Below are positions 1-64,000 of a DNA stretch of 64,000 bases, piece after piece. Each line of letters begins with the position of its first letter. Within the stretch, counting starts at the first letter, position 1. A program made the position numbers and the translations under genes. The notes beneath the pieces are model-generated. The model was not told the origin of the DNA, did no database searches, and saw only the letters and a program-made list of their open reading frames with translations. The DNA comes from a virus, in IMG/VR virus record IMGVR_UViG_3300028873_000014, positions 1 through 64,000 of that record; one strand, written 5' to 3'.

Positions 1-9
1 GCACTACTG

Positions 10-243
10 ATGTTAGTTGACTTTCTTAGAGAAACAGAAGGAGATATAGTAAATTATCTAAGTGATGATAGTTATATACCCAATCAAGTAGCAGAAATAG
101 CAACAAGATTGAAAGTACAGTACCTAAATAACCTTCCCCCAACACAGAATGTTGAACAACTTGACCTGGAAAAAGCAATTGAAGAAATACGTAAGGATAA
201 ACCTTCTTGGGATAAAATGGATAAAAAATACAGAAAACAATGA
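10..243 (+). CDS. Hypothetical protein, possibly 5'-truncated
   Basis: Not recognised. It is a 77-aa acidic and basic protein with a predicted helical C-terminus ending in a Lys/Arg-rich tail. The reading frame is open back to base 1, so the true start may lie left of the window; ATG at 10 is only the first visible one. Its stop overlaps the ATG of the next gene (ATGA), so it belongs to the coupled plus-strand early operon. Confidence 0.6.
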   Translation: MLVDFLRETEGDIVNYLSDDSYIPNQVAEIATRLKVQYLNNLPPTQNVEQLDLEKAIEEIRKDKPSWDKMDKKYRKQ

Positions 244-584
244 ATGAAGAAAAGGGTTTATGGGGGAAAATGAGAGAACAAGGTAATAGGGTAAGTTTTG
301 ATCTGTCTAAACCAATATCAGAAGAAGAACTAATAGAAACCTTTGAGTTGTTACGAAAACAAGATGAAGAGCGAAGGAAAAGAATGGATAAGGAGTATAC
401 CCCTATAGAACAAATAACGCTGAAGGATATAGAGGATGAATTAGCTAAATGGGGAAATGATCTACCAAGATCATTAATGGCAAAAGTTAAAATAGCTGGT
501 ATGTATAGTGATTTACCAATAGGAGTTGTAAAAGTTTACCTAGAAGCAGTACAAAGAGAAGTTGATAAACTAAAACTGAAATAA
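240..584 (+). CDS. Hypothetical protein (114 aa)
   Basis: Not recognised. A soluble, charged, mostly helical protein with no Cys clusters or membrane segment. The ATG at 240 overlaps the previous stop by 4 nt, and its own TAA overlaps the next ATG (TAATG), so translational coupling on both sides supports the start and the gene. The middle is rich in Glu, Lys and Arg (about residues 35-60). No function can be inferred beyond membership of the early operon. Confidence 0.65.
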   Translation: MNEEKGLWGKMREQGNRVSFDLSKPISEEELIETFELLRKQDEERRKRMDKEYTPIEQITLKDIEDELAKWGNDLPRSLMAKVKIAGMYSDLPIGVVKVYLEAVQREVDKLKLK

Positions 585-931
585 TGGAACTGACTAAAGA
601 AGTACTAGTAGAATTAGGATGGAAGTTTCACGGAGGTTTCTACTGGGAACTTACCTGGAACACAGATTGTGATGAAATATCCAATAGAGGACTATCCTGG
701 AGATTAAACTTCGTAAACCCCAATAGAGCATTGCATATAGACTGTTATGAAAGAAATGCATTTGAATGGGAAAGGTGTTATCAAGGTCCATGTCATACTG
801 TAACTGATTTGCTCACTATCATGGGGATGCTCAAATTAGAAAACAAGAGTGAGTTATATACAGAAAATGATGCCTCTTGGACAGATAATACAGAATCTAC
901 AGAAAGAATAAGTGAAGATTACCCAAATTAA
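584..931 (+). CDS. Small phage protein with LTKE...GW N-terminus
   Basis: A 115-aa protein of unknown function. Its N-terminus (MELTKEVLVELGWKF) followed by aromatic-rich beta-like segments resembles the gene at 6907-7218, whose residues from 19 on read MITKEEIIECGWEY. Both look like one family of small phage early proteins that begin with a short helix ending in G-W/F and continue as a beta sheet. The start overlaps the previous stop (TAATG). The acidic, Thr/Ser-rich C-terminus (about residues 95-115) looks disordered. Confidence 0.6.
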   Translation: MELTKEVLVELGWKFHGGFYWELTWNTDCDEISNRGLSWRLNFVNPNRALHIDCYERNAFEWERCYQGPCHTVTDLLTIMGMLKLENKSELYTENDASWTDNTESTERISEDYPN

Positions 932-941
932 AACCAAAGAA

Positions 942-1388
942 ATGAACAAGATACTAAGTATAGATCCTGCGACAAAATTAGGGTGGGCCGTAAGTAATAG
1001 TTTATATGGTATGGAAAACCTGAAAACACAAAGTGGTGAGAGTAGTGGGTTCAAGCTTATAAAGTTTAAGTCATTTCTACAGAAGATAATAGATACAGAA
1101 CAAATTAGTTGTGTGGCGTATGAACGTCCTGGGGGAAGATTCAAGAACGATATAATGAGTCATGCAAAGTTTGTAGCTATTATAGAAACAGTCTGTATAG
1201 AAAACGGTATAGAATATAAGGCGTTTTCTCCATTAGAGATAAAATCTTTTGCTACAGGTAAAGGAAATGCTAATAAAGAAATGATGATACAAGCAGCTAA
1301 GGATAAGTATGGGTATACAGGAAATGATGATAATATAGCAGACGCGTTACATATCCTAAATCTTGCTAACAAAAACTATAATGAATGA
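942..1388 (+). CDS. RuvC-like Holliday junction resolvase
   Basis: A 148-aa RNase H-fold nuclease of the RuvC type, expected to cut branched DNA during phage recombination or before packaging. Motifs in the right order: strand 1 with the first acidic residue (SIDPATKLGWA, D8), the second acidic strand (VAYERP, E61), and the C-terminal acidic pair in DDNIADALH (D129/D130 and D134). About 150 aa is normal for phage RuvC-like enzymes. The open frame extends to a GTG at 912, but ATG 942 sits just after the upstream stop and places the catalytic strand at the N-terminus as in the family, so I chose 942. Its stop overlaps the next gene by ATGA. Family is clear; the exact substrate is inference. Confidence 0.82.
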   Translation: MNKILSIDPATKLGWAVSNSLYGMENLKTQSGESSGFKLIKFKSFLQKIIDTEQISCVAYERPGGRFKNDIMSHAKFVAIIETVCIENGIEYKAFSPLEIKSFATGKGNANKEMMIQAAKDKYGYTGNDDNIADALHILNLANKNYNE

Positions 1389-1948
1389 TAACAAATGACA
1401 ACGAAAAGAAGTTACTCAGGGATGGGTATATAGAAGAGTACAAAAGGCTTACAGGACATAAGTTATTATGTGTAGAACAAAAAAGGAAGAGAAGGATAAC
1501 AAAGTACCAGGGAGTAGCAAGAAAACATATCCTGTTAGTAGCTGCAGAGTATTCCGGAATACCCCTCGATGACATAATAGGTAAGAGCAGAAGGAGAGAA
1601 ATAGTTGCTATCAGGCAGTTGATCAGTTTCTTATTACGCGAAATGCGAATAACCCTGACAGAGATAGGTAGGATAGTAAACAGTGACCACACAACAGTAA
1701 TGAGTACTATTGACCTGCTCACGGGGAGAATGAGTGTAGATAAGGAGTTTAAGGCGGAGTATAGAGAGTTCAAAGAGTACTGCCTGGAAAAACTCGATGG
1801 TAATAGAAGAACACTCCTGGACACTCATCAAAAAAAAGCAATAGTTGATAGCTATCGGGGAGGAGGAATATCATCTAAGGAACTAGCTGAGATATATAAT
1901 GTGGATCAATCAACAATTAACAGAATTTGCCAAAAAACAAAGAAATGA
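1385..1948 (+). CDS. Orphan DnaA domain IV fused to a helix-turn-helix
   Basis: A 187-aa DNA-binding protein. Residues about 42-115 match the DNA-binding domain IV of the initiator DnaA: SRRREIVAIRQL (68-79) and the signature DHTTV (101-105), which in DnaA reads the DnaA box. The AAA+ ATPase (domain III) is absent. The C-terminus (about 149-184) is a second helix-turn-helix of the resolvase or homeodomain kind (SSKELAEIYNVDQSTINRI). The N-terminal 40 residues are basic. A role at the phage origin or as a regulator that binds DnaA boxes is inference. It is coupled to the RuvC-like gene upstream (ATGA) and the coiled-coil gene downstream (ATGA). Confidence 0.78.
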   Translation: MITNDNEKKLLRDGYIEEYKRLTGHKLLCVEQKRKRRITKYQGVARKHILLVAAEYSGIPLDDIIGKSRRREIVAIRQLISFLLREMRITLTEIGRIVNSDHTTVMSTIDLLTGRMSVDKEFKAEYREFKEYCLEKLDGNRRTLLDTHQKKAIVDSYRGGGISSKELAEIYNVDQSTINRICQKTKK

Positions 1949-2262
1949 TACTAGAAGAAGCACTTAAGAGTATTGATGAAAAAGAAGATCAGATAGATAA
2001 ACTAAAAGAAGAAATCTCTGATCTTAGAAAGAATTTAATAAACATAACCCCATTTACTAAAGGGGAAAAAGTTAAAGTCATACAACTTAGAAACAAATTC
2101 TATAAAGAAGATAAGGATAAAGAAATAGAATGTTTTATAACAGGAGTAGACTACACATGGGGTAAGACACTAAAGTATCAGTTTAACAAGATAAAGAAAG
2201 ACGGTACTATAAGTGCCCAAAGTGCTGGTATTTATGGATATGATAAAATTGAAAAGATATGA
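1945..2262 (+). CDS. Coiled-coil protein with SH3/KOW-like C-terminus
   Basis: A 105-aa protein of unknown function. Residues about 1-35 are a heptad-like acidic/basic helix. The rest looks like a small beta barrel with a KGEKVKVIQ segment. The open frame starts with TTG at 1927, but ATG 1945 overlaps the previous stop as ATGA, the usual arrangement in this operon, so 1945 is preferred. Its TGA overlaps the next ATG at 2259. Confidence 0.6.
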   Translation: MILEEALKSIDEKEDQIDKLKEEISDLRKNLINITPFTKGEKVKVIQLRNKFYKEDKDKEIECFITGVDYTWGKTLKYQFNKIKKDGTISAQSAGIYGYDKIEKI

Positions 2263-3377
2263 ACCTGGCACCAAAACAAAGTCAAGAAAAAATGACAGAG
2301 CGCGATTACCGATCCATTAAAGATAGGGTAAACTACAGTGCCTTGAAATTACTAAATGATGATAGAGAAAAGTTTTTTCGTCAACTGGTCCTAGGGGAAG
2401 TAGGAAAAGAAAAACAAAGTGTTTCTATAACTATGGGATCGATGATGCATTCTCTTTTGTCCGGCATAAAAGAGGATTTTGATACTAAGTTTCATGTATC
2501 ACAAATCATCCCCCCGAGTGAAACAACACATATGGGTATGTTAATAGACGCACTCTATTCACGATACATGCAAAGTGTAAACGAGTTCCATGAACAGCAA
2601 GATAGTTTTAAGGTAATCTTCAATGATGCTCTACAAAAAGTTAAGTATGACGCTAGTGGCCAACAGGTAACCTTTAAAAAAGCAAAAGATGATGCCGCAA
2701 TACTGGCAATGTTTGAAGGAACCAATAATGAACTATACTTTAAAGAACTTATTGAGAATTGCGACAAGACTACTGTTACTATACCTATGATAGAAAAGGC
2801 AGAGAGACTAGTACAGAAGGTGAAAGATCACCCCGTAACAGGCATGTATGCTAACTGCTACAACGGACAGGATGACGGGTTAATTGAGGTACACAATGAA
2901 TTACCGATCCTTTTCGATATAGGGGAACTAAAATGTAAATGCCTACCGGATAAGTTAATCATAAATCACGGGGAAAGTGTTGTAGAACCACTTGACTGGA
3001 AAACGACTTGGGTAGCATCAGAGAGTATAGAAGGGGTTTATACAAAGTACGGATATTACCTACAGGCAGCGTTTTACAACCTGGGAATTAAGGAATGGAT
3101 GAAACAAAATAATCTAGGGAACTACACCTTAGAACCAATTAAGTTTGTATTTTGTGATACAGGTGGTTTCTCGGACCCCTTTATATTAAAACTCTCTCAA
3201 GATGATTTAGAAAGAAGCATGAGAGGCTTTAAAATACGTGGATATAGATATAAAGGTGTTGAGAGATTGTTAGAGGAGTTACAACATCACCTATCTACAG
3301 GAAACTGGACAAGTTCGTACGAAGAGTATAAAAACAAATCAGTAATATCACTAAACTTGCAGTATGGTAGCAGGTAA
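2259..3377 (+). CDS. PD-(D/E)XK exonuclease (RecB/Cas4/YqaJ-like)
   Basis: A 372-aa nuclease of the PD-(D/E)XK superfamily, probably a DNA exonuclease for recombination. Visible core: GSMMH (60-64), the usual small-x-x-x-His element before the core; D231 in LPDKLI; D246-W-K248 in PLDWKTT, the (D/E)xK pair; and a following helix YGYYLQAAFY with the Q-x3-Y typical of RecB-like members. Length fits phage exonucleases that work with a recombinase, and a RecA-type recombinase lies 1.7 kb downstream. The ATGA overlap at 2259 supports the start, though ATG at 2292 (MTERDY) is an alternative. Confidence 0.82.
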   Translation: MNLAPKQSQEKMTERDYRSIKDRVNYSALKLLNDDREKFFRQLVLGEVGKEKQSVSITMGSMMHSLLSGIKEDFDTKFHVSQIIPPSETTHMGMLIDALYSRYMQSVNEFHEQQDSFKVIFNDALQKVKYDASGQQVTFKKAKDDAAILAMFEGTNNELYFKELIENCDKTTVTIPMIEKAERLVQKVKDHPVTGMYANCYNGQDDGLIEVHNELPILFDIGELKCKCLPDKLIINHGESVVEPLDWKTTWVASESIEGVYTKYGYYLQAAFYNLGIKEWMKQNNLGNYTLEPIKFVFCDTGGFSDPFILKLSQDDLERSMRGFKIRGYRYKGVERLLEELQHHLSTGNWTSSYEEYKNKSVISLNLQYGSR

Positions 3378-3400
3378 TTAAATAACAAAAACAAATAAAT

Positions 3401-4183
3401 ATGGAAACATCACAAGTCGCAACAACACAACAGAAAAAGAAGAAAGAAATTAAATGGTGGTATCCTGGTAAGAAACAAAGGGATTATGATAATGACTGGG
3501 GAAGTGTTTACTTTAGAAAGTTTAAAAATCCCACTATTGCTATTAAGATGGGACCAGCATCCTATTTTGATAATAGGTTAAGTATTCACATAACCTTGCT
3601 CTGGATAAGTATCTTTTTACATCTTCCTATTTATAGTAAAATAACAGATGAGTGCGAGACACCTACATTTGGGTTCTACTATCATAGTAATTCATTAGTG
3701 TTATGCTGGAACATGAAAAATAAGTTCATTCACATGCCTTGGGATATGGATTGGGTTAGAACAAGCAAGTTACGTAGTGATGGTACTTGGTATACAGAAA
3801 GAAAAGGCGATGTAAAAAAGTGGAAGAAGAATAATCCAGGGAAGTCGGTAGGTGAAAGATGGGAAGCAGAAAAGTTACTAGAAGGAGAACTTTGGAAAGA
3901 AACGCATCATTACTATTACAAAACCAAGTATAAAGAAGAGCAGGATGATATAGATGCTACTATAAGAGTTAGTGAAATGGAATGGCGACCCAGATGGTTT
4001 AGATGGACAAAATTATTTGCTAAAATAAGAAAGAGCATTGATGTAGAGTTTAGTAAAGAAGTCGGTAGCGAGAGAGGTAGTTGGAAAGGCGGATGTACAG
4101 GATGTGGTTACGAAATGCTACTGGGGGAACAACCTATAGATACTTTGGCTAGAATGCAAAAAGAAAGAACTTTTGACCGATAA
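3401..4183 (+). CDS. Conserved phage protein, Trp-rich, unknown function
   Basis: A 260-aa protein rich in Trp and Tyr, with a basic start (KKKKEIKWWYPGKK) and one hydrophobic stretch (about residues 60-80, ITLLWISIFLHLP) that may be buried rather than membrane-spanning. The C-terminus (GSWKGGCTGCGYEMLLGEQP, then DTLARM) resembles a tail I associate with conserved proteins of Bacteroidota and other phages; that is recall, not a search. No enzyme motif is seen. The start follows a strongly A-rich 23-nt leader without a Shine-Dalgarno sequence, typical of Bacteroidota. Confidence 0.65.
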   Translation: METSQVATTQQKKKKEIKWWYPGKKQRDYDNDWGSVYFRKFKNPTIAIKMGPASYFDNRLSIHITLLWISIFLHLPIYSKITDECETPTFGFYYHSNSLVLCWNMKNKFIHMPWDMDWVRTSKLRSDGTWYTERKGDVKKWKKNNPGKSVGERWEAEKLLEGELWKETHHYYYKTKYKEEQDDIDATIRVSEMEWRPRWFRWTKLFAKIRKSIDVEFSKEVGSERGSWKGGCTGCGYEMLLGEQPIDTLARMQKERTFDR

Positions 4184-4199
4184 TAAAGATTATAGAAAA

Positions 4200-4319
4200 A
4201 TGATAATAACGTTAACCAGTGCATTTAATTATATTAAGTCAGTAGATAAAATGCATTTAATTCCAAGTAATAATGTTATGGAAATTATACAATTCGCAAA
4301 TCAATTACTAACATTATGA
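4200..4319 (+). CDS. Small ORF (39 aa), candidate gene
   Basis: A short frame in the otherwise empty 4184-4315 gap. It starts at ATG 4200 and ends with TGA 4317-4319, overlapping the next ATG (4316) as ATGA, exactly the junction type of the surrounding operon. The peptide begins MIITLTSAFNYIK and is mildly hydrophobic with no family match. Coupling geometry is the only support. It could instead be an untranslated leader. Confidence 0.4.
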   Translation: MIITLTSAFNYIKSVDKMHLIPSNNVMEIIQFANQLLTL

Positions 4320-4516
4320 TAGTACAAGAAACCTACTTAGTAGAGTATTTGAATAGAGTAATTCCTCTGTATATAGGAAGAGATAAACAAACTGCAGTAT
4401 ATAGATACTATGCTCAATTTGGTAACACAAGTGAATTTGATGGAGCACAGATAGTAGAGTTTGAGGAGATAAATGAAGAAACTGCACAAGAGTTAATCAA
4501 AAATAGTTCGATATGA
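4316..4516 (+). CDS. Small hypothetical protein (66 aa)
   Basis: Not recognised. A small acidic, probably alpha/beta protein (VEYLNRVIPLYIGRDKQTAV). Its TGA overlaps the next ATG (4513) in an ATGA junction. Its size and position fit the small accessory proteins common in phage early operons. Confidence 0.55.
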   Translation: MIVQETYLVEYLNRVIPLYIGRDKQTAVYRYYAQFGNTSEFDGAQIVEFEEINEETAQELIKNSSI

Positions 4517-4737
4517 GAACTTGGCAGGAAATAATCGAAATAGAAATGATGGATTGTGATCACCGAGATATTGAAAAACTTATAGAAAACCCATTAGTAG
4601 AATGGGCTATGCGATTATATGCAAAAGAAGTAGTAGAAGATATGGAAGAAAGAATGTGGGAGTTTGTCGATCCAAGAGACTGCCCAGGGGGGTGGGATTA
4701 TACAGAAGAATATAAAGATTGGAAACAAAAACTATAA
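4513..4737 (+). CDS. Small acidic hypothetical protein (74 aa)
   Basis: Not recognised. A very acidic 74-aa protein, helical, with many Glu and Trp residues (KEVVEDMEERMWEFVD). Charge and size would be compatible with an inhibitor or DNA mimic, but nothing specific supports that. It starts in an ATGA overlap with the gene before it. Confidence 0.55.
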   Translation: MRTWQEIIEIEMMDCDHRDIEKLIENPLVEWAMRLYAKEVVEDMEERMWEFVDPRDCPGGWDYTEEYKDWKQKL

Positions 4738-4747
4738 AATCACACAC

Positions 4748-5101
4748 ATGAAAAGATATTGGTTATTTCAAGCAGATCAATACTATCCTAATGGGGGAAT
4801 GAGCGACTTTATAGGGGACTACGATAGTGTTTCAGAGTGTGAGGGGGCAAGAACAGCAAACTTTGATCCAAATCTTAGTCTTAATGATGTAGTAGAACTA
4901 TGGAAAACATTACAAAAAACAACCCCGCTAGAAGAACTTAAAAAGATAAGACCTAATTATCAGGAGATGTTCAAACAAGTAGAGAGAGGTAGAGATACCG
5001 GGTATCATATCTTAGATATCCAGGAAAGAGTAATAGTACAAGGATGGGATCAGTTTGAGAAGAAAGTAATAGAAAGAACACCATTAACAGAGTTTAAATA
5101 A
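4748..5101 (+). CDS. Hypothetical protein (117 aa)
   Basis: Not recognised. A soluble alpha/beta protein starting MKRYWLFQADQYYPNGG. The open frame extends upstream to 4664, but that would overlap the previous gene by over 70 nt, and ATG 4748 has an A-rich leader (AAATCACACAC) closely like the leader of the recA-like gene at 5112 (AAATCATACACA), so 4748 is preferred. Confidence 0.6.
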   Translation: MKRYWLFQADQYYPNGGMSDFIGDYDSVSECEGARTANFDPNLSLNDVVELWKTLQKTTPLEELKKIRPNYQEMFKQVERGRDTGYHILDIQERVIVQGWDQFEKKVIERTPLTEFK

Positions 5102-5111
5102 ATCATACACA

Positions 5112-6155
5112 ATGGCAGGTAAAAAGAAAGATGATGAAGAAGTAAAACAGAAGGACCCCTTTGCTGCAATGAATGAAAAATACGGAAAAGGTTCTGTGAT
5201 ACTGGCAAACTCAAAAGGGTTTGACAAGGTAAAAGAAGTTACTTCTACAGGCAGTTTAACTTTAGATATAGCAACTGGTATTGGGGGAGTTCCTAAAGGG
5301 GGTAAAATAACTCAAATAATAGGAGGGGAGAGTGCATCTAAAACAACTTTATCATTACATATAATTGCGGAAGAGCAGAAAAAAGGAAATTTATGTGCCT
5401 TTCTTGATGTGGAAGGGACATACTCGTCAGAGTATGCAACTTCAATCGGTGTGGATGAATCAAAGCTCTATATAGTCAATGTAGAGACTTTCCTAGATAA
5501 GAAAAAGGAAAGTGAGACAAAAGCAATATCAGGTGAAGAATGGTTAGAGATATTAGGTGATCTATTAGATACAAAACAGTTTGGTATTATAGTGTTGGAT
5601 AGTGCTGCAGAGTTATGTCCGAAAGCAGAGTTAGAAGGAGGACAGAGTTATTCTGGTATAGGGGTAATGGCAAGAATGATGAGTAAAGGATTAAGGACAA
5701 TTACGGCAAAACTGTTACCGACGAATACAGGTCTGGTAATATTGAATCAGTATAGAATGTCCCCTGGAAAGTATGGTGACCCTCGTGTGGAGGCGACAGG
5801 TGAAGCCTTGAAGTTCTATACAGCACTTAAAATTGAGATCAGTAAGTCACTGGATAAAGATGGAGATGGTGTATATGGCATACAGGTAAAAGCAAAAATT
5901 ACAAAGAGTAAAGTTTCTGCACCGTATGGAACTGCAAGTTACTATGTAGAATTTGGTAAAGGTATACAGAGAATAGATGAGATAATAGATCTGGCGATAG
6001 AGCACAAGATAATAAAAAGTGCCACAGGGCATTACAGTTACAATGAAGAGAAGTTATGTCATGGGTTTGATAAACTGAAACAGTTGTTTATTGACAACAG
6101 CGAGTTTGCAACAGATGTTGAATGTAAAGTGTTAGAAAAGCTAAAAGAGATATAA
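5112..6155 (+). CDS. RecA/UvsX-type recombinase
   Basis: A 347-aa strand-exchange ATPase. Residues 71-78 (GGESASKT) align with the RecA Walker A GPESSGKT; the Gly before Lys77 is Ser. The second ATPase strand IIVLDSAAELCPKAELEGG is a near match to RecA IVVDSVAALVPKAEIEGE. The N-terminal start (DPFAAMNEKYGKGSVI, then TSTGSLTLDIATGIGGVPKG) also follows bacterial RecA rather than T4 UvsX. Length is close to bacterial RecA (about 350). It lies in the same operon as the RuvC-like resolvase and PD-(D/E)XK exonuclease, giving a self-contained recombination set. Its TAA overlaps the next ATG. Confidence 0.92.
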   Translation: MAGKKKDDEEVKQKDPFAAMNEKYGKGSVILANSKGFDKVKEVTSTGSLTLDIATGIGGVPKGGKITQIIGGESASKTTLSLHIIAEEQKKGNLCAFLDVEGTYSSEYATSIGVDESKLYIVNVETFLDKKKESETKAISGEEWLEILGDLLDTKQFGIIVLDSAAELCPKAELEGGQSYSGIGVMARMMSKGLRTITAKLLPTNTGLVILNQYRMSPGKYGDPRVEATGEALKFYTALKIEISKSLDKDGDGVYGIQVKAKITKSKVSAPYGTASYYVEFGKGIQRIDEIIDLAIEHKIIKSATGHYSYNEEKLCHGFDKLKQLFIDNSEFATDVECKVLEKLKEI

Positions 6156-6601
6156 TGAGTGAAGAGAAAAAAGAATCAATAGTAAGTTCTCTCTACGCTC
6201 AAAAGAGGCATCATGAAAGTAAGATAACCTACTGGAAGAAGCAGAAGAAAGATGTGGATGAAAATCTTAGGAAGCATTTAGAACAACTATCTGCAGTAGA
6301 AAAGAAGTTAGAGAAAATTGTAGGTAGGGAGATCGTAATTACCAGTCACTTCATAAGTCGCTACCATGAACGTATAAACCCCGTGAGCACTATAGATGAT
6401 ATGAGGCAGCATATACTAACAGAACAGTTTATTAACATGACGAGTACCCTGGGAAATGGTGAATACCCTATAGATGATGGCAAGTACAGAGTAATTTTTG
6501 AAGATAATAAATTACTCACAATCACTAAACCTTTCTCGGGGGAAGAATTAAGAGAACATAGGAAAGTTAATCGTAAAAAATATGGAAGAGAACATAACTG
6601 A
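6155..6601 (+). CDS. Coiled coil plus small C-terminal domain, unknown
   Basis: A 148-aa protein of unknown function. Residues about 1-55 form a charged helix or coiled coil. Residues about 60-135 form a compact domain starting VITSHFISRYHERI, a pattern like small phage and toxin-related domains that begin I-T-x-H-A-x-x-R-x-x-E-R. I cannot tell whether it is a RelE/BrnT-like fold. It is coupled to recA upstream (TAATG) and overlaps the next gene by 20 nt. Confidence 0.55.
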   Translation: MSEEKKESIVSSLYAQKRHHESKITYWKKQKKDVDENLRKHLEQLSAVEKKLEKIVGREIVITSHFISRYHERINPVSTIDDMRQHILTEQFINMTSTLGNGEYPIDDGKYRVIFEDNKLLTITKPFSGEELREHRKVNRKKYGREHN

Positions 6602-6905
6602 TCAAAAACCTGTTAAGCCACATGAATCTATTCTATTTGAAAATGAAATGGCAATGAGGTTACAGGAAAGCATAACTGATAGCTATAACAAGTGGAGTGA
6701 TTTTATGTGTGATGCATCGGCTAAGTATTGTCAAACAGTCGAAGGGTCACATAGGTTTACGTTGTATGGATTACATCAGGAATTAATAAAGTTACGTAAA
6801 AGTATAAGCAAAGATGCCCCTACACAAGCAGTAATAATTGATCATCTGCTCAAGGGGTTACAAAACTCTATAGACGCAGGAGAAGATATAACTAAACTGA
6901 TATAA
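6582..6905 (+). CDS. Hypothetical helical protein (107 aa)
   Basis: Not recognised. A predicted all-helical soluble protein with no clear motif. It overlaps the previous gene by 20 nt and is followed within 1 nt by the next ATG at 6907, consistent with operon membership. Confidence 0.55.
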   Translation: MEENITDQKPVKPHESILFENEMAMRLQESITDSYNKWSDFMCDASAKYCQTVEGSHRFTLYGLHQELIKLRKSISKDAPTQAVIIDHLLKGLQNSIDAGEDITKLI

Positions 6906-6906
6906 C

Positions 6907-7218
6907 ATGGAAAAGAAACTAAAACCACTCGAAGAAAAGAAAGGTAAAAGAATATCAAAAATGATAACTAAAGAAGAAATAATAGAATGTGGATGGGAAT
7001 ATAACCAAAACATTTGCGATCTACCTGAGATAGGTTTTCTGTATGAAATAAATAGAGGATTTACACAATGGGAAATGCATTATAACTCTGAAAATGGAAA
7101 AATGCAGATAGAGAAAATATTTGACAGTGGAGTAGAAGGAATTGTTTTAGATTGTAAAATACATAACAAAGAAGAACTTCTAGGAGAAATGGCCTGGTTA
7201 AATATCAAGCAAAAATGA
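6907..7218 (+). CDS. Small phage protein, GW family (likely paralogue of 584-931)
   Basis: A 103-aa protein of unknown function with a basic lead (residues 1-18) and then ITKEEIIECGWEY followed by beta-like aromatic segments, similar in plan to the gene at 584-931. An internal ATG at 6961 would give an 85-aa form starting directly at the conserved part and may be the real start. The downstream end overlaps the next gene by ATGA. Confidence 0.55.
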   Translation: MEKKLKPLEEKKGKRISKMITKEEIIECGWEYNQNICDLPEIGFLYEINRGFTQWEMHYNSENGKMQIEKIFDSGVEGIVLDCKIHNKEELLGEMAWLNIKQK

Positions 7219-7583
7219 ATAGAAAACCAATGAAACGCTCTGGGGGAACTCTAAAGAAATCAGGGAAAATAAGAACTAAACCTACTCCCCCCGAGAAGAA
7301 GAAAGAACAACAAGAGCAGAGAGAAAAAGATTGGGAGTTTTACAGAGAAATTTGGAATGAACGTGAGCACAAATGTCAAGTTACTGGGGAATGGTTAGGG
7401 AATGAACTAAAGAGTATTTTTGTGGAACATCTTTTGGAAAAAAGTGTGTTTCCTCAGTTCAGGTATGAGAAAAGAAATATAGCTTTGGTATCGGGCGATA
7501 TACATATGAGAAAGACTAACGGTTTTCCTCATCCTATCCATCAGCAACTTATAGAAAAAGCACGCAAAGAACTACTACTATGA
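7215..7583 (+). CDS. NinG/HNH-like nuclease homologue with lost zinc ligands
   Basis: A 122-aa protein resembling phage NinG/Rap-type HNH proteins: a basic N-terminus (1-35), then FYREIWNEREHKCQVTGEWLG, FVEHLLEKSVFPQFRYEKRN and SGDIHMRKTNG. In the family the first block usually carries Cys-x2-Cys and the last Cys-x2-Cys-His. Here only one Cys is left (KCQVTG) and the final pair reads SGDIH, so zinc binding is doubtful, while His in EHLL and DIH is retained. A reduced HNH nuclease acting on recombination intermediates is plausible given recA and ruvC-like genes nearby. Confidence 0.6.
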   Translation: MNRKPMKRSGGTLKKSGKIRTKPTPPEKKKEQQEQREKDWEFYREIWNEREHKCQVTGEWLGNELKSIFVEHLLEKSVFPQFRYEKRNIALVSGDIHMRKTNGFPHPIHQQLIEKARKELLL

Positions 7584-7669
7584 AAATAAATAAAAATTCA
7601 TTAGATCCCACAAAAGGCTAAGAAACAATGGAAATAAACAAAATATTAAAAGAGATATTTAATGGATGA
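7580..7669 (+). other. Two 13-codon mini-ORFs in the gap before 7662
   Basis: Between the NinG-like gene and the 227-aa gene lie ATG frames 7580-7621 (MKINKNSLDPTKG) and 7628-7669 (MEINKILKEIFNG). The first starts in an ATGA overlap with the upstream stop and the second runs into the next ATG. They may act as leader peptides or coupling frames, or be chance. Nothing else is seen in this gap. Confidence 0.25.
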
Positions 7670-8345
7670 AGTATTATATAATAAATTATTAAAAGCTGCA
7701 AATGGTATAGTGAATAACTATAGAAATAAGTTAAATAAATCGGCAACATGTGATCTTACTTTAACAGCAGAAGATCTTATAGCTGATATATTTATTACCC
7801 TCTCTGAAAGAGGTGAGGAAATGACACATGATTCTTTTAAGGCAGAAATTTATAAATCCTTATCAAAAGGCCAAACTCAGTACAGAAAAGATATCCATTA
7901 TGATAAAATTTATACAGATATAAAAAGATTAAAACAATGGCAACAAGATAATCCTGAAAAAGTAAAAGAATATTCAAAAATTCACAGCAAAGAATTATCC
8001 AAAAGAGCTAATTTGTGGAATAAAGAAAATAGAGAAAAATGCAGAAAAAATCATAAAAATTGGAGAAAGGAAAATAAAGAAAGAATAAAAGAATACTATT
8101 ATAAAAGAAGTAAACAAAGTACAATAGATCAAGTTAATCGATTTAAGGCTAAAAATCCAAATAGATGGTTGGAGATTCAAACTAAATCTAAAAAAGATAT
8201 GGTGCAAAATTTGAGAGATAGTTATGTAAGAGGAATTATAAAATCGGAAAATAAGAAAAATGGAAATCTTAGTAAAGAAATAACTAAAGACGAAATAGAA
8301 AAAAGAAGACAAAAAATTATAGAAAGAAGACTTAATAAGAAATAA
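7662..8345 (+). CDS. Mosaic basic protein: sigma-like N-terminus plus endonuclease-associated repeats
   Basis: A 227-aa, very Lys/Arg/Asn-rich protein. Residues about 1-60 (TAEDLIADIFITLSERG) resemble sigma region 2, where N/A-E-D-L-x-x-x-x-F is typical. Residues about 85-160 are tandem basic segments of the NPEKVKEYSK / NREKCRKNHK / NKERIKEYYY kind often found in phage homing endonucleases. The last 50 residues (NLRDSYVRGII, then EIEKRRQKIIERR) match a short C-terminal DNA-binding tail that I associate with phage HNH proteins. No HNH catalytic core is visible. The DNA is markedly more AT-rich than its neighbours, suggesting a separate origin. Confidence 0.55.
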   Translation: MDEVLYNKLLKAANGIVNNYRNKLNKSATCDLTLTAEDLIADIFITLSERGEEMTHDSFKAEIYKSLSKGQTQYRKDIHYDKIYTDIKRLKQWQQDNPEKVKEYSKIHSKELSKRANLWNKENREKCRKNHKNWRKENKERIKEYYYKRSKQSTIDQVNRFKAKNPNRWLEIQTKSKKDMVQNLRDSYVRGIIKSENKKNGNLSKEITKDEIEKRRQKIIERRLNKK

Positions 8346-8361
8346 TTAGTACTTTAGTTAC

Positions 8362-8631
8362 ATGACAGATACACAAAAAAGAATACAAGCACTTGGTTTA
8401 CCAGAAGTAACAGAAATCATAACTGATATCATTAGCTTCTATAACCAAGTGCTTGATCTGGAAGGAGACCCAGAAGAGATAAGTGCTGTTCTTATCAAAG
8501 AGTTACGTACCTGTTACAAAAAAGAACTGCAGACAGAAAAGGTAATTGCTAAACAAAATGCCCTCGAACAACTTATAGGAAATCTTGTCAAGAAAGAGAA
8601 AACATCTACTATAGACCACTTATTCCTTTAA
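8362..8631 (+). CDS. Hypothetical helical protein (89 aa), last gene of early operon
   Basis: Not recognised. An all-helical 89-aa protein. It is the last plus-strand gene of the left operon and its end overlaps the end of the convergent minus-strand gene by 23 nt, so no room is left for an ordinary terminator between them. Confidence 0.55.
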   Translation: MTDTQKRIQALGLPEVTEIITDIISFYNQVLDLEGDPEEISAVLIKELRTCYKKELQTEKVIAKQNALEQLIGNLVKKEKTSTIDHLFL

Positions 8632-8905
8632 CTGTTTCTTCCAGGTCCTTAAACTCTACATAACCATTATCCATAGCTTCTTTATGTATAGCAGAGAGCA
8701 ATGTGGAAATAGTTACAATAGCTTGTTCCGGACCTGTAAGTTGTTCCTTATTCTCTATCTTAACTTTAATCCTTTCTGCATCTTCTTTAGTCTTACCTTC
8801 TAATAACCAGGCATACATAACCTGTAGGTTGTTGATAATAGCAGTACCTACAACTATAGGTATCTGCGCGTTTGCTTTAATGTGAGGTATCTTTGAATTA
8901 TCCAT
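8609..8905 (-). CDS. Hypothetical protein (98 aa)
   Basis: Not recognised. A mostly helical 98-aa protein starting MDNSKIPHIKANAQIPIVVG. The open frame could begin further upstream at a TTG (8932), but that lies in the divergent promoter region; ATG 8905 is chosen. It ends in TAG and overlaps the convergent early gene. It is the first gene of the alternating-strand zone and is transcribed alone. Confidence 0.55.
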   Translation of the reverse strand: MDNSKIPHIKANAQIPIVVGTAIINNLQVMYAWLLEGKTKEDAERIKVKIENKEQLTGPEQAIVTISTLLSAIHKEAMDNGYVEFKDLEETVKGISGL

Positions 8906-8922
8906 AATGTAATTTATCTTTG
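8892..8922 (+). promoter_or_regulatory. Bacteroidota-type promoter for the UDG-like gene
   Basis: An exact match to the Bacteroidota primary sigma consensus TTTG-N19-21-TAnnTTTG: TTTG at 8892-8895, a 19-nt spacer, and TATCTTTG at 8915-8922. It is 19 nt upstream of ATG 8942. On the other strand TACTTTTG (8937-8930) also fits the -7 box for the divergent gene at 8905, but no -33 TTTG is present there. The two boxes form a near-palindrome (CTTTGTA AGA TACAAAAG). Confidence 0.7.
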
Positions 8923-8941
8923 TAAGATACAAAAGTAATAA

Positions 8942-9595
8942 ATGATCACTACAGAACTAGATATTCCCGAAATAGTTTCAAGAATAAAGAGTAAATTAAT
9001 GGCTAGTGGGTGGGATGAAGTACTCAAGTACTTTCTTAACTCTTATGACTTTGAAGAGATACTTAACCAACTTGCTGATCTAAAGAAAGATCATCTGTTC
9101 TTTTGTCCAAAAGTAGCAGATGCCTTTAACTGGTTAAAAGCTACCCCGGTACACAAAGTTAAAGCAGTGATCTTCATAGATTCTTGTAGTAGGAGCATAG
9201 AGTATGCTACAGGTATTCCCCTGGATAACCCATCGGAGTTTATGAGAAAGATACTAGATACAGCAGCCCCTAAAGCAAGAAGTCCACAATGGGCAAAACA
9301 GGGAGTACTTCTTATCCCTTTAAGTCTTACAGCAAACGTTGGTACAGGAGCAGAAAACCACATATCTATCTGGAAACCGTTAATCAGTTACCTGATCAAC
9401 AAACTCTTTGAAGAGTACCCCGAAATACCCATCCTTCTGGTGGGGAAAAAGACCTATAGCTACTTACCTATGATCAGGTCAGCAAATGTCAAAATACTAA
9501 AGATATGGCCCGAAGTAGACACAGAACTAAAGTGGGCAGAGTGGATGAATGAAATAATAGTAGCTAGTGGTAAGAAACCGATTAAGTGGGATTAG
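8942..9595 (+). CDS. Uracil-DNA glycosylase-fold protein with eroded active site
   Basis: A 217-aa protein whose scaffold follows family-1 UDG. ATGIPL (89-94) follows the position of the water-activating loop, WAKQGVLL...LT (117-130) and H140 match WAxQGVLLLNxxLTV...H, and KKPIKWD (211-217) matches the terminal PIDW. The catalytic motifs are changed. GQDPY reads FIDSC (D80 may be the Asp but is offset by one), the Asn of LLLN is Pro (LLIP), and the HPSPLS loop reads IWPEV (188-192). Uracil excision is therefore doubtful. A structural role on DNA, as with the poxvirus UDG that serves as a polymerase processivity factor, is speculation. A consensus promoter precedes it, and it overlaps the convergent lysozyme gene by 14 nt. 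Confidence 0.72.
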   Translation: MITTELDIPEIVSRIKSKLMASGWDEVLKYFLNSYDFEEILNQLADLKKDHLFFCPKVADAFNWLKATPVHKVKAVIFIDSCSRSIEYATGIPLDNPSEFMRKILDTAAPKARSPQWAKQGVLLIPLSLTANVGTGAENHISIWKPLISYLINKLFEEYPEIPILLVGKKTYSYLPMIRSANVKILKIWPEVDTELKWAEWMNEIIVASGKKPIKWD

Positions 9596-10061
9596 AAAAG
9601 TATAAATCAGCTTCTTTGATTCTACGGGCAACTAAACCATTTAAAACCTTTCCCCCCCCTTTGTTCCACATGTAAATAGCTGATCTGATATTAGGGTCAG
9701 AAGGGTTAATGTTTACTTCTCTAAGTACTGTAGAACTCTTGAAATTATCAGTACCTATGTTATATACGAACGACCCAAGTGCGTTTAGTTGATTCTGGTT
9801 AATATCACTTGTAATACTTTCCTGTAGACAAGGAAGAGCAACTTTATCTAAATAACAAAGTAATTGTTGTACAGCATAGTCTTTTGTCCAGGGGGGATTA
9901 CTCATAGTAACCTTAGCACCATCACAGGTAAAAGTACTACCATACCCTTGTGTTATAGGTTCTGCACCTGTCCCGGGGTCAACATATGGAGAAGCAGAAA
10001 ACCCCTCTACAGATGTAATAAGGTCAGTACACCCTTGTGAAAATGTCATAGTATTATCCAT
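9582..10061 (-). CDS. GH24 lysozyme (phage endolysin)
   Basis: A 159-aa T4/P22-type lysozyme that would cleave the glycan strand of peptidoglycan. Catalytic E19 (SVEGF), D28 (PYVD, E-x8-D as in T4 lysozyme) and T37 (PITQGYG) are visible, and the C-terminal VARRIKEADLYF block is typical of GH24. It has no signal peptide or SAR segment, so it should need a holin; candidates lie at 62.5-63.5 kb. Codons for GGG (residues about 135-138) come from a run of eight G (plus-strand C 9652-9659). The start overlaps the upstream gene as TAATG. Confidence 0.88.
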   Translation of the reverse strand: MDNTMTFSQGCTDLITSVEGFSASPYVDPGTGAEPITQGYGSTFTCDGAKVTMSNPPWTKDYAVQQLLCYLDKVALPCLQESITSDINQNQLNALGSFVYNIGTDNFKSSTVLREVNINPSDPNIRSAIYMWNKGGGKVLNGLVARRIKEADLYFSNPT

Positions 10062-10393
10062 TACTGCCAGATTATATATTCCAGATAAGAAGAAGTACCC
10101 TTACACATACTCTCGGGTTTACCTATACGAGACATAAGTGAATTAGGAATAATTTGTTTGGTATTAACATTTACCTGATAAAAATATCTAAGTCCTGACT
10201 TAGGGAAACATTGTTTATGACCAGCAGGAACAACAAACTGTGTATTAGGTAATCTACCTTCTGTGCAAGTAGTTTGTCCTGGTTCTAATTGGTTAGAATG
10301 TTTTGACTTCATTGTCCCTAAAATAGGTTCACCATTTTGGTTCAAATTGCAAAAATAATAAGTACACGGGTTAGTTACATAAGATTCTGGCAT
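10061..10393 (-). CDS. Hypothetical Cys-containing protein coupled to the lysozyme
   Basis: Not recognised. A 110-aa protein starting MPESYVTNPCTYYFCN with six Cys and a beta-rich look. The open frame reaches a GTG at 10459, which would add a hydrophobic N-terminus, but that DNA looks like a promoter (TATCTTTA on the minus strand at 10422-10415), so ATG 10393 is preferred. It is coupled to the endolysin by TAATG, so it may be made with it, but a lysis role is only inferred from position. Confidence 0.5.
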   Translation of the reverse strand: MPESYVTNPCTYYFCNLNQNGEPILGTMKSKHSNQLEPGQTTCTEGRLPNTQFVVPAGHKQCFPKSGLRYFYQVNVNTKQIIPNSLMSRIGKPESMCKGTSSYLEYIIWQ

Positions 10394-10414
10394 GACAAAG
10401 TAATTTAGCTGCCG

Positions 10415-10448
10415 TAAAGATAAGAAAAAGTTTAGTAAAACAATCAAA
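10415..10448 (-). promoter_or_regulatory. Candidate promoter for the lysozyme pair
   Basis: On the minus strand a TTTG (10448-10445) and TATCTTTA (10422-10415) resemble the Bacteroidota -33 and -7 boxes, with a 22-nt spacer (slightly long) and one mismatch. The -7 box is 21 nt upstream of ATG 10393. It supports choosing 10393 over the GTG at 10459. Confidence 0.4.
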
Positions 10449-10464
10449 AATACATACACGCACT

Positions 10465-10495
10465 ATAAATTTACGGAACAATAGCGTAAATTTAT
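10465..10495. promoter_or_regulatory. Inverted repeat (operator candidate) over a start codon
   Basis: Perfect 11-bp arms ATAAATTTACG (10465-10475) and CGTAAATTTAT (10485-10495) separated by GAACAATAG. Arm centres are 20 bp apart, about two helical turns. The right arm includes the first two bases of the ATG at 10494. It sits between the divergent genes 10494 and 10393, so a bound dimer could control both; as RNA it would also hide the start codon in a hairpin. Confidence 0.6.
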
Positions 10496-10913
10496 GGTAA
10501 TAAATACAGATAATATGAGAGATAAAGTTAAGATAATAGAAAATGGAAAAGGTGCTGTACTAACGATATTAGATGATGATAAAGAGATTTATGGAGTGGT
10601 AGATGTGCAGCAACAGGAGCAGGTTACCGAAGTAACCCCGCAAGGGAAAAGGTTGCAGACATACTTGCGAAATGCGAAAATTACCGGGAATTTACGGGAT
10701 ATGGTGCATGTAGGCTATTTACCCAATGAACGATTATGTGGACATATAGTAGTTAGAGATAGTACAGAACCTATCTTTACAGATGACCCGGAACATGGTC
10801 TTCTTTGGAGAAATGGAGTAGTAGCCAGAACAGAAAAAGGAGAAGCCATTTACCGTACCAGTTACTACTCTGAAAATGGTGCAGATAAAGATGAGTTACT
10901 TATTAATCCCTAA
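10494..10913 (+). CDS. Hypothetical protein (139 aa) under the inverted repeat
   Basis: Not recognised. A beta-rich 139-aa protein without Cys clusters. It is the only plus-strand gene between the UDG-like gene and the late giant genes, transcribed alone, with an 11-bp inverted repeat over its start. Its end overlaps the convergent 2808-aa gene by 18 nt. The sequence does not show a helix-turn-helix, so autoregulation is only a guess from the site. Confidence 0.55.
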   Translation: MVINTDNMRDKVKIIENGKGAVLTILDDDKEIYGVVDVQQQEQVTEVTPQGKRLQTYLRNAKITGNLRDMVHVGYLPNERLCGHIVVRDSTEPIFTDDPEHGLLWRNGVVARTEKGEAIYRTSYYSENGADKDELLINP

Positions 10914-13900
10914 TATACTACCTCCATAATCACTTTCTCTATCAAAGTCCTGCCACTTCTTAAATGCTTTTAAACCAGGTACTGCGTTTTCAGTAGCTCT
11001 TCCCGCCTTAGAACTTCCTGCAAATGGTCCATTCTTGTAATCACGATCATCGTCATCCTGGAATGGCCATTCTGCAGTAAGATATAGTGCTTGTGCAAAA
11101 CTCTTAAGTGTTGTAGACATAGCTATCGGATTCTGTATATACTCAGCAAGTGTTACAAAACCTAATCCTGGGGTATACATCTGGTTTTCAAAACGTATAC
11201 GGGAAGTGGTGTATGCAAAAAAGTTTAACCATCTCTTTTCTGTAGAACTTTCTTCTCCTAAATCTTTAGCCCATTCTCTAATAACTGCAGCAACTGCAAG
11301 TAATGTCATACCCATCATTAAGTCCATAGCACATAGATATAGGTTTTTCTTCTGATAGTCTTTCAGGTTATTCCATCCACCTTTCATAGAGTCAGTCCAA
11401 TGACCATCGAACTCTCTAACTAAATTGATATAACTAAGAACTGTTCTCCAGCTACCTTCAGTCTCCCCAAGCATTAAGTTATTATACCTGCTGCCTATTC
11501 GGTCTGTCATTGTAGTAGGGAAGTGTCTATGAAATTGCATGAGCATCTGACCAAATAAGTTTTCTACAACTTCCGGTTGATCAACTTTTTCAAAGTTACC
11601 CTGTGTAATAGTTTGTATACCTTTACCTTTAAGTATGATCTTGTTAATATCTACCTGGTTAATACCTTCTTTAAGAGTCACCTTTCCTGTAGTGGGGTCC
11701 CATACATGAGCACCGTCCCATGCATTTACATCTTCCCCTGTAATAGAGTTATGTACTTGCTCTGATCTAAGTAACCCTGAGAGTAACGGGAATTGAGCAA
11801 AGGTAATTGCTAACCCTTCCCCTGAATAAGCAATATCTAACCAGGAGTGCCCCTTTTTCCCCTGTAGCTGCATCCTTTCTTCATTACCTATACCATAGTG
11901 ATGCATTACTGCTTCCATAAATGAACCAGGTCTTTTATCGAGATAAGTATCTTTTTGGGATATAAACTTCTTACCAATCCCCGCCAGGTAGTCTGTTAAA
12001 AACTCTTTACCTGCAATTGCATAATATTTACCAGGGTAATAACGGGAAACAATAGTTACTCTTGCATTAAGAGTTTGATACAATGCCATATTATTTAAGT
12101 TGTTAAAGGGATTTCCCATAACGCCAAGAGATGTAATTTCTTGTAACTTTTTTATCAATGCGCCTAACTTACCCTGGTCTATCGATTGACCATAGAGAGC
12201 CGTTCTGACCATATGTTCCAGTCGCTTAACAGTATTGGTATCATTAGGGTTTAATCTTACAGGAGTCCCGGAAGTATCTGTAATTACTTTACCTGCGATA
12301 TTAGTCTTAAGATAGTGCCGCCCGGAATCGTCATTATCAGGATCACTAAGTATCTTACCTGCAGCAGCATCTTTAAGAGCAAGTATTTGTCCTTCTATAG
12401 CAGCCTTGTTCTTATATACCTTGGATATACCTACATAAGCAATTAACTGCTTAATAGGATCTCTTTCCATATCCTCTACAGAAGTTTTCCTGTTCTCTTC
12501 TGCAAGTTGCTGTACAAGAGCTTTCTTTTGTTCCAGGTACTTGAACTTAGGTAAAGGGGAACCATCAGTATCTTTAAGTTGTTTAGCCGTAAAGTTACTG
12601 TTCAGCTCGTTAATCTTAGCCTTAATATCAGCAACTTTCTGTTCATTCCTAAAGTTATTCAAGATAGGTTTAGATAACTCCATACGGGTAAGACCACTCT
12701 CATTAATCTTTTCTGTACTTCCCGGAACTCTGGTGAACGGTTCAATAACATTCTGTGTGAGAAAAGGAAGTAAACCACTTTCACTAGCACTTTTAAATAA
12801 TTTATTAGAATATGCTAATAAGTTACCTTCTTCTATATCCCTTTCTCCTTTTTCCCCCATATCATGAGAAGCAGCTACAAAATGTTTTACATACCCTGTA
12901 TATACAGCTAATTGTGCTTTCTCCAGATCAGTTACGGGGTTATGTAACTTTACATGTCGGGGATCTCTGAGATCAGTTTCACCAGCAAAGTCATTGATCT
13001 TAATATGTTCTTTGTTAGGGAAGTGACCATTTTTCTTAGTAATTGTACCAATAGGTTCTTTAGTCTTGGGGTCTTTATCCATAGACCAGTATTCTGTCCA
13101 TGTCTGGTATCTGTTCCTGAAAGTAATCACACTAGGACTTTCTTCAGTTAACCCTTCCCGTAATTCTTTTCTATAAAAGAGTACACTACCGTCATATCCT
13201 TCTACGGGAACCATGTGCATTACTTTATCTTCAGCAGCTTTGTATTCATCCGATAAATGATGATACAAACCATCTTTACCATCTTCATCTTCTGCCTGTC
13301 TGAATTTTCTAAGTGGTTCTTTTTTATAATAAAGCTCGTTATTAAACTCAAGATCTTGCGGAGAAGCACCGTCTTTAGTAATTACTTCCCGGTATTGAAT
13401 CGGTTTACCTGTAATGGGGTCTTTAACCGCATCTTCTAACTTATCTCTAACTGCACGATAATGATCTCCTATAGGTCTAAGTAATCTTTTACCATCTGCA
13501 CTATACATAAACTGCCAGTCTTTCTTAGGGTCAACTTTCCTACCAAGTGCTTTCTCAAAGTCATGTCCTAAAGGAGCAAGTTCATTAGTAATTGCCTGGT
13601 GTGCTTCAAGATCACCAAGCATTTCAGCATGTTTAATCACTATACCTATATGTTGTACTAGCTCATCACTAATTTGTGTAGGAGCATTGAACATTCTTGC
13701 GACATATGAAGTATCTGTTATATCCTGCCAAATGATCTTTTGTAGCTGTTCCTTATTTACAAATGGGTTTAGGTTCCCACCTTTTTCTTTTACAAACTCA
13801 CTGGCTTTAATATTAGCATCGATGTTAAGATTATTAATTTGTCTGCGAACATTATCAAATTTTAACTTATGGGCATCGTCTAGTATATCTCTAAGATGTT

Positions 13901-16900
13901 CAGGTAAAATAACAAGATCAGAATTAGCAATTAATATACACTCTTTTAAATAAGGGTAAAACTCATCCTTACTAAACCAGTTTTTGTTATTTATGAACCT
14001 AGAATATTGATCTACAGTATCCCGGATATGATTAAGTACAGCATTTAATGCTTCTGTTTTCTTACCAATACTTGTAAGATTTTCAATAGTCTTTGCTACA
14101 AAAGCTAATTGTTTGTATGTAGTGGGTTGTGCAGTAGATGGTAAAGTAGAAGTTCTTGTACTAAGCACTTCCCACATCTTTTTAAGAGCTTTATCTAGTA
14201 TTATGGTACTATCTGCAGCAGCTTCTCCTTCTGCCTTATAGTCAAATCCCCCTGTAGCCTCACTATCTGGTGGGGGTAAGATATTACCAGTAGCAAGTGG
14301 ATCTTGTGGTCCTAGTATCTTATCTACAAATACCTGGTTACTATCAAGAGAGTGCTTTACAAAATCTTCCTGGGTAAAACCGGATAAGTTACCTTCATGA
14401 ATATCCATTCGTAAGTGATAGGTCTCGGGGTCTTCCAGTTTCATATGCCCCATCTTTTCCAGTAACCTACTGTATGTAGCTACCTGAATACCTTGTTGCT
14501 GACGGGTAGTAAGTTTTCCTGATAACCGCGATCCTTCATTTGGTTCATGTCCTGCAGTGGTGTAGTTACTATCATATACACTGTTCTTAGATGTCTTAAG
14601 GTCATAAACTTTAAGTGTACCATCTTTGGTAATTTTTAGCAGATCAATTGACCCCGCTACCTTAGAAACAGGATCAGATACAATAACCTGGGTAAGAACT
14701 ACAGAACCATCTTCCTTAATATCATTATATATCTTTTGTAGGGTGTTGTAGGCATCTGCTTTAACCTTCTCGGGGATAGCAATAGTAGGTATGTCCTGGG
14801 CTTTTTTACCAAGGATAATGCCCTGTAGAATACCATCAAAATCATTACCCCAATCCCTATTTAAACGATATACATCATCTTCAAACCTTCCCTTAATAGC
14901 AGTAGTTACAGATAGATAGGTATTACCTTTAGTATCTTTGTACTCATGGTTCTCGGGGTTAAGCGTAACTCTGTTAATAGGGTTTAGATATAGATCATCA
15001 ATAGCTTTCTTCTGTATATCATTAGCCTGTTCCTTCATCTTCTCTACAAACTCTTTATCTTCCGGGGAAAGTTGAAAGTATATCTCCCCACGAGAGTTAG
15101 CTTCTTTCATAGCAGCAAGGTCAAGTTTTGATAAGTTACCTTCTGTAATATCTTTAGCTGCTTCGGAATAACTATCTAACCTCTCTTTACCCGCAAACAA
15201 GTTCTTTACCCATTCCCATAATCTTGCCCACCACTTTTTACCAGTAGCATTTGAAGTACGTCCAACAATAGTTTCACCAATTAACTTACCGATAGCTTCT
15301 TTCTTAATCTTCTCTTCATCTGGTGTGCCGTCACTATTCTGGTAATAGGGGTTATCTTTATACTCTTCAAAAGTTTTATCATAGATAGGTTTATCCTCAA
15401 TATTCTTCATCATATCCCGCAATAGTAATGAGTTCTCGGGTAACCACTGTACATAGATATGAGCAGCTTCTTCCGGGAGAGTAGTAGCATCTGCCTTACC
15501 TGTAACTACATCTACTGTTCTGTTAATAACATCTGAAACAGCAACTGCATTTACGACTTTACCATCTACTATTATCTGTGAGACATTTCTTATTCTTCCC
15601 CCAAGAGAGTTGATAAAGGCGGTAATTTTTCTAGTAATTTCTTTCTCTTCTGAGATTCTTCTTTCAGTCGTTTGACTTGTGATCGGGCTTCTTCTAAAGT
15701 AGTCGGTTGCTGTTTGGATAGTATCTCCCTTTGTTTTTCTGCTAGTTCCTGAAATGGAGTTTTTGAGTTCATTTTGTGTATTTTTATCTATTTGTAAATA
15801 ATTATTTCTTTCTAAGTCTTTATAAAAAGCATTACTTATATTAATTATAGGATCAATAAAATAAGGAACATTATCTTTAAAGAATACATTGCGAGGGTAA
15901 AGATCATCTATAGTAATTCTTAACTCTTTATTTTCATATTCTCCATCTTCTTTACTTTCAAAACCATAATCAGATAATACATTATCTATACTTTCCTGAT
16001 TAAATAAAGAATCAGTTTTTATAAAGTCTTGTTTTAAAACTGGAGTTATCGAAGAATCTGTCCTTTTAAAACCAAGAAGATCGTATCCCGTTTCTGGAAA
16101 AAAGTAATTATGAACAATTAATCCTTTTAGATACATGTCTATTTCAGCAGGATGGAAATCATGTTTTACTTTCGTAACAGATTTTCCATCATTAGATATG
16201 TAAATAGTATGTTCACCTCCTTCAGCTAATTCCATAGCGGGGTTCATATCTTCTTTTAATTCGTAATTTCCATCTTGGATTTGTTTCCAGAGCGTTTCCA
16301 AATCTTGTCCCGTTCCTTGGCTTTCATATCTTGCTCTTTCGCCTCCTTTAAAGTAACTGATGGCTGATTTAATAAATTCCTCTTTGCGTCCTGATGGTAT
16401 TGCTGGATCGAAGATGGCTTGTATGTCATGTTTTATAGTTTTATTAGTTTTTTGTTGAAAATAAATAGTAGACTTATCTCTAGCGGGGTTTGTTTTTAAT
16501 TGATACCACTCATTACCATGTTCATCCTTGATACGTTGTACATTGTTCTTACCGTAAGTCTTATCTAAGGTGTTCTTTACTCTGTTCTCATAGAAGTCAT
16601 AAATAGGTTTGAGTGCAGCAAATCCTTCAGTTTCCACTCTCTTGAGTTCTTCTTGAAGTTGTTGCTTTTCTATTTCTTTGAGTTCTATGTTATGTTTATA
16701 CGCTTTATCAAACTCTTCCTTTGTAGCTGCTCTCTGTGTACCTCTACTAGAACTGGTAAAATAATATGAAGAATTATTTATATTTTCATCTCTCCTATAA
16801 GTTCCTGTATTTGTTTTTATAAAACCTTTTTCTAGTTGTTTATTTAACGTAAATAAATCACTATCTAAACTTTTTATCCTATCCTCTTTCTGTTTCTTAA

Positions 16901-19322
16901 AGTCCTCCAATGTCTGATGACCTTCTACCTTACTAGCTGTATCACCAGTTGGGAACAACACATTCTCATAACCTTTCTTAGCACTATCTTGTACTATAGA
17001 CTTAATAAAGAAAGGAATCCAGTTATCATCCTTAGTAAGTAATTGTAAGAATGAGTTTTTCTGTAACTTATTGTTCTCATACTCATTTGCCCTTCTCATT
17101 AATTCTTCCTTACTAATTTCATCTCCCTCATTAGATTTTAGAAAGTACTCTAAACCTTCTTCAAATGGGGAATTTGCAAGTAATCCTTTACTTTTATCTG
17201 ATGTGAACTTTTCATAAGCCTTATCAAATTCCTGTTTACTTATAGGTTTATTAGTTTTAAAAGGTTCCCCAGAGATATGTTGACCTTCATATATCTCATA
17301 TGTAGGATTATTATTTGTATCTTTTCCTTTTATATATCTTGTTCCATCAACAATAAAGTTATTTTTAATCTTCTGGAACAAATCACTCTGTACTTCAAGT
17401 ATTCTACGTGTTTTTACTTGTTCCTGCAATAAATCAGACAGATATCCAGTAGTACTAATAACCTTATTAGAATCTACTGTGTTTATAGTATTATCTATAT
17501 CTGACTTCCAGTCCTCGAATCCGTATGTAGAACCTCTTTTATCAAATCTCTTTTTAAACTCTTCTTTAGGAATTGTAATTACTTTGTCAAAATCCTGCAT
17601 TCTCTCTTTAAGAATATTGGTATTAGATACAAATAGTAATTTATTCTCTTTTCTCGCTTGCTGTTTGAGCCTGTCAAATAGATTAAGCATGAACTCATTA
17701 TACTCTTTAGGTTTAGCACCTTTATATTCCTGCCTTGTTCTAGAACCTCTATGCGTATCAATAAAGTTATTCACTTCATTAGCATAATCATCGTCAAGTG
17801 TTATAAATCTACTATCTCCTTTCTCTTTTAGGAAACTTTTACCAATAGTAGGGTGACCCCATATAATTCTATCACTAGGTTCTAGTACATTATGAATAGC
17901 AGATTCTGAGTCTATCCATTCTGCATTATCCTTCTTCCATCCTTTAACTACAGGATATTTATCATCACTTCTAAACCAGCCAATTCCGTTTTCCGTAGAG
18001 AACTGGGCATGACCCTTAATAGATGGTACTATACCTGGAGTAGCTATCTCATTCTCAGTATAGTTAGTACCTCCTGGAACGGTTAAATTAGAATAATGTT
18101 GTGTAGGCTTTGGTTTATCTAATCCTGTTTCTTCATACGCTTTTTGATAAGCTACTTTAGGTATTTTATTACCGTCTTTGAAGTATTCTTGAGTAACGCC
18201 ATCTTCTGCATAATAAGATCTATACCTTGAACCATTTACTTCAAATCCCCCGGAACCAGTTGATGATGAATCTCTTACTTGTTCTTTAGCAATATTAATC
18301 TCTACTGTATAAGAATACTTAGCAGCTAAACTTGTTGCTAAGTCATTTAATGATTTTGGTTTATCATTATTATATATATCTTTTATTAACTCTTTCTGTT
18401 CTTTAGGGAATTGGGCATTTTGCAGAAACTGATCTATAGTAATGTTTCCCTTTTGTAGTTTATTCCATTCTTGTTGTGCTTTAGGGGTTTGGAATATCTC
18501 AACTGATTTTAAAGTTGCATTTACTTCATTAGGTGCAAGAAAAGAGTTTTGATATTCATAACTTTTCTCATAATCTTGTCTTTCCCTTATCTGATTTTCG
18601 TAATGACTATCGGGAATATCAAAGGGTTGTTTCTGTAGTATCAGATCACTGGTATGTAGTGCTCGGTTTAATGGAGAGGTGTATAGTTCTGATATAGGTA
18701 TGGTACTTAGTTCTTTTCCTGCTGATATAGCTTGTTTAATCCCTTTATCTGTAAGATCAGTTAATGGTCCTCGCAAGTTACCCTTAGTGTTATCATCTGT
18801 CTCCCCATGACGCACTACATAGATATGCCCATTATCACTTTTAAACTTTTCTACATCCCCTGTATGGGTTTGTGATTCTGTATATTCTTTAGCATTAACT
18901 CTATAACTATCTGGTCTTCCTTCTTTTTCCCAGAGGTTAAGAAGTTTAAGTATTGAAGAGTGCGTAACTATTACTGTATTATCTGGTGCTGAGTGAAGTA
19001 GCTTATCAAACTTTGTAAGTACTCTATCCTGAAAACCATTAAAAGATTCGGCATTGTTTACAGGTATATCGGGGTGGTTAAGAATATGATCATCTATCAT
19101 TTTCTCATAATCAGGCTCATACTTACCTGCTATATCCCCGAAATCCATAGTAACAAAACTATCATCTACATGTACTGTACCAGGGTAAAGTTGTTCCAGT
19201 GCTTTACCTGGTTCCGGGAAAGTTTCTCCTGCTAATTTCCACGCACTATACGCACCATCTTCACCGAATAGTTTTTCGAGCAGTTTATACCTGTCATCAT
19301 TTTTCTGGGGGCAGTTTGCCAT
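10896..19322 (-). CDS. Giant polyvalent virion protein (phosphatase, kinases, zincin relic, nuclease)
   Basis: A 2808-aa multi-domain protein, last gene of the late operon and probably packaged and injected. Visible modules in order. About 1-240: histidine phosphatase with its halves swapped (MDFGDIAG, AESF..R, VTH121, then R171-H172-G-E174 and SPLNRA). 489-496: Walker A GHPTIGKS, a P-loop kinase-like domain to about 640. Three copies of a short module (about 358-399, 654-710, 832-880). About 775-960: a segment with FPTGDTASKVEGHQT and FYENRVKNTL seen in polyvalent proteins. About 1030-1165: Kinase-PolyVal-like fold (K1051, D1140-LYPR-N1145, D1157). 1284-1288: EEAAH, a zincin site without its first His. 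About 1480-1600: PD-(D/E)XK nuclease (D1560, D1574-L-K1576). The last 1200 residues are unassigned. Functions are by motif only; activity is not shown. Confidence 0.85.
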   Translation of the reverse strand: MANCPQKNDDRYKLLEKLFGEDGAYSAWKLAGETFPEPGKALEQLYPGTVHVDDSFVTMDFGDIAGKYEPDYEKMIDDHILNHPDIPVNNAESFNGFQDRVLTKFDKLLHSAPDNTVIVTHSSILKLLNLWEKEGRPDSYRVNAKEYTESQTHTGDVEKFKSDNGHIYVVRHGETDDNTKGNLRGPLTDLTDKGIKQAISAGKELSTIPISELYTSPLNRALHTSDLILQKQPFDIPDSHYENQIRERQDYEKSYEYQNSFLAPNEVNATLKSVEIFQTPKAQQEWNKLQKGNITIDQFLQNAQFPKEQKELIKDIYNNDKPKSLNDLATSLAAKYSYTVEINIAKEQVRDSSSTGSGGFEVNGSRYRSYYAEDGVTQEYFKDGNKIPKVAYQKAYEETGLDKPKPTQHYSNLTVPGGTNYTENEIATPGIVPSIKGHAQFSTENGIGWFRSDDKYPVVKGWKKDNAEWIDSESAIHNVLEPSDRIIWGHPTIGKSFLKEKGDSRFITLDDDYANEVNNFIDTHRGSRTRQEYKGAKPKEYNEFMLNLFDRLKQQARKENKLLFVSNTNILKERMQDFDKVITIPKEEFKKRFDKRGSTYGFEDWKSDIDNTINTVDSNKVISTTGYLSDLLQEQVKTRRILEVQSDLFQKIKNNFIVDGTRYIKGKDTNNNPTYEIYEGQHISGEPFKTNKPISKQEFDKAYEKFTSDKSKGLLANSPFEEGLEYFLKSNEGDEISKEELMRRANEYENNKLQKNSFLQLLTKDDNWIPFFIKSIVQDSAKKGYENVLFPTGDTASKVEGHQTLEDFKKQKEDRIKSLDSDLFTLNKQLEKGFIKTNTGTYRRDENINNSSYYFTSSSRGTQRAATKEEFDKAYKHNIELKEIEKQQLQEELKRVETEGFAALKPIYDFYENRVKNTLDKTYGKNNVQRIKDEHGNEWYQLKTNPARDKSTIYFQQKTNKTIKHDIQAIFDPAIPSGRKEEFIKSAISYFKGGERARYESQGTGQDLETLWKQIQDGNYELKEDMNPAMELAEGGEHTIYISNDGKSVTKVKHDFHPAEIDMYLKGLIVHNYFFPETGYDLLGFKRTDSSITPVLKQDFIKTDSLFNQESIDNVLSDYGFESKEDGEYENKELRITIDDLYPRNVFFKDNVPYFIDPIINISNAFYKDLERNNYLQIDKNTQNELKNSISGTSRKTKGDTIQTATDYFRRSPITSQTTERRISEEKEITRKITAFINSLGGRIRNVSQIIVDGKVVNAVAVSDVINRTVDVVTGKADATTLPEEAAHIYVQWLPENSLLLRDMMKNIEDKPIYDKTFEEYKDNPYYQNSDGTPDEEKIKKEAIGKLIGETIVGRTSNATGKKWWARLWEWVKNLFAGKERLDSYSEAAKDITEGNLSKLDLAAMKEANSRGEIYFQLSPEDKEFVEKMKEQANDIQKKAIDDLYLNPINRVTLNPENHEYKDTKGNTYLSVTTAIKGRFEDDVYRLNRDWGNDFDGILQGIILGKKAQDIPTIAIPEKVKADAYNTLQKIYNDIKEDGSVVLTQVIVSDPVSKVAGSIDLLKITKDGTLKVYDLKTSKNSVYDSNYTTAGHEPNEGSRLSGKLTTRQQQGIQVATYSRLLEKMGHMKLEDPETYHLRMDIHEGNLSGFTQEDFVKHSLDSNQVFVDKILGPQDPLATGNILPPPDSEATGGFDYKAEGEAAADSTIILDKALKKMWEVLSTRTSTLPSTAQPTTYKQLAFVAKTIENLTSIGKKTEALNAVLNHIRDTVDQYSRFINNKNWFSKDEFYPYLKECILIANSDLVILPEHLRDILDDAHKLKFDNVRRQINNLNIDANIKASEFVKEKGGNLNPFVNKEQLQKIIWQDITDTSYVARMFNAPTQISDELVQHIGIVIKHAEMLGDLEAHQAITNELAPLGHDFEKALGRKVDPKKDWQFMYSADGKRLLRPIGDHYRAVRDKLEDAVKDPITGKPIQYREVITKDGASPQDLEFNNELYYKKEPLRKFRQAEDEDGKDGLYHHLSDEYKAAEDKVMHMVPVEGYDGSVLFYRKELREGLTEESPSVITFRNRYQTWTEYWSMDKDPKTKEPIGTITKKNGHFPNKEHIKINDFAGETDLRDPRHVKLHNPVTDLEKAQLAVYTGYVKHFVAASHDMGEKGERDIEEGNLLAYSNKLFKSASESGLLPFLTQNVIEPFTRVPGSTEKINESGLTRMELSKPILNNFRNEQKVADIKAKINELNSNFTAKQLKDTDGSPLPKFKYLEQKKALVQQLAEENRKTSVEDMERDPIKQLIAYVGISKVYKNKAAIEGQILALKDAAAGKILSDPDNDDSGRHYLKTNIAGKVITDTSGTPVRLNPNDTNTVKRLEHMVRTALYGQSIDQGKLGALIKKLQEITSLGVMGNPFNNLNNMALYQTLNARVTIVSRYYPGKYYAIAGKEFLTDYLAGIGKKFISQKDTYLDKRPGSFMEAVMHHYGIGNEERMQLQGKKGHSWLDIAYSGEGLAITFAQFPLLSGLLRSEQVHNSITGEDVNAWDGAHVWDPTTGKVTLKEGINQVDINKIILKGKGIQTITQGNFEKVDQPEVVENLFGQMLMQFHRHFPTTMTDRIGSRYNNLMLGETEGSWRTVLSYINLVREFDGHWTDSMKGGWNNLKDYQKKNLYLCAMDLMMGMTLLAVAAVIREWAKDLGEESSTEKRWLNFFAYTTSRIRFENQMYTPGLGFVTLAEYIQNPIAMSTTLKSFAQALYLTAEWPFQDDDDRDYKNGPFAGSSKAGRATENAVPGLKAFKKWQDFDRESDYGGSILGINK

Positions 19323-19324
19323 AA

Positions 19325-22300
19325 CTATATACAGTCTTTTATACCTTGTAAAATCTCGTAATCAGATACTTTTCCTTGTAACCTGCGATATACACCTCTT
19401 GCTTTTTCAAGAAACTGCTCTTTATCTACCCCCTTACCCTTCTGTTCATAAACTTTATCTATTTCACTTTTCCAATCTATAGGGGCAATATCTTCACTAT
19501 ATTCATCCATGTAGTTTTCTTGTGCTAATTGACCTAACCCCGAGAGAGCAGAAGATACAACACTTCCTTTATCATCATATCTGGTCACATTACCATGTTT
19601 ATCTGTAGCTGTAAAGATACTATTATCTGTGGTAGCTTGTTCGTGTTCCGGAACTTTTGTAGTAATAGTCTCTGCAATTTCTTTCTGTCCCGGGGCATTA
19701 TCTGCGTATGGGGGGTTAGTAATTTTCTTTGTCCCCGGTAGCGCAACTGCATCTGGTAATGGTCCTAGTATTCCAGCAGCTTTCCACTGTCCTCTACTAC
19801 CTTTAGGGGTAATCTTCTCATAAACAGCGGTTACTCCTTTTGGTATGGTTTCCCCTTTAGCAATTAGTGACAGAGGTTCTCCTTTACCTTCTTCTTTACC
19901 TACACTCCGAAGTTGATAAGTACTACCATTCACCTTAACCGAGTAAGGAAACTCTATCTCTGTTTTCTTACCAGCAGTAGTTGTGTTAAAACCTGATGCC
20001 TCTATAGAACCAATATTCTTGGTCATTAGTGCCTTTTCTGTAGCATCGTACTTACCTGTTTTCTTAAACCCTTCTATGGCTATACCTTGAGTGTTAATAG
20101 CTTTTTCCTTAGTGCGAATAGCATTAAAGATATCTACTGACATAGTGCCCCCCGATAGCTGAACAGGTGAGGTAATTGCTTTTTTAACACGGTCTATATC
20201 AACTTTCTCCCCTCTATCATTAGTAGCTTCGGGTACATATCCAGAAACTTTAGGTATTATAGTCTTTAGGAAAAAGGTATTTCCGGTATGAGTAGCATAA
20301 CTAACCATAATATCATTCATCACTTTTTCAAGACTATCGCCAAAAACATCTTCTCCTTTCTTTTCGTCATAGTGAGTAGCAGAAAGTAATTTATTAACTT
20401 CAGTAACCCTATCGGAGAAATCTTTAAAAGCAAATGTCGGTAAGAACTTAATGAATGAACCACTTTTGAACTGACCCCCATCTTTAACTAAGAGATAGTT
20501 AAATAATGCAGTTGCATCATTACGTGTCTTGGGGGAGTTGTAAAGAATAGTAAAACTATCTACTAACCTCTGTTGTTGTTGTTCTGATAACTTTGCCCAG
20601 GTATTACTTTCAGCCTTGTTGATCTTATCTCTATTAGTCTTTTCCCCGGCAGCAACTAATCTTAGGAACTTGGAGATAAGGTAATTCCTGTTCTTTCCGG
20701 TAAGTGTGTCTCGTAATCTGTTAACAATATCTACGATACCTTCTTTACCAGGAGTATCATAAATCATACTATGGTCCAGGGTAGATAATGTACCTATTTG
20801 TCCAGTCTTCTGTAGCCAATTGATATATGCCTTAACTGCTAATGCCGATATTACATCACCCTTTAACGTCTTATTAAACTCTTCCTGCTGGTTCCTTCTT
20901 ACATCAAAGTTATTACCAACTATACTCATTATCTTTTTAAAACCATCTGTCTTTTCCAGGAAGATAGCTTTAGATAATTCGTTGATCTGTGTAACCATCT
21001 TAACATAGTTTCCATAAACAGGACTATGATCTTCTTTTGGAGAAGTAGTATCATCTGCTAATATCTGCCGGATATCTATAGGTATATCCATTTTAGCAAA
21101 TGCCTTATCACTAATCTGTTCACCATTAACTATACCTAAACTACGAAGAGGGTCTATGATATCACTTTCTGCATCTTCCCATGAAGGGGGTAACCCCTGG
21201 TTAAGTTTAATAACCTTGGAAATATTAGCCATTGTATCGGCATTCTTTTTAACCGAAAGAAGATCACGTACAGCAGCAAGTTCTAAAGTAGCATCTTTGC
21301 CATTATCTATAATGTTCTGTACTAACATATCCTTAGTCAAGGTAGGTAGTTCAGCACTTTCCTTACCTGGGTTTTGAGTAACTGCCTCTTTTAGTAACTT
21401 TTCGTACGCTTTTTCTAAAAGACCTGTCTTAGACATTCTTTGTTCAGCAGGAGTTTTGAGTACCCCCGAAAGGTTAGAAAGTTCTTTAAAGTACTTACGG
21501 ATAGCTGGTTGGAACATATATAAAGCCGCAATATCCTCGTTCATGCCCAAAGAAACCATAGTAGATACATACCCCACAGCCTCGATATTCCATCCAAGTT
21601 TTGCAGCTAACCGTAATTTAGCATTATCGGTCATGGTGTTAACTATAGCACTAAGAATTGAGAACTTTCTTTTACCATTTTCTGTAAAGTGGTTACTAAA
21701 ATCGTTGTACATTTTACCATCAAAAGTTATTCCTTCCGATGTCTTTTTCTCATACTGATTAAGTAGTGAATATACCAACATAGAATTTACAGCAGCACCG
21801 ATATTACGCTGTCCTTCCATATTATCTACAAAGGCTTTCTTTTTACCAGTAAGCGTATTTATCTCTGTATCGGGGTCTTTAAGCATATCCAGTACTATAT
21901 CCGCACCTTTTTCCCCGGTATGGGGATTGAGCAGGTCCTTAATCGTACTGGTAATATCTTCTACTATCTTAGTATCAGTAGGTTGGTTGATAATAGCATC
22001 TTTACCACCACCGGATATATCCTTATTGTTTAATAAAGCAATACGGGCAGCAAGGGTAATATTGTTAAGTACTCCATTATTCAATCGGTCTCCCCCCGAT
22101 GCAACAAACTGTTCTATGGTACTTGGCATCTTTAGTTCCTGCAAACAAGTCTTGTATAACAAGTCATTATTAGATAACTTGAACATATCTGCAATATCTT
22201 CATCAGATACAGGGCCATCATTAAGGTCCATAGTTATCTCATCTGTATCAGGGTTATACAGACCTCGTAATTCGCGTAACTTTCTTTTAAAGTTCTTGTT

Positions 22301-25300
22301 GTTATCTATCTGCCATTTTATATACTCATCGAACTTATCCTTATCTGTAGTAGCAGTTCCATAAGCTACCCGTGTACCATCTTTTCTGTATGTATCAGCA
22401 ATAGTATTGTAACCTTTATCTATATCAAAGTCAGCACCAGATATTTCTGTAAGTTCTGCAGGGTGAATACCTATAGAACCATAATACGCAGGTAAGATAT
22501 CTACCGTTGTAGTAGTAAGGTTAGAGTGTTTATCGTCCAGGGGAATACGTGTGATAAAACTATCTTTAAGTGCTGGTATAACAGTACCATTTGCCTCTTC
22601 TTTAAAATGTGCAGGACGTATCTGTTCTGAGAAAAATCCTAAAGAGTTACCTTGTTCATCAAATCGTTCAAAGTTATGACGAAGATCATCCAGGAAATAA
22701 ACAACTTCTTTAGTAGGATCAGGTAAACCTGCAAATGTTCTGGCTTCTTTATTATCCCACTTGTGATAGTTACTATACTTTTGGGGGTTATCTTTATACT
22801 CTCTATCAGTAATAACTGTCCATCTTTTTGGCTGACCAAGATCATTAAGTTCGTGTACCTGTTTAATCCTCTTAACACCATAGTCACTTGTCAAAGTAAG
22901 AGGTATACCTGGTACTTTTTCAGACATTACCCCTTTAGAGAAATAAGATAAGTACATCTGGGTAAACTTTTCTCTGGTTGCTGGTAAGTTAGGATCATAT
23001 ATATTCTCTCCATCTCTTGTTTCTGTAAAGCCTAAAGTTTGTACATCAGACCCTGTAGCACGTAAAGTATCCCGCATTCCATCAAAGAAGTTACCAAGAG
23101 TAGCTTTAACATGTTCTGCAGAGATATCTGAGTTAAGTTTTATCCCTCCGCTATGATCAAATAACTCATTAGCAGCAGATACATAATTATTCATTAACCT
23201 ATCTGCTACTCCTGATAGATACATCTCTCTCATCCTACCTACAGTAAATGGTTTACCATCTGTATCATGTGCTACTCCCATGAAAGATATAGGAGTATCA
23301 TCGTTCTGTTCAGCAAGTAACTGACCCCTTAACTGAGTAGGGTCAGTTATTACCAGCTTGTTAGAAGGATTCTCTGACTGTAAGCGCATGTACTGTGCCT
23401 GTTTCTGATTAAAGTACTTGCTATCTATGTCCTTGACCCCAGGGGCCATAGGTTCCTTCATAGCCTTACTTGCTGTTGGGGGGTGCGCAAAAGTTATAGT
23501 AGGTGTACCTGCAGTATCCATATCTTCTTCAAACTTTTCTAAAGACTCCCGAAGATGGTGCAGTTCTTCCATATATGGAAGAGGTTCCCACTTACCATTG
23601 ATCTTAATAGAAGTGTAATCCTTAAATAATGGAAAGGAAGAGCACTTGAGATAAGTCTGCCCATCAAAGTACACATTTTTCAATGAGTTAAACGCATCTA
23701 CTTTCCTGTTTAGTCCGCCAGCATCTATGAAAGCCTTTTCTGCTACAGGGGAACCTTTCTTAATCAGATCAAGAATATCCGCCTGTGCTTTAGTTAACTT
23801 ACAGAAACCAAATAGCATGTATCGAAGAGCTTTCTCTGTCATATACATCTGAGCATCTGCCTTATCCCCCTGTGTACCATCGAACTTAGTAAACTTTGGT
23901 TCAGGTATCATTACATGATGAAAAGTAGTAAGAGGATGAGTAATACCTAGTTCCGGGGCAATTACAGAAAACTCCACAGATCTACCTGTAGCATTAGCTC
24001 CTTTTAATCTTTTCGTCCAGTCAACAGCACCTTTAAATGACTTTGCTTCATCACCATAAAGTAACTGCACCATACCTGCGGTATTCAGGTAATCATTCAT
24101 AAATACCTGGGAGATATTATGCAGAAAGTTATCTTTTTCAAGATTCATCTTCTCGTTACGTTCCTTACTGGAAAAACCTGTAAAGAGAAAACCCGGAAGT
24201 AACTTGTTCTCTATTTTATCACCTTTCTTTTCTATCAATCCTTCATCTGCAAGTTGTTGTATAAACTCATCTCTCTGTTTTCCCCAATAGGTACGAAGTT
24301 GTCTTTCTATCTCATACCTTTTCAGGGGAGCAGGTTCTTCTCCTTGTGCGCCTTTTTCTATATCATCTGCAAGATCACCTAACATCTTAGCAGTCCGGTA
24401 AAGTTTTAAACCTCTCTTCTCTCCTGTATGATACCCCAGGAGGATCTTAGTATCTGGTTCTCTACCCTCTTCCTGTGCCTTTTCTATCTCGGCAATCTCT
24501 TTAGTAACACGGGCTATTCTATCTACTTCATTAGTTACCTGGTTGTATAAGATATCTATAGCATCTTTAGATAACTTTGGTTTACCAGTAGTCTTATCTG
24601 AAAAAACTGCATGTACTACAGGTGCCCGGAACATATGGGCAGTACTATTAGTCTCCATCACCCCTATGATGTGAGGAGTAGCATAAAAATGACCACCGTC
24701 AGTTGTTTGTATTCTTGCCCCTTCTTCTATGCCATAATTAGATAAAGCAGTTGTATATAGCTCTCTACCATTGTAGTCACCAAAAGAAGAACCTTTTTCT
24801 CTGTTAACCTCTAAGTTCTTGGTAGCAAATAACTCTTTCTCTCCTTCAGGTGTTTCCACATCCCCTGTACTATGTAATACCTGGCGTAAACCATCTATGG
24901 TCTCTACCCGTAACTTACCCTGGTCAGACATAGCAATAAACTGATCGGAAGAGAGCAGATGACTACTTTGTGTATCGGGGTTATTACTAAGTTCTATAAT
25001 CTTTTCAGGGTTATTTAATGAGAGTAATGCTGTCATATGATAGTTACCTTCCTGGTAACCGAACCTTTTTTCACCATCTGCTCCGATGTAAGACATGGTA
25101 TTTACAGTTTCATCAAAGTTACTATTACCTGCAAAAGTTCTCATTAACCTTGCAGCAGCACCTTGTGATTTTTCTTCTTCTCCTTCATTACTGGCAAAGA
25201 TGTTTTCCCCCTTGAGCATAGAACTTTCTATACCATATAGTTCATCATAACTTAAAGGAGGTACTCCACGATTAGCATTAACTGATTTCTGCTGTTTCTT

Positions 25301-28300
25301 TGTTCTTACCCCGGCATCTTTTCCTAGTGATATAGAATAAGTGATATAGTCAGGATGATAAGAAATACCAAGATTAGCTTTCATCCTATTACTAGTATCT
25401 ATGGATAACTTTTCAAGATCATCATCTGATATAGCTACAGAAGTTTTGTCCTTATTCGATATCTGATTTTGCAAATCGTGTATTGGGGAAAGTTGTTTAA
25501 TGATAAACTCTTTCTTTGCCTTTCTGTTATCTGCAAACTTTTCCAGGGCACTTAGATATATAGCAGCGTGTGATTGAGCAGATTGTTCAAACTGGGTTTT
25601 AGCACTATCTCTACGATTAGCACCAAATACACGTACAGTACCCTTAGTAGGATCAATTTCTGTAAATAGAGGATTTGTGGTAAACTGTTTAAACCCTTTA
25701 ACTACCTGGTTAAACAACAATCCATTTTTGGTAATAGACCAAACCTTAGTAGTGGCATTTCGTTCAAACCCTGTTTCAATAAATACTCTATCTATGAATG
25801 CAGCACTGTCCGGGTTATTACTATCCCTGATCTGTTCCATTTTGGTAATAACATCTTCTTCGGTAATACTATTAGCTATCCCCTTAAGCAGACCATTGTA
25901 TACACGTACAGCACTTACCCCCTGGACCAATGGAGTACCGTCCAGGAATTGCTTATTACCAAATTCATCTGTATAGGGGATAGTTGTTGAACCTATATAC
26001 TCCCGTAAAGACTTGGAAAGTGAGTCATATCCTCCAACACTATCTGCAGCTTTATCAAAACCTTTAAACTCTTTACCATGTTCTGCTTCCAGTTCTTCCT
26101 GATAATCTTCTTCCAACTTCTGTTTATACCCCATGATCTGCAGGTGAGTATCAACAGATTCTTTAATGGACTGTCTGATAGCAGGATTAGAAAAAATCTG
26201 GTGTTTATCCCGCAACTTAGTTAACCATTCTACTCTTGCAGCAGGGTTAGAAATACCATTTGCTCTTTCTATATACTTATCCCGCCGGGGGTTTAATAGA
26301 TCACGGTACTTATCTAAGATATTATCCAGTACTTTATTCTTATCATGTGGACCTTTACCGTTAACTTCTTGATGATATAATGCTGCTACAGTAGAAGATA
26401 ACTGATCTCCTTCCATCTGGTTCATGTTCCGGGGAATGTCAAAGGTCTTTCCGTTACCATCAGTTATCTGCTGTTTACCAAGTTCTATAACCTTCATAGC
26501 AGGGTCAGTTATAGAAAACTCACTATCCCTGGTAAAGTCATTATCCTGCAAACCTCTCTTTTTGTATGCCCCTCTATCTATATCAGTAAATATAGATTCG
26601 AGTTTTGACCCTGTAAGCTGGGAAAAGACATTCTTTATCCAATCCCATATACGAGCGAAGAATCCTTTAATTACGGGATCGGTCTTGACATTTTTATCAG
26701 TTTTCCACTGGTCAAACCTATCACCTAAATACTCTTCATAAAATAACTTAGTAAGGGCATCGTGAGAAAGGTTTTGGTAACTTGGGTGAAGTGCTTTAAA
26801 AGTTTCTAGTCGTGAAGAAGTGGCAAGTCTTTCTTTTTTAGCAAGAGATAATAAGTGGTCACGTTCTTCCTGTGTAGAAAGTAACCGGAAAATGGCATGA
26901 ATTGCTTCATGGTACTTACTTGGAGCATTTTCATAGGTCTTAATAGTACCAGTAACTTTACCAAGAGTATTCAGATGCGTAACAAACTCCCCCACTACAG
27001 TATTAGTAGCTACAAGATTCTCTTTAAGTATACCTAAGTTCTGAACAGTTACCAGACCTTCAGGGAAAATATCTCTGCAATACTGTATGAAATTATCTAT
27101 GTTCTCTATAGCATGTTCATCAAAAGGTTGCCCTTTACTGACTACTTTCATGGCACCTGCCTGTTTATCTAATAGGTCAAGTATTGCCATAGGATCTCCC
27201 CCTGAAGCAGCAGCTATCTCTTCAGGAGACATAGAAGTGAAAGTGAACCCGGGTATATCACTTTTGCCCATAGCAGCACCTTCTGTAATATTTACAGCAG
27301 GAACTACTTCTATAGGAATAGTACTATCTACAGGTTGATAACTTAGATAATAACCTTTGGTAATATTTGTAGATACAGTACTTTGCATACCCATTATCTC
27401 ATCTTTGGTAGGAGCAGTACCAATACTCCGTGACAAGTTCTCTGGTTTAATAGATACTCTCTGAAACTTACCATCTTTCCACACACCAGGGAATTTTGTA
27501 GCACCAAGTTTTGATAGTTTATAGTTAACCTCTTTTTCTATCCTGGCTACCATTTCTTCCCCATTACCAAACTGCATAGGAGTATTCTCATTACCCTTTC
27601 CTGAGTTTATAGAAATATTTGCCCGGTCTGTGGTATTAGTATCATAAACATTTACAGAAAGATCGCCCTTATCGCTGAGTTTAATTTTTATCTGAAGATT
27701 AGTACTGGCTGGTTGTTTAACGAATAAGGAAGAAAGTAAGTCACTTGCCTGTTTAGCAAGTTTTGGGTCTTTACCTTCAGTAGTACTTTTTATCTGTGAG
27801 GCAATTCCTTTATCACCAAAGATAGTATTGGTTAGTGTATCTATAGTCTCTTTAGTAACAGAACCTGCCTCTAAACCTATTTTATGTACATCACCATTAA
27901 CCATCTTTACAGAAGCAGTGTATCTACTCTGTGAAGCAGTGTTACCTGTAGTAACTATACCAGCAGAATTTCCATATACATCTTTACCAGTTTCATTATC
28001 TACTACAGCAAGTATTTTCTTACCAGTAGCTTCTATAGCCTGTACAGTAGGACGTAGGGCTTTCTTATCATCATTAAGATAATCATAACCATTAAACAGA
28101 GTAGAGATGGTCATAACTTTCTCTAGTTCTGCCCCCGAGAGTGAAATGGTATCTCCTTTCTTAGGTACTAAGTTATTTAAAGCCTGTTGTAAGGTCTGTG
28201 ACTTTTTATACTCATCCTGAAAAGTACGTAAAGCAGTTTCAGCAGTCTCGTTTGCTTTAACATGATATACCTTCTCAAACTGTTGTGGGGTAAGATCAGG

Positions 28301-31300
28301 AATAGGTATCTGTTTACTGTCTATTACAAAATTATATCTATTAGGATTAGTAACAAAACCAAGTGTCTCCCCCCCATACCTGACATCCATAGTAAACTCT
28401 TCTGTAGGATTGTATTGTATAGCAGGGTTATCTCCTAGTTGGTTATGTGTTCCGGGGGTTTTTCTGGTAATAGTTACAGATAAGTTTTCAGCAAACCCTT
28501 CTTTGGGTATATTCCGGAGTTTATTATCAAAATTGTTCTGAGCAACTTTTATAACATAATCTCTAATAGATTGTTGCGCTGCAGTATCTGTAGTAAATTC
28601 TTTATCTTTAATAAGTTCCGGAGGGTTTTTTCTAAGATCGAGTACCTGAAACTTAGTATTGTCGGCATTAGCTTGTACCTTAAACTTTTTACCTAACTCT
28701 TTATCAGTAATAGGATATATTCTTACCTGGTCGTGTAACTTACTAATCTTAGTATTTGGTTCAGTAGTAGTAGTTTCAGTAGGAGTAATATCTTTTTTAT
28801 CTAAGGAATATCCATCAATACTCTTTACCTCTTTAGCAGAATTACCAGATACCAGTTTTAAATAACCATTCTTTAGATCAGTTACTGTCCATCCTTTACC
28901 TGTGTTATCATAGATAACCTGGCCTTTTCTAACTTCACCAAGTAACTTAGGGTGTTCAATATCTACTATATCACCAAGTGCTCTATTTGCACTAGCGGGG
29001 TTTTTATAAATATCAGTACCGACTTTACCATCTTTCTCTATTCGATAATCACCCTTTTTAACTTCTACTACATGGGGATTACTTTTAAGATTAGGAAAAG
29101 AGGCAAGTTTCTGTGTATGATCAAAGTGATCATTTATAGTATTCTTAATAACTGATATAGCCTTTTCTGGTTCATTAGCATATACGGCATGTATAGCATT
29201 TAACTTTTCATGCAGGTCTTTACCATTAGAATCTTCTGATAAGTATTTATTAGTACTATCTGAATAACCTGTACTACCATGATCCATAGCATCTGCAGAA
29301 AAATCCCCGGCATCTACAGTAGGCATCTCAAGAGTAGATAACATATCTCTACGTATCTCTTCTTCATTAAACTTTTCTATAGGCTTTGGTTCAGAAGTAA
29401 CAGGAGTTTCCCCGGTAGGAGTAACTACAGGTTTATCTTCTGTAACAGGAGTAGTTTCAGTAGGTTTGTTACTTAATAACTTATCAGCAGCAGCTTGTGC
29501 AGCTTTATTGGCTTTAACTGCTTCTTCTGTTTTAGCCTCCAGTACAGAGTTATGAAAAGCATCCAGGAACTTCTGTCTGCCAGCAGGGTCCATAATCCTG
29601 TTAAGTGTATCTAACAAGTTATCATGTTCTACCCCGAGACGGTAGTAATCAAGGTATGAGTCAGCTATTTTATCCAGTGCCTCTATATCTAATTCACTAT
29701 CATATCCTGTTTTACCTTCCTGTAAAAGATGGTTATTGAATAACTTGGTAAGTAGGTTACGAATAGGACCGTGATATTCCCCGTGTAGAGCATTCATAGC
29801 AATTGCCCTTTCTTCAGGATCGTCTATTCCAAGTGCAGCATTGTACTTACCATTATATCCATTTACAGCTTCCTTATACTTATTCAGTAAATCGATCTGT
29901 TCTTTAGTAGTCTTTAGTGATTTAGCTTCTTTAAGTGTTCCGGGGGCACTTTCTGAACTTTTAAGGGTAGCAAGTAGAGATAACTGTTCCTGCATACGAG
30001 GGACAGATGCAAAAGTAGATACATCATAGAAAGGAATATCTTTAACTTTTCCCCGTAAGCCAGTAGTAACATTATCTCCATTAATGATCTTGTTCTGCCT
30101 GGTAAGTTTATCTATAGTAGATGCTTTAAAGAAAGAGGCAAATCCTATAGCTTCCGTATGTTCTGCATTTAGTTGTTCTGCAGCAGCTCTTTCTTTACTA
30201 CCTTTTGGGAATTTGTTAGGGTCAGTGGGTAGAGGAAATGCTTTTTGCATATCTCGATATGTCTTAGTCATACCATGAGCCTGTTCCATGAAGTCAGTAA
30301 TTTTCTGCTGCATTTCTGCATGACTCTCTTCTGAGAACTGTGGTTTGTTTTCAACATTTGCATATATGGCATCATGTAACTCCTGGGGGGAAAGTGAAGT
30401 AACCTGATCCTGCAACTTAGCGAGATATGGATCAATCATCTTATTCCTTGCAGCAGATATCAGGAACTTAATACCTGCATCTGATCTGCTATCTTCTTCA
30501 CTCTTTCTATCTTTAAGTGCAACCGAAGCAGCAATTTTATCATTCCATACTCCTTGCAGGATAACATCAGACATATAGTTTCCAAGAGGGTTCTTCCACT
30601 GATCATTAACAGCTTTTACATATTCTTCTGCAGCAGTTTGTTTAGTACTCCTATTCGTGTTAAATTCTTCTATCTGTTCAGGGGTAGCGTCTTTAGGCAA
30701 TTTCTTCTCTGCAACTCTATCACCAACGGCTTTAATACCATGACCTCCGGCTTCCATAAGTGGAGAGATAATAGCACCTGTCATAAACCCCGAGATGAAA
30801 GTTTTTGCACCTTCTGGGGTAAACTGTTTATCTATAGCGTTACCAAGTGCTGTCTGCCAATCAGTATTTTCATGACCGTATTGGGCCTGGTAGTAACTTT
30901 TAATAGCATCATCTACAGTAGCCATAGAAGACATAGTTAACCCAAAACCTGTTCCATGTGCAGCAGCTTCATAGTAATTAGCAGGGTCTTTAAACCCTTT
31001 AACCGATCTAAGTGCCCTTGCTCTAAAACTATCCCATCCATCCTGTTTAACAGCAAGTCTTTCCCCTGTAGCAGCAAATTCTTTATCTGAAGTAACTCTT
31101 GCAAATTTTGAAAACTCATCAGGAGCTTGTGATAGTAAGGATTCTTCCAGGGCGGAAGAACCTTTAAGTAAATTACCAAAGGCGAGTTTGTTAGTGTATA
31201 GAGCCACAAAGGTGTTAAAAGCACCATCTTTTTTAGCAGCTTCCATAGCATTATCCTGTATGTTCTTCAAGTCAAGTCCTACAGGATCTTGCCCATTTGC

Positions 31301-32374
31301 TTTTTTGTAGTCATCTACCTGAGACTGTACTAGGTCATGATACATAGAAGAAGCATTACCCTGACCCATAGAAATAGCAAGGTTCAGATCACGGGCATCG
31401 TTATAAAATGCTCCTACCCCTCTACCAATAGTAGATATGATATCACCTGCCCTGGAACTTTTTGCAGCGTCTATTGCAAAATCAGCAGTATTGCTCAAGG
31501 GGAGTAACCCTTTACCTACAGTACCGAGCACATCTGCTGTATATCCAGTACCGTACTTTAATCCTTGTTTAGCAACATCCAGTGCATTTTTAAAAGTACT
31601 TGATTCTTTGTAGGAATCGTATGCACCTCTGATAGCAGCAGTCTTATCCAGGGTATTTACAATCTTAGCTGTTTCCCCGGTAAGTTCTCCTATAGATAAA
31701 GCATCTTTAGCAAGTGCAGTAGTTTCTAACCCGGAAGCAGCTCCAAAAGTAGCCCCAATAGCAGCAGTAATAGCAATCTGTTCTGCAGTAATTTCTGCAG
31801 CAGCACCTACTATACCACCAGCATCCTGAATACCTTTAGCAATACCATCCCAGGAAACAGCACTTTTGCTCGTGGGGTCGGTGTATATATGATAACCATT
31901 CTCTTCATCCTGTTGGTTCTTTTGTATCTCTTCTAACTCATTCTGTTTAAAAACTGGTCCCATTCCTGGTAGAACAGAAGCAGTATTTTTCCAACCTTTA
32001 AGAAGATCAACAAACCCATACGCAGCCTTTTCACCAAATCCTTTAACTACATCTCCTGCAACATCCCAACCTGTTTGAAGGTTATGATATTTTTCTTCAT
32101 TACCTTGTCCGAGATCAGGATCGAACCCTAAAGACTTATAGTTTTTACTATCTACAAATTCTCCGGCATTCGTTTTATCCCAATCAAATGTCTCAGGTGC
32201 AAGTTTTGCATTTAATGAAGATGGTTGGTCAGCAAAATCACTAAGAGTTAACTGCTTCTGTTGAGGACCTTCAAAAGAAGTAGCTATTGAAGGTGCAGGT
32301 GCAAGATTAAGTTTCCCCAGAGAAGTATCTGAAGTATCAGGAACTACTGGAACAAATGAGTCTAAAGTTGCCAT
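19325..32374 (-). CDS. Giant virion RNA polymerase (crAss-type, DFDID) with zincin domain
   Basis: A 4349-aa protein. Residues 3315-3319 (DFDID in EISGADFDIDKG) are the metal-binding motif of the second double-psi beta-barrel of crAss-like single-chain RNA polymerases, related to DFDGD of cellular beta-prime subunits; D3315, D3317 and D3319 would hold the catalytic metal. Upstream text (RIPLDDKHS, then VDILPAYYGSIGIHPAE) also fits this family. Residues 1822-1826 (HEAIH, then FYEEYLGDRF) form an intact HExxH zincin motif. The N-terminal 1000 residues are helical and Ala/Gly-rich with hydrophobic segments, like cargo or ejection proteins, followed by a Thr/Pro linker. It is twice the length of phage phi14:2 gp66 (about 2200 aa), so it looks like a fusion of cargo and polymerase. 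Ends in TAG, 2 nt before the next gene. Expected role: transcription of early genes after injection. Confidence 0.88.
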   Translation of the reverse strand: MATLDSFVPVVPDTSDTSLGKLNLAPAPSIATSFEGPQQKQLTLSDFADQPSSLNAKLAPETFDWDKTNAGEFVDSKNYKSLGFDPDLGQGNEEKYHNLQTGWDVAGDVVKGFGEKAAYGFVDLLKGWKNTASVLPGMGPVFKQNELEEIQKNQQDEENGYHIYTDPTSKSAVSWDGIAKGIQDAGGIVGAAAEITAEQIAITAAIGATFGAASGLETTALAKDALSIGELTGETAKIVNTLDKTAAIRGAYDSYKESSTFKNALDVAKQGLKYGTGYTADVLGTVGKGLLPLSNTADFAIDAAKSSRAGDIISTIGRGVGAFYNDARDLNLAISMGQGNASSMYHDLVQSQVDDYKKANGQDPVGLDLKNIQDNAMEAAKKDGAFNTFVALYTNKLAFGNLLKGSSALEESLLSQAPDEFSKFARVTSDKEFAATGERLAVKQDGWDSFRARALRSVKGFKDPANYYEAAAHGTGFGLTMSSMATVDDAIKSYYQAQYGHENTDWQTALGNAIDKQFTPEGAKTFISGFMTGAIISPLMEAGGHGIKAVGDRVAEKKLPKDATPEQIEEFNTNRSTKQTAAEEYVKAVNDQWKNPLGNYMSDVILQGVWNDKIAASVALKDRKSEEDSRSDAGIKFLISAARNKMIDPYLAKLQDQVTSLSPQELHDAIYANVENKPQFSEESHAEMQQKITDFMEQAHGMTKTYRDMQKAFPLPTDPNKFPKGSKERAAAEQLNAEHTEAIGFASFFKASTIDKLTRQNKIINGDNVTTGLRGKVKDIPFYDVSTFASVPRMQEQLSLLATLKSSESAPGTLKEAKSLKTTKEQIDLLNKYKEAVNGYNGKYNAALGIDDPEERAIAMNALHGEYHGPIRNLLTKLFNNHLLQEGKTGYDSELDIEALDKIADSYLDYYRLGVEHDNLLDTLNRIMDPAGRQKFLDAFHNSVLEAKTEEAVKANKAAQAAADKLLSNKPTETTPVTEDKPVVTPTGETPVTSEPKPIEKFNEEEIRRDMLSTLEMPTVDAGDFSADAMDHGSTGYSDSTNKYLSEDSNGKDLHEKLNAIHAVYANEPEKAISVIKNTINDHFDHTQKLASFPNLKSNPHVVEVKKGDYRIEKDGKVGTDIYKNPASANRALGDIVDIEHPKLLGEVRKGQVIYDNTGKGWTVTDLKNGYLKLVSGNSAKEVKSIDGYSLDKKDITPTETTTTEPNTKISKLHDQVRIYPITDKELGKKFKVQANADNTKFQVLDLRKNPPELIKDKEFTTDTAAQQSIRDYVIKVAQNNFDNKLRNIPKEGFAENLSVTITRKTPGTHNQLGDNPAIQYNPTEEFTMDVRYGGETLGFVTNPNRYNFVIDSKQIPIPDLTPQQFEKVYHVKANETAETALRTFQDEYKKSQTLQQALNNLVPKKGDTISLSGAELEKVMTISTLFNGYDYLNDDKKALRPTVQAIEATGKKILAVVDNETGKDVYGNSAGIVTTGNTASQSRYTASVKMVNGDVHKIGLEAGSVTKETIDTLTNTIFGDKGIASQIKSTTEGKDPKLAKQASDLLSSLFVKQPASTNLQIKIKLSDKGDLSVNVYDTNTTDRANISINSGKGNENTPMQFGNGEEMVARIEKEVNYKLSKLGATKFPGVWKDGKFQRVSIKPENLSRSIGTAPTKDEIMGMQSTVSTNITKGYYLSYQPVDSTIPIEVVPAVNITEGAAMGKSDIPGFTFTSMSPEEIAAASGGDPMAILDLLDKQAGAMKVVSKGQPFDEHAIENIDNFIQYCRDIFPEGLVTVQNLGILKENLVATNTVVGEFVTHLNTLGKVTGTIKTYENAPSKYHEAIHAIFRLLSTQEERDHLLSLAKKERLATSSRLETFKALHPSYQNLSHDALTKLFYEEYLGDRFDQWKTDKNVKTDPVIKGFFARIWDWIKNVFSQLTGSKLESIFTDIDRGAYKKRGLQDNDFTRDSEFSITDPAMKVIELGKQQITDGNGKTFDIPRNMNQMEGDQLSSTVAALYHQEVNGKGPHDKNKVLDNILDKYRDLLNPRRDKYIERANGISNPAARVEWLTKLRDKHQIFSNPAIRQSIKESVDTHLQIMGYKQKLEEDYQEELEAEHGKEFKGFDKAADSVGGYDSLSKSLREYIGSTTIPYTDEFGNKQFLDGTPLVQGVSAVRVYNGLLKGIANSITEEDVITKMEQIRDSNNPDSAAFIDRVFIETGFERNATTKVWSITKNGLLFNQVVKGFKQFTTNPLFTEIDPTKGTVRVFGANRRDSAKTQFEQSAQSHAAIYLSALEKFADNRKAKKEFIIKQLSPIHDLQNQISNKDKTSVAISDDDLEKLSIDTSNRMKANLGISYHPDYITYSISLGKDAGVRTKKQQKSVNANRGVPPLSYDELYGIESSMLKGENIFASNEGEEEKSQGAAARLMRTFAGNSNFDETVNTMSYIGADGEKRFGYQEGNYHMTALLSLNNPEKIIELSNNPDTQSSHLLSSDQFIAMSDQGKLRVETIDGLRQVLHSTGDVETPEGEKELFATKNLEVNREKGSSFGDYNGRELYTTALSNYGIEEGARIQTTDGGHFYATPHIIGVMETNSTAHMFRAPVVHAVFSDKTTGKPKLSKDAIDILYNQVTNEVDRIARVTKEIAEIEKAQEEGREPDTKILLGYHTGEKRGLKLYRTAKMLGDLADDIEKGAQGEEPAPLKRYEIERQLRTYWGKQRDEFIQQLADEGLIEKKGDKIENKLLPGFLFTGFSSKERNEKMNLEKDNFLHNISQVFMNDYLNTAGMVQLLYGDEAKSFKGAVDWTKRLKGANATGRSVEFSVIAPELGITHPLTTFHHVMIPEPKFTKFDGTQGDKADAQMYMTEKALRYMLFGFCKLTKAQADILDLIKKGSPVAEKAFIDAGGLNRKVDAFNSLKNVYFDGQTYLKCSSFPLFKDYTSIKINGKWEPLPYMEELHHLRESLEKFEEDMDTAGTPTITFAHPPTASKAMKEPMAPGVKDIDSKYFNQKQAQYMRLQSENPSNKLVITDPTQLRGQLLAEQNDDTPISFMGVAHDTDGKPFTVGRMREMYLSGVADRLMNNYVSAANELFDHSGGIKLNSDISAEHVKATLGNFFDGMRDTLRATGSDVQTLGFTETRDGENIYDPNLPATREKFTQMYLSYFSKGVMSEKVPGIPLTLTSDYGVKRIKQVHELNDLGQPKRWTVITDREYKDNPQKYSNYHKWDNKEARTFAGLPDPTKEVVYFLDDLRHNFERFDEQGNSLGFFSEQIRPAHFKEEANGTVIPALKDSFITRIPLDDKHSNLTTTTVDILPAYYGSIGIHPAELTEISGADFDIDKGYNTIADTYRKDGTRVAYGTATTDKDKFDEYIKWQIDNNKNFKRKLRELRGLYNPDTDEITMDLNDGPVSDEDIADMFKLSNNDLLYKTCLQELKMPSTIEQFVASGGDRLNNGVLNNITLAARIALLNNKDISGGGKDAIINQPTDTKIVEDITSTIKDLLNPHTGEKGADIVLDMLKDPDTEINTLTGKKKAFVDNMEGQRNIGAAVNSMLVYSLLNQYEKKTSEGITFDGKMYNDFSNHFTENGKRKFSILSAIVNTMTDNAKLRLAAKLGWNIEAVGYVSTMVSLGMNEDIAALYMFQPAIRKYFKELSNLSGVLKTPAEQRMSKTGLLEKAYEKLLKEAVTQNPGKESAELPTLTKDMLVQNIIDNGKDATLELAAVRDLLSVKKNADTMANISKVIKLNQGLPPSWEDAESDIIDPLRSLGIVNGEQISDKAFAKMDIPIDIRQILADDTTSPKEDHSPVYGNYVKMVTQINELSKAIFLEKTDGFKKIMSIVGNNFDVRRNQQEEFNKTLKGDVISALAVKAYINWLQKTGQIGTLSTLDHSMIYDTPGKEGIVDIVNRLRDTLTGKNRNYLISKFLRLVAAGEKTNRDKINKAESNTWAKLSEQQQQRLVDSFTILYNSPKTRNDATALFNYLLVKDGGQFKSGSFIKFLPTFAFKDFSDRVTEVNKLLSATHYDEKKGEDVFGDSLEKVMNDIMVSYATHTGNTFFLKTIIPKVSGYVPEATNDRGEKVDIDRVKKAITSPVQLSGGTMSVDIFNAIRTKEKAINTQGIAIEGFKKTGKYDATEKALMTKNIGSIEASGFNTTTAGKKTEIEFPYSVKVNGSTYQLRSVGKEEGKGEPLSLIAKGETIPKGVTAVYEKITPKGSRGQWKAAGILGPLPDAVALPGTKKITNPPYADNAPGQKEIAETITTKVPEHEQATTDNSIFTATDKHGNVTRYDDKGSVVSSALSGLGQLAQENYMDEYSEDIAPIDWKSEIDKVYEQKGKGVDKEQFLEKARGVYRRLQGKVSDYEILQGIKDCI

Positions 32375-32378
32375 TTTT

Positions 32379-35300
32379 TTATTTTAGAACAGGAGCATTA
32401 TCTGGTATATTAATTTCTTTTGTCTTTGCATCACTTACTATACCATTAAGATGTTGTGACAAAAGTGCATTAGTAATAGCGACTAACTCATCAGGAGTTT
32501 TAGCCCTATCTCCTTTAAGCATATTAAAAGTACTCTGATCTATAGGAACCCAGGTAGTTTGTCCAGGGTGTTTGATATCAGGGATAGCCTTTTGTATCTC
32601 TATATCACACTTAGTATTTTTACCGTCTATAGGGGCGTATGGATGAATAACACTTTTAAAGCCAGATGCTTGTATAATGGGGTCACTTACAGTAGGTTTG
32701 GTGTTATATAGTAAATCACTATGTACATATTGACCAGAACTTTGAGGAATACTGTTTAGATATGGGGCATTTGCATTAGGAGAAAGAGGTAATACGTAAG
32801 TTTTCCCCGCAAGATCAGAAATCTTAACTCCATCCACACCAACAATTTTATCAGGAGCATTTGCTTTGAAAGTGTATGCATATGCAGGTATTCCTTCCGG
32901 GGTAATAGTTCTTTGCGGTCCTGATGTATAAGTAGCCATATCATCTTTACTAAAGATAATACCACGTACTGCATCTATAGCCTTTTTCTGATTTGGTGTA
33001 TTATTAGGTGTGAAACCTTCCTGATATGCGGTAGAGGCATCTATATTAGCAGGATTGGCAAGTTCTTTAGATACACCAACTGCCATATCCATTTGACTCT
33101 TAATCGCAGGGTCAAAACTAAGATTCTGTGCAATTAACCCAGTTTCGTATCCTTTGAGATGAGGAACTACTGCAGCAGATGCTTTCTTTTGTAAGTCACT
33201 GAACTCTCCAGGTTCTCCATACTTATTTTGTATAGAGTTTTTATTAACCTTCATGATCTTTTCAAGTTCTACACCAGCAGGTGCTCCCCACATACCGGGA
33301 TGCTCACCATTTATTCCCACCACACCAAAAACTTTGCCATCTACTTCCAGTGCATTTTGTCCTATAGGTTTAACTTTACCTTCTCTATATAACTGAGCAA
33401 ACTCTAACGGAGAAAGATCCTTAACCTTATTCCCATTATTATCTCCAAGTTGTACAGAAGGAAAATCCTTTGCCATATCTACAGGAGTTATATATCGCTT
33501 TGTACCATCAGGATTAGTAGTTATCATCTTACCGTAAGTTTCCGGATGGGAAAATATCTCACTATTTACTGCCTGATCATATGTTCTCTGGTTAGCAAGA
33601 ACAACATCTCTATCCTGAGAAATGTTTAGATAATTATCTATAAGTTGTTTACCTTGAATAATCTTATCTGTATTACCACTATGTAATAATTTTCCAGCAG
33701 CTAGTGCACTATATTGAATAAGTGCCTGTTGCATCTCTTGTGGGCCATGAATATCGTTAGTAGGTATACCATTATTACTAAGCACCTGTTTGACCTTGTT
33801 CCAGGCATTTGCCTGATCAGTAGTAGGGTGCTGACCATTCATACCTGCTTTTGCACCTTCTGTAAAGTTGATAATATCTGATCTACTTAATCCGTCAACC
33901 CCAAGAGCACCCGCAAGACCTTCGGGGTTATACACACCATTACTTACTCTATCTATGTTCTGTTTCTGAATAGTAGTAACTATATCTAATCCTTGTGGTA
34001 AGTGGGCTATATCCGCAGTTGCTTCTCCTGTAAACGAACCTGTACCAGGATTAGGAATTCCTGTACCTGTACCATCTGCATTGCCAGTTCCTTTATCACC
34101 ATACCATCCGGAAGAGCGAGAGGGATCAAACCCCGGTAGTGGTTCCCCTTTAGTAGTACGTCCAGTACTCTTTCTGTATTCTTCTTCAGTCTTCCAGTTT
34201 TCAGCAGATACCTTAGCAGCCTCTATTTGTCTTTCTAACTGTTTATCATGTTCTGTTTGATATGCCTGCCATCTGGGGTCAAGGTCTACCTTAGTGTGAG
34301 TATCCATAACAGACATACCAGATGCCCAATTATCTGCCATGATATTCTTCTGTATATTAGCAAGATAATCTTCCGGATGTTCTGTAATGTCCTGTAATGT
34401 CTTTTGGTAATTATCAGAAGTAGGATCTCCAGCACCATACTTCTTAAACTCATTGCTGTACCCAAGTACCTGTTCCTGATAAGTTTTTACCTTATCCTGA
34501 TAAGTATTTAAGCTACTTACCTGTTCGGGGGTAGCTCTTTTACCTGGCTGTTTTTGTATTTGTGTATATAGATCATTATATTTTTGTGACCACTGATCAG
34601 TAAGTTTTGAAAAAGAATCAATATTACCTTGGTATAGACTATTTAACTTACCTAATTGTTCTCCTGCAAAATGTTGGTTAAGAGTCTGTTCATCTATCCC
34701 GGGGTTAGCTTTAAGTATCTCATCCTTCTGGTTCTGTACCTTCACTGCTTCTGTGATATATAACTGTGGATCGTACTTACTACCTAATTTTGATAAGTAC
34801 CAGGCTTTAAAAGCATCCTTGCTCTTGATACCATTATGTTCAGTAACTATACCATTCCCCGAAACAGAAGTAGTGTCTACTCCCTTGTCTCCTTCTTCTT
34901 TATATGCGGCATCTATGTCACTATCTATATCATAAAAAGGTACAACACTTCTCCTCTGTAATTTACCGATATTACTTCTATCTGTAGTGGCTAACTTATT
35001 TAACCCCTGTTGGATATACTGTGCGTTATATGGACTAGACTGTGCCCGTGTTGCTTTATCAGTACTACTGTTCCATGCATCGTTTTTAGATAATTCCCCC
35101 TGAGCATACTTAGTATATGACATATCCTGTAACATGGGAGTGTCCTGCCAAAAAGGTGCATAGAGATTCTCTGCCTGTGCAACATTCTGGGGAAGAGAAA
35201 GATCAGTAGGTGCTACTTTCTTAAGACCATCCTGTATCTGTGAGATGTACTGTTTACGTTGTTCAATATTATCATTATTCGTCAGGGGGGCATTTACTAT

Positions 35301-35444
35301 AGAACTATAATCACTACTTACCTTATTTAACCCTGCTTCATACTGTTGGTTACTCCGCATCAGTTGTGACTGGAGAAAACCAAAATCTTCTGTAAAAGGT
35401 TGGGTCTGCAGTCCGGTATCTCCTTGCGAATAGGGATTTGCCAT
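32379..35444 (-). CDS. Large virion cargo/ejection protein
   Basis: A 1021-aa, Gln/Asn-rich, largely helical protein with no catalytic motif visible. It precedes the RNA polymerase gene by 4 nt and follows the Gly-Gly-rich cargo genes. In crAss-like phages this position is held by capsid cargo proteins that are ejected with the DNA, and the composition (N-terminal helices such as YEAGLNKVSSDYSSIV, repeated Gln/Tyr-rich helices to about 420, Gly/Thr-rich linker about 445-475) fits. An intergenic region with a possible promoter lies upstream, so the three giant genes may form their own transcript. Confidence 0.7.
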   Translation of the reverse strand: MANPYSQGDTGLQTQPFTEDFGFLQSQLMRSNQQYEAGLNKVSSDYSSIVNAPLTNNDNIEQRKQYISQIQDGLKKVAPTDLSLPQNVAQAENLYAPFWQDTPMLQDMSYTKYAQGELSKNDAWNSSTDKATRAQSSPYNAQYIQQGLNKLATTDRSNIGKLQRRSVVPFYDIDSDIDAAYKEEGDKGVDTTSVSGNGIVTEHNGIKSKDAFKAWYLSKLGSKYDPQLYITEAVKVQNQKDEILKANPGIDEQTLNQHFAGEQLGKLNSLYQGNIDSFSKLTDQWSQKYNDLYTQIQKQPGKRATPEQVSSLNTYQDKVKTYQEQVLGYSNEFKKYGAGDPTSDNYQKTLQDITEHPEDYLANIQKNIMADNWASGMSVMDTHTKVDLDPRWQAYQTEHDKQLERQIEAAKVSAENWKTEEEYRKSTGRTTKGEPLPGFDPSRSSGWYGDKGTGNADGTGTGIPNPGTGSFTGEATADIAHLPQGLDIVTTIQKQNIDRVSNGVYNPEGLAGALGVDGLSRSDIINFTEGAKAGMNGQHPTTDQANAWNKVKQVLSNNGIPTNDIHGPQEMQQALIQYSALAAGKLLHSGNTDKIIQGKQLIDNYLNISQDRDVVLANQRTYDQAVNSEIFSHPETYGKMITTNPDGTKRYITPVDMAKDFPSVQLGDNNGNKVKDLSPLEFAQLYREGKVKPIGQNALEVDGKVFGVVGINGEHPGMWGAPAGVELEKIMKVNKNSIQNKYGEPGEFSDLQKKASAAVVPHLKGYETGLIAQNLSFDPAIKSQMDMAVGVSKELANPANIDASTAYQEGFTPNNTPNQKKAIDAVRGIIFSKDDMATYTSGPQRTITPEGIPAYAYTFKANAPDKIVGVDGVKISDLAGKTYVLPLSPNANAPYLNSIPQSSGQYVHSDLLYNTKPTVSDPIIQASGFKSVIHPYAPIDGKNTKCDIEIQKAIPDIKHPGQTTWVPIDQSTFNMLKGDRAKTPDELVAITNALLSQHLNGIVSDAKTKEINIPDNAPVLK

Positions 35445-35535
35445 TGATTAAATGTTGTAAGTGTAAAGATAGATAGTAAACAAATAAGATAATAAAAAAC
35501 CTTGCAGGTGCATACATTTTGTATATGTACTCTTT
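35445..35535 (-). promoter_or_regulatory. Intergenic region with possible promoter for the giant-gene operon
   Basis: A 91-nt gap, long for this dense region. On the minus strand a short hairpin (ACCT-GCA-AGGT, 35509-35499) followed by six T could be a weak terminator for the upstream gene. After it, TATCTTTA (35471-35464) resembles the Bacteroidota -7 box, 19 nt from the ATG; a -33 TTTG is not at the right distance (TTTA at 21 nt). It would allow separate control of the 1021, 4349 and 2808-aa genes. Confidence 0.35.
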
Positions 35536-37467
35536 TTATTTTACTTTTCCTCCGTTTACAAACTTCTTAAGTTGGTGATTGGTCATACCTCCAAACTTTC
35601 TATTAACCTGTCCCCCGAACTTTTGTCCTTGTGGTCCTGCATAGATACCTGTAAGGGTCTGGCTTTTTGGCATACCAAAACCTGTCTCATTAAGTCTTTC
35701 TCTTTCCCGTACACCTGCCTGTTCTTGTGCAAGCATCAGTGCTTGTTTCTTACCCTCATCTGTTTGGTAAGCAGGTTGTTTGATCAATTCCTGGTAAATA
35801 GCATTAACTCTTTCCCCTTGACCCGAAGAATAGTTTCCTGTTTTACCTAGAACCTGGTTGTTAAATGCTGCCTCTGCTTCAGGAGATTTAAATCCTCGTG
35901 CTCCCGTAACTGGATCTACAGTAAAATAGGGAGAGGTTTTATTTAAAAAGTCATAGGTCTGCCTGTCCTTCCAGTTCTGTTCTGCCTGTCTGGTAATATC
36001 ATTACGTCCTTCCCTGGTAGCATTATCATATTCCTGGTTAGCTATAACATTCCCCTGATAAAGTTTATTTAACCTCTGTGCCTGTTCTGCCTGTAACCTA
36101 TTGGAGATATCTGTAGTTGTTGCAGATGCTCTATTTGCTATATCAACATTTTCGTTATTGTACTTACCTACTATATCTGCAGCAGTTCTACCAGTTTCCC
36201 CCTGAATAGCTGCTGATGATGCTCTTGATGCTCTACTATTACCCGATAGTGCAGCATTGAAACTTTGTGAGTTAGCTGCCTCACTATTAGCAGCAAGTGC
36301 CCTGGTAGGGTCAAGAAATACCGTATCGGGAGTAGTAGCACCTATAGGAGCTTCCCATGCAGGATATTTATGAATAGTAGCAAGGTTATAGATACTATTA
36401 GCAAGTGCCCATTTATCTGGTGTAGGGGAAGTAAACGGAACATCAGTTTTTCCTGCAACAGGCAAAGAACCAAGGTTATTCCCCGGTACAGGAACACCCT
36501 GTATGTTTAAAGGATCAGGTACTGGATCAGTAGAGTAGTTAGGTAATTTATCCAGATACTCATTAGGTGGTTTCTGCCAAGTACCTGCCCTTATACCATT
36601 CTCATTCATGCCAGATACCATATCTGTTCTTGCTCCCCAGTTACCATCATCAAACTTTCCAGCATTAGGTTCTCCGGCAAGTGTAGTTGCCATTGCTACA
36701 CTATTGGGTTTATTAGCCATTAACCACTGTTGGTAAGAATTAGTAGAAGGATCGGCATTTTGATCAAACCGGAAAGAACCACCATCCTGTGCTATAGGTT
36801 GACTCTGTTGTGGCATACCCTGTTGAGGCATTTGTGGTACTTGACCATCTCCTTTGCCCATTTTCTCCTTCATTCCTTCCTGTACAGCCGCGAGTTGAGA
36901 AAGTTTTTGGGTATAATTATCAACCATCATCTGAGCAGTCTTCTTTTCCGTATTATCGCTATCGGGGTTAGATAAGACTTTGGTAAACTTTTGCAAATCA
37001 TACTTAGTAGCTATTTGTGCAGGAGTAGCAGCTTTTGGTTGATTAAAGAACTTTAGTATCTCAGGGTCTTTAATCTTTAGTGATTTGGTATCGCTGAAGA
37101 TGAAGGAATTTGGAGGTACTGAAATATCTTTACCTCCTTCTGTATGAGGTGGACCATCAACATTCATAAGGGAAGGTAATCCATCTGCAGTAAAGTTACC
37201 TAGTACTTTTTCTTGTTTTTCAGCGTTCACGTTTGACATACCTGGTTCAGCTTCTGGTAATGTCTTACCTACTCTTCCATATGGATCAGGATCAGGATTC
37301 ACACCTGCCATTCCCTGATAGGTATCTGGGTTCCAGCGATTATCCAACGCTTGTGTCCCTGGAATAGCCATCCCGTATTTTGCCATAGGGGGGTTACTAC
37401 CATTATCAGGTGGAGTAATTCTTACTCTTTTATTCTGGGTAGGTGCTGTTATTCGTACTTTTGGCAT
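35536..37467 (-). CDS. Cargo/internal virion protein (crAss-like)
   Basis: A 643-aa protein of a type recognised from crAss-like phages. It has a basic start (MPKVRITAPTQNKRVRI), a TEGGKDISVPPNSFIFSDT segment (about 108-126), TPAQIATKYDLQKFTKVL (about 147-164), a Gln/Met/Pro-rich linker (about 210-230), and helical middle parts rich in Ala/Asn/Gln (about 385-560). The C-terminus repeats short Lys/Tyr-x-Gly-Gly motifs (KFGGQVNRKFGGM, then FVNGGKVK). A location inside the capsid or tail is known for the family and inferred here. It lies 12 nt downstream of the next cargo gene. Confidence 0.72.
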   Translation of the reverse strand: MPKVRITAPTQNKRVRITPPDNGSNPPMAKYGMAIPGTQALDNRWNPDTYQGMAGVNPDPDPYGRVGKTLPEAEPGMSNVNAEKQEKVLGNFTADGLPSLMNVDGPPHTEGGKDISVPPNSFIFSDTKSLKIKDPEILKFFNQPKAATPAQIATKYDLQKFTKVLSNPDSDNTEKKTAQMMVDNYTQKLSQLAAVQEGMKEKMGKGDGQVPQMPQQGMPQQSQPIAQDGGSFRFDQNADPSTNSYQQWLMANKPNSVAMATTLAGEPNAGKFDDGNWGARTDMVSGMNENGIRAGTWQKPPNEYLDKLPNYSTDPVPDPLNIQGVPVPGNNLGSLPVAGKTDVPFTSPTPDKWALANSIYNLATIHKYPAWEAPIGATTPDTVFLDPTRALAANSEAANSQSFNAALSGNSRASRASSAAIQGETGRTAADIVGKYNNENVDIANRASATTTDISNRLQAEQAQRLNKLYQGNVIANQEYDNATREGRNDITRQAEQNWKDRQTYDFLNKTSPYFTVDPVTGARGFKSPEAEAAFNNQVLGKTGNYSSGQGERVNAIYQELIKQPAYQTDEGKKQALMLAQEQAGVRERERLNETGFGMPKSQTLTGIYAGPQGQKFGGQVNRKFGGMTNHQLKKFVNGGKVK

Positions 37468-37478
37468 AAGTTTTTATT

Positions 37479-39875
37479 TTATAGGTACTCTACTTTATAC
37501 CCCATTGATTTTAATCGAATTATTTCGTGATCAGGTAAGTCAACTTCTTGTGCTCCCATAGACACACCACCACCATTTTGCATATATCCCCCATACCTAC
37601 CTTGTGGGGCGTAATACATACCTGGAGCACTTGGAGTATTATCAGAAGGACGGAAAGTACCTGTATTTGGGGTGTAGTCACCTCTGTTTCCTTGGGTATT
37701 TAACCTCTGTGCCCCGAAAGTGTTATCAGATAATCCTTGGTTCTGGGTAAACTGGTGTAGCTGTCTTTGATTCTTTTGATCATTAAAGTAGGATGCAGTT
37801 ACTAAACCTGCTCCCAGTAAGTTATCAAACTCATGATTAGCAAAACCTAATCCGTTATTACCTCTATGAGAACTTCCCCCAGGACCAGACTGTGATGTTG
37901 TCATAGGTGCATTTTGTACCATCGGTTGAGTACTAGGTGTAGTAGGAGATACCATTGGTTGATTGTTATTATCTACCTGTGGTTCATTTGCATACGCTGC
38001 AGTTACAGGATTATTAGGGTCTGTAGCAGGGTTATATCCACCATCTTGCATGAATTTCTGTAGACCACCATATTCTTTTTTTGACCAAGATTTACTGTTC
38101 CTGGCAAAATTGGCCATCTGTCGTACATGTGGGTCAGAACTATGTAAAGCCTCTTCTGTAGTTTTACCTGTCCTTTTTTTATATGCAGTAAATTTACCTT
38201 TGTTCTCAGGCTTAATTTTAATACTACCACCATCTTTCATCTCTTCTGCCATACCTCCTTCCTGATAGCTCATACCACCAGTACCATATCTGTCTACTAC
38301 TCCTCCATTAGCAAGATATGCATACTCCATTGGTTCGGGCAGATAACCACCGAACTTTGACCAGGAAGTACCATTCATAGTAGAACCTCCTTTTCTTGGT
38401 TGCCCTGGTCTTTCTTCATTCCTTGTATCATCTATAAACTGTACCCCACCACCATTTTGATAATTAGGCATTGGGGCATAGGTATTTTGATAAGATAAAT
38501 ACCCCCCAAGTTCAGCACCCATCATACCGTTCTGTGTTCTCATAAACTCATGAGGACGTACTTGTGGGTTAACATAGTTAGGGTCGTTATTAGTAGCAAA
38601 GAAAGGTCCACCGAGTTTTGCAAGACCTTGTTGCTGTCTAACAGAGTCTATGGAATAATCGGTATCTTCCCCTGTATGCCAATTATCCTGTTGGGGTCTT
38701 GACATACCTTTTGGCGTAGGAGAATACCCCGCATTAGTATTACCTGCTACAGGGGAAGGTTGTTGGTATTGAGGGGGATAGTTATTATCTCTTGGATAAT
38801 ATCTAAGACCTTCTTTATCACCAGCATCATACATATCCCCATAATCCTGGAAACCTTTGAGCATATTACCAAGGGCAGATACTCCACCACCCTGTTGCAT
38901 CTTTTTACCAGACATGTATTTTTTCATGGTCGGATCAGTTTTAAGTTCCTGTATACGTTTATTAACCTTATTTGCATAGTCGGGATCACCAGGATTATAT
39001 CCGGCAATACCTTTCTGTTTGATATAGTCAGCAGTTAAGTCCATCAAAGGTACTTTACCTTGAGGGATTTTAGCACCTTGTGTATTACGATAAGTATCTA
39101 TTAGTTGTGGGTGTTGGCGTAGGTAACTTTCTGTACTATCGGCATTTGTGATATTAGCCCCCATACCAGTATTATCTCTTACCACATTTACCCCCGGGAC
39201 ACGATGATCTGCAAGGAAGAGTGTGTTATACTCAGGTTTGTACTTTTCAGCAACATTCCACCCACTCATTACCTGATTCTGATCAGTATTATTATATCCA
39301 TGTGATCCGAGAGCAGTTTCCTGTCCTGCAACACCTAACATGGTATAGGGGTCAACTCCTTTACGTTTTGCACTTGCAACTATATCATCAAGTAATTGAG
39401 TATCTACATTAGCTCCCCGGAAGTTACCATTATTAAGTTTAATGGTATTTTCTCCAAAGTACTGCTTATTATCTATATGATTCTGAGCCTCTGTAGATAA
39501 ACTATCCTGTATAGTAGATAACCTGTTAATATTAGGGTACTTCATACCATAGTTATCCATTGGCGCAGTAGTACTATTATCCACTACTTGTTTTACCGGA
39601 CCAGGTAGATATATACTAGGGGTTACACCTGAATAAGTTCCTCCTTGTTGATATCTTACAGGTATTTCTTTAACTACTTGGCCAGGAAATTTATAATCTC
39701 TTCCGGGGTACATCATAGAACTTGCTCCAGTATTATCTACCCCCAGAACAGGATGAGGTACACCTTTCATAGTAATATCTGAAGAGTTTATGTAGTTTAC
39801 AGAGTTATCTTTATCAGGCGAATCGTATTTAAAGCCCTCTATGGAAAACCCTCCTGTCTTAAACTTCTTCTTCAT
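37479..39875 (-). CDS. Gly-Gly-rich virion protein with lytic transglycosylase-like domain
   Basis: A 798-aa protein. Residues about 160-290 look like a lytic transglycosylase or Slt-type domain: LLDDIVASAKRKGVDPYTML then AGQETALG with probable catalytic Glu186. Such a domain in an internal virion protein would open peptidoglycan during DNA entry. The rest is low-complexity with many (M/Y)Q-x-GG motifs (RYQQGG, MQQGGG, YQNGGG, MQDGGY, MQNGGG). Near the end is a conserved block: IKPENKGKFTAYKKRTGKT, then NFARNSKSW. I associate this block with Bacteroidota phage structural proteins. The open frame begins at TTG 39926, overlapping the muzzle gene by 35 nt; ATG 39875 (MKKKFKTGG) avoids that and is preferred. 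Confidence 0.7.
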   Translation of the reverse strand: MKKKFKTGGFSIEGFKYDSPDKDNSVNYINSSDITMKGVPHPVLGVDNTGASSMMYPGRDYKFPGQVVKEIPVRYQQGGTYSGVTPSIYLPGPVKQVVDNSTTAPMDNYGMKYPNINRLSTIQDSLSTEAQNHIDNKQYFGENTIKLNNGNFRGANVDTQLLDDIVASAKRKGVDPYTMLGVAGQETALGSHGYNNTDQNQVMSGWNVAEKYKPEYNTLFLADHRVPGVNVVRDNTGMGANITNADSTESYLRQHPQLIDTYRNTQGAKIPQGKVPLMDLTADYIKQKGIAGYNPGDPDYANKVNKRIQELKTDPTMKKYMSGKKMQQGGGVSALGNMLKGFQDYGDMYDAGDKEGLRYYPRDNNYPPQYQQPSPVAGNTNAGYSPTPKGMSRPQQDNWHTGEDTDYSIDSVRQQQGLAKLGGPFFATNNDPNYVNPQVRPHEFMRTQNGMMGAELGGYLSYQNTYAPMPNYQNGGGVQFIDDTRNEERPGQPRKGGSTMNGTSWSKFGGYLPEPMEYAYLANGGVVDRYGTGGMSYQEGGMAEEMKDGGSIKIKPENKGKFTAYKKRTGKTTEEALHSSDPHVRQMANFARNSKSWSKKEYGGLQKFMQDGGYNPATDPNNPVTAAYANEPQVDNNNQPMVSPTTPSTQPMVQNAPMTTSQSGPGGSSHRGNNGLGFANHEFDNLLGAGLVTASYFNDQKNQRQLHQFTQNQGLSDNTFGAQRLNTQGNRGDYTPNTGTFRPSDNTPSAPGMYYAPQGRYGGYMQNGGGVSMGAQEVDLPDHEIIRLKSMGYKVEYL

Positions 39876-39891
39876 GTTACCAAAGTTATGA

Positions 39892-42800
39892 TTATCTAGG
39901 TGATATTTGGTTATTCGTCTTGGCAAAAAGTATACTAATTGAGTTAATTCCCGGTAGTAACTTTCTTAAAAATATTCTACTGTTCCTGGCCCTCATTCTC
40001 TTTCTCTGTAGTGGGGGTTTAGCAGGATCTATATATAAACTGTTTATAGAAAAGGTATATCCGTTCATATCAGTGTTGAACATATTAACAACATCAAGAT
40101 CGAACTGCCCTCTATCGGCTGTCATATCATAGAAAGTGTTAAATCTCCATGTATTCTCTACCCGTGAATAAAGTATCTGTTGACCTGCAGCATCTGCAAA
40201 TGGGTAACTCTGTGCCAGATAAGGGTTATCCCAGGGTCTTAAATTCAATTGCAAGAGTCCACTATTTTGTTCCCTGTTCCAGATAATCGCTTCATCTACA
40301 AAATTGTTATAGTTAAGATACTTATCTGTATTATTCTGTCGGTAGAGATAGGATTCTATGATCACTTCAACGTTCTGTAAAGTAGTTACCGTAGGTCCGG
40401 TAGTTATAGGATATTCTATCTCAAAAGGAAACTGTTGTCCATAATAGTTACAGAACAGGTCTATCCGTTTGTTATGTCTCCATAACTCATTACCTGTACC
40501 ATAAGTAGTTTCAGTAGTGAGGAAGTGGGTTTTAGCAGCTATTATTAAAGAAGGATGCCAATCATGAAAAGAGACAAACTTCTTATCTTTAGGGGAGTAA
40601 CTAAGTGTCCAGGAACAGTCTATGAAATACTGTGAGTTGGTAAGTTCTATAGGTATAGGATGTGGTGCACGTACTTCTACTCCAGGTGTAAATGAAATAC
40701 CACCTGAGTAATAAAACTGATCACCGATAAGAGTTATAGAACCAGGGTTTATAGCATAGAAATCTTTCTTGGTTATATATACCAGTTCATTAATATTATC
40801 ATAGGTCATTTGCATACCTACCCCCGCTACAGGATTGTCATAGAGGGGGTAACTTGGAAATTGTTTGAGTAGATACGATGGCATATATAGAGAACACCAG
40901 TATTTCATACCGTCTTCTGTAATATCTATCATCGACTCACCTTTGTTATAGTAAGTTTTGTTAGGGGCGTAGTGGAGTATCTTACCAGTAGTTTGAGATA
41001 CCCACATAACTCCGTAAGGGGTAGAGATGATACCGTATCTGCTTTGACAGGAACCATACTGGTAACTATCATCCACGTTAGTAATACTCTGTAGTGCCTG
41101 ATTAAATAATGATCCTGTACCTATAGTATATTCAGTACCACTTTTACTACCCATTGTCTCCACCCCGGTAAAAGATTGAGGAGCCTGATCGTCCAGGAGA
41201 ATTAACGCACCTGTTTTATTAATATCCTTAATAGCTGTAACCTTAGTAGGAAAGTCCTTGTAGTTATTAGGTAAAAACATCTTCCAGTTATCCTTTCTTA
41301 GTTCTTCCTCCTGGGGCAGAGAATAAGTTATTCTTCTCGGGTAGTAGTTATAACAAGTATATGCAAGTACCGGGTTATAATCACGATCTAAGCATTTACC
41401 CCAAGACAGGAACTGATCCCAAAACTTGGAAGCAGATAATGAGTAGTCATACTTGTACAGAGTATCGCTCTTGATAATATCACTACGAAAAAGATATGCC
41501 AGTGATGTATACCCATATGGGTCATAGAACCTTTTCTCATCGACATCTTCCCAATCCCTAAATCCTACATTCACTTCACTCTCTACATAGAAATCCCTTA
41601 CACCATTATTGAACAGGTAGAAATAACCATTCTTTAGCCAGAATCCTGACGCAGTACTGGGACCTACTTCATCGAGATGCCAATTTGCACCAGCGTTATT
41701 CCAGAAATCGTAATAAACCTTGTTGTTGTTTATCCAATACCGGGGATAGGGAACATTTTCAACAGTAGTATAATCGTATTGAAAGTCTTCATTTTCTGAC
41801 ACTAGCCAATCATTGAAAAACATCATTGCGTTCTTCTCTGTATACCTGGTAATGTATATATCCCCACCAAAGATTACTCCAGTAGACATTACGGAATTAC
41901 TATACGTCTGCATACAGGAGATAAGTACCTGTTTGGGACTATCTACATCACCGTATTGAGCAGGTTGAGGAATACAATAAGCACCATACCAGGAAACTAT
42001 AGGTGCTGTATATGGGCCTATTATAGTTGAAGAAGCAGTTCCTGTAAATACTCTACCGTAACTATCAGCAATACCCAGGGTATTGGGGGCCTGACCCAGA
42101 GTAAATCTACTGGCATCTGCAAAAGGTGCAGTATTGTATGGAGCAGGTAAATTAGGTAAACCATCTATGTTCATTAATACATAGTTGTTCCGGTAGAGAT
42201 TATTAACATCATAGTTATTACCTACAACATCAGAGAAACTTTGAAGATGACCTCTTACATATTCGTAATTAGCCATTACTTCATAGTGTTGTCCTGTAAC
42301 TACCGGAGTATCATAAAACCCATGAGAATCGTATTGCCATGCATATTGTCGTGCAGGAACTAAACCATTAACAATGTTCAATATCTGCTGAGATATAACC
42401 TTAATTTGGATAGGTGCTAACATAGCTGTTACAGTTATTCCTACAGCAAGTCCTGCTATATAGATAGCATCTGAGGTTGCCCCTAATGATCCATCGGGAG
42501 CAACAGCATAACTTAAAGGTATTTCTATTGGTAAATCTCTGGTAGCAGCTAATTTTAAATTTGTACCACCTACTGTACCACTATTTAGTATAAGTAATAA
42601 CCCTTCTAAAATACTTATAGAATCAGCTAATACAGTTGCCATATTAGTAAGTACCTTAAACATAGGATGCTTATAACTTTCTGCAAAACTACCTACAGAA
42701 GTACCCGCAAGTGCCATGTATAGGTTTACATTACCTGTACCAAGATTAGGGTGTTGAAAAGAAGTATCAGGAGAATGAAAAGATACTAAGTTATTATAGA

Positions 42801-44574
42801 TAGTATCAGAAGTATTCCCCCTAGTAGGATCATCTGTGTCAACCCCTCCGACAGTAGCAATAGTTTGGGAAGTGGTCAGATATATATCAGGGTTAAGATC
42901 ATCATATCCATAGTTTTGAAAAAGCCCCAGAGAACCATCGGGGTTTGTATACCCCCGCATGTGGTTAAACATACCTTTGGCGATAATACTTTTATTCCCA
43001 TCACGTACCGCACGAAGTATCTCATATCCCTGAATATTGGGAATAACCACACCATTATTATCTACAGGAGGTTGGATATTATCAAAGTACACACCCATAA
43101 CAGTAATAGTATTTACTGTACCATAACCGTTAAAATGAGATAAGATAGTACCACCAAAAGTAGCCTGGTTAGGGAATTTATGATGCATGATGGGTTGACC
43201 ACAAAGGCTACCCCAAATAGTCGGCTCATTGTTAGGATAGGGAAGTACTGAGGAATACCCTGCAAATCTACCGGAAGCAATAGTTACCCCACCATCTCCT
43301 ACAGAAGGTCCTCCTAAGGATAATGTTGCGGGTGTTCCCCCAGGTAATCCCGGGATATGATAGGAAGCTGACTTATCTCCTGTTGTATAAACCCATCTTA
43401 CATAGTACGCATATACCTCATCCATAAGGTGAGACACATTCATGGGAGAGCCATTTAAACCCCCCTGATGGTAATAATCGCCAGGATATTGTACAGCTAC
43501 CCAATTTGCTATTATCTGGTTGGCAAGAGGTTGATAGTTAAAATCAGGTTTTTCATAAGTACCAACCCGTAGTAAGTAGTTGGAAACATTGTATATAGCA
43601 TCGCTCTTATCTATAATAGGATTAGAAATAGGTAAGATAGTAAGTGGTATATTTATAAGTTCTGGATTAAGATTTGGTATAGATATAGTCTGTAGGGTAC
43701 TATTAAATATGCCATATCTCTTAGCCTGTACCTGAAAGTTAGACATAGCAATTACTACTATTTCTATCTCGGGGAATATTATTGTAGTTTCAGTACTGAT
43801 ACCGGAAATATTTAAGATAAGTGACCCTGCGTTATTACTATGTGCAAAAGTAGATTGTACATTAGAAAGAGCTACAAAGTCAGTACAGGGTATACCATTA
43901 ATGGCATATCTCATACATACCTGGTAAGAACCATTAGGTAGTGATCCTGCCCCAGGAGCCTTAACTATTGTTAGACAAGGTATAGTAAACTGTGGGGATA
44001 ATCTAAGTTGTTCTATATCTATTAAGTTGGTATTTACACAAGTTATACAAGCTGCTATAGTAGTACAGTCTTGTACCCAGGGGTTTGGATATAGGAAAGC
44101 AGTATCTAACATTCTATCGGGGTTTAACCCCCCATCACTCCAATATACATCAAAGCCACAATCAAAGTTTCTACGGGCAGCTCCTGTAATTAAGTTAGTA
44201 GTATTAAACCCCAACCCCGGGAGACCTGATGATATGGTAGCAACATCATTGAGTAAAGTTGTATACATACCAGTACCTTCTACGTATAGTCCAATCTCTG
44301 AGTAAGTATTATTAGTAGAAAAAAGTATCCATTGATCTTGAGTAAGTAGTACAGAACCTATTAGGGTATAGGGGATAACAGTTTCCATAATATTCCCGCA
44401 CTCTGTATGTACCCCACTACCCGTTTGACCATCCGGAAGTACTATTGTGGCATTTCTGGCATGAGTATAACTATGTTGTTTCTCCTGACCATCTATGGCA
44501 TCTTTATATAACCCACCAGCAAGTTGCGTAGTAGTACCCGGAATCTGTTGCTGTTGTTCTTCTTTCTCTGCCAT
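39892..44574 (-). CDS. Large tail muzzle/nozzle-like protein
   Basis: A 1560-aa beta-rich protein resembling the large tail muzzle (tail tube nozzle) proteins of crAss-like phages. Evidence: the start (TTTQLAGGLYKDAIDGQEKQ, then YTHARNATIVLPDG and TECGN), the motif DVYWSDGGLNPDRML (about 159-173), great length, and position between ring proteins and cargo genes. Family role: it forms the distal tail tube through which cargo and DNA leave. It contains one hydrophobic stretch (about 690-740) that may be a membrane-active segment or buried core. Start coupled to the ring gene as TAATG. Confidence 0.75.
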   Translation of the reverse strand: MAEKEEQQQQIPGTTTQLAGGLYKDAIDGQEKQHSYTHARNATIVLPDGQTGSGVHTECGNIMETVIPYTLIGSVLLTQDQWILFSTNNTYSEIGLYVEGTGMYTTLLNDVATISSGLPGLGFNTTNLITGAARRNFDCGFDVYWSDGGLNPDRMLDTAFLYPNPWVQDCTTIAACITCVNTNLIDIEQLRLSPQFTIPCLTIVKAPGAGSLPNGSYQVCMRYAINGIPCTDFVALSNVQSTFAHSNNAGSLILNISGISTETTIIFPEIEIVVIAMSNFQVQAKRYGIFNSTLQTISIPNLNPELINIPLTILPISNPIIDKSDAIYNVSNYLLRVGTYEKPDFNYQPLANQIIANWVAVQYPGDYYHQGGLNGSPMNVSHLMDEVYAYYVRWVYTTGDKSASYHIPGLPGGTPATLSLGGPSVGDGGVTIASGRFAGYSSVLPYPNNEPTIWGSLCGQPIMHHKFPNQATFGGTILSHFNGYGTVNTITVMGVYFDNIQPPVDNNGVVIPNIQGYEILRAVRDGNKSIIAKGMFNHMRGYTNPDGSLGLFQNYGYDDLNPDIYLTTSQTIATVGGVDTDDPTRGNTSDTIYNNLVSFHSPDTSFQHPNLGTGNVNLYMALAGTSVGSFAESYKHPMFKVLTNMATVLADSISILEGLLLILNSGTVGGTNLKLAATRDLPIEIPLSYAVAPDGSLGATSDAIYIAGLAVGITVTAMLAPIQIKVISQQILNIVNGLVPARQYAWQYDSHGFYDTPVVTGQHYEVMANYEYVRGHLQSFSDVVGNNYDVNNLYRNNYVLMNIDGLPNLPAPYNTAPFADASRFTLGQAPNTLGIADSYGRVFTGTASSTIIGPYTAPIVSWYGAYCIPQPAQYGDVDSPKQVLISCMQTYSNSVMSTGVIFGGDIYITRYTEKNAMMFFNDWLVSENEDFQYDYTTVENVPYPRYWINNNKVYYDFWNNAGANWHLDEVGPSTASGFWLKNGYFYLFNNGVRDFYVESEVNVGFRDWEDVDEKRFYDPYGYTSLAYLFRSDIIKSDTLYKYDYSLSASKFWDQFLSWGKCLDRDYNPVLAYTCYNYYPRRITYSLPQEEELRKDNWKMFLPNNYKDFPTKVTAIKDINKTGALILLDDQAPQSFTGVETMGSKSGTEYTIGTGSLFNQALQSITNVDDSYQYGSCQSRYGIISTPYGVMWVSQTTGKILHYAPNKTYYNKGESMIDITEDGMKYWCSLYMPSYLLKQFPSYPLYDNPVAGVGMQMTYDNINELVYITKKDFYAINPGSITLIGDQFYYSGGISFTPGVEVRAPHPIPIELTNSQYFIDCSWTLSYSPKDKKFVSFHDWHPSLIIAAKTHFLTTETTYGTGNELWRHNKRIDLFCNYYGQQFPFEIEYPITTGPTVTTLQNVEVIIESYLYRQNNTDKYLNYNNFVDEAIIWNREQNSGLLQLNLRPWDNPYLAQSYPFADAAGQQILYSRVENTWRFNTFYDMTADRGQFDLDVVNMFNTDMNGYTFSINSLYIDPAKPPLQRKRMRARNSRIFLRKLLPGINSISILFAKTNNQISPR

Positions 44575-45845
44575 TATAATTGATCTACTCTTATAGCATG
44601 TCCAATCCTACCATAATATCTACTTAACGGATGCCAATATTGTCGGTTGTGGTTCCTTCTGATAGTTTCAATAGTTTTGATACAATCACGGTAATTAGGC
44701 ATATTAGATATAGATAATGCCTGATACCGATACTCTTCCTTCTTATCATGTGCATACCTAACTCTTTGTCCCATATCTTCACCATTGAGATACAGGTTCT
44801 CCAGGATAACTTCCTTAATCGCCCAGGTATAGTACTGGTTGATCTCCGGATGGTCCAGGACAAGTAAGTTGCCATCATCATCTTCCATCCCCCCGAGGTA
44901 GTTGATATATACCTTAGTACATTCCATATCGGGTACTTCCAAAAAATTACCGTTTATAGAACCGTGATACCTTCCTTCGTGTCTACTATCTCTAAACTGT
45001 CCTTGTCTGGAAAAAGCATCTGCCTGAATGAATGGTTCTATGTAGAGCCTTTCAAACTGTTCATAACATCTTACCTCACTTTCACAGTATTGGAGGATCT
45101 TAATATTTATAGTATCATTACAAATAGATCGTGTCTTTCCTAGTGGGTAAGGGTTAGTAACTAACTCAGGACAATCCCCAATATGAGTAATATTACAGAT
45201 ATCACAAGTTGTAGTGGGGGTAGGTGGGGAACAGGAATATGTACCGTCCGGGTTTACATAACAGCCTAATCCTTTAACTATACTATCTTTAGGACCAATT
45301 ACACAGGCAATACCCGCAGGAGTAAACCCTGACATAACATTTTGTGCACAGATAGTACTTACACCAGGACTTGTAAAACATTTAATTGACCAGTTACCAT
45401 TAGCATCCTGTACCCCAAGACTAGTACTGCCACTACAGGTATATGGAACACAGGTAATATTTTCAGTTAAGGTAATTGTCCAGCAAAATACAGTACCGGA
45501 AGGTGAGGGTAATGTGCCAGGACTAGTAGGAGAAGGTACTACCTGTTCTAAAAGCACATGCCCATTCCAGGGAGCATTTTGTACATGCCTGTAGTTATGA
45601 CAAATTAGAGCAAGGTTCATTTGATAAAAATCAGCAGGAAGTTTTGCCTTAAAGTGATCAACCTCAAGCATAGTTTCCTTCATGGTACGTATACGTAAAC
45701 CAAGTTCCCAGTTAATCCTTTGTGCTACTTTGATAAGATTTGCAGCATCTATATCACCAGCAGAGTTAAAGGATGAGAGATCCAGTCGGACTGAATCCAG
45801 TAACTCATCGAACGTGCGGTAGCTGACTTCTTTGATAGCGGCCAT
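44574..45845 (-). CDS. Tail ring/connector protein (gp4/TTA-like)
   Basis: A 423-aa protein with a helical N-terminus (FDELLDSVRLDLSSFNSAGD, then LIKVAQRINWELGLRIR), the LPADFYQMNLAL segment, a Cys-rich insert (about 140-250: PYTCSGSTS, TTTCDICNITHIGDC) and a helical C-terminus (YTWAIKEVILENLYLNGED). This plan, helices that bind the neighbouring ring with a central beta domain, fits ring or adaptor proteins of short-tailed crAss-like phages. It is directly upstream of the muzzle gene (1-nt overlap). The Cys-rich insert is unusual for a cytoplasmically assembled ring protein. Confidence 0.68.
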   Translation of the reverse strand: MAAIKEVSYRTFDELLDSVRLDLSSFNSAGDIDAANLIKVAQRINWELGLRIRTMKETMLEVDHFKAKLPADFYQMNLALICHNYRHVQNAPWNGHVLLEQVVPSPTSPGTLPSPSGTVFCWTITLTENITCVPYTCSGSTSLGVQDANGNWSIKCFTSPGVSTICAQNVMSGFTPAGIACVIGPKDSIVKGLGCYVNPDGTYSCSPPTPTTTCDICNITHIGDCPELVTNPYPLGKTRSICNDTINIKILQYCESEVRCYEQFERLYIEPFIQADAFSRQGQFRDSRHEGRYHGSINGNFLEVPDMECTKVYINYLGGMEDDDGNLLVLDHPEINQYYTWAIKEVILENLYLNGEDMGQRVRYAHDKKEEYRYQALSISNMPNYRDCIKTIETIRRNHNRQYWHPLSRYYGRIGHAIRVDQL

Positions 45846-45846
45846 C

Positions 45847-46524
45847 TTATCTATTAATATTTATATTATCATGTTCCTGATCACTTGGTATGTGCTGACT
45901 AAAGCCCAGGTCTTTTAATACATTGGCTTCAATTTCACTTAATAAATGATCAGGAACATTTAGTGATTGTTGTTGTCTTGGTTTGCACTTATCATCGTAG
46001 TTACACTTAAAAATAGAGATATCTTCTTCAAACATCCCCTCTATCCGAATTGCAGGATAGTCCACATCAGGAAAGTATATGCGGTCATTAAGATACCAAC
46101 AATACTTAGTCTTGTTGTACTTAAAGTTTTTCTGGTTAGAAAGAATTACATAATTATCCAGGGAAGTAAGTTGAAAGGGAGTAGAACCATCCAGGGAAGT
46201 TATCGATCTTACCATAGGTCCCCACTTACCTTCTGTAAATACAGGTATGGGCAATGTAGTCTTTCTGAAAGTCCTGTAACTCTTAACCCCTCTACAACCA
46301 GCTTCTATCCAATCACATTCCTCCAGTTGTACCCAGTCAAGTGTCTCAAAGACAGATGAAAATGCCATTAATCTACCTTTTTCATCTAATCTCTTAATAG
46401 ATAAAGAAGCATGTTTACGAAATAATGAATATAAGTATCGGTCAGTGATAAAGGCATCCTGACGGTTGGCTTTTATCAAACCCCGTAACCTGGAACAAAC
46501 ATCCCCAATTACCAACATGCTCAT
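45847..46524 (-). CDS. Ring/adaptor protein (tail stabilisation-like)
   Basis: A 225-aa protein with a helical N-terminal half-domain (GDVCSRLRGLIKANRQDAFI, then YLYSLFRKHASLSIKR), a beta middle containing FETLDWVQLEECDWIEAGCR, and a C-terminal helix preceded by NVPDHLLSEIEANVLKDLG. The last element is the pattern seen in phage connector proteins (IPxxLxxEI..). It lies 1 nt from the next ring gene. Assigned as a second ring or adaptor by plan and neighbourhood. Confidence 0.65.
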   Translation of the reverse strand: MSMLVIGDVCSRLRGLIKANRQDAFITDRYLYSLFRKHASLSIKRLDEKGRLMAFSSVFETLDWVQLEECDWIEAGCRGVKSYRTFRKTTLPIPVFTEGKWGPMVRSITSLDGSTPFQLTSLDNYVILSNQKNFKYNKTKYCWYLNDRIYFPDVDYPAIRIEGMFEEDISIFKCNYDDKCKPRQQQSLNVPDHLLSEIEANVLKDLGFSQHIPSDQEHDNININR

Positions 46525-46527
46525 AAA

Positions 46528-47172
46528 CTAAAATTCAAACTCGTTATAATCTTCTTTAATCTTTTCCTGTATTTTCTTACGGTAATTCTTCTTACGATAA
46601 CTCTCTACTATATCTACTATCCTACGTGTAGAAGACATAAACCAATATCTTTTCCAGTCTACTTTATATACAGCAGCTATCTTATTTTTAAGATCTCTAC
46701 CCATCTCAAATGCCCAGAACTGAGCATTTTGATACATATTCTTAGTGTAGGAGAAATAGTCAGCATTCCACTGAGCACTATAAAATATCCCTCCCCCATA
46801 TCCCTCTGAGTGTGCATTTTTAAAGTGTACAAATTTACCTAGTTCGTCAGAGGTTTTAAGATCAACAGCTTTAGTCCTTTTACCAAGAGTAGCGACCATC
46901 ATATTCCCCATACGTAAAGGTAAGGTTATACCATCCTTATGCTCTACCATTAATGTGCAGGTAGACTTATTAAACTCTCTAATAATACACTTAATCTCTC
47001 TGTTAGTAAATCTACTTAACGCAGGGTCTTGTTTCTTAAGCTCTTTGTAAAATTCTCCGGTTGTAACATTCACTCCATTATGGTGACTTCTGATACTAAG
47101 TACATCATGGTACTTCTTTTCGTACCGGGGAGCTGTCTTATCTACACCTGGAAAATCTTTTAGCTCATTCAT
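46528..47172 (-). CDS. Conserved structural-region protein (214 aa), unknown role
   Basis: A basic 214-aa protein without a certain family. Residues about 47-75 (EFYKELKKQDPALSRFTNRE, then IKCIIREFNKS) look like a winged helix or DNA-binding segment. The middle (DGITLPLRMGNMMVATLGKR) is beta, and the C-terminus is very basic (SYRKKNYRKKIQEKIKED). A protein of this kind next to the ring genes is typical of crAss-like genomes. DNA or head-neck contact is possible. Start ATG 47172, preceded by a 74-nt region with a direct repeat. Confidence 0.55.
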   Translation of the reverse strand: MNELKDFPGVDKTAPRYEKKYHDVLSIRSHHNGVNVTTGEFYKELKKQDPALSRFTNREIKCIIREFNKSTCTLMVEHKDGITLPLRMGNMMVATLGKRTKAVDLKTSDELGKFVHFKNAHSEGYGGGIFYSAQWNADYFSYTKNMYQNAQFWAFEMGRDLKNKIAAVYKVDWKRYWFMSSTRRIVDIVESYRKKNYRKKIQEKIKEDYNEFEF

Positions 47173-47246
47173 ACAAGTAAAGTTATAAAACCTTGTTTAC
47201 TTAGTTATAATAAACCTTATACATTAATACATCTGATACATAGCAC
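47173..47246 (-). repeat. Intergenic imperfect direct repeat before the ring-protein cluster
   Basis: AGTTATAAAACCTT (47181-47194) and AGTTATAATAAACCTT (47203-47218) form an imperfect tandem repeat 22 nt apart. An inverted repeat AAGTAAA/TTTACTT overlaps the first copy. It separates the fibre block from the ring-muzzle-cargo block and could be a regulatory site; no full promoter is seen. Confidence 0.4.
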
Positions 47247-48224
47247 CTACCTAATTTGTGTACAGGTAGCTTCAATGTTATAAACTACTGTTGTATATGT
47301 ACCACTTGTTGTTTGAACAGTCAGGTTTGTACCTGCTTTACATCTGATATGTACAGGTATACCATTATAGGGAACTGCCCCACCAGCATTTGTAAGAGTT
47401 GTAGAAATAGTTCCGGCAAGATTACTAAAGCTGAGATTTTGTACTCTAGCTGTGTTAGTCTCATCTGTATAGTTTATAGTTACTCCAAAACTAAATAAAG
47501 TAGCTGTAGTGATATTAACATTAGCAGAAAGCACATAACTTGCATCTACAGCAGCTACACTACCACTTAATACACCACTTACCGCTGTTATCTGCCCTGT
47601 TAATCTATTACCAGCATTTGCAACACTGATGATACCTGTAGCATTAGGTAAGTATTGTATTTGATTACTACCAAGTATACTATTCGTTACCGTGACTGAG
47701 TTACCTGCACTATTAGTTACATCTATTATTTGCATCCCTGTTTGTGTTATATTCAGAGAGTTGCTTGCAGTATCCTGTAAGGATATAATTACAGAGGTTT
47801 GTGTGACTTGCATTAATGCAGAAAAATAAGGATTAAACCCATTAGAAGGACCTGCTGCCATATGTATAGCAGCTTGGGATAAAGCATCTGATGCATAAGT
47901 GTGAACAGCATAATAGTATACTCCCTGTGAGTTAGGCACACTCCATACTCGTATATCACCAGACCCATCTCCTTGAGCAAGATTTTGTCCTATTTGTACA
48001 GAACGGTAAGGAGTGCTTCCTGTAGATGGTCCAAAATACATATTATCTGTAGTCTGATTACCTTCAGTAAGTACTTGTTGTAAGGTTGGGGTACTTGTGC
48101 TCCCAGAGGTATTTGTACTAGTAGATATACCATTAACTCTACCTTTTAAGATATTTATGTTCTGTACACACCACCATAGTTTTTCCAGAAAACCTTCTGG
48201 TGGTGGATTATTAGGATTACCCAT
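47247..48224 (-). CDS. Tail fibre/appendage protein, beta-rich
   Basis: A 325-aa Ser/Thr/Asn/Gly-rich beta protein. Residues about 45-65 (STPTLQQVLTEGNQTTDNMY) are a motif common in phage fibres, marking the start of a repeat or shaft region; VTNS and NITT repeats follow, and the C-terminal 90 residues (INYTDETNTARVQNLSFSNL, then HIRCKAGTNLTVQTTSGTY) look like a tip domain. Likely part of a tail fibre or head appendage. It ends the fibre block and uses a TAG stop. Confidence 0.65.
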   Translation of the reverse strand: MGNPNNPPPEGFLEKLWWCVQNINILKGRVNGISTSTNTSGSTSTPTLQQVLTEGNQTTDNMYFGPSTGSTPYRSVQIGQNLAQGDGSGDIRVWSVPNSQGVYYYAVHTYASDALSQAAIHMAAGPSNGFNPYFSALMQVTQTSVIISLQDTASNSLNITQTGMQIIDVTNSAGNSVTVTNSILGSNQIQYLPNATGIISVANAGNRLTGQITAVSGVLSGSVAAVDASYVLSANVNITTATLFSFGVTINYTDETNTARVQNLSFSNLAGTISTTLTNAGGAVPYNGIPVHIRCKAGTNLTVQTTSGTYTTVVYNIEATCTQIR

Positions 48225-48234
48225 AGTTCAAATT

Positions 48235-49203
48235 TTATAAAGTTGCTGGTGGAAGATAAAATGTTGTTGTGTTAATGGTACTACCATTTGCCCAGGTAGC
48301 TGTAATAGTAAATAGAGTACTCGATGTTAATGGATAACTTGAATTAGTTCTGGTTAGGGTAATAGTATTATTCCTTAGTCCTAAAGGGGATTGAGGGAAA
48401 GATACTGCCCCCACTACAGAAGTAGCCGGATCAGTGACTGCGAGTGTTACATTATCATAAATTCCAGTACCTCCACTAAATAAGCTACCTTGTATCCATG
48501 ATATAGCAAGATTACCTACCAATGCATTATTGTTAACATCCTGTTGGGTTACCTGAAAATTAGATAACACAAAAGAGGCATGGGATAAAGGAGAACCATT
48601 CCAGGGGGCTTTAGTACCAAAATAGAAACCAAAGTATTCAGGTGTAAGTAAGGCATCAAACTGTTGTAATCCCCCGCCATAGTCGAATTGTGGAGTTACG
48701 GCAGTAACTACGATATTAGATATAGAGTATGTGTTAGCAGTTGGTAAGGATATGGCAATTGTGGCACTTGTATTAATACTAGCTGCAGGGTATATAAGAT
48801 TGGTAAAGTTTACAGTAGTGGTTCCGGATGTAGCTCCCGAAGTAGTGGTTAATAAAAAGTTTCCTGATATATACGTAGCATAAGGGTTTCCGTATACAGA
48901 ACTAATAATAGCTTTGTAGTAAGAGTTTTGCCCTGGTTCCGGAATAATTTGTAAACCGAACCCAAGGTAACTATTTATACCAAAAGGTTGTCCTGGGGAG
49001 TTGTTACCAGAACAGCAATTACTCTGTATGACTCCTTCATAATTAGCAGGAGCAAGTACAGGAATAGTTACAGAAGTACTACCTGATGTAGTTCCGGAAG
49101 TAGTTGCTGTACTATATATAGGATATCCTTGCTGCCTATACAGGATATTATATCCACAAGCAGGTAAAGGGGCAGGATTAGTCCAAGTTAAACCTAAGTT
49201 CAT
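48235..49203 (-). CDS. Appendage protein with fibronectin-III-like start
   Basis: A 322-aa beta-rich protein. The first 110 residues (LTWTNPAPLPACGYNILYRQ...) look like a fibronectin type III domain as found in virion surface proteins. Ser/Thr repeats (TTSGTTSGSTS, TTTSGATSGTT) mark strands or loops. It starts 10 nt after the neighbouring 182-aa gene, which has a similar plan. Virion surface location is inferred; no enzyme motif. Confidence 0.6.
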   Translation of the reverse strand: MNLGLTWTNPAPLPACGYNILYRQQGYPIYSTATTSGTTSGSTSVTIPVLAPANYEGVIQSNCCSGNNSPGQPFGINSYLGFGLQIIPEPGQNSYYKAIISSVYGNPYATYISGNFLLTTTSGATSGTTTVNFTNLIYPAASINTSATIAISLPTANTYSISNIVVTAVTPQFDYGGGLQQFDALLTPEYFGFYFGTKAPWNGSPLSHASFVLSNFQVTQQDVNNNALVGNLAISWIQGSLFSGGTGIYDNVTLAVTDPATSVVGAVSFPQSPLGLRNNTITLTRTNSSYPLTSSTLFTITATWANGSTINTTTFYLPPATL

Positions 49204-49213
49204 AATCGTTAAT

Positions 49214-49762
49214 TTATGCTAATGTTACTATAATGTTTTGAGGGTCAGGGCAACTTGATAAAATACTAGTAGTAAATGTATATATAAATGTCTTGGAAAA
49301 CTGATTGGCTGTAGGAGTAATAGTTAAGTAGTATTGAGTATTAGATGATAGTCCTACAAAAGTATCTGATATCAATGTTGTTGGAGATAAAGTATGTGTT
49401 GCTATAATCTCCCCGGGAGCACTAAAAAGTGATAGAGTACATACATAATCAGTTATGGAAGCACCTAAATTACCAAAGTAATACCCTACCGAACTATTAG
49501 TAGGACTGATTACAGGACCGGGGTCAGTAAAGTGAATATCCTGGATAATAGCTGATGTGGGGTTTCCAAGAGTAGCTGATACATTAACTACCTGTATATC
49601 ATATAGCGTATTATCTATTCCTACAAAACCTACAGGGGTTGCTGTTCCCCCTGAAGTCTGAAAGGTGGTCCATAGAGATGTACCAGATACCCGGTAAAGA
49701 TATTTGTATGCAGTTGTTCCTGAGTTATTATCTACTGCTACCGTTATTACAAAATTTGCCAT
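49214..49762 (-). CDS. Small FN3-like appendage protein
   Basis: A 182-aa protein made of two beta-sandwich-like halves; the second carries VGLSSNTQYYLTITP, a typical FN3 strand F/G pattern. The short C-terminal tail ends SCPDPQNIIV. Neighbours are also beta-rich fibre-type proteins, suggesting a decorated fibre made of several subunits. Confidence 0.6.
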   Translation of the reverse strand: MANFVITVAVDNNSGTTAYKYLYRVSGTSLWTTFQTSGGTATPVGFVGIDNTLYDIQVVNVSATLGNPTSAIIQDIHFTDPGPVISPTNSSVGYYFGNLGASITDYVCTLSLFSAPGEIIATHTLSPTTLISDTFVGLSSNTQYYLTITPTANQFSKTFIYTFTTSILSSCPDPQNIIVTLA

Positions 49763-49787
49763 AATTATATGATCTTTAATATTTTTA

Positions 49788-50375
49788 TTAACAAGGTACT
49801 GGAGGTAATACGTTTCCTGTTCCTACCTGTATACAACAACCATTAGGGAAAGCCGATACAGGGCATTGACCACTAGCTCCAGGTAAGTTATAGATATATG
49901 CACCACCTGAAGTAGCAGGAGCACAACACCATGTACTTACAGTAACTATAGGAGTACCCTTAGTTGCCGGAGGACAAGCAGATACAATATTGCATAAGGT
50001 AGCTTGTAAGGAAGCACTTGTACTGATCTGTGATAATACTGTACCAGCTAATGTGTTACACATCTTTTGGAACATCGTTGTTACACTATCCCCACTATTA
50101 ATACCAAAACAGTTGATGCCATTCCCCTGATAGGTAACACAATCTGTATATGTACTATCTACACATGATCCACAAGGAATAGGTGTTACAGGATTACCAT
50201 TACCATCAGTGCACTGACCACTTGGATATCCTAATGAAGGAGGAGTATATGTAGCCCCCGGGGGGCAACACTGGCATAATACAGGTGCCGGAGTTATAGA
50301 ATAATCAGGAGGACAGTTACAACTCTGCCCATTCGCACAATTATTACAAGGATATGAATTATTACAGTTACACAT
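49788..50375 (-). CDS. Very Cys-rich appendage protein
   Basis: A 195-aa protein with about 25 Cys, concentrated in the first 65 residues (CNCNNSYPCNNCANGQSCNC, then CQCC) and near the end (WCCAP, GCC). The middle DCVTYQGNGINCFGINSGDS resembles a C-V-x-Y/W-x-G-x-x-I-x-C-x-G-I-x-x-G-D-S motif I associate with Bacteroidota phage virion proteins. Disulphides or metal sites could rigidify an exposed fibre. No known enzymatic domain. Confidence 0.6.
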   Translation of the reverse strand: MCNCNNSYPCNNCANGQSCNCPPDYSITPAPVLCQCCPPGATYTPPSLGYPSGQCTDGNGNPVTPIPCGSCVDSTYTDCVTYQGNGINCFGINSGDSVTTMFQKMCNTLAGTVLSQISTSASLQATLCNIVSACPPATKGTPIVTVSTWCCAPATSGGAYIYNLPGASGQCPVSAFPNGCCIQVGTGNVLPPVPC

Positions 50376-50382
50376 AGTAAGT

Positions 50383-51579
50383 TTATCTAAAAGTGATTAT
50401 GTCAATATTTGCTGTTCCTGCTACAGAAATAGCCTGACCAAAGTTTATAACTACCCCACCAAGTATATATGAAAAATACGGTGCTTTACTAAGTATATAT
50501 GTAGCATCGTAATTATCCTTAGCAACTATAGTAGCAAACCTTGGAGTGTAGGATAATCCGCTAACAGCAGTTATAGCAGTAGTTCCTGATGTAACTGGTT
50601 GGTTATAGTTAGTTACGTCATACCCAATTCCCCCCGGAGTAGAACTTGCAGTGTATAGGGTTTCGATCACTACCTTACTGCAACTTTGACCTGTAGTGGG
50701 GTTACTAACATTAGAAGTAACCTGAACTGTATAAGAACTGGATGTTGGAGAAAGAGTAGTTCCAGAAGTAGATATACTAATAGGAGTATTGGATAAAGAA
50801 GCTGCTGTAATACTAAAGGCTTGTTGATAATTATTACCAGAAGCATCGGTAATTTTTATCTGGGATTGATTCTGACTATCCCCAAAACCAGTAGGTATGA
50901 ATGTGTACCCATTGAAGTATAGGTTAATAACAGGTCCTGATATCAATACTGCCTGGTATGCAACTTTAACCTGAGCACAAGTAGGAGTAATAGCAGCAAG
51001 GGCATTTGTGATACCTGCCCTTGCGTCCCCATATGCTATCCATTGGTTACTTTCAGAAGCAGCAATAGTAGTAGGATTAGTATTCCACCCCGATAGCCCT
51101 GACATAGTACTATTCTGTGAAAAGGCAGGTAAACTATTAAGATTTGTTGGTTGTGCAGCAATTGCCTGGGAAAGTGCTGTAGTAGTACCAAGAACATTGT
51201 TATACCCACATATATTAGCAACTGCATTTGCAACTACAACATTTATAGGAAGTACCTGGTTAACAGGACTACTTAAACATCCTGCATTAACCTGTGGTAT
51301 AGCAGTTGCACCAGAAGTTTGTATAGCAAGTACAGATGCTTGCAGGGTAGTAATTTCAGTGTTATATGTATTAAGTAATGCAACTACCTGGTTATAATTA
51401 TCGATCTGAGTACTAAGAGAAGCACCTATTAATGATATATATCCTGTAGTGGGGCTATCTGCAGGATATCCTACTGGATAAAGTTGCGTAACAATGTTGC
51501 CATTACTATCCTGGAATCTAAGATTCTTAGAAAGTTGTAAAGGAAAATTAGATACATATTGAGGAGGTGTATTGTTCAT
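50383..51579 (-). CDS. Tail fibre-like protein (398 aa)
   Basis: A 398-aa protein. Residues 1-95 hold a beta start (FPLQLSKNLRFQDSNGNIVT) followed by a probable trimeric coiled coil (STQIDNYNQVVALLNTYNTE, then ITTLQASVLAIQ). The C-terminal part is a set of beta modules ending TPRFATIVAKDNYDATYILS. This attachment-helix-tip plan is typical of a trimeric fibre. Starts 2 nt from the neighbour, within the fibre operon. Confidence 0.62.
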   Translation of the reverse strand: MNNTPPQYVSNFPLQLSKNLRFQDSNGNIVTQLYPVGYPADSPTTGYISLIGASLSTQIDNYNQVVALLNTYNTEITTLQASVLAIQTSGATAIPQVNAGCLSSPVNQVLPINVVVANAVANICGYNNVLGTTTALSQAIAAQPTNLNSLPAFSQNSTMSGLSGWNTNPTTIAASESNQWIAYGDARAGITNALAAITPTCAQVKVAYQAVLISGPVINLYFNGYTFIPTGFGDSQNQSQIKITDASGNNYQQAFSITAASLSNTPISISTSGTTLSPTSSSYTVQVTSNVSNPTTGQSCSKVVIETLYTASSTPGGIGYDVTNYNQPVTSGTTAITAVSGLSYTPRFATIVAKDNYDATYILSKAPYFSYILGGVVINFGQAISVAGTANIDIITFR

Positions 51580-51580
51580 A

Positions 51581-52249
51581 TTAAGTTAGATTAAAAGTTA
51601 TAGCACCAAGTGTTATAGGATAGTTGTATGAAATATTTGAAGGAGGCCCATCATAGTTTATCAAAACTTGCAGTAGTCCTCCAGGGTTTATAATAGCATA
51701 GAATCTAAGATATAAATAACTATTCTGTTGTCCTGGGTTAGGTATAGCAATAGAGTCTATTAGTCTTACCTGTGCTTTAGTAAATGTAGTTGGTAAACAG
51801 CTTGTTGAAACTGTACACAAGTTTATTAAAACATCCCCAACACTTCCAGATCCTACCCCGGGGTAAATAGTATTAAAGTTTATATCGAAACACCCCCGTA
51901 ATTTCAGGTCCCCCTCATTAGTGAACTTATACATAGGGTTATCACAAGTCACACCTAAAAAAGCACCACTATCCGTAAAGAAATTCTGTAATCCAAATAA
52001 TGACCATGTGCAATTTGCCCCTGCACCAGAAGTAGGAATACCTGCACTAAAGTCTTTCCATCCTGCAGCAGCACAAGGTCCTGTAGTATTTGAGCTATTA
52101 ACAAGTGTTACCAGACTATTTAATACATCTGTTATAGAAGCACCTGCACATAAGTTTAACCCTGGCAATTGGGTACTGAGTATGACACAATTTGACCCAA
52201 TAGGATCAGGACAACTTTTGCTGGTAATATTAGTAGTTACAGGTTCCAT
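51581..52249 (-). CDS. Fibre-block protein with CVxxx..CxG motif
   Basis: A 222-aa beta-rich protein. The start (NCVILSTQLPGLNLCAGAS followed by ITDVLNSLV) resembles the DCVTYQGNGINCFGINSGDS region of the Cys-rich neighbour, suggesting a shared module. The rest (LYLRFYAIINPGGLLQVLIN) is a compact beta tip. Likely a virion appendage component; no function can be read. Confidence 0.58.
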   Translation of the reverse strand: MEPVTTNITSKSCPDPIGSNCVILSTQLPGLNLCAGASITDVLNSLVTLVNSSNTTGPCAAAGWKDFSAGIPTSGAGANCTWSLFGLQNFFTDSGAFLGVTCDNPMYKFTNEGDLKLRGCFDINFNTIYPGVGSGSVGDVLINLCTVSTSCLPTTFTKAQVRLIDSIAIPNPGQQNSYLYLRFYAIINPGGLLQVLINYDGPPSNISYNYPITLGAITFNLT

Positions 52250-52294
52250 AATTTTATTTTATAATCAACATTTTTATTTATAACCAAGCTGTTG

Positions 52295-53344
52295 TTAAGG
52301 TCTCATAAACCACAATACAAGTGCTGAACCAAATATAACTGTTATTACTTGCGATGCATTACATCCTACTCCTGTAGTAGTATATCTAACAGTTGTAGTT
52401 CCAGCGGATACTCCAGTAACTATTCCAGATGAAGATCCTACTGTTGCGATAGCTGTATTATCTATACCCCATCCTCCACCTGTAACTCCAGGACTGATAG
52501 CAAGTGCAGATGTTCCAGTTCCGGATATAGTAAAAGTTCCAGTAATAACTGGAGTTGCGTTATCTGTTAATGTTTGAGTTGTTGAACAATGCGAGCCGGA
52601 TGCTGTATATGTTATTGTGCTAGTTCCTGTAGATACTCCTGTTACTAACCCAGATGTTGAATTTACAGTTATGTGTGCGCTACTGCTTGCCCATGTACCA
52701 CCTGTAAAACCAGATGATAATGTAGTTGTAGATGTCCCGCAAATTATAAATGATGTTCCTGTAATAACAGGGTTAACTAGAAACGAAGTGGTTATAGTAC
52801 ATCCAGATGCATTATATGTAATAACAGTAGTTCCAGATGATACACCATAAATAATTCCTGTTGTTGCTCCTGATGTAGCTACTGTAGTATTACTACTACT
52901 CCAAGTTCCACCTAATGTTGCATCAGATAATGTAGTTGTGAAGCCAGAACAAACTGATGCTGTTCCAGTTATAGGATCGGGTGTAGGATTTACAGTTAAG
53001 TTACCTGTATATCCATCATCTTCATAAGAACTCTCTGTATAATTAAAAACCCCTGTTTCGGTAACAACTACCTGATAAAAATTACCGTTGTCGCTATATG
53101 GTACAGATGTTAATGAATAAGTTGTATTTGTAGCACCAGTAAGATTGCTAAATGTACTTCCGCCATCTAATGATAGTTGCCATTGGTAGGTAAGTACATC
53201 TCCACCAACTATAGGACTTGCCGTTACTACGTAGGATGCATTTTGTCCAGCACAAATAGTTACATCTCCAGAAAATGAAGTAATAACCTGGGCTGATACA
53301 GACCCACTAAGGCACAATAGTAATATGAATAGTTTTAGTCTCAT
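52295..53344 (-). CDS. Secreted-type Ig-like/BIG2 repeat protein with signal peptide
   Basis: A 349-aa protein that looks like a Bacteroidota cell-surface protein. A Sec signal peptide (MRLKLFILLLCLSGSVSA, cleavage before Q19) is followed by an Ig-like domain (about 20-115, with YQWQLSLDGG and TTYSL) and then three or so BIG2-like repeats ending VTGVSAGTTTVRYTTTG. Such proteins are common in Chitinophaga- and Flavobacterium-like hosts. In this phage it sits in the fibre operon after another gene with a signal peptide. It may decorate the fibre or be exported in the infected cell. The ORF start overlaps the previous stop (TAATG), with a short copied junction. Confidence 0.72.
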   Translation of the reverse strand: MRLKLFILLLCLSGSVSAQVITSFSGDVTICAGQNASYVVTASPIVGGDVLTYQWQLSLDGGSTFSNLTGATNTTYSLTSVPYSDNGNFYQVVVTETGVFNYTESSYEDDGYTGNLTVNPTPDPITGTASVCSGFTTTLSDATLGGTWSSSNTTVATSGATTGIIYGVSSGTTVITYNASGCTITTSFLVNPVITGTSFIICGTSTTTLSSGFTGGTWASSSAHITVNSTSGLVTGVSTGTSTITYTASGSHCSTTQTLTDNATPVITGTFTISGTGTSALAISPGVTGGGWGIDNTAIATVGSSSGIVTGVSAGTTTVRYTTTGVGCNASQVITVIFGSALVLWFMRP

Positions 53345-55716
53345 TAGTATGTCGTATAAAGTTGACCAACCGCAAAAAATTCGCTATTATTAGCATTGTA
53401 TATCCACTGCTGAGTGATAACCTGCCCTATTACCGTTGTGGCTGCTGGTGTCAATGCGGTAGGCGATACCCCCGGTTTAAACTTAGTTCCGTAAGTGATC
53501 GCTCTTGCGGTTCCGTTGTCTTGGTAGGTGATAAATAATGCCTGATTGTTCTGCCAGCTCCCTGCAGGATTGTTTACCGTAATGGCTCCCGATGCTGCAT
53601 TTATTTCATAGCTGATGGGGATCACCCTATTTGCGACTGCCGAATAGGGGGTAAGGCTTGCCACGTAGGCAACACTACTGTCGGGTGAGGTAATTGAGAT
53701 CACACCACCCGAAATATTTATCGGGTACGTACTGGTATATGTCGTTGGGGCTGTTCCGCTTGATGCCGATGTTACCCGTCCTTTAGAATCTACAGTAACT
53801 GTAGAATAGGTATATGTGGCAGGTGAGGCGTTTACGGTAACTATCGTGGGGTTTGGATAAGACCCCGTTAAATCACCTCCTGCTGTACCTGAGGGTGCCG
53901 CTGTAATGGTATTGTTTGATCCATAGGTAATAGGGGTAGCGTTAACACTTGTTGCTGTAGTGGCGTTTGTACCACCATATCCTATGTCTAATTTAGTTCC
54001 CTGCCATGTACCAGTCCCAATAGTTCCTACACTTGTTAAAGAAGAGGTTACCACAGTCGGGTTAAGTGTCGTTGTTGTTAATGTATTCGCTGATGCTGTT
54101 ATAGTATAAGCATTACCCGTTGTCATTGGGGTAGTATTTACGGTTAGTGTTTGTGCTGCCGGAGCGATGTTAACAGTAGTTACCGATGTTACTCTACCTT
54201 GCGCATCTGTAGTTATTTCAGGTATCGTCGTACTACTTCCATAAGTTCCAGATGTTCCTACAGACGGCATAGATATCGTACCGGATGTAGTAATAGTTCC
54301 TCCAGATAACCCAGTTCCTGCTGTTATGCTAGTTACAGTACCACTTGCAGGGTTTACCCAAACATATCCAGTTCCACCAGTATTAACTTCAAGCATTTGG
54401 TTCGCACTACCAATGGGTATTTCTCCATAAACTGTCGATGAAGTTGCATAAGGAATAGCATATTGCGTTGTAGTTGATTTATTCAATCCTCCATTTGCTG
54501 TAGGTAAAATTCCTGTAACGCTAGTAACCAAAGATACAGGGGCAACATTAATAGCTTGGGTCATTGTATTATATGTCAAACCTGTTCCTATTTGTATCTC
54601 CTGATATGCTGTAGTATTACCAGAACCTAAGAGAACTTCATTAGTTGATGCTGGTTGTAATTTAGCATAAGTTACTGCATTATTAGCAATATCCCCTGTA
54701 ACAACTTGTCCCCAGGATGGATTACCTGAAGCATTGCCGTGTAAAAGAGTTGTATTAGTTCCCTGATTATTAAATAATGATGATGCTAATATAGGACTAA
54801 AATATGAAGGAGCACCGGATGACGTTCCCCCTAAGATAGTATTGGCTGATATTGGAGTTAGTGAATAAGATATGACAGGGGTAGTCGTACTTGTTGTTAC
54901 AGATGATGTAAATACCGGAGATAAGTTCCCGGATGAAACACTTGTTACTGTACCAGATCCACCTGATGTTATACTATATGATGTTACTCCGGTTATTTGA
55001 CCCTGAGCATTTACCGTATACCCAGGTATAGAAGTAGAACTACCATAAGTACCGGGAGTTACAGTAGTATTGGTTATAGCTACTGAATAAGAAGGTGTTC
55101 CAGATAAAGATTGCGAAGTATTACCACTTACCGTTATACCATTACCTGCAGTCACATTCATACTTCCTATAGGAGTAGCACTGATAGTATTGTTAGACCC
55201 ATAAGTTATAGGTGTAGTATTGATACTTGTTTGCACAGAGCTATTAGTTCCCCCATTAGCAATAGGAAGTATGCCAATAACCCCTGTAGTTAATGGTAAT
55301 CCTGTTTCGTTAGTACCAACTAAAGCAGATGGGGTTCCTAAGTTCCATGTTCCGGGTAATATACCATTGGTATATAACGATAAAACTGGTGTAGTTCCTC
55401 CAGTGCTGTTTATCTGGTTAGTAGTTCCGGACACACTAGTTACTCCACTCCCTCCCCCACTACCAGTATACCATGCCCCATTAGAATAGTAGTAAAAAGT
55501 ATTGTTGCTGCTATTTATATAAACCAGGCCATTTGTAACCCCATTACAAGATAAGGTTCCTACAGAAGGAACTGATGCATACACAGGTATACCAAGACCT
55601 AAAGAAAACGTTCCTCTATTCCAGGTATTACCATAGTTAGAAGAAGGCAAACAAGGTTGCTGCCCCTTTACAAAACAGGATATGAAAAGTAATATGATAA
55701 TTAAGTAGTATCTCAT
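53344..55716 (-). CDS. Fibre repeat protein with signal peptide
   Basis: A 790-aa protein. Residues 1-18 (MRYYLIIILLFISCFVKG) are a signal peptide, unusual for a phage fibre. The body is made of classic phage fibre repeats: TYGSSTSIPGYTVNAQGQIT, SGTYGSSTTIPEITTDAQGR, NATPITYGSNNTITAAPSGT and repeated GILPIANGG/GILPTANGG. The tip (about 690-790, NPAGSWQNNQALFITYQDNG...) is a beta domain. The C-terminal part of the gene (about 53344-54200) is visibly richer in G+C than the rest, suggesting a tip acquired separately. Coupled on both sides through the sequence CATACTAATGAGA. Confidence 0.75.
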   Translation of the reverse strand: MRYYLIIILLFISCFVKGQQPCLPSSNYGNTWNRGTFSLGLGIPVYASVPSVGTLSCNGVTNGLVYINSSNNTFYYYSNGAWYTGSGGGSGVTSVSGTTNQINSTGGTTPVLSLYTNGILPGTWNLGTPSALVGTNETGLPLTTGVIGILPIANGGTNSSVQTSINTTPITYGSNNTISATPIGSMNVTAGNGITVSGNTSQSLSGTPSYSVAITNTTVTPGTYGSSTSIPGYTVNAQGQITGVTSYSITSGGSGTVTSVSSGNLSPVFTSSVTTSTTTPVISYSLTPISANTILGGTSSGAPSYFSPILASSLFNNQGTNTTLLHGNASGNPSWGQVVTGDIANNAVTYAKLQPASTNEVLLGSGNTTAYQEIQIGTGLTYNTMTQAINVAPVSLVTSVTGILPTANGGLNKSTTTQYAIPYATSSTVYGEIPIGSANQMLEVNTGGTGYVWVNPASGTVTSITAGTGLSGGTITTSGTISMPSVGTSGTYGSSTTIPEITTDAQGRVTSVTTVNIAPAAQTLTVNTTPMTTGNAYTITASANTLTTTTLNPTVVTSSLTSVGTIGTGTWQGTKLDIGYGGTNATTATSVNATPITYGSNNTITAAPSGTAGGDLTGSYPNPTIVTVNASPATYTYSTVTVDSKGRVTSASSGTAPTTYTSTYPINISGGVISITSPDSSVAYVASLTPYSAVANRVIPISYEINAASGAITVNNPAGSWQNNQALFITYQDNGTARAITYGTKFKPGVSPTALTPAATTVIGQVITQQWIYNANNSEFFAVGQLYTTY

Positions 55717-56324
55717 TAGTATGCTGTAATTGTATATGTCTCTGTTGTGTTAAATAATCTTCCTCCAAGTAATGTAATACCTCCTGTAGTGCTATTGAAA
55801 GAATAGTCTACAGTATTAGTTAACGGTCCATATCCCGAAAGTTCTATAGATACTGACTTACCTTCCAGTAATGGTAATCCTGTAGTACTGTTAATCGGTA
55901 AAAATGTACTAGACCCATTAATAGGACCACCTACATTACCTACAGTAAATTGTTCTATAATCAATGATGAAACAGGAGTATTAGGTGAAGGTAAAACTAC
56001 CTGAACACTTTGTAAGTTAACATTCTGTATAGGGTTATAGCAACCCTTACTCTCATAGGCACTATCTACCTGGGGGAATGGCGACCCTCCATAAACAGGA
56101 TAAGCAATGATATTTACGATAGTATTCTGTGCAATTTTACAAAGAGTGTTTTGACAATCAGATTCTTTCTGCCAATCAGCAAGTACTTTCTTTCGATTAA
56201 TAGCATAATAGGAAACAGGATCATAACCAACCTTAACCCCCCATTCTCCTGCCATATACATAGCAAAATAGAGACTGGTGTAGTCACTGTTAATTGATCG
56301 TAACTCTTTCCTATAATTATCCAC
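55716..56324 (-). CDS. Virion-region protein (202 aa), unknown
   Basis: Not assigned. The N-terminal half is helical (MAGEWGVKVGYDPVSYYAIN, then KKVLADWQKESDCQNTLCK). The C-terminal half is a beta domain (VPLSS-type strands, TTGLPLLEGKSVSIELSGYG). It appears to start with GTG at 56324, overlapping the upstream gene by 8 nt; no ATG lies close by. Likely a structural or appendage protein given its place in the late operon. Confidence 0.55.
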   Translation of the reverse strand: MDNYRKELRSINSDYTSLYFAMYMAGEWGVKVGYDPVSYYAINRKKVLADWQKESDCQNTLCKIAQNTIVNIIAYPVYGGSPFPQVDSAYESKGCYNPIQNVNLQSVQVVLPSPNTPVSSLIIEQFTVGNVGGPINGSSTFLPINSTTGLPLLEGKSVSIELSGYGPLTNTVDYSFNSTTGGITLLGGRLFNTTETYTITAY

Positions 56325-56529
56325 TGTTTCTATTCTTTAAAAGTTGTTCTATACTTTGTATCAAACTCTGTTGCATACTAACGTTTTGTGTACTTTGTAC
56401 TATAGCTTGTGAACTTCTTTCTACTCCTGTGTAGCACTTACTACAGCATTTAATTCCTGAACTGGTAGTCATTTCTCTACAACCTGTACAACTGCAACAA
56501 TCAGTTCGGCAACTCGGACACAATGCCAT
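56317..56529 (-). CDS. Small zinc-ribbon-like Cys-rich protein
   Basis: A 70-aa protein. Residues 4-34 contain nine Cys (CPSCRTDCCSCTGC, CCSKC), enough for one or two zinc-binding knuckles, followed by a Gln/Ser-rich helix (QQSLIQSIEQLLKN). Similar small Cys-rich peptides accompany structural genes in Bacteroidota phages. Function unknown. It overlaps the next gene (56324) and lies 3 nt after 56533-57096. Confidence 0.55.
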   Translation of the reverse strand: MALCPSCRTDCCSCTGCREMTTSSGIKCCSKCYTGVERSSQAIVQSTQNVSMQQSLIQSIEQLLKNRNSG

Positions 56530-56532
56530 ATA

Positions 56533-57096
56533 CTAATAATTTACACAATTTGGTTTACGCCTACTCATCTTTTCCATAAGAGCCAATGCATAACGGTATT
56601 GATTAATACCGTCTTCGCACTGGTGTTTATCATTCACATTTACCTGTCCACTGATTAAGTAGTTACGTATAGTATCTATATTCTTAAGATAATACTCTGT
56701 TTCTGTATCAGGTAAACAATCCCCGAGATCAACTTCACACAAAAGATGGTTTAGCCTATTTATAGCATGGGTGATCCTAAGGTATTGATACTCTACCCAT
56801 ACCTGAGTATTGGGGGAAACAGAATATCGCAGGTTATATATGCCATCTGGCAGATTAGGGCATATATCATTACATCCCCCGGGAGCAGCTACTCCTATAG
56901 TACAGGCATTAAGTACTAAACGAAAGTTCTGTTGGGTAATACTGATTATAGTAGGTGTGCCATAACCAGGAGGGGTTATCTGTAGGTTCTGACAGGTTAC
57001 AGGAATATTAGCAGCATATATAGAAATATCCTCTACAATGAAAATACCTTCATTGTATACCGGAGGAACTTCAAGTTGTAAGATATGTTTTGCCAC
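56533..57096 (-). CDS. Conserved virion protein (187 aa)
   Basis: A 187-aa protein. The first 110 residues are a beta domain (PDGIYNLRYSVSPNTQVWVE is a conserved-looking strand pair), and the rest is helical (ITHAINRLNHLLCEVDLGDC, then YRYALALMEKMSRRK). I associate this plan with Bacteroidota phage structural clusters, but cannot name the role. It begins with GTG (57096), right behind a strong terminator hairpin, so its expression probably depends on readthrough or processing. Confidence 0.6.
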   Translation of the reverse strand: MAKHILQLEVPPVYNEGIFIVEDISIYAANIPVTCQNLQITPPGYGTPTIISITQQNFRLVLNACTIGVAAPGGCNDICPNLPDGIYNLRYSVSPNTQVWVEYQYLRITHAINRLNHLLCEVDLGDCLPDTETEYYLKNIDTIRNYLISGQVNVNDKHQCEDGINQYRYALALMEKMSRRKPNCVNY

Positions 57097-57104
57097 TATT
57101 TTTA

Positions 57105-57146
57105 GAAATTAAAAGAGGGAAAAGGAGTTTTTATCCTTCTCCCTCT
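57105..57146 (-). terminator. Strong intrinsic terminator after the 438-aa gene
   Basis: Hairpin 57114-57146: left arm AGAGGGA-A-AAGGA, right arm TCCTT-C-TCCCTCT, 12 paired bases with one A-C mismatch and a 7-nt loop. On the minus strand it is followed by TTTTAATTTC. It lies 20 nt after the stop of 57166-58482 and 9 nt before the next start. Confidence 0.72.
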
Positions 57147-57165
57147 GTTTATAAATACTTACTTT

Positions 57166-58482
57166 TTATATAGTCTGTAACTGTATAAAGTTTGCAGATA
57201 ACGTCAAACAGCTATTTATCAAAGTGGTAAATGGTGTGATCACCGTACCTGTTGGGAAATAGATTGTTATTGCATACTCATCATTATCTGTAACAGACTG
57301 GCTATTATATGGGCGGAATACGTTAAACTTTAGATACAAACTATCGTATAGACCCTGTAGAGCAACATTAGGCATAACCCAATCATCCTCAATAGTCCTC
57401 ATCCTTAAGCTACCTACCCATTGGTTATCGGGGAAATCCTCTTGTTTGTACCTATTCCACTCTATTAAGTTACGGGCAACTTGCTGACCTATACCACGAA
57501 CCTGTAAAGGAGCAGTAATCTGTGTCCACATAGTAGGTACTGATGTATCAATAGTAGTGTTTATTACACAAGGATCAGCAGTTTGTGAGAACAATGAACC
57601 TTCTACGTAAAGCGGTTCTATTGTATATAGATCAGTTGGAGAGAAAGTACAAGTCCCAAAAGTGGTCTGTACATATGCTACAGTTATCTGTAACCCCGCA
57701 ACAACAGATATAGGATTAGATGTATTAGGTACATACGCACCTGCATTTAATACAGCAGTCTGTAATGCGGCGTTACCTGGAGTACCTGGAGGCGGTGTAC
57801 CATAAGTACCTGCAGTTGCCCTAATCACATCATATGCAGAGAATACTTCTACTGCTGTACCTGCTGATGTTTGTATGAATACCTGGGGATAGATAAAGCT
57901 GGTTTCATAAGGATCTTGTGTAATACCATCCTTCCACTGCAACATTACTGATGCAGCATCCACATTACTGGTAGTGCAGCCAGAAGTACATCCTGTACCG
58001 CAACATCCTGAAAATGCTGTAAATGATTTATAATATTGATGGTTCAGAAACTGGAGAGCAGGAGCACCAAGTAACTCTAACTGAAATTGATAGGTAGTAC
58101 CACACTGGAAAGCTGGCCCTACTGTAGAACCAGAGGTAAGATTCCAACCAAATACCGATACCTGATTTTGAGGTGCCTGTGCTTGGGTATAGATAAAGGC
58201 AGTTACCCTGGACCAATCTATGATCTTGGTATAGTCAGGTTCTTGTAAACCCCCCCATAGCGGAGTAATCTGATCTATTAAATGCCATGACCCAGAAGCA
58301 ATGATACATGGTGTTAAAGTAGCTGCACTAATTGCAGTACCATAAACTCCTGTTTGCGGGGGGCATGTAAATATACCAAGTTGCCCTTTGGTAAGAAGAT
58401 CTGTAGTTCCTGAAGTTGTGTAGTTAACAGTGTTGCTAACTGGGTTGTTTAACAGGTACGGTTGAAAACTATCTGGTAGCAT
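57166..58482 (-). CDS. Putative virion protein (438 aa), single-gene unit
   Basis: A beta-rich 438-aa protein with Ser/Thr/Gly loops and a Cys cluster (about 156-168, GCCGTGCTSGC). The C-terminal part LMRT-type segment (RMRTIEDDWVMPNVALQGLY, then LYLKFNVFRPYNSQSVTDND) is compact. No HK97 E-loop or long spine helix is visible, so I do not call it the major capsid protein. It stands between a 149-nt upstream region and a strong terminator, so it may be a highly expressed virion protein (tail, head decoration or fibre). Confidence 0.55.
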   Translation of the reverse strand: MLPDSFQPYLLNNPVSNTVNYTTSGTTDLLTKGQLGIFTCPPQTGVYGTAISAATLTPCIIASGSWHLIDQITPLWGGLQEPDYTKIIDWSRVTAFIYTQAQAPQNQVSVFGWNLTSGSTVGPAFQCGTTYQFQLELLGAPALQFLNHQYYKSFTAFSGCCGTGCTSGCTTSNVDAASVMLQWKDGITQDPYETSFIYPQVFIQTSAGTAVEVFSAYDVIRATAGTYGTPPPGTPGNAALQTAVLNAGAYVPNTSNPISVVAGLQITVAYVQTTFGTCTFSPTDLYTIEPLYVEGSLFSQTADPCVINTTIDTSVPTMWTQITAPLQVRGIGQQVARNLIEWNRYKQEDFPDNQWVGSLRMRTIEDDWVMPNVALQGLYDSLYLKFNVFRPYNSQSVTDNDEYAITIYFPTGTVITPFTTLINSCLTLSANFIQLQTI

Positions 58483-58631
58483 GTGTATATTGTTTTAGCT
58501 TTCATAAAATTAGTATTAAGTTCTATCCCCGATATGAATAGTTATTGAAAACACCTTACAAATATTCATCCCATTACTAAAAATAATTCAGTTTTAGTAG
58601 TTATCTTTAATTCTTAATCAAGAACATAAAA
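58483..58631. promoter_or_regulatory. 149-nt region between divergent genes with inverted repeat
   Basis: No gene. Holds an 8-bp inverted repeat TACTAAAA (58575-58582) / TTTTAGTA (58592-58599) with a 9-nt loop, and on the plus strand TATCTTTA (58602-58609), a near-match to the Bacteroidota -7 box 22 nt before ATG 58632, without a -33 TTTG. On the minus strand an ATATTTG occurs but no clear -7 box. Probable promoter region for one or both flanking genes. Confidence 0.4.
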
Positions 58632-59081
58632 ATGAGAACTAAAGCAAAATATGAAGGAAAGCATTTTGGGCTGTTAACTGTAATGGAATGTTTAATAGAT
58701 TCTGATGGTAAGAATAAAGGAGGTGTATGGTTATGTAAATGTAAGTGTGGTGGGACTATCAGTCTTGCAGGGTATCGTTTACATAATAGAGATAGCTGTG
58801 GTTGTCTTACTAAAAAAGCTACTGAGATACGGGCAAAGAATAATAAAAAGCCCCAGGAGGAAAAAGATATCACAAAGGCATATAGTAATTACAAAAGAAA
58901 AGGTGGAGAACTAACTAAGGAAAAATGGTTAAAAGCTATTAAAAAACCCTGCATCTTTTGTGCAAGCACTTTACTTAGGACAGATACTACAATATGCAAT
59001 ACCTGTTTCACTATGATGGGAAATCTTTCAGAAAATAAATTCCTGGAACAGGTTAAGATAATAGCGAAAGTTAGTTGTTAA
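58632..59081 (+). CDS. HNH/homing-endonuclease-like protein inserted in late operon
   Basis: A 149-aa protein on the strand opposite to all its neighbours. Residues about 1-60 match the zinc-binding lead domain of phage AP2/HNH endonucleases (GLLTVMEC...VWLCKCKCGG...RDSCGCL; C35/C37/C39 and C56/C58). Residues 84-125 follow the HNH part (YSNYKRKGG, CIFC at 107-110, CNTCFTMM at 122-125, then LSENKFLEQVKII). The stretch that normally lies between the two Cys pairs, with the iDRxdN and GYtxxN catalytic residues, is nearly gone (about 11 residues remain), so cleavage is doubtful. It ends 11 nt inside the 3' end of the 235-aa gene. Confidence 0.72.
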   Translation: MRTKAKYEGKHFGLLTVMECLIDSDGKNKGGVWLCKCKCGGTISLAGYRLHNRDSCGCLTKKATEIRAKNNKKPQEEKDITKAYSNYKRKGGELTKEKWLKAIKKPCIFCASTLLRTDTTICNTCFTMMGNLSENKFLEQVKIIAKVSC

Positions 59082-59778
59082 ACTCAGCATTTTGAGAAAG
59101 TACTTGCTTCTTGTTATAGTTATCTAAGTCCATAGAAAGAATAGCAGCAGCATCATCTATGATCAGTTCTATAACGTTATCCGGTAATTCACAAAGAACA
59201 TCTACCGTAGAAGTAGTACCGTCATCAGGATTAGTAGCACCTGCTATTTGTATATGTACAGGTCTGTGATAGTAAATAACTAATGGGTCTACTATATTAA
59301 ACTCATCATTGGTCCATATCTTAAAAGTATTCCCCATGACAGTCGAAAAGGTAGTTGCCCATGCGTAGGAAGGTTGTCTATTAACATCAGGGAGATATGT
59401 ATCTACATCGGCCTCATTACCTTCATAGATAGTCAACTGTCTTGGGGGGCAAGTATTACAACTATCTTGTGCACAAGCACTGATTCTGCACCATTCCAGG
59501 TAATCAGTAGGGAATAAATCAGACTGCCAGTATAATCCTTTATCGGTAAAGTTACCTGTCCAGGTACTAAGTAAACATTGCAGATCATCTATTCTTCTGG
59601 TAGATGCCTCTGCTCCTGTTTTTGTCTGATTTATTCCCTCTAATTGTCTCCTGACCCATTCATCCATACCTTTGTTAAAAGCCTCTATTTCCATAAAGGG
59701 TTCAAGGTTAGCATAATCGAACGAACTCAATTTGTTCACCCGCTGCTCCAATTTCAGTTGAATGGTCTGGTTGGTCAT
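59071..59778 (-). CDS. Ring/connector-type structural protein
   Basis: A 235-aa protein. Features: helical start (EPFMEIEAFNKGMDEWVRRQ), FPTDYLEWCRISACAQDSCN (about 90-110), PSYAWATTFSTVMGNTFKIW, a YYHRP strand, and a C-terminal helix ELIIDDAAAILSMDLDNYNK then VLSQNAEFNN. The ...D-A-A-x-I-L-x-x-D-x-x-x-Y/x-Q-x-x-x-Q-N-A-x-x-N-N end is one I link with adaptor or ring proteins of crAss-like phages. Coupled to the 364-aa gene (TAATG). Its 3' end is overlapped by the endonuclease-like gene. Confidence 0.65.
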   Translation of the reverse strand: MTNQTIQLKLEQRVNKLSSFDYANLEPFMEIEAFNKGMDEWVRRQLEGINQTKTGAEASTRRIDDLQCLLSTWTGNFTDKGLYWQSDLFPTDYLEWCRISACAQDSCNTCPPRQLTIYEGNEADVDTYLPDVNRQPSYAWATTFSTVMGNTFKIWTNDEFNIVDPLVIYYHRPVHIQIAGATNPDDGTTSTVDVLCELPDNVIELIIDDAAAILSMDLDNYNKKQVLSQNAEFNN

Positions 59779-60872
59779 TATTCTCTCCAGTGGCGTTCAA
59801 CTTCCTTATCTAAACTAAGTTGAACAGATTCATTAAGTTTGTTTTTCAAATATTCTACTATATCTTCTATAGTCCTTCCCATAGGAACATCCATCTTGAG
59901 ATAGTATAATTGCCCATCCCCTTTAGGTTCGATAAGATGCATTTCTGTAGCATCTTTAACAATAGCTCTTACACGTAATGCGTCTATCGGCATATCGTAG
60001 TAATCGAGAAATCTCTGAACAGTTACCCGGGTATCATGTTCTACAGTTTTACCATCCAGGTAATTACACACATCGTCATACATCTGATCTGCAGGAGTAT
60101 AGTTAGGACCACCTTTCTTGTACATAGATGCCCCCGATGTAGCAGTAAGTTTAGCTATATAAAATAGTTTATTCTGGTCATTGGTTAACATGGTGTCCAT
60201 ATACCCGCCAGCCTTATTACGTAGTTTCTTAAACTTCGTTTTGATATCTGAAGTTTCTTCTGGTTGGTCCAGATAGAAATTATACCCAGGTTCATTAATA
60301 GCTATCTGCATAGAGGGGGCTACTAATGATAATCCACCCGCTTCTATAGCATGAAAAATAACAAGATCGTGAGGATTAGTAAGATCAAGTTCTTTACCAT
60401 CATTACTGATCTTCAACTCTACTTTATCCCAGTAAGTCTCAATACGATCACCTTTAGCATCAAACTTATCAGGTCCTGTACTATTAAAAGTAGTTACCTT
60501 CTTCCAAAAATCATCTTCCGGAGTACCATACTTTTCAAAACAGGTCTCCTTGGAAACATCATAGTTATTAGCTATGGTATTTTCCAGGTATGTAACAACC
60601 TCACGTATGCTTCTGATCTTTGCTCTTTTTTCAGCATCTGGCAATCTTTGTACCTCTGCAGTTTTTTCATCAAGACCTGTGATATAGGTTTTGTAACCAT
60701 TCTTTTCTGTAAGTCCAATGTGGTCATACTGAAATGTACCGGGGAATAATGCTTCCCCATACTTTTCAAGACCCATCTTCTCCTCTCCTGATGAATAAGG
60801 CTTAATGGCTATACGACCTCTTACCCTATTGATCTTTGGGGCTTTTAACTCTTCTAATTCTAAGTCAGGCAT
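59778..60872 (-). CDS. Conserved phage virion protein (364 aa), role unknown
   Basis: A soluble alpha/beta protein. It starts MPDLELEELKAPKINRVRGR followed by IAIKPYSSGE, a basic-acidic lead I have seen in virion proteins of several dsDNA phage groups. The middle (PGYNFYLDQPEETSDIKTKF, then AGGYMDTMLTNDQNKLFYIA) and the C-terminus (FLDYYDMPIDALRVRAIVKD) are helical. The open frame begins with TTG at 60899; ATG 60872 starts at the conserved-looking part. It precedes a ring-type gene. Confidence 0.58.
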   Translation of the reverse strand: MPDLELEELKAPKINRVRGRIAIKPYSSGEEKMGLEKYGEALFPGTFQYDHIGLTEKNGYKTYITGLDEKTAEVQRLPDAEKRAKIRSIREVVTYLENTIANNYDVSKETCFEKYGTPEDDFWKKVTTFNSTGPDKFDAKGDRIETYWDKVELKISNDGKELDLTNPHDLVIFHAIEAGGLSLVAPSMQIAINEPGYNFYLDQPEETSDIKTKFKKLRNKAGGYMDTMLTNDQNKLFYIAKLTATSGASMYKKGGPNYTPADQMYDDVCNYLDGKTVEHDTRVTVQRFLDYYDMPIDALRVRAIVKDATEMHLIEPKGDGQLYYLKMDVPMGRTIEDIVEYLKNKLNESVQLSLDKEVERHWRE

Positions 60873-60931
60873 AAAGTAATAATTTGGTTTGAAAACCAAA
60901 GGTATAACGGATTATTTTATTATACAACTAT

Positions 60932-61354
60932 TTAAGTTGTTGCTGGTAAAAATAATTGCTGAACATCATCAATATATTCATCGATAGTTTTTACACTACC
61001 ATCAAGAATACTGGTAATCTCTGCAGCAAGATGATGAAGAGCACCATTAAAGATGGTGGCATCACCTACAGCATTTTTAAGATAAGGAGCAACACGATTA
61101 AGTACTGCTATGATCTCATTCAGATAAGTAGTACCATTTGGTAGTAAAGAAGCTATTTCTGTAACAAAAGGACTTTCCAGGTCTGCAATAACTACGGGTT
61201 CTATAGTAGTTGCATTCTGTACAAGATTAGCAAACTTATCTACTATATTCGTAGCAGATAGAGTAATGTCTACAATACCTGTATCTACCTTTTGTTCCAG
61301 GTTCGCTAATTCTGTCTTAGCATTAGTAAGGAGTGTTCTGAAATTGATTGACAT
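60932..61354 (-). CDS. Helical protein near lysis genes (140 aa)
   Basis: Not recognised. An all-helical, mildly acidic protein (LLTNAKTELANLEQKVDTGI; LHHLAAEITSILDGSVKTID). No membrane segment or signal. It lies 26 nt after the spanin-like gene and 59 nt before the 364-aa gene. Structural or lysis-related; undecided. Confidence 0.5.
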   Translation of the reverse strand: MSINFRTLLTNAKTELANLEQKVDTGIVDITLSATNIVDKFANLVQNATTIEPVVIADLESPFVTEIASLLPNGTTYLNEIIAVLNRVAPYLKNAVGDATIFNGALHHLAAEITSILDGSVKTIDEYIDDVQQLFLPATT

Positions 61355-61380
61355 ATATTTAATTTTTAAGAGTTAACTAT

Positions 61381-61965
61381 TTAATTTTTCTTTTTTCTAC
61401 CCCATACTATCCATCCTAGTAATACCCCCACTAATATGCCACCTACCCATCCTATCCAGGGCACGGAGAATAGAGAAACACTTACGGAAGTACTACCTTT
61501 AACATCTGTTTTGACATTACTCTTTTTGGCAGAAGATGAATCTATATTAGACCTTTTATGATCATTAATAGTTATATCCTTTTTATCAAACTGTAATTTA
61601 AAGGTTGTGTCACGAACTACCAAGTTAAGAATAAGTTTACCATGATCGTAAATAGCAACTGCAGTTGCATTTTGTACGTTCTTAACTGCTCTTAGGGGTT
61701 TAGAACTATACGTAATTACCCCGGTAGAAATAGTAATAACGTTAGCAGTTGTTGTATCAGAACCGTTAGAACCAGTAATACCAACTGTAGTATCTGCAGT
61801 CTCCTCTTGTATATGAGTAGCTTTTTGATCATCTACTTTTGCTTCTACAGCCTTTTGTGTATTATCAGTTACCGTTGCTGTAACATGGGAACTGTGAGAA
61901 AACTTTGCTCCTATGCACCCCGAGAGTAGACATAAGATAACTGAGATGTAGAATAGTTGTTTCAT
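61381..61965 (-). CDS. Probable unimolecular spanin (lipoprotein with C-terminal TM)
   Basis: A 194-aa protein. A lipoprotein signal with lipobox LLSGC (Cys17) is followed by a periplasmic Thr/Asp-rich body with beta segments, then a C-terminal membrane helix (about 167-189, VPWIGWVGGILVGVLLGWIV) with a basic end GRKKKN. An outer-membrane lipid anchor plus an inner-membrane helix in one chain is the definition of a u-spanin (T1 gp11 type, about 130 aa), which fuses inner and outer membranes in lysis. Holin-like membrane proteins lie upstream; the endolysin is at the other end of the late region. An ordinary anchored lipoprotein is the alternative. Confidence 0.65.
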   Translation of the reverse strand: MKQLFYISVILCLLSGCIGAKFSHSSHVTATVTDNTQKAVEAKVDDQKATHIQEETADTTVGITGSNGSDTTTANVITISTGVITYSSKPLRAVKNVQNATAVAIYDHGKLILNLVVRDTTFKLQFDKKDITINDHKRSNIDSSSAKKSNVKTDVKGSTSVSVSLFSVPWIGWVGGILVGVLLGWIVWGRKKKN

Positions 61966-61984
61966 GTTATAGTTGTTTTGTTTA

Positions 61985-62221
61985 TTATATTATTTTATGT
62001 TTTTCCATTTCTGATATAATCATTTCCCACTTTTCTTTACTGTCATATTCGTACAGTATTGTTGCATCCTTCGTTTGAATCTCAATAGCATAATATGTCC
62101 TGTCTACCTGCCATGATTGAAACGATTCTATATCTCTTTTGATAGACATTTGAATTATTCCATCGAATTTTATTCGGAATCGATCAAATGTTGTTTCAGA
62201 AGTTATCGTCATATCACTCAT
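61985..62221 (-). CDS. Small hypothetical protein (78 aa)
   Basis: Not recognised. A 78-aa alpha/beta protein (FRIKFDGIIQMSIKRDIESF). Codons in this and the next gene look less AT-biased than the neighbours, hinting at a separate origin. It overlaps the next gene by an ATGA junction (62218-62221). Confidence 0.5.
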   Translation of the reverse strand: MSDMTITSETTFDRFRIKFDGIIQMSIKRDIESFQSWQVDRTYYAIEIQTKDATILYEYDSKEKWEMIISEMEKHKII

Positions 62222-62499
62222 GGTTGTTTTGTCGGTATAAATTCAATGTCGCCTATGCCGCCGCCAGTTCGATAATCATCAAAGTCTGCATCTTGCCAAC
62301 GTTGATAGTTGTCGCCTTCATCTAAATCCATCTGTGAAAGCTCATTCCATAATTCGCGTTTTTCTACTGGTATCATATACCAATGGCAGAAATCATCTTG
62401 GCTAAAAAAGTATGCTTGTTTCATGTTGTTTGCCTTATTAATAAGGTCAACATTATTTAATGCCAGTTCTGAAATAATATCTAGATCGGTGATTTTCAT
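62218..62499 (-). CDS. Small acidic hypothetical protein (93 aa)
   Basis: Not recognised. A strongly acidic protein with aromatic residues (FFSQDDFCHWYMIPVEKREL, then QMDLDEGDNYQRWQDADFDD) and a Gly-rich linker. The stretch around 62220-62290 is noticeably richer in G+C than the neighbourhood. It overlaps the upstream membrane-protein gene by 4 nt. Confidence 0.5.
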   Translation of the reverse strand: MKITDLDIISELALNNVDLINKANNMKQAYFFSQDDFCHWYMIPVEKRELWNELSQMDLDEGDNYQRWQDADFDDYRTGGGIGDIEFIPTKQP

Positions 62500-62867
62500 A
62501 CTGGTTGTTTTATCTCTAGCGAAGATACATCAGTTTTTGTTACAGTAGTAGTATTGGGGCTATTACCTTTCCATAAACTAATAACTTGTGCTACAGTAGC
62601 TACCCCAAGAAGGAGTAAGATAAATGCAAGAAAGGCATACATATGCCCATCTACAAACTCCTGTTTTTTAATAGTGTTGATAATTTCACATGTACAGGTA
62701 GTTAAGGTAAATAGAAAAGCACAAAGTCTTTTAGCACTGGGACTATCCCCTTCACTGAGTGCTCTACTTATCCAATTCCATTTTGTAAATAAAAAGATAA
62801 TAGCAACAATACCTGCAATAGCAAGTATGGTATAATCAGCATATACAAAATTATGAGTCGGAGTCAT
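62496..62867 (-). CDS. Membrane protein, holin candidate A
   Basis: A 123-aa protein with probably three membrane segments (about 11-29 TILAIAGIVAIIFLFTKWN, about 45-62, about 76-96 YAFLAFILLLLGVATVAQVI) and a short charged loop GDSPSAKRL. Phage holins and holin-like proteins have similar size, and S-x-K-R-L between first and second segment is a pattern I associate with them. It is next to two further small membrane genes and the spanin-like gene. Holin is the leading guess. Confidence 0.55.
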   Translation of the reverse strand: MTPTHNFVYADYTILAIAGIVAIIFLFTKWNWISRALSEGDSPSAKRLCAFLFTLTTCTCEIINTIKKQEFVDGHMYAFLAFILLLLGVATVAQVISLWKGNSPNTTTVTKTDVSSLEIKQPV

Positions 62868-63219
62868 CTTTTTTCATATCTAGTTTAAATATCTTACTAA
62901 CAGCATATCTCCAATCTATGACAGTAACAAAGAGCATAACATCTCTACTGATCAGGGAAGCAAAAGGTACTATTATCCCTGGGTTAAAATTAGTGTGTTG
63001 AGTACACCATCCCCAAGACAAAAAGCCTATACAGAAAGCTACACAACTTGTACCAAAGACATACCAAAAGCTGATATGTTTTTTGGTCACTATATCAAAC
63101 CCAAACTTTCCTAACAGCCCTATAGATACATAAGCTAAAAATGCTCCCCATTTAGACAAAAACTCTAGGATTTCTTCGTATGTATCTTTGTGCATTTTAT
63201 GATTCTGAATACTGTCCAT
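62851..63219 (-). CDS. Membrane protein, holin candidate B
   Basis: A 122-aa protein with two or three membrane segments (about 27-40, about 50-69 FWYVFGTSCVAFCIGFLSWG, about 82-95) and an N-terminal charged helix. Class I or II holin plan is possible. ATG 63219 overlaps the upstream gene by 55 nt; ATG 63195 (MHKDTYEEIL) is an alternative with less overlap. Two starts 24 nt apart could give long and short forms as in lambda holin/antiholin, which is speculation. Confidence 0.52.
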   Translation of the reverse strand: MDSIQNHKMHKDTYEEILEFLSKWGAFLAYVSIGLLGKFGFDIVTKKHISFWYVFGTSCVAFCIGFLSWGWCTQHTNFNPGIIVPFASLISRDVMLFVTVIDWRYAVSKIFKLDMKKDDSDS

Positions 63220-63512
63220 AATGTAATTAAAACTCCAAATGTTTTTTCAATCGCATCAAAGTTATATGGATTGCCAAGAGCTTCATCAAAGAAGTTATTA
63301 AAAGCAAGCCATCCAACCCAAGTCCAGAGAATTATAACATACTGGTTATTTTTTCTACTGTTTGCCCCTATAGCCATTAACAAAAACGATAGTGCCTGCA
63401 TCTTACAGAAGAAATCCCCGAACTCCTTACTGGGAATATGTGGAATCCACCTTGGTATCGTATTAACTAATACACACGTAACTATACAGAAAATATTAAT
63501 AGTCTGCCGCAT
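63165..63512 (-). CDS. Membrane protein (115 aa), conserved phage type
   Basis: A 115-aa protein with three or so hydrophobic segments (about 4-20, about 35-50, about 56-72 QYVIILWTWVGWLAFNN, about 90-105) and the block W-x-x-F-N-N-x-x-D-E-A (about 67-78), which I associate with small membrane proteins of Bacteroidota phages. Third of three consecutive membrane genes; may belong to the lysis cassette. Confidence 0.52.
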   Translation of the reverse strand: MRQTINIFCIVTCVLVNTIPRWIPHIPSKEFGDFFCKMQALSFLLMAIGANSRKNNQYVIILWTWVGWLAFNNFFDEALGNPYNFDAIEKTFGVLITLWTVFRIIKCTKIHTKKS

Positions 63513-63513
63513 T

Positions 63514-63789
63514 TTACCTGATAATAATTGGTCTACCTCCTACAAATGAGTTTCCGGTAATTGTGTATGGACCTTGCTGACTAGTAAAACTAGCACTGAT
63601 ATCTCCTGTAGTGGGGAGAATAATAGTACATAACTGTTGATTATTATTACTATCCGTATCTATAAACCACTGTGGGTTATCCGAAACTAAAGTACTAATG
63701 GCAATATTATCAAAAGAAGCATCTCCGCAAGAAGATATAGTATCTGTTGATACATTAACCCCTGGAAAAGAAACACATTGAATTTGCAT
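63514..63789 (-). CDS. Small beta-rich hypothetical protein (91 aa)
   Basis: Not recognised. A 91-aa Ser/Thr/Asn-rich beta protein (QCVSFPGVNVSTDTISSCGD; ITGNSFVGGRPIIIR) with three Cys. It could be a small head or tail decoration protein. It lies 1 nt from the membrane-protein gene downstream. Confidence 0.5.
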   Translation of the reverse strand: MQIQCVSFPGVNVSTDTISSCGDASFDNIAISTLVSDNPQWFIDTDSNNNQQLCTIILPTTGDISASFTSQQGPYTITGNSFVGGRPIIIR

Positions 63790-63807
63790 AGTGTGTGATT
63801 TTAAAAG

Positions 63808-64000
63808 TTAATAATTATTCGGTAATGATAATAACTCTAAATACTTTTGGTACTTTCTATCCAGATAAACTGTGGCATCTTTATACAGTAAATTCATTAT
63901 TTGCATTGCTGGTTTTCCTGTAGAATCCATACTATATAACTCATTTTCTCTTGGGGCTTTCTTTGTATTAGATGCACATGTTATACCCGATATCTTTATA
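63808..64000 (-). CDS. Partial gene running off the right edge
   Basis: An open minus-strand frame from the window edge to TAA (63808-63810), at least 63 residues. The visible C-terminus includes GITCASNTKKAPRENELYSM and ends LELLSLPNNY; it is charged and probably helical. The Cys in GITCAS could be a lipobox if the start lies just outside the window, which would make it a small lipoprotein. Not identifiable without the missing 5' part. Confidence 0.5.
   Translation of the reverse strand, partial: IKISGITCASNTKKAPRENELYSMDSTGKPAMQIMNLLYKDATVYLDRKYQKYLELLSLPNNY

Follow-up and report, generated by a model that had tools for sequence, protein, structure and literature searches.

In a divergent crass-like phage, a putative virion cargo protein joins a predicted circularly permuted histidine phosphatase and further enzyme modules to a gp49-type core

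The stretch of viral DNA analysed here (the window, 64 kb, from a virus record of 100,171 bases) carries a single uninterrupted frame of 2808 codons at positions 10896-19322, which lies, like all features given below, on the minus strand. The original prediction had placed one 2808-aa protein here without stating its strand; the frame is intact, and every residue cited for it (GHPTIGKS at 489-496, K1051, D1140, N1145, D1157, D1560, D1574 and K1576) is found where it had been placed. Judging from the ORF and its core profile matches, the product is presumably a cargo protein of the gp49/g065 type into which enzyme modules have been inserted, its layout being a conserved N-terminal leader, the enzyme modules and a conserved C-terminal core. 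A gap of 2 nt separates the start of the cargo gene from an adjacent ORF of 4349 aa (positions 19325-32374), which has the RNA polymerase motif DFDID at residue 3315 and is, around this motif, locally similar to the polymerase ORFs of cr55_1, crAss001 (gp50) and the related record L033; DFDID is also present in g066 of phi14:2, the solved polymerase 6vr4. Upstream, an 815-aa ORF (37479-39926) is homologous to the crAss001 cargo protein gp45 (33.9 bits), and the order of gp45 homologue, RNA polymerase ORF and cargo gene is the same in cr55_1 and cr108_1. Most of the window's other structural ORFs had no match in crAss001, so the phage would represent a distant crass-like lineage, and its sequence points to remote kinship with the crAssphages of the gut. 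Among the viruses of the human gut the crassviruses are the most abundant, and the role known for their virion cargo proteins is transcription.

The best-conserved block of the gp49/g065 core corresponds to residues 2288-2795 (positions 10938-12461), which scored 85.9 bits (E 3e-27) with a profile built around crAss001 gp49 and phi14:2 g065 from thirteen proteins, the window left out, whereas reversed decoys scored about 0 or less. The same comparison by hhalign gave 99.5%, and a profile of the C-terminal block alone reached 91.7 bits, where 200 shuffles gave no more than 4.2. The C-terminal part of the protein is thus assigned by profile to the gp49/g065 core, an identity missed in the original prediction. 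gp49 has been detected in purified crAss001 virions (PMC10172136), and the annotation of phi14:2 g065 as RNA-polymerase-associated comes from MS/MS proteomics, so that the label 'virion-type', originally given without proof, is now backed by homology to virion proteins of both phages. The window has the C-terminal core and the adjoining DxDxD RNA polymerase gene of the family, together with the N-terminal Cys-Pro leader that many members carry.

The leader (residues 1-45, positions 19188-19322) is common to other gp49-core proteins and to some RNA polymerase ORFs; in gp49-core proteins carrying different modules, the N-terminal 45 or so residues follow the pattern M-x(1-4)-C-P-N-K-x-S-x-E-W-K-x-L. 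A leader profile from 13 gp49-core proteins, again excluding the window, scored 23.4 bits against it, the best reversed sequence reaching 7.6. When five leaders were searched against 2.9 million viral contigs with a pattern requiring neither a particular frame position nor a long frame, 52 loci were recovered, and at all 52 the match begins no more than 23 residues from the start of a large frame (660 to >2700 aa). The gp49 core is found at 41 of these loci and the RNA polymerase motif at five, while three of the other six adjoin a weak core match. Four further large proteins with the leader were scanned against Pfam, and no domain was named. The leader, of which we found no earlier description, may serve as a packaging or ejection signal.

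Behind the leader, a histidine phosphatase had been proposed, and the protein does match Pfam His_Phos_1 (E 5.5e-22). The order of the fold is, however, not the canonical one of histidine phosphatase branch 1: the C-terminal half (residues 48-128, positions 18939-19181, corresponding to His_Phos_1 positions 69-154 and containing H121) comes first, followed by the N-terminal half (residues 167-248, positions 18579-18824, corresponding to His_Phos_1 positions 1-80 and containing R171, H172 and R220). Scored alone, the two halves reach 30 and 59.4 bits (E 4.9e-7 and 5e-16) against a cut-off of 21.7, the match of the N-terminal half having been obtained by searching the piece 159-300 by itself. 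Since the halves are complementary and occur in reversed order, the phosphatase is predicted to be circularly permuted. A sequencing or frameshift artefact behind the permutation was rejected, as the frame is open throughout and each half matches independently. The nearest solved enzymes are of the PhoE type (PDB 1h2e and 1ebb); the window phosphatase resembles them in both halves of the fold and in the core residues R171, H172, R220 and H121, which are all present, but differs in that the halves are swapped and that T58 stands at the position of the usual Glu donor, with D60 two residues further. The phosphatase claim therefore stands for the family and the R/H/R/H residues, but with a permuted fold and an acidic donor aligned with T58. 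An AlphaFold2 model of the region from the single sequence had a pLDDT of 35 and was not used. No report of a permuted histidine phosphatase was found in a literature search that had most subscription journals outside its reach.

The Kinase-PolyVal-like fold is firm: residues 1016-1163 (positions 15834-16277) match PF18762 with E 1.5e-31 (110 bits, cut-off 27), and the catalytic residues K1051, D1140, N1145 and D1157 are present. With tblastn, the kinase had no hit among phages and plasmids up to E 1. The P-loop nucleotide-kinase-like module (residues 476-645, positions 17388-17897, GHPTIGKS at 489-496) was likewise borne out, by structure prediction: the AlphaFold2 model has a pLDDT above 90 across the domain, and CMP, dephospho-CoA and adenylate kinases top the list of PDB matches in Foldseek (probability 0.97-1.00, E 5e-4 to 4e-3). 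As TM for these hits is about 0.4, the match gives the superfamily only and not the substrate, and the modelled domain resembles, at superfamily level, an adenylate-kinase-like P-loop kinase fold. By sequence, its profile found no convincing PDB or Pfam family, and no relative came from a pattern scan across the genomes of bacteria and archaea; 22 relatives were found in IMG/VR. On either side of the P-loop lies a module of unknown function, one (residues 263-462, positions 17937-18536) common to the related records L020 and L037 (78.7 and 95.3 bits), the other (residues 646-965, positions 16428-17387, with KGYENVLFPTGD at 783) sharing parts with the same two in a comparison of relatives.

The arrangement of these modules varies among related phages. 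In the window, residues 263-462 are followed by the P-loop and then by residues 624-924, whereas L037 and L020 have the first of these side by side with the third, and the P-loop comes after them. Elsewhere the P-loop is placed N-terminally in gp49-core ORFs, in an ORF of its own just upstream (a separate ORF for example in L001/L019 and L023/L024/L028), or at the C-terminal end of the RNA polymerase ORF, to which it is fused in L021, L025 and L026. From their sequences the modules appear to move as units. Of the module set originally proposed, the P-loop, zincin-like domain and nuclease recur in related phages, while the phosphatase and the Kinase-PolyVal domain are peculiar to this genome. 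Among 131 records searched, both turned up in the window's own and in none of the 130 related ones, so they look lineage-specific, although their absence is no proof because many of the records are fragments; 13 of them, annotated as crass or crass-like genomes, were searched whole. In L037 and L020, a search of the corresponding region for a divergent kinase found none, and scans for close relatives using the phosphatase region, the kinase region and the C-terminal region returned nothing.

Downstream of the kinase, the zincin-like site of the original prediction holds as a domain (residues 1226-1377, positions 15192-15647) by homology and alignment, but it is not canonical: in place of HExxH it has EEAAH at 1284-1288, with E1342 aligned to the third ligand. 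A canonical zincin was rejected, as the window and crAss001 gp49 have the EExxH variant in common. When 53 segments of related proteins were aligned, 23 had EExxH, crAss001 gp49 among them, and 27 had HExxH, in an alignment that includes close homologues and has the window in its seed. This variant makes protease activity doubtful, and a role in packaging or assembly is more likely than proteolysis. For the PD-(D/E)XK nuclease (residues 1431-1640, positions 14403-15032) the proposed motif fits, with D1560, D1574-x-K1576 and then Q...Y, and the region matches the PHROG 298 exonuclease (E 2.5e-6); the Pfam PDDEXK families gave no match to the 2808-aa protein at E up to 1. PDDEXK domains have been described in some of these large crass proteins by Yutin et al. 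2021 (PMC7886860).

The closest known proteins are gp49 of crAss001 and g065 of the Cellulophaga phage phi14:2 (Crassvirales), which share the C-terminal core, the position in the transcription block and the zincin-like domain, its motif being EExxH in gp49 and HExxH in phi14:2. At 1349 and 1421 aa they lack the phosphatase, the PolyVal kinase and the P-loop of the 2808-aa window protein. Closer in composition are QOR58154.1 of cr55_1 (Culoivirus, 2007 aa) and the cr124_1 homologue (Burzaovirus, 2068 aa), in which the gp49 core is combined, as in the window, with a P-loop on the N-terminal side and a zincin-like domain; unlike the window protein, both are without kinase and phosphatase and have HExxH as the zincin motif. 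The cr55_1 protein shares the PD-(D/E)XK nuclease and in addition has an ART-PolyVal domain (E 5.9e-10), which in L037 falls just below the cut-off. The polyvalent proteins described by Iyer et al. 2017, N4-like virion RNA polymerases among them, likewise join unrelated enzyme domains in one virion-associated polypeptide, with Kinase-PolyVal, a metallopeptidase fold and a tie to an injected RNA polymerase; the window protein differs from this set in having a core of the crass gp49 type, and the words 'phosphatase' and 'crAss' are absent from the text of that paper (PMC5512222). Whereas polyvalent virion proteins are thus already known, what is new, as far as our tools show, are the predicted permuted phosphatase, the combination of phosphatase and PolyVal kinase on a crass gp49 core, and the leader.

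We read the protein, with a probability of about 0.7, as gp49/g065-type virion cargo of a divergent crass-like phage, with enzyme modules that would act early in the host. The idea of a multi-enzyme polyvalent protein next to an RNA polymerase is supported, since the gene directly follows a giant ORF with a crAss-type polymerase motif and homologues of its product have been detected in virions. Kinase, phosphatase, P-loop and nuclease would bring unrelated predicted activities into one polypeptide, as is typical of polyvalent proteins, and those of phages are regarded as packaged, injected effectors (PMC5512222). By analogy with its relatives, the protein would be packaged alongside the virion RNA polymerase and leave the capsid with the genome at infection. 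Because the enzymes are built into a homologue of a crAss virion protein, the phage probably delivers the enzyme set to the host together with its RNA polymerase. The subsequent steps are less certain: going by the homologues and the literature on polyvalent proteins, the permuted phosphatase, PolyVal kinase, P-loop domain and nuclease could act on host proteins, nucleotides or DNA, and could do so before any phage gene is expressed. Host takeover or counter-defence, the purpose originally suggested, is plausible; PADLOC defence-system models gave no match to the 2808-aa protein. We would more tentatively envisage a plug-in cargo system of crass-like phages, in which the leader of gp49-core and some virion RNA polymerase proteins sends enzymes into capsid and host; here the permuted phosphatase and the protein kinase, a pair suited to adding and removing phosphate, would arrive before phage genes are expressed.

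The modules could instead serve the start of phage transcription or replication, the kinase and phosphatase tuning the co-packaged RNA polymerase, the nuclease processing phage DNA and the P-loop supplying nucleotides. The constant place beside the RNA polymerase ORF and the fusion of the P-loop to that ORF in three related records would fit such a service, but relatives that share the core manage without a kinase and a phosphatase, and a length of only some 1100 aa is frequent among gp49-core ORFs, so that these two enzymes are not needed for the common process; we regard this explanation as unlikely. Less probable still is that the inserted domains are worn-out pseudoenzymes retained as structural or packaging parts. 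One could point here to the EExxH motif being widespread in the family, the displaced acidic donor of the phosphatase and the N4 vRNAP, whose metallopeptidase region is needed for encapsidation (PMC5512222); yet decay would not be expected to leave all the key residues in place, as they are in K/D/N/D of the kinase, R/H/R/H of the phosphatase, the P-loop and D/DxK of the nuclease. We give equally little credence to a polyprotein cut into separate enzymes at assembly or after ejection, since we identified no site for cleavage, HExxH is missing from the protein's own protease fold and N4 vRNAP enters the virion unprocessed, even though some relatives encode modules such as the P-loop as separate ORFs and P1 DdrB is cleaved before encapsidation (PMC5512222).

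In the predicted permuted phosphatase, an enzyme fold that is very common seems to have been rearranged in an uncommon way, and a gp49 cargo protein appears able to carry a variable enzyme set behind a conserved leader, which would offer a simple test of whether that leader is a packaging or ejection signal.

Within the Kinase-PolyVal segment of the 2808-aa protein (residues 1016-1163; window 15834-16277, minus strand), both G+C content (0.286 vs 0.37) and GC3 (0.161 vs 0.275) are lower than in the gp49 core, the C-terminal block common to crAss001 gp49 and phi14:2 g065, and this sequence composition would fit a later acquisition of the kinase segment. Near-identical copies of two linker phrases, ITPQQKQQAxQLYSQYLD and SNPELANxVYEALGF, adjoin different modules in related phages (loci L002, L019, L027, L029, L035 and L037), and these recurring phrases could be recombination sites between modules.

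Many crass gp49 proteins, including that of crAss001 (L008:7434-11483) and those of L012, L014, L006 and L037, carry LPEExAH instead of HExxH in their zincin-like domain and retain the downstream Glu. The gp49-type gene of cr124_1 (L004:7917-14123) contains numerous in-frame TAG codons and is open when TAG is read as Gln.

The adjoining RNA polymerase ORF (window 19325-32374, minus strand) bears a weak, below-cut-off similarity to Peptidase_C92 (E 0.019) at residues 2250-2344. Proteins with the gp49 core share with several ORFs for virion RNA polymerases an N-terminal Cys-Pro leader of ~45 aa, a candidate virion-targeting signal (window 19188-19322; L018, L029, L043, L075, L099, L101 and others).
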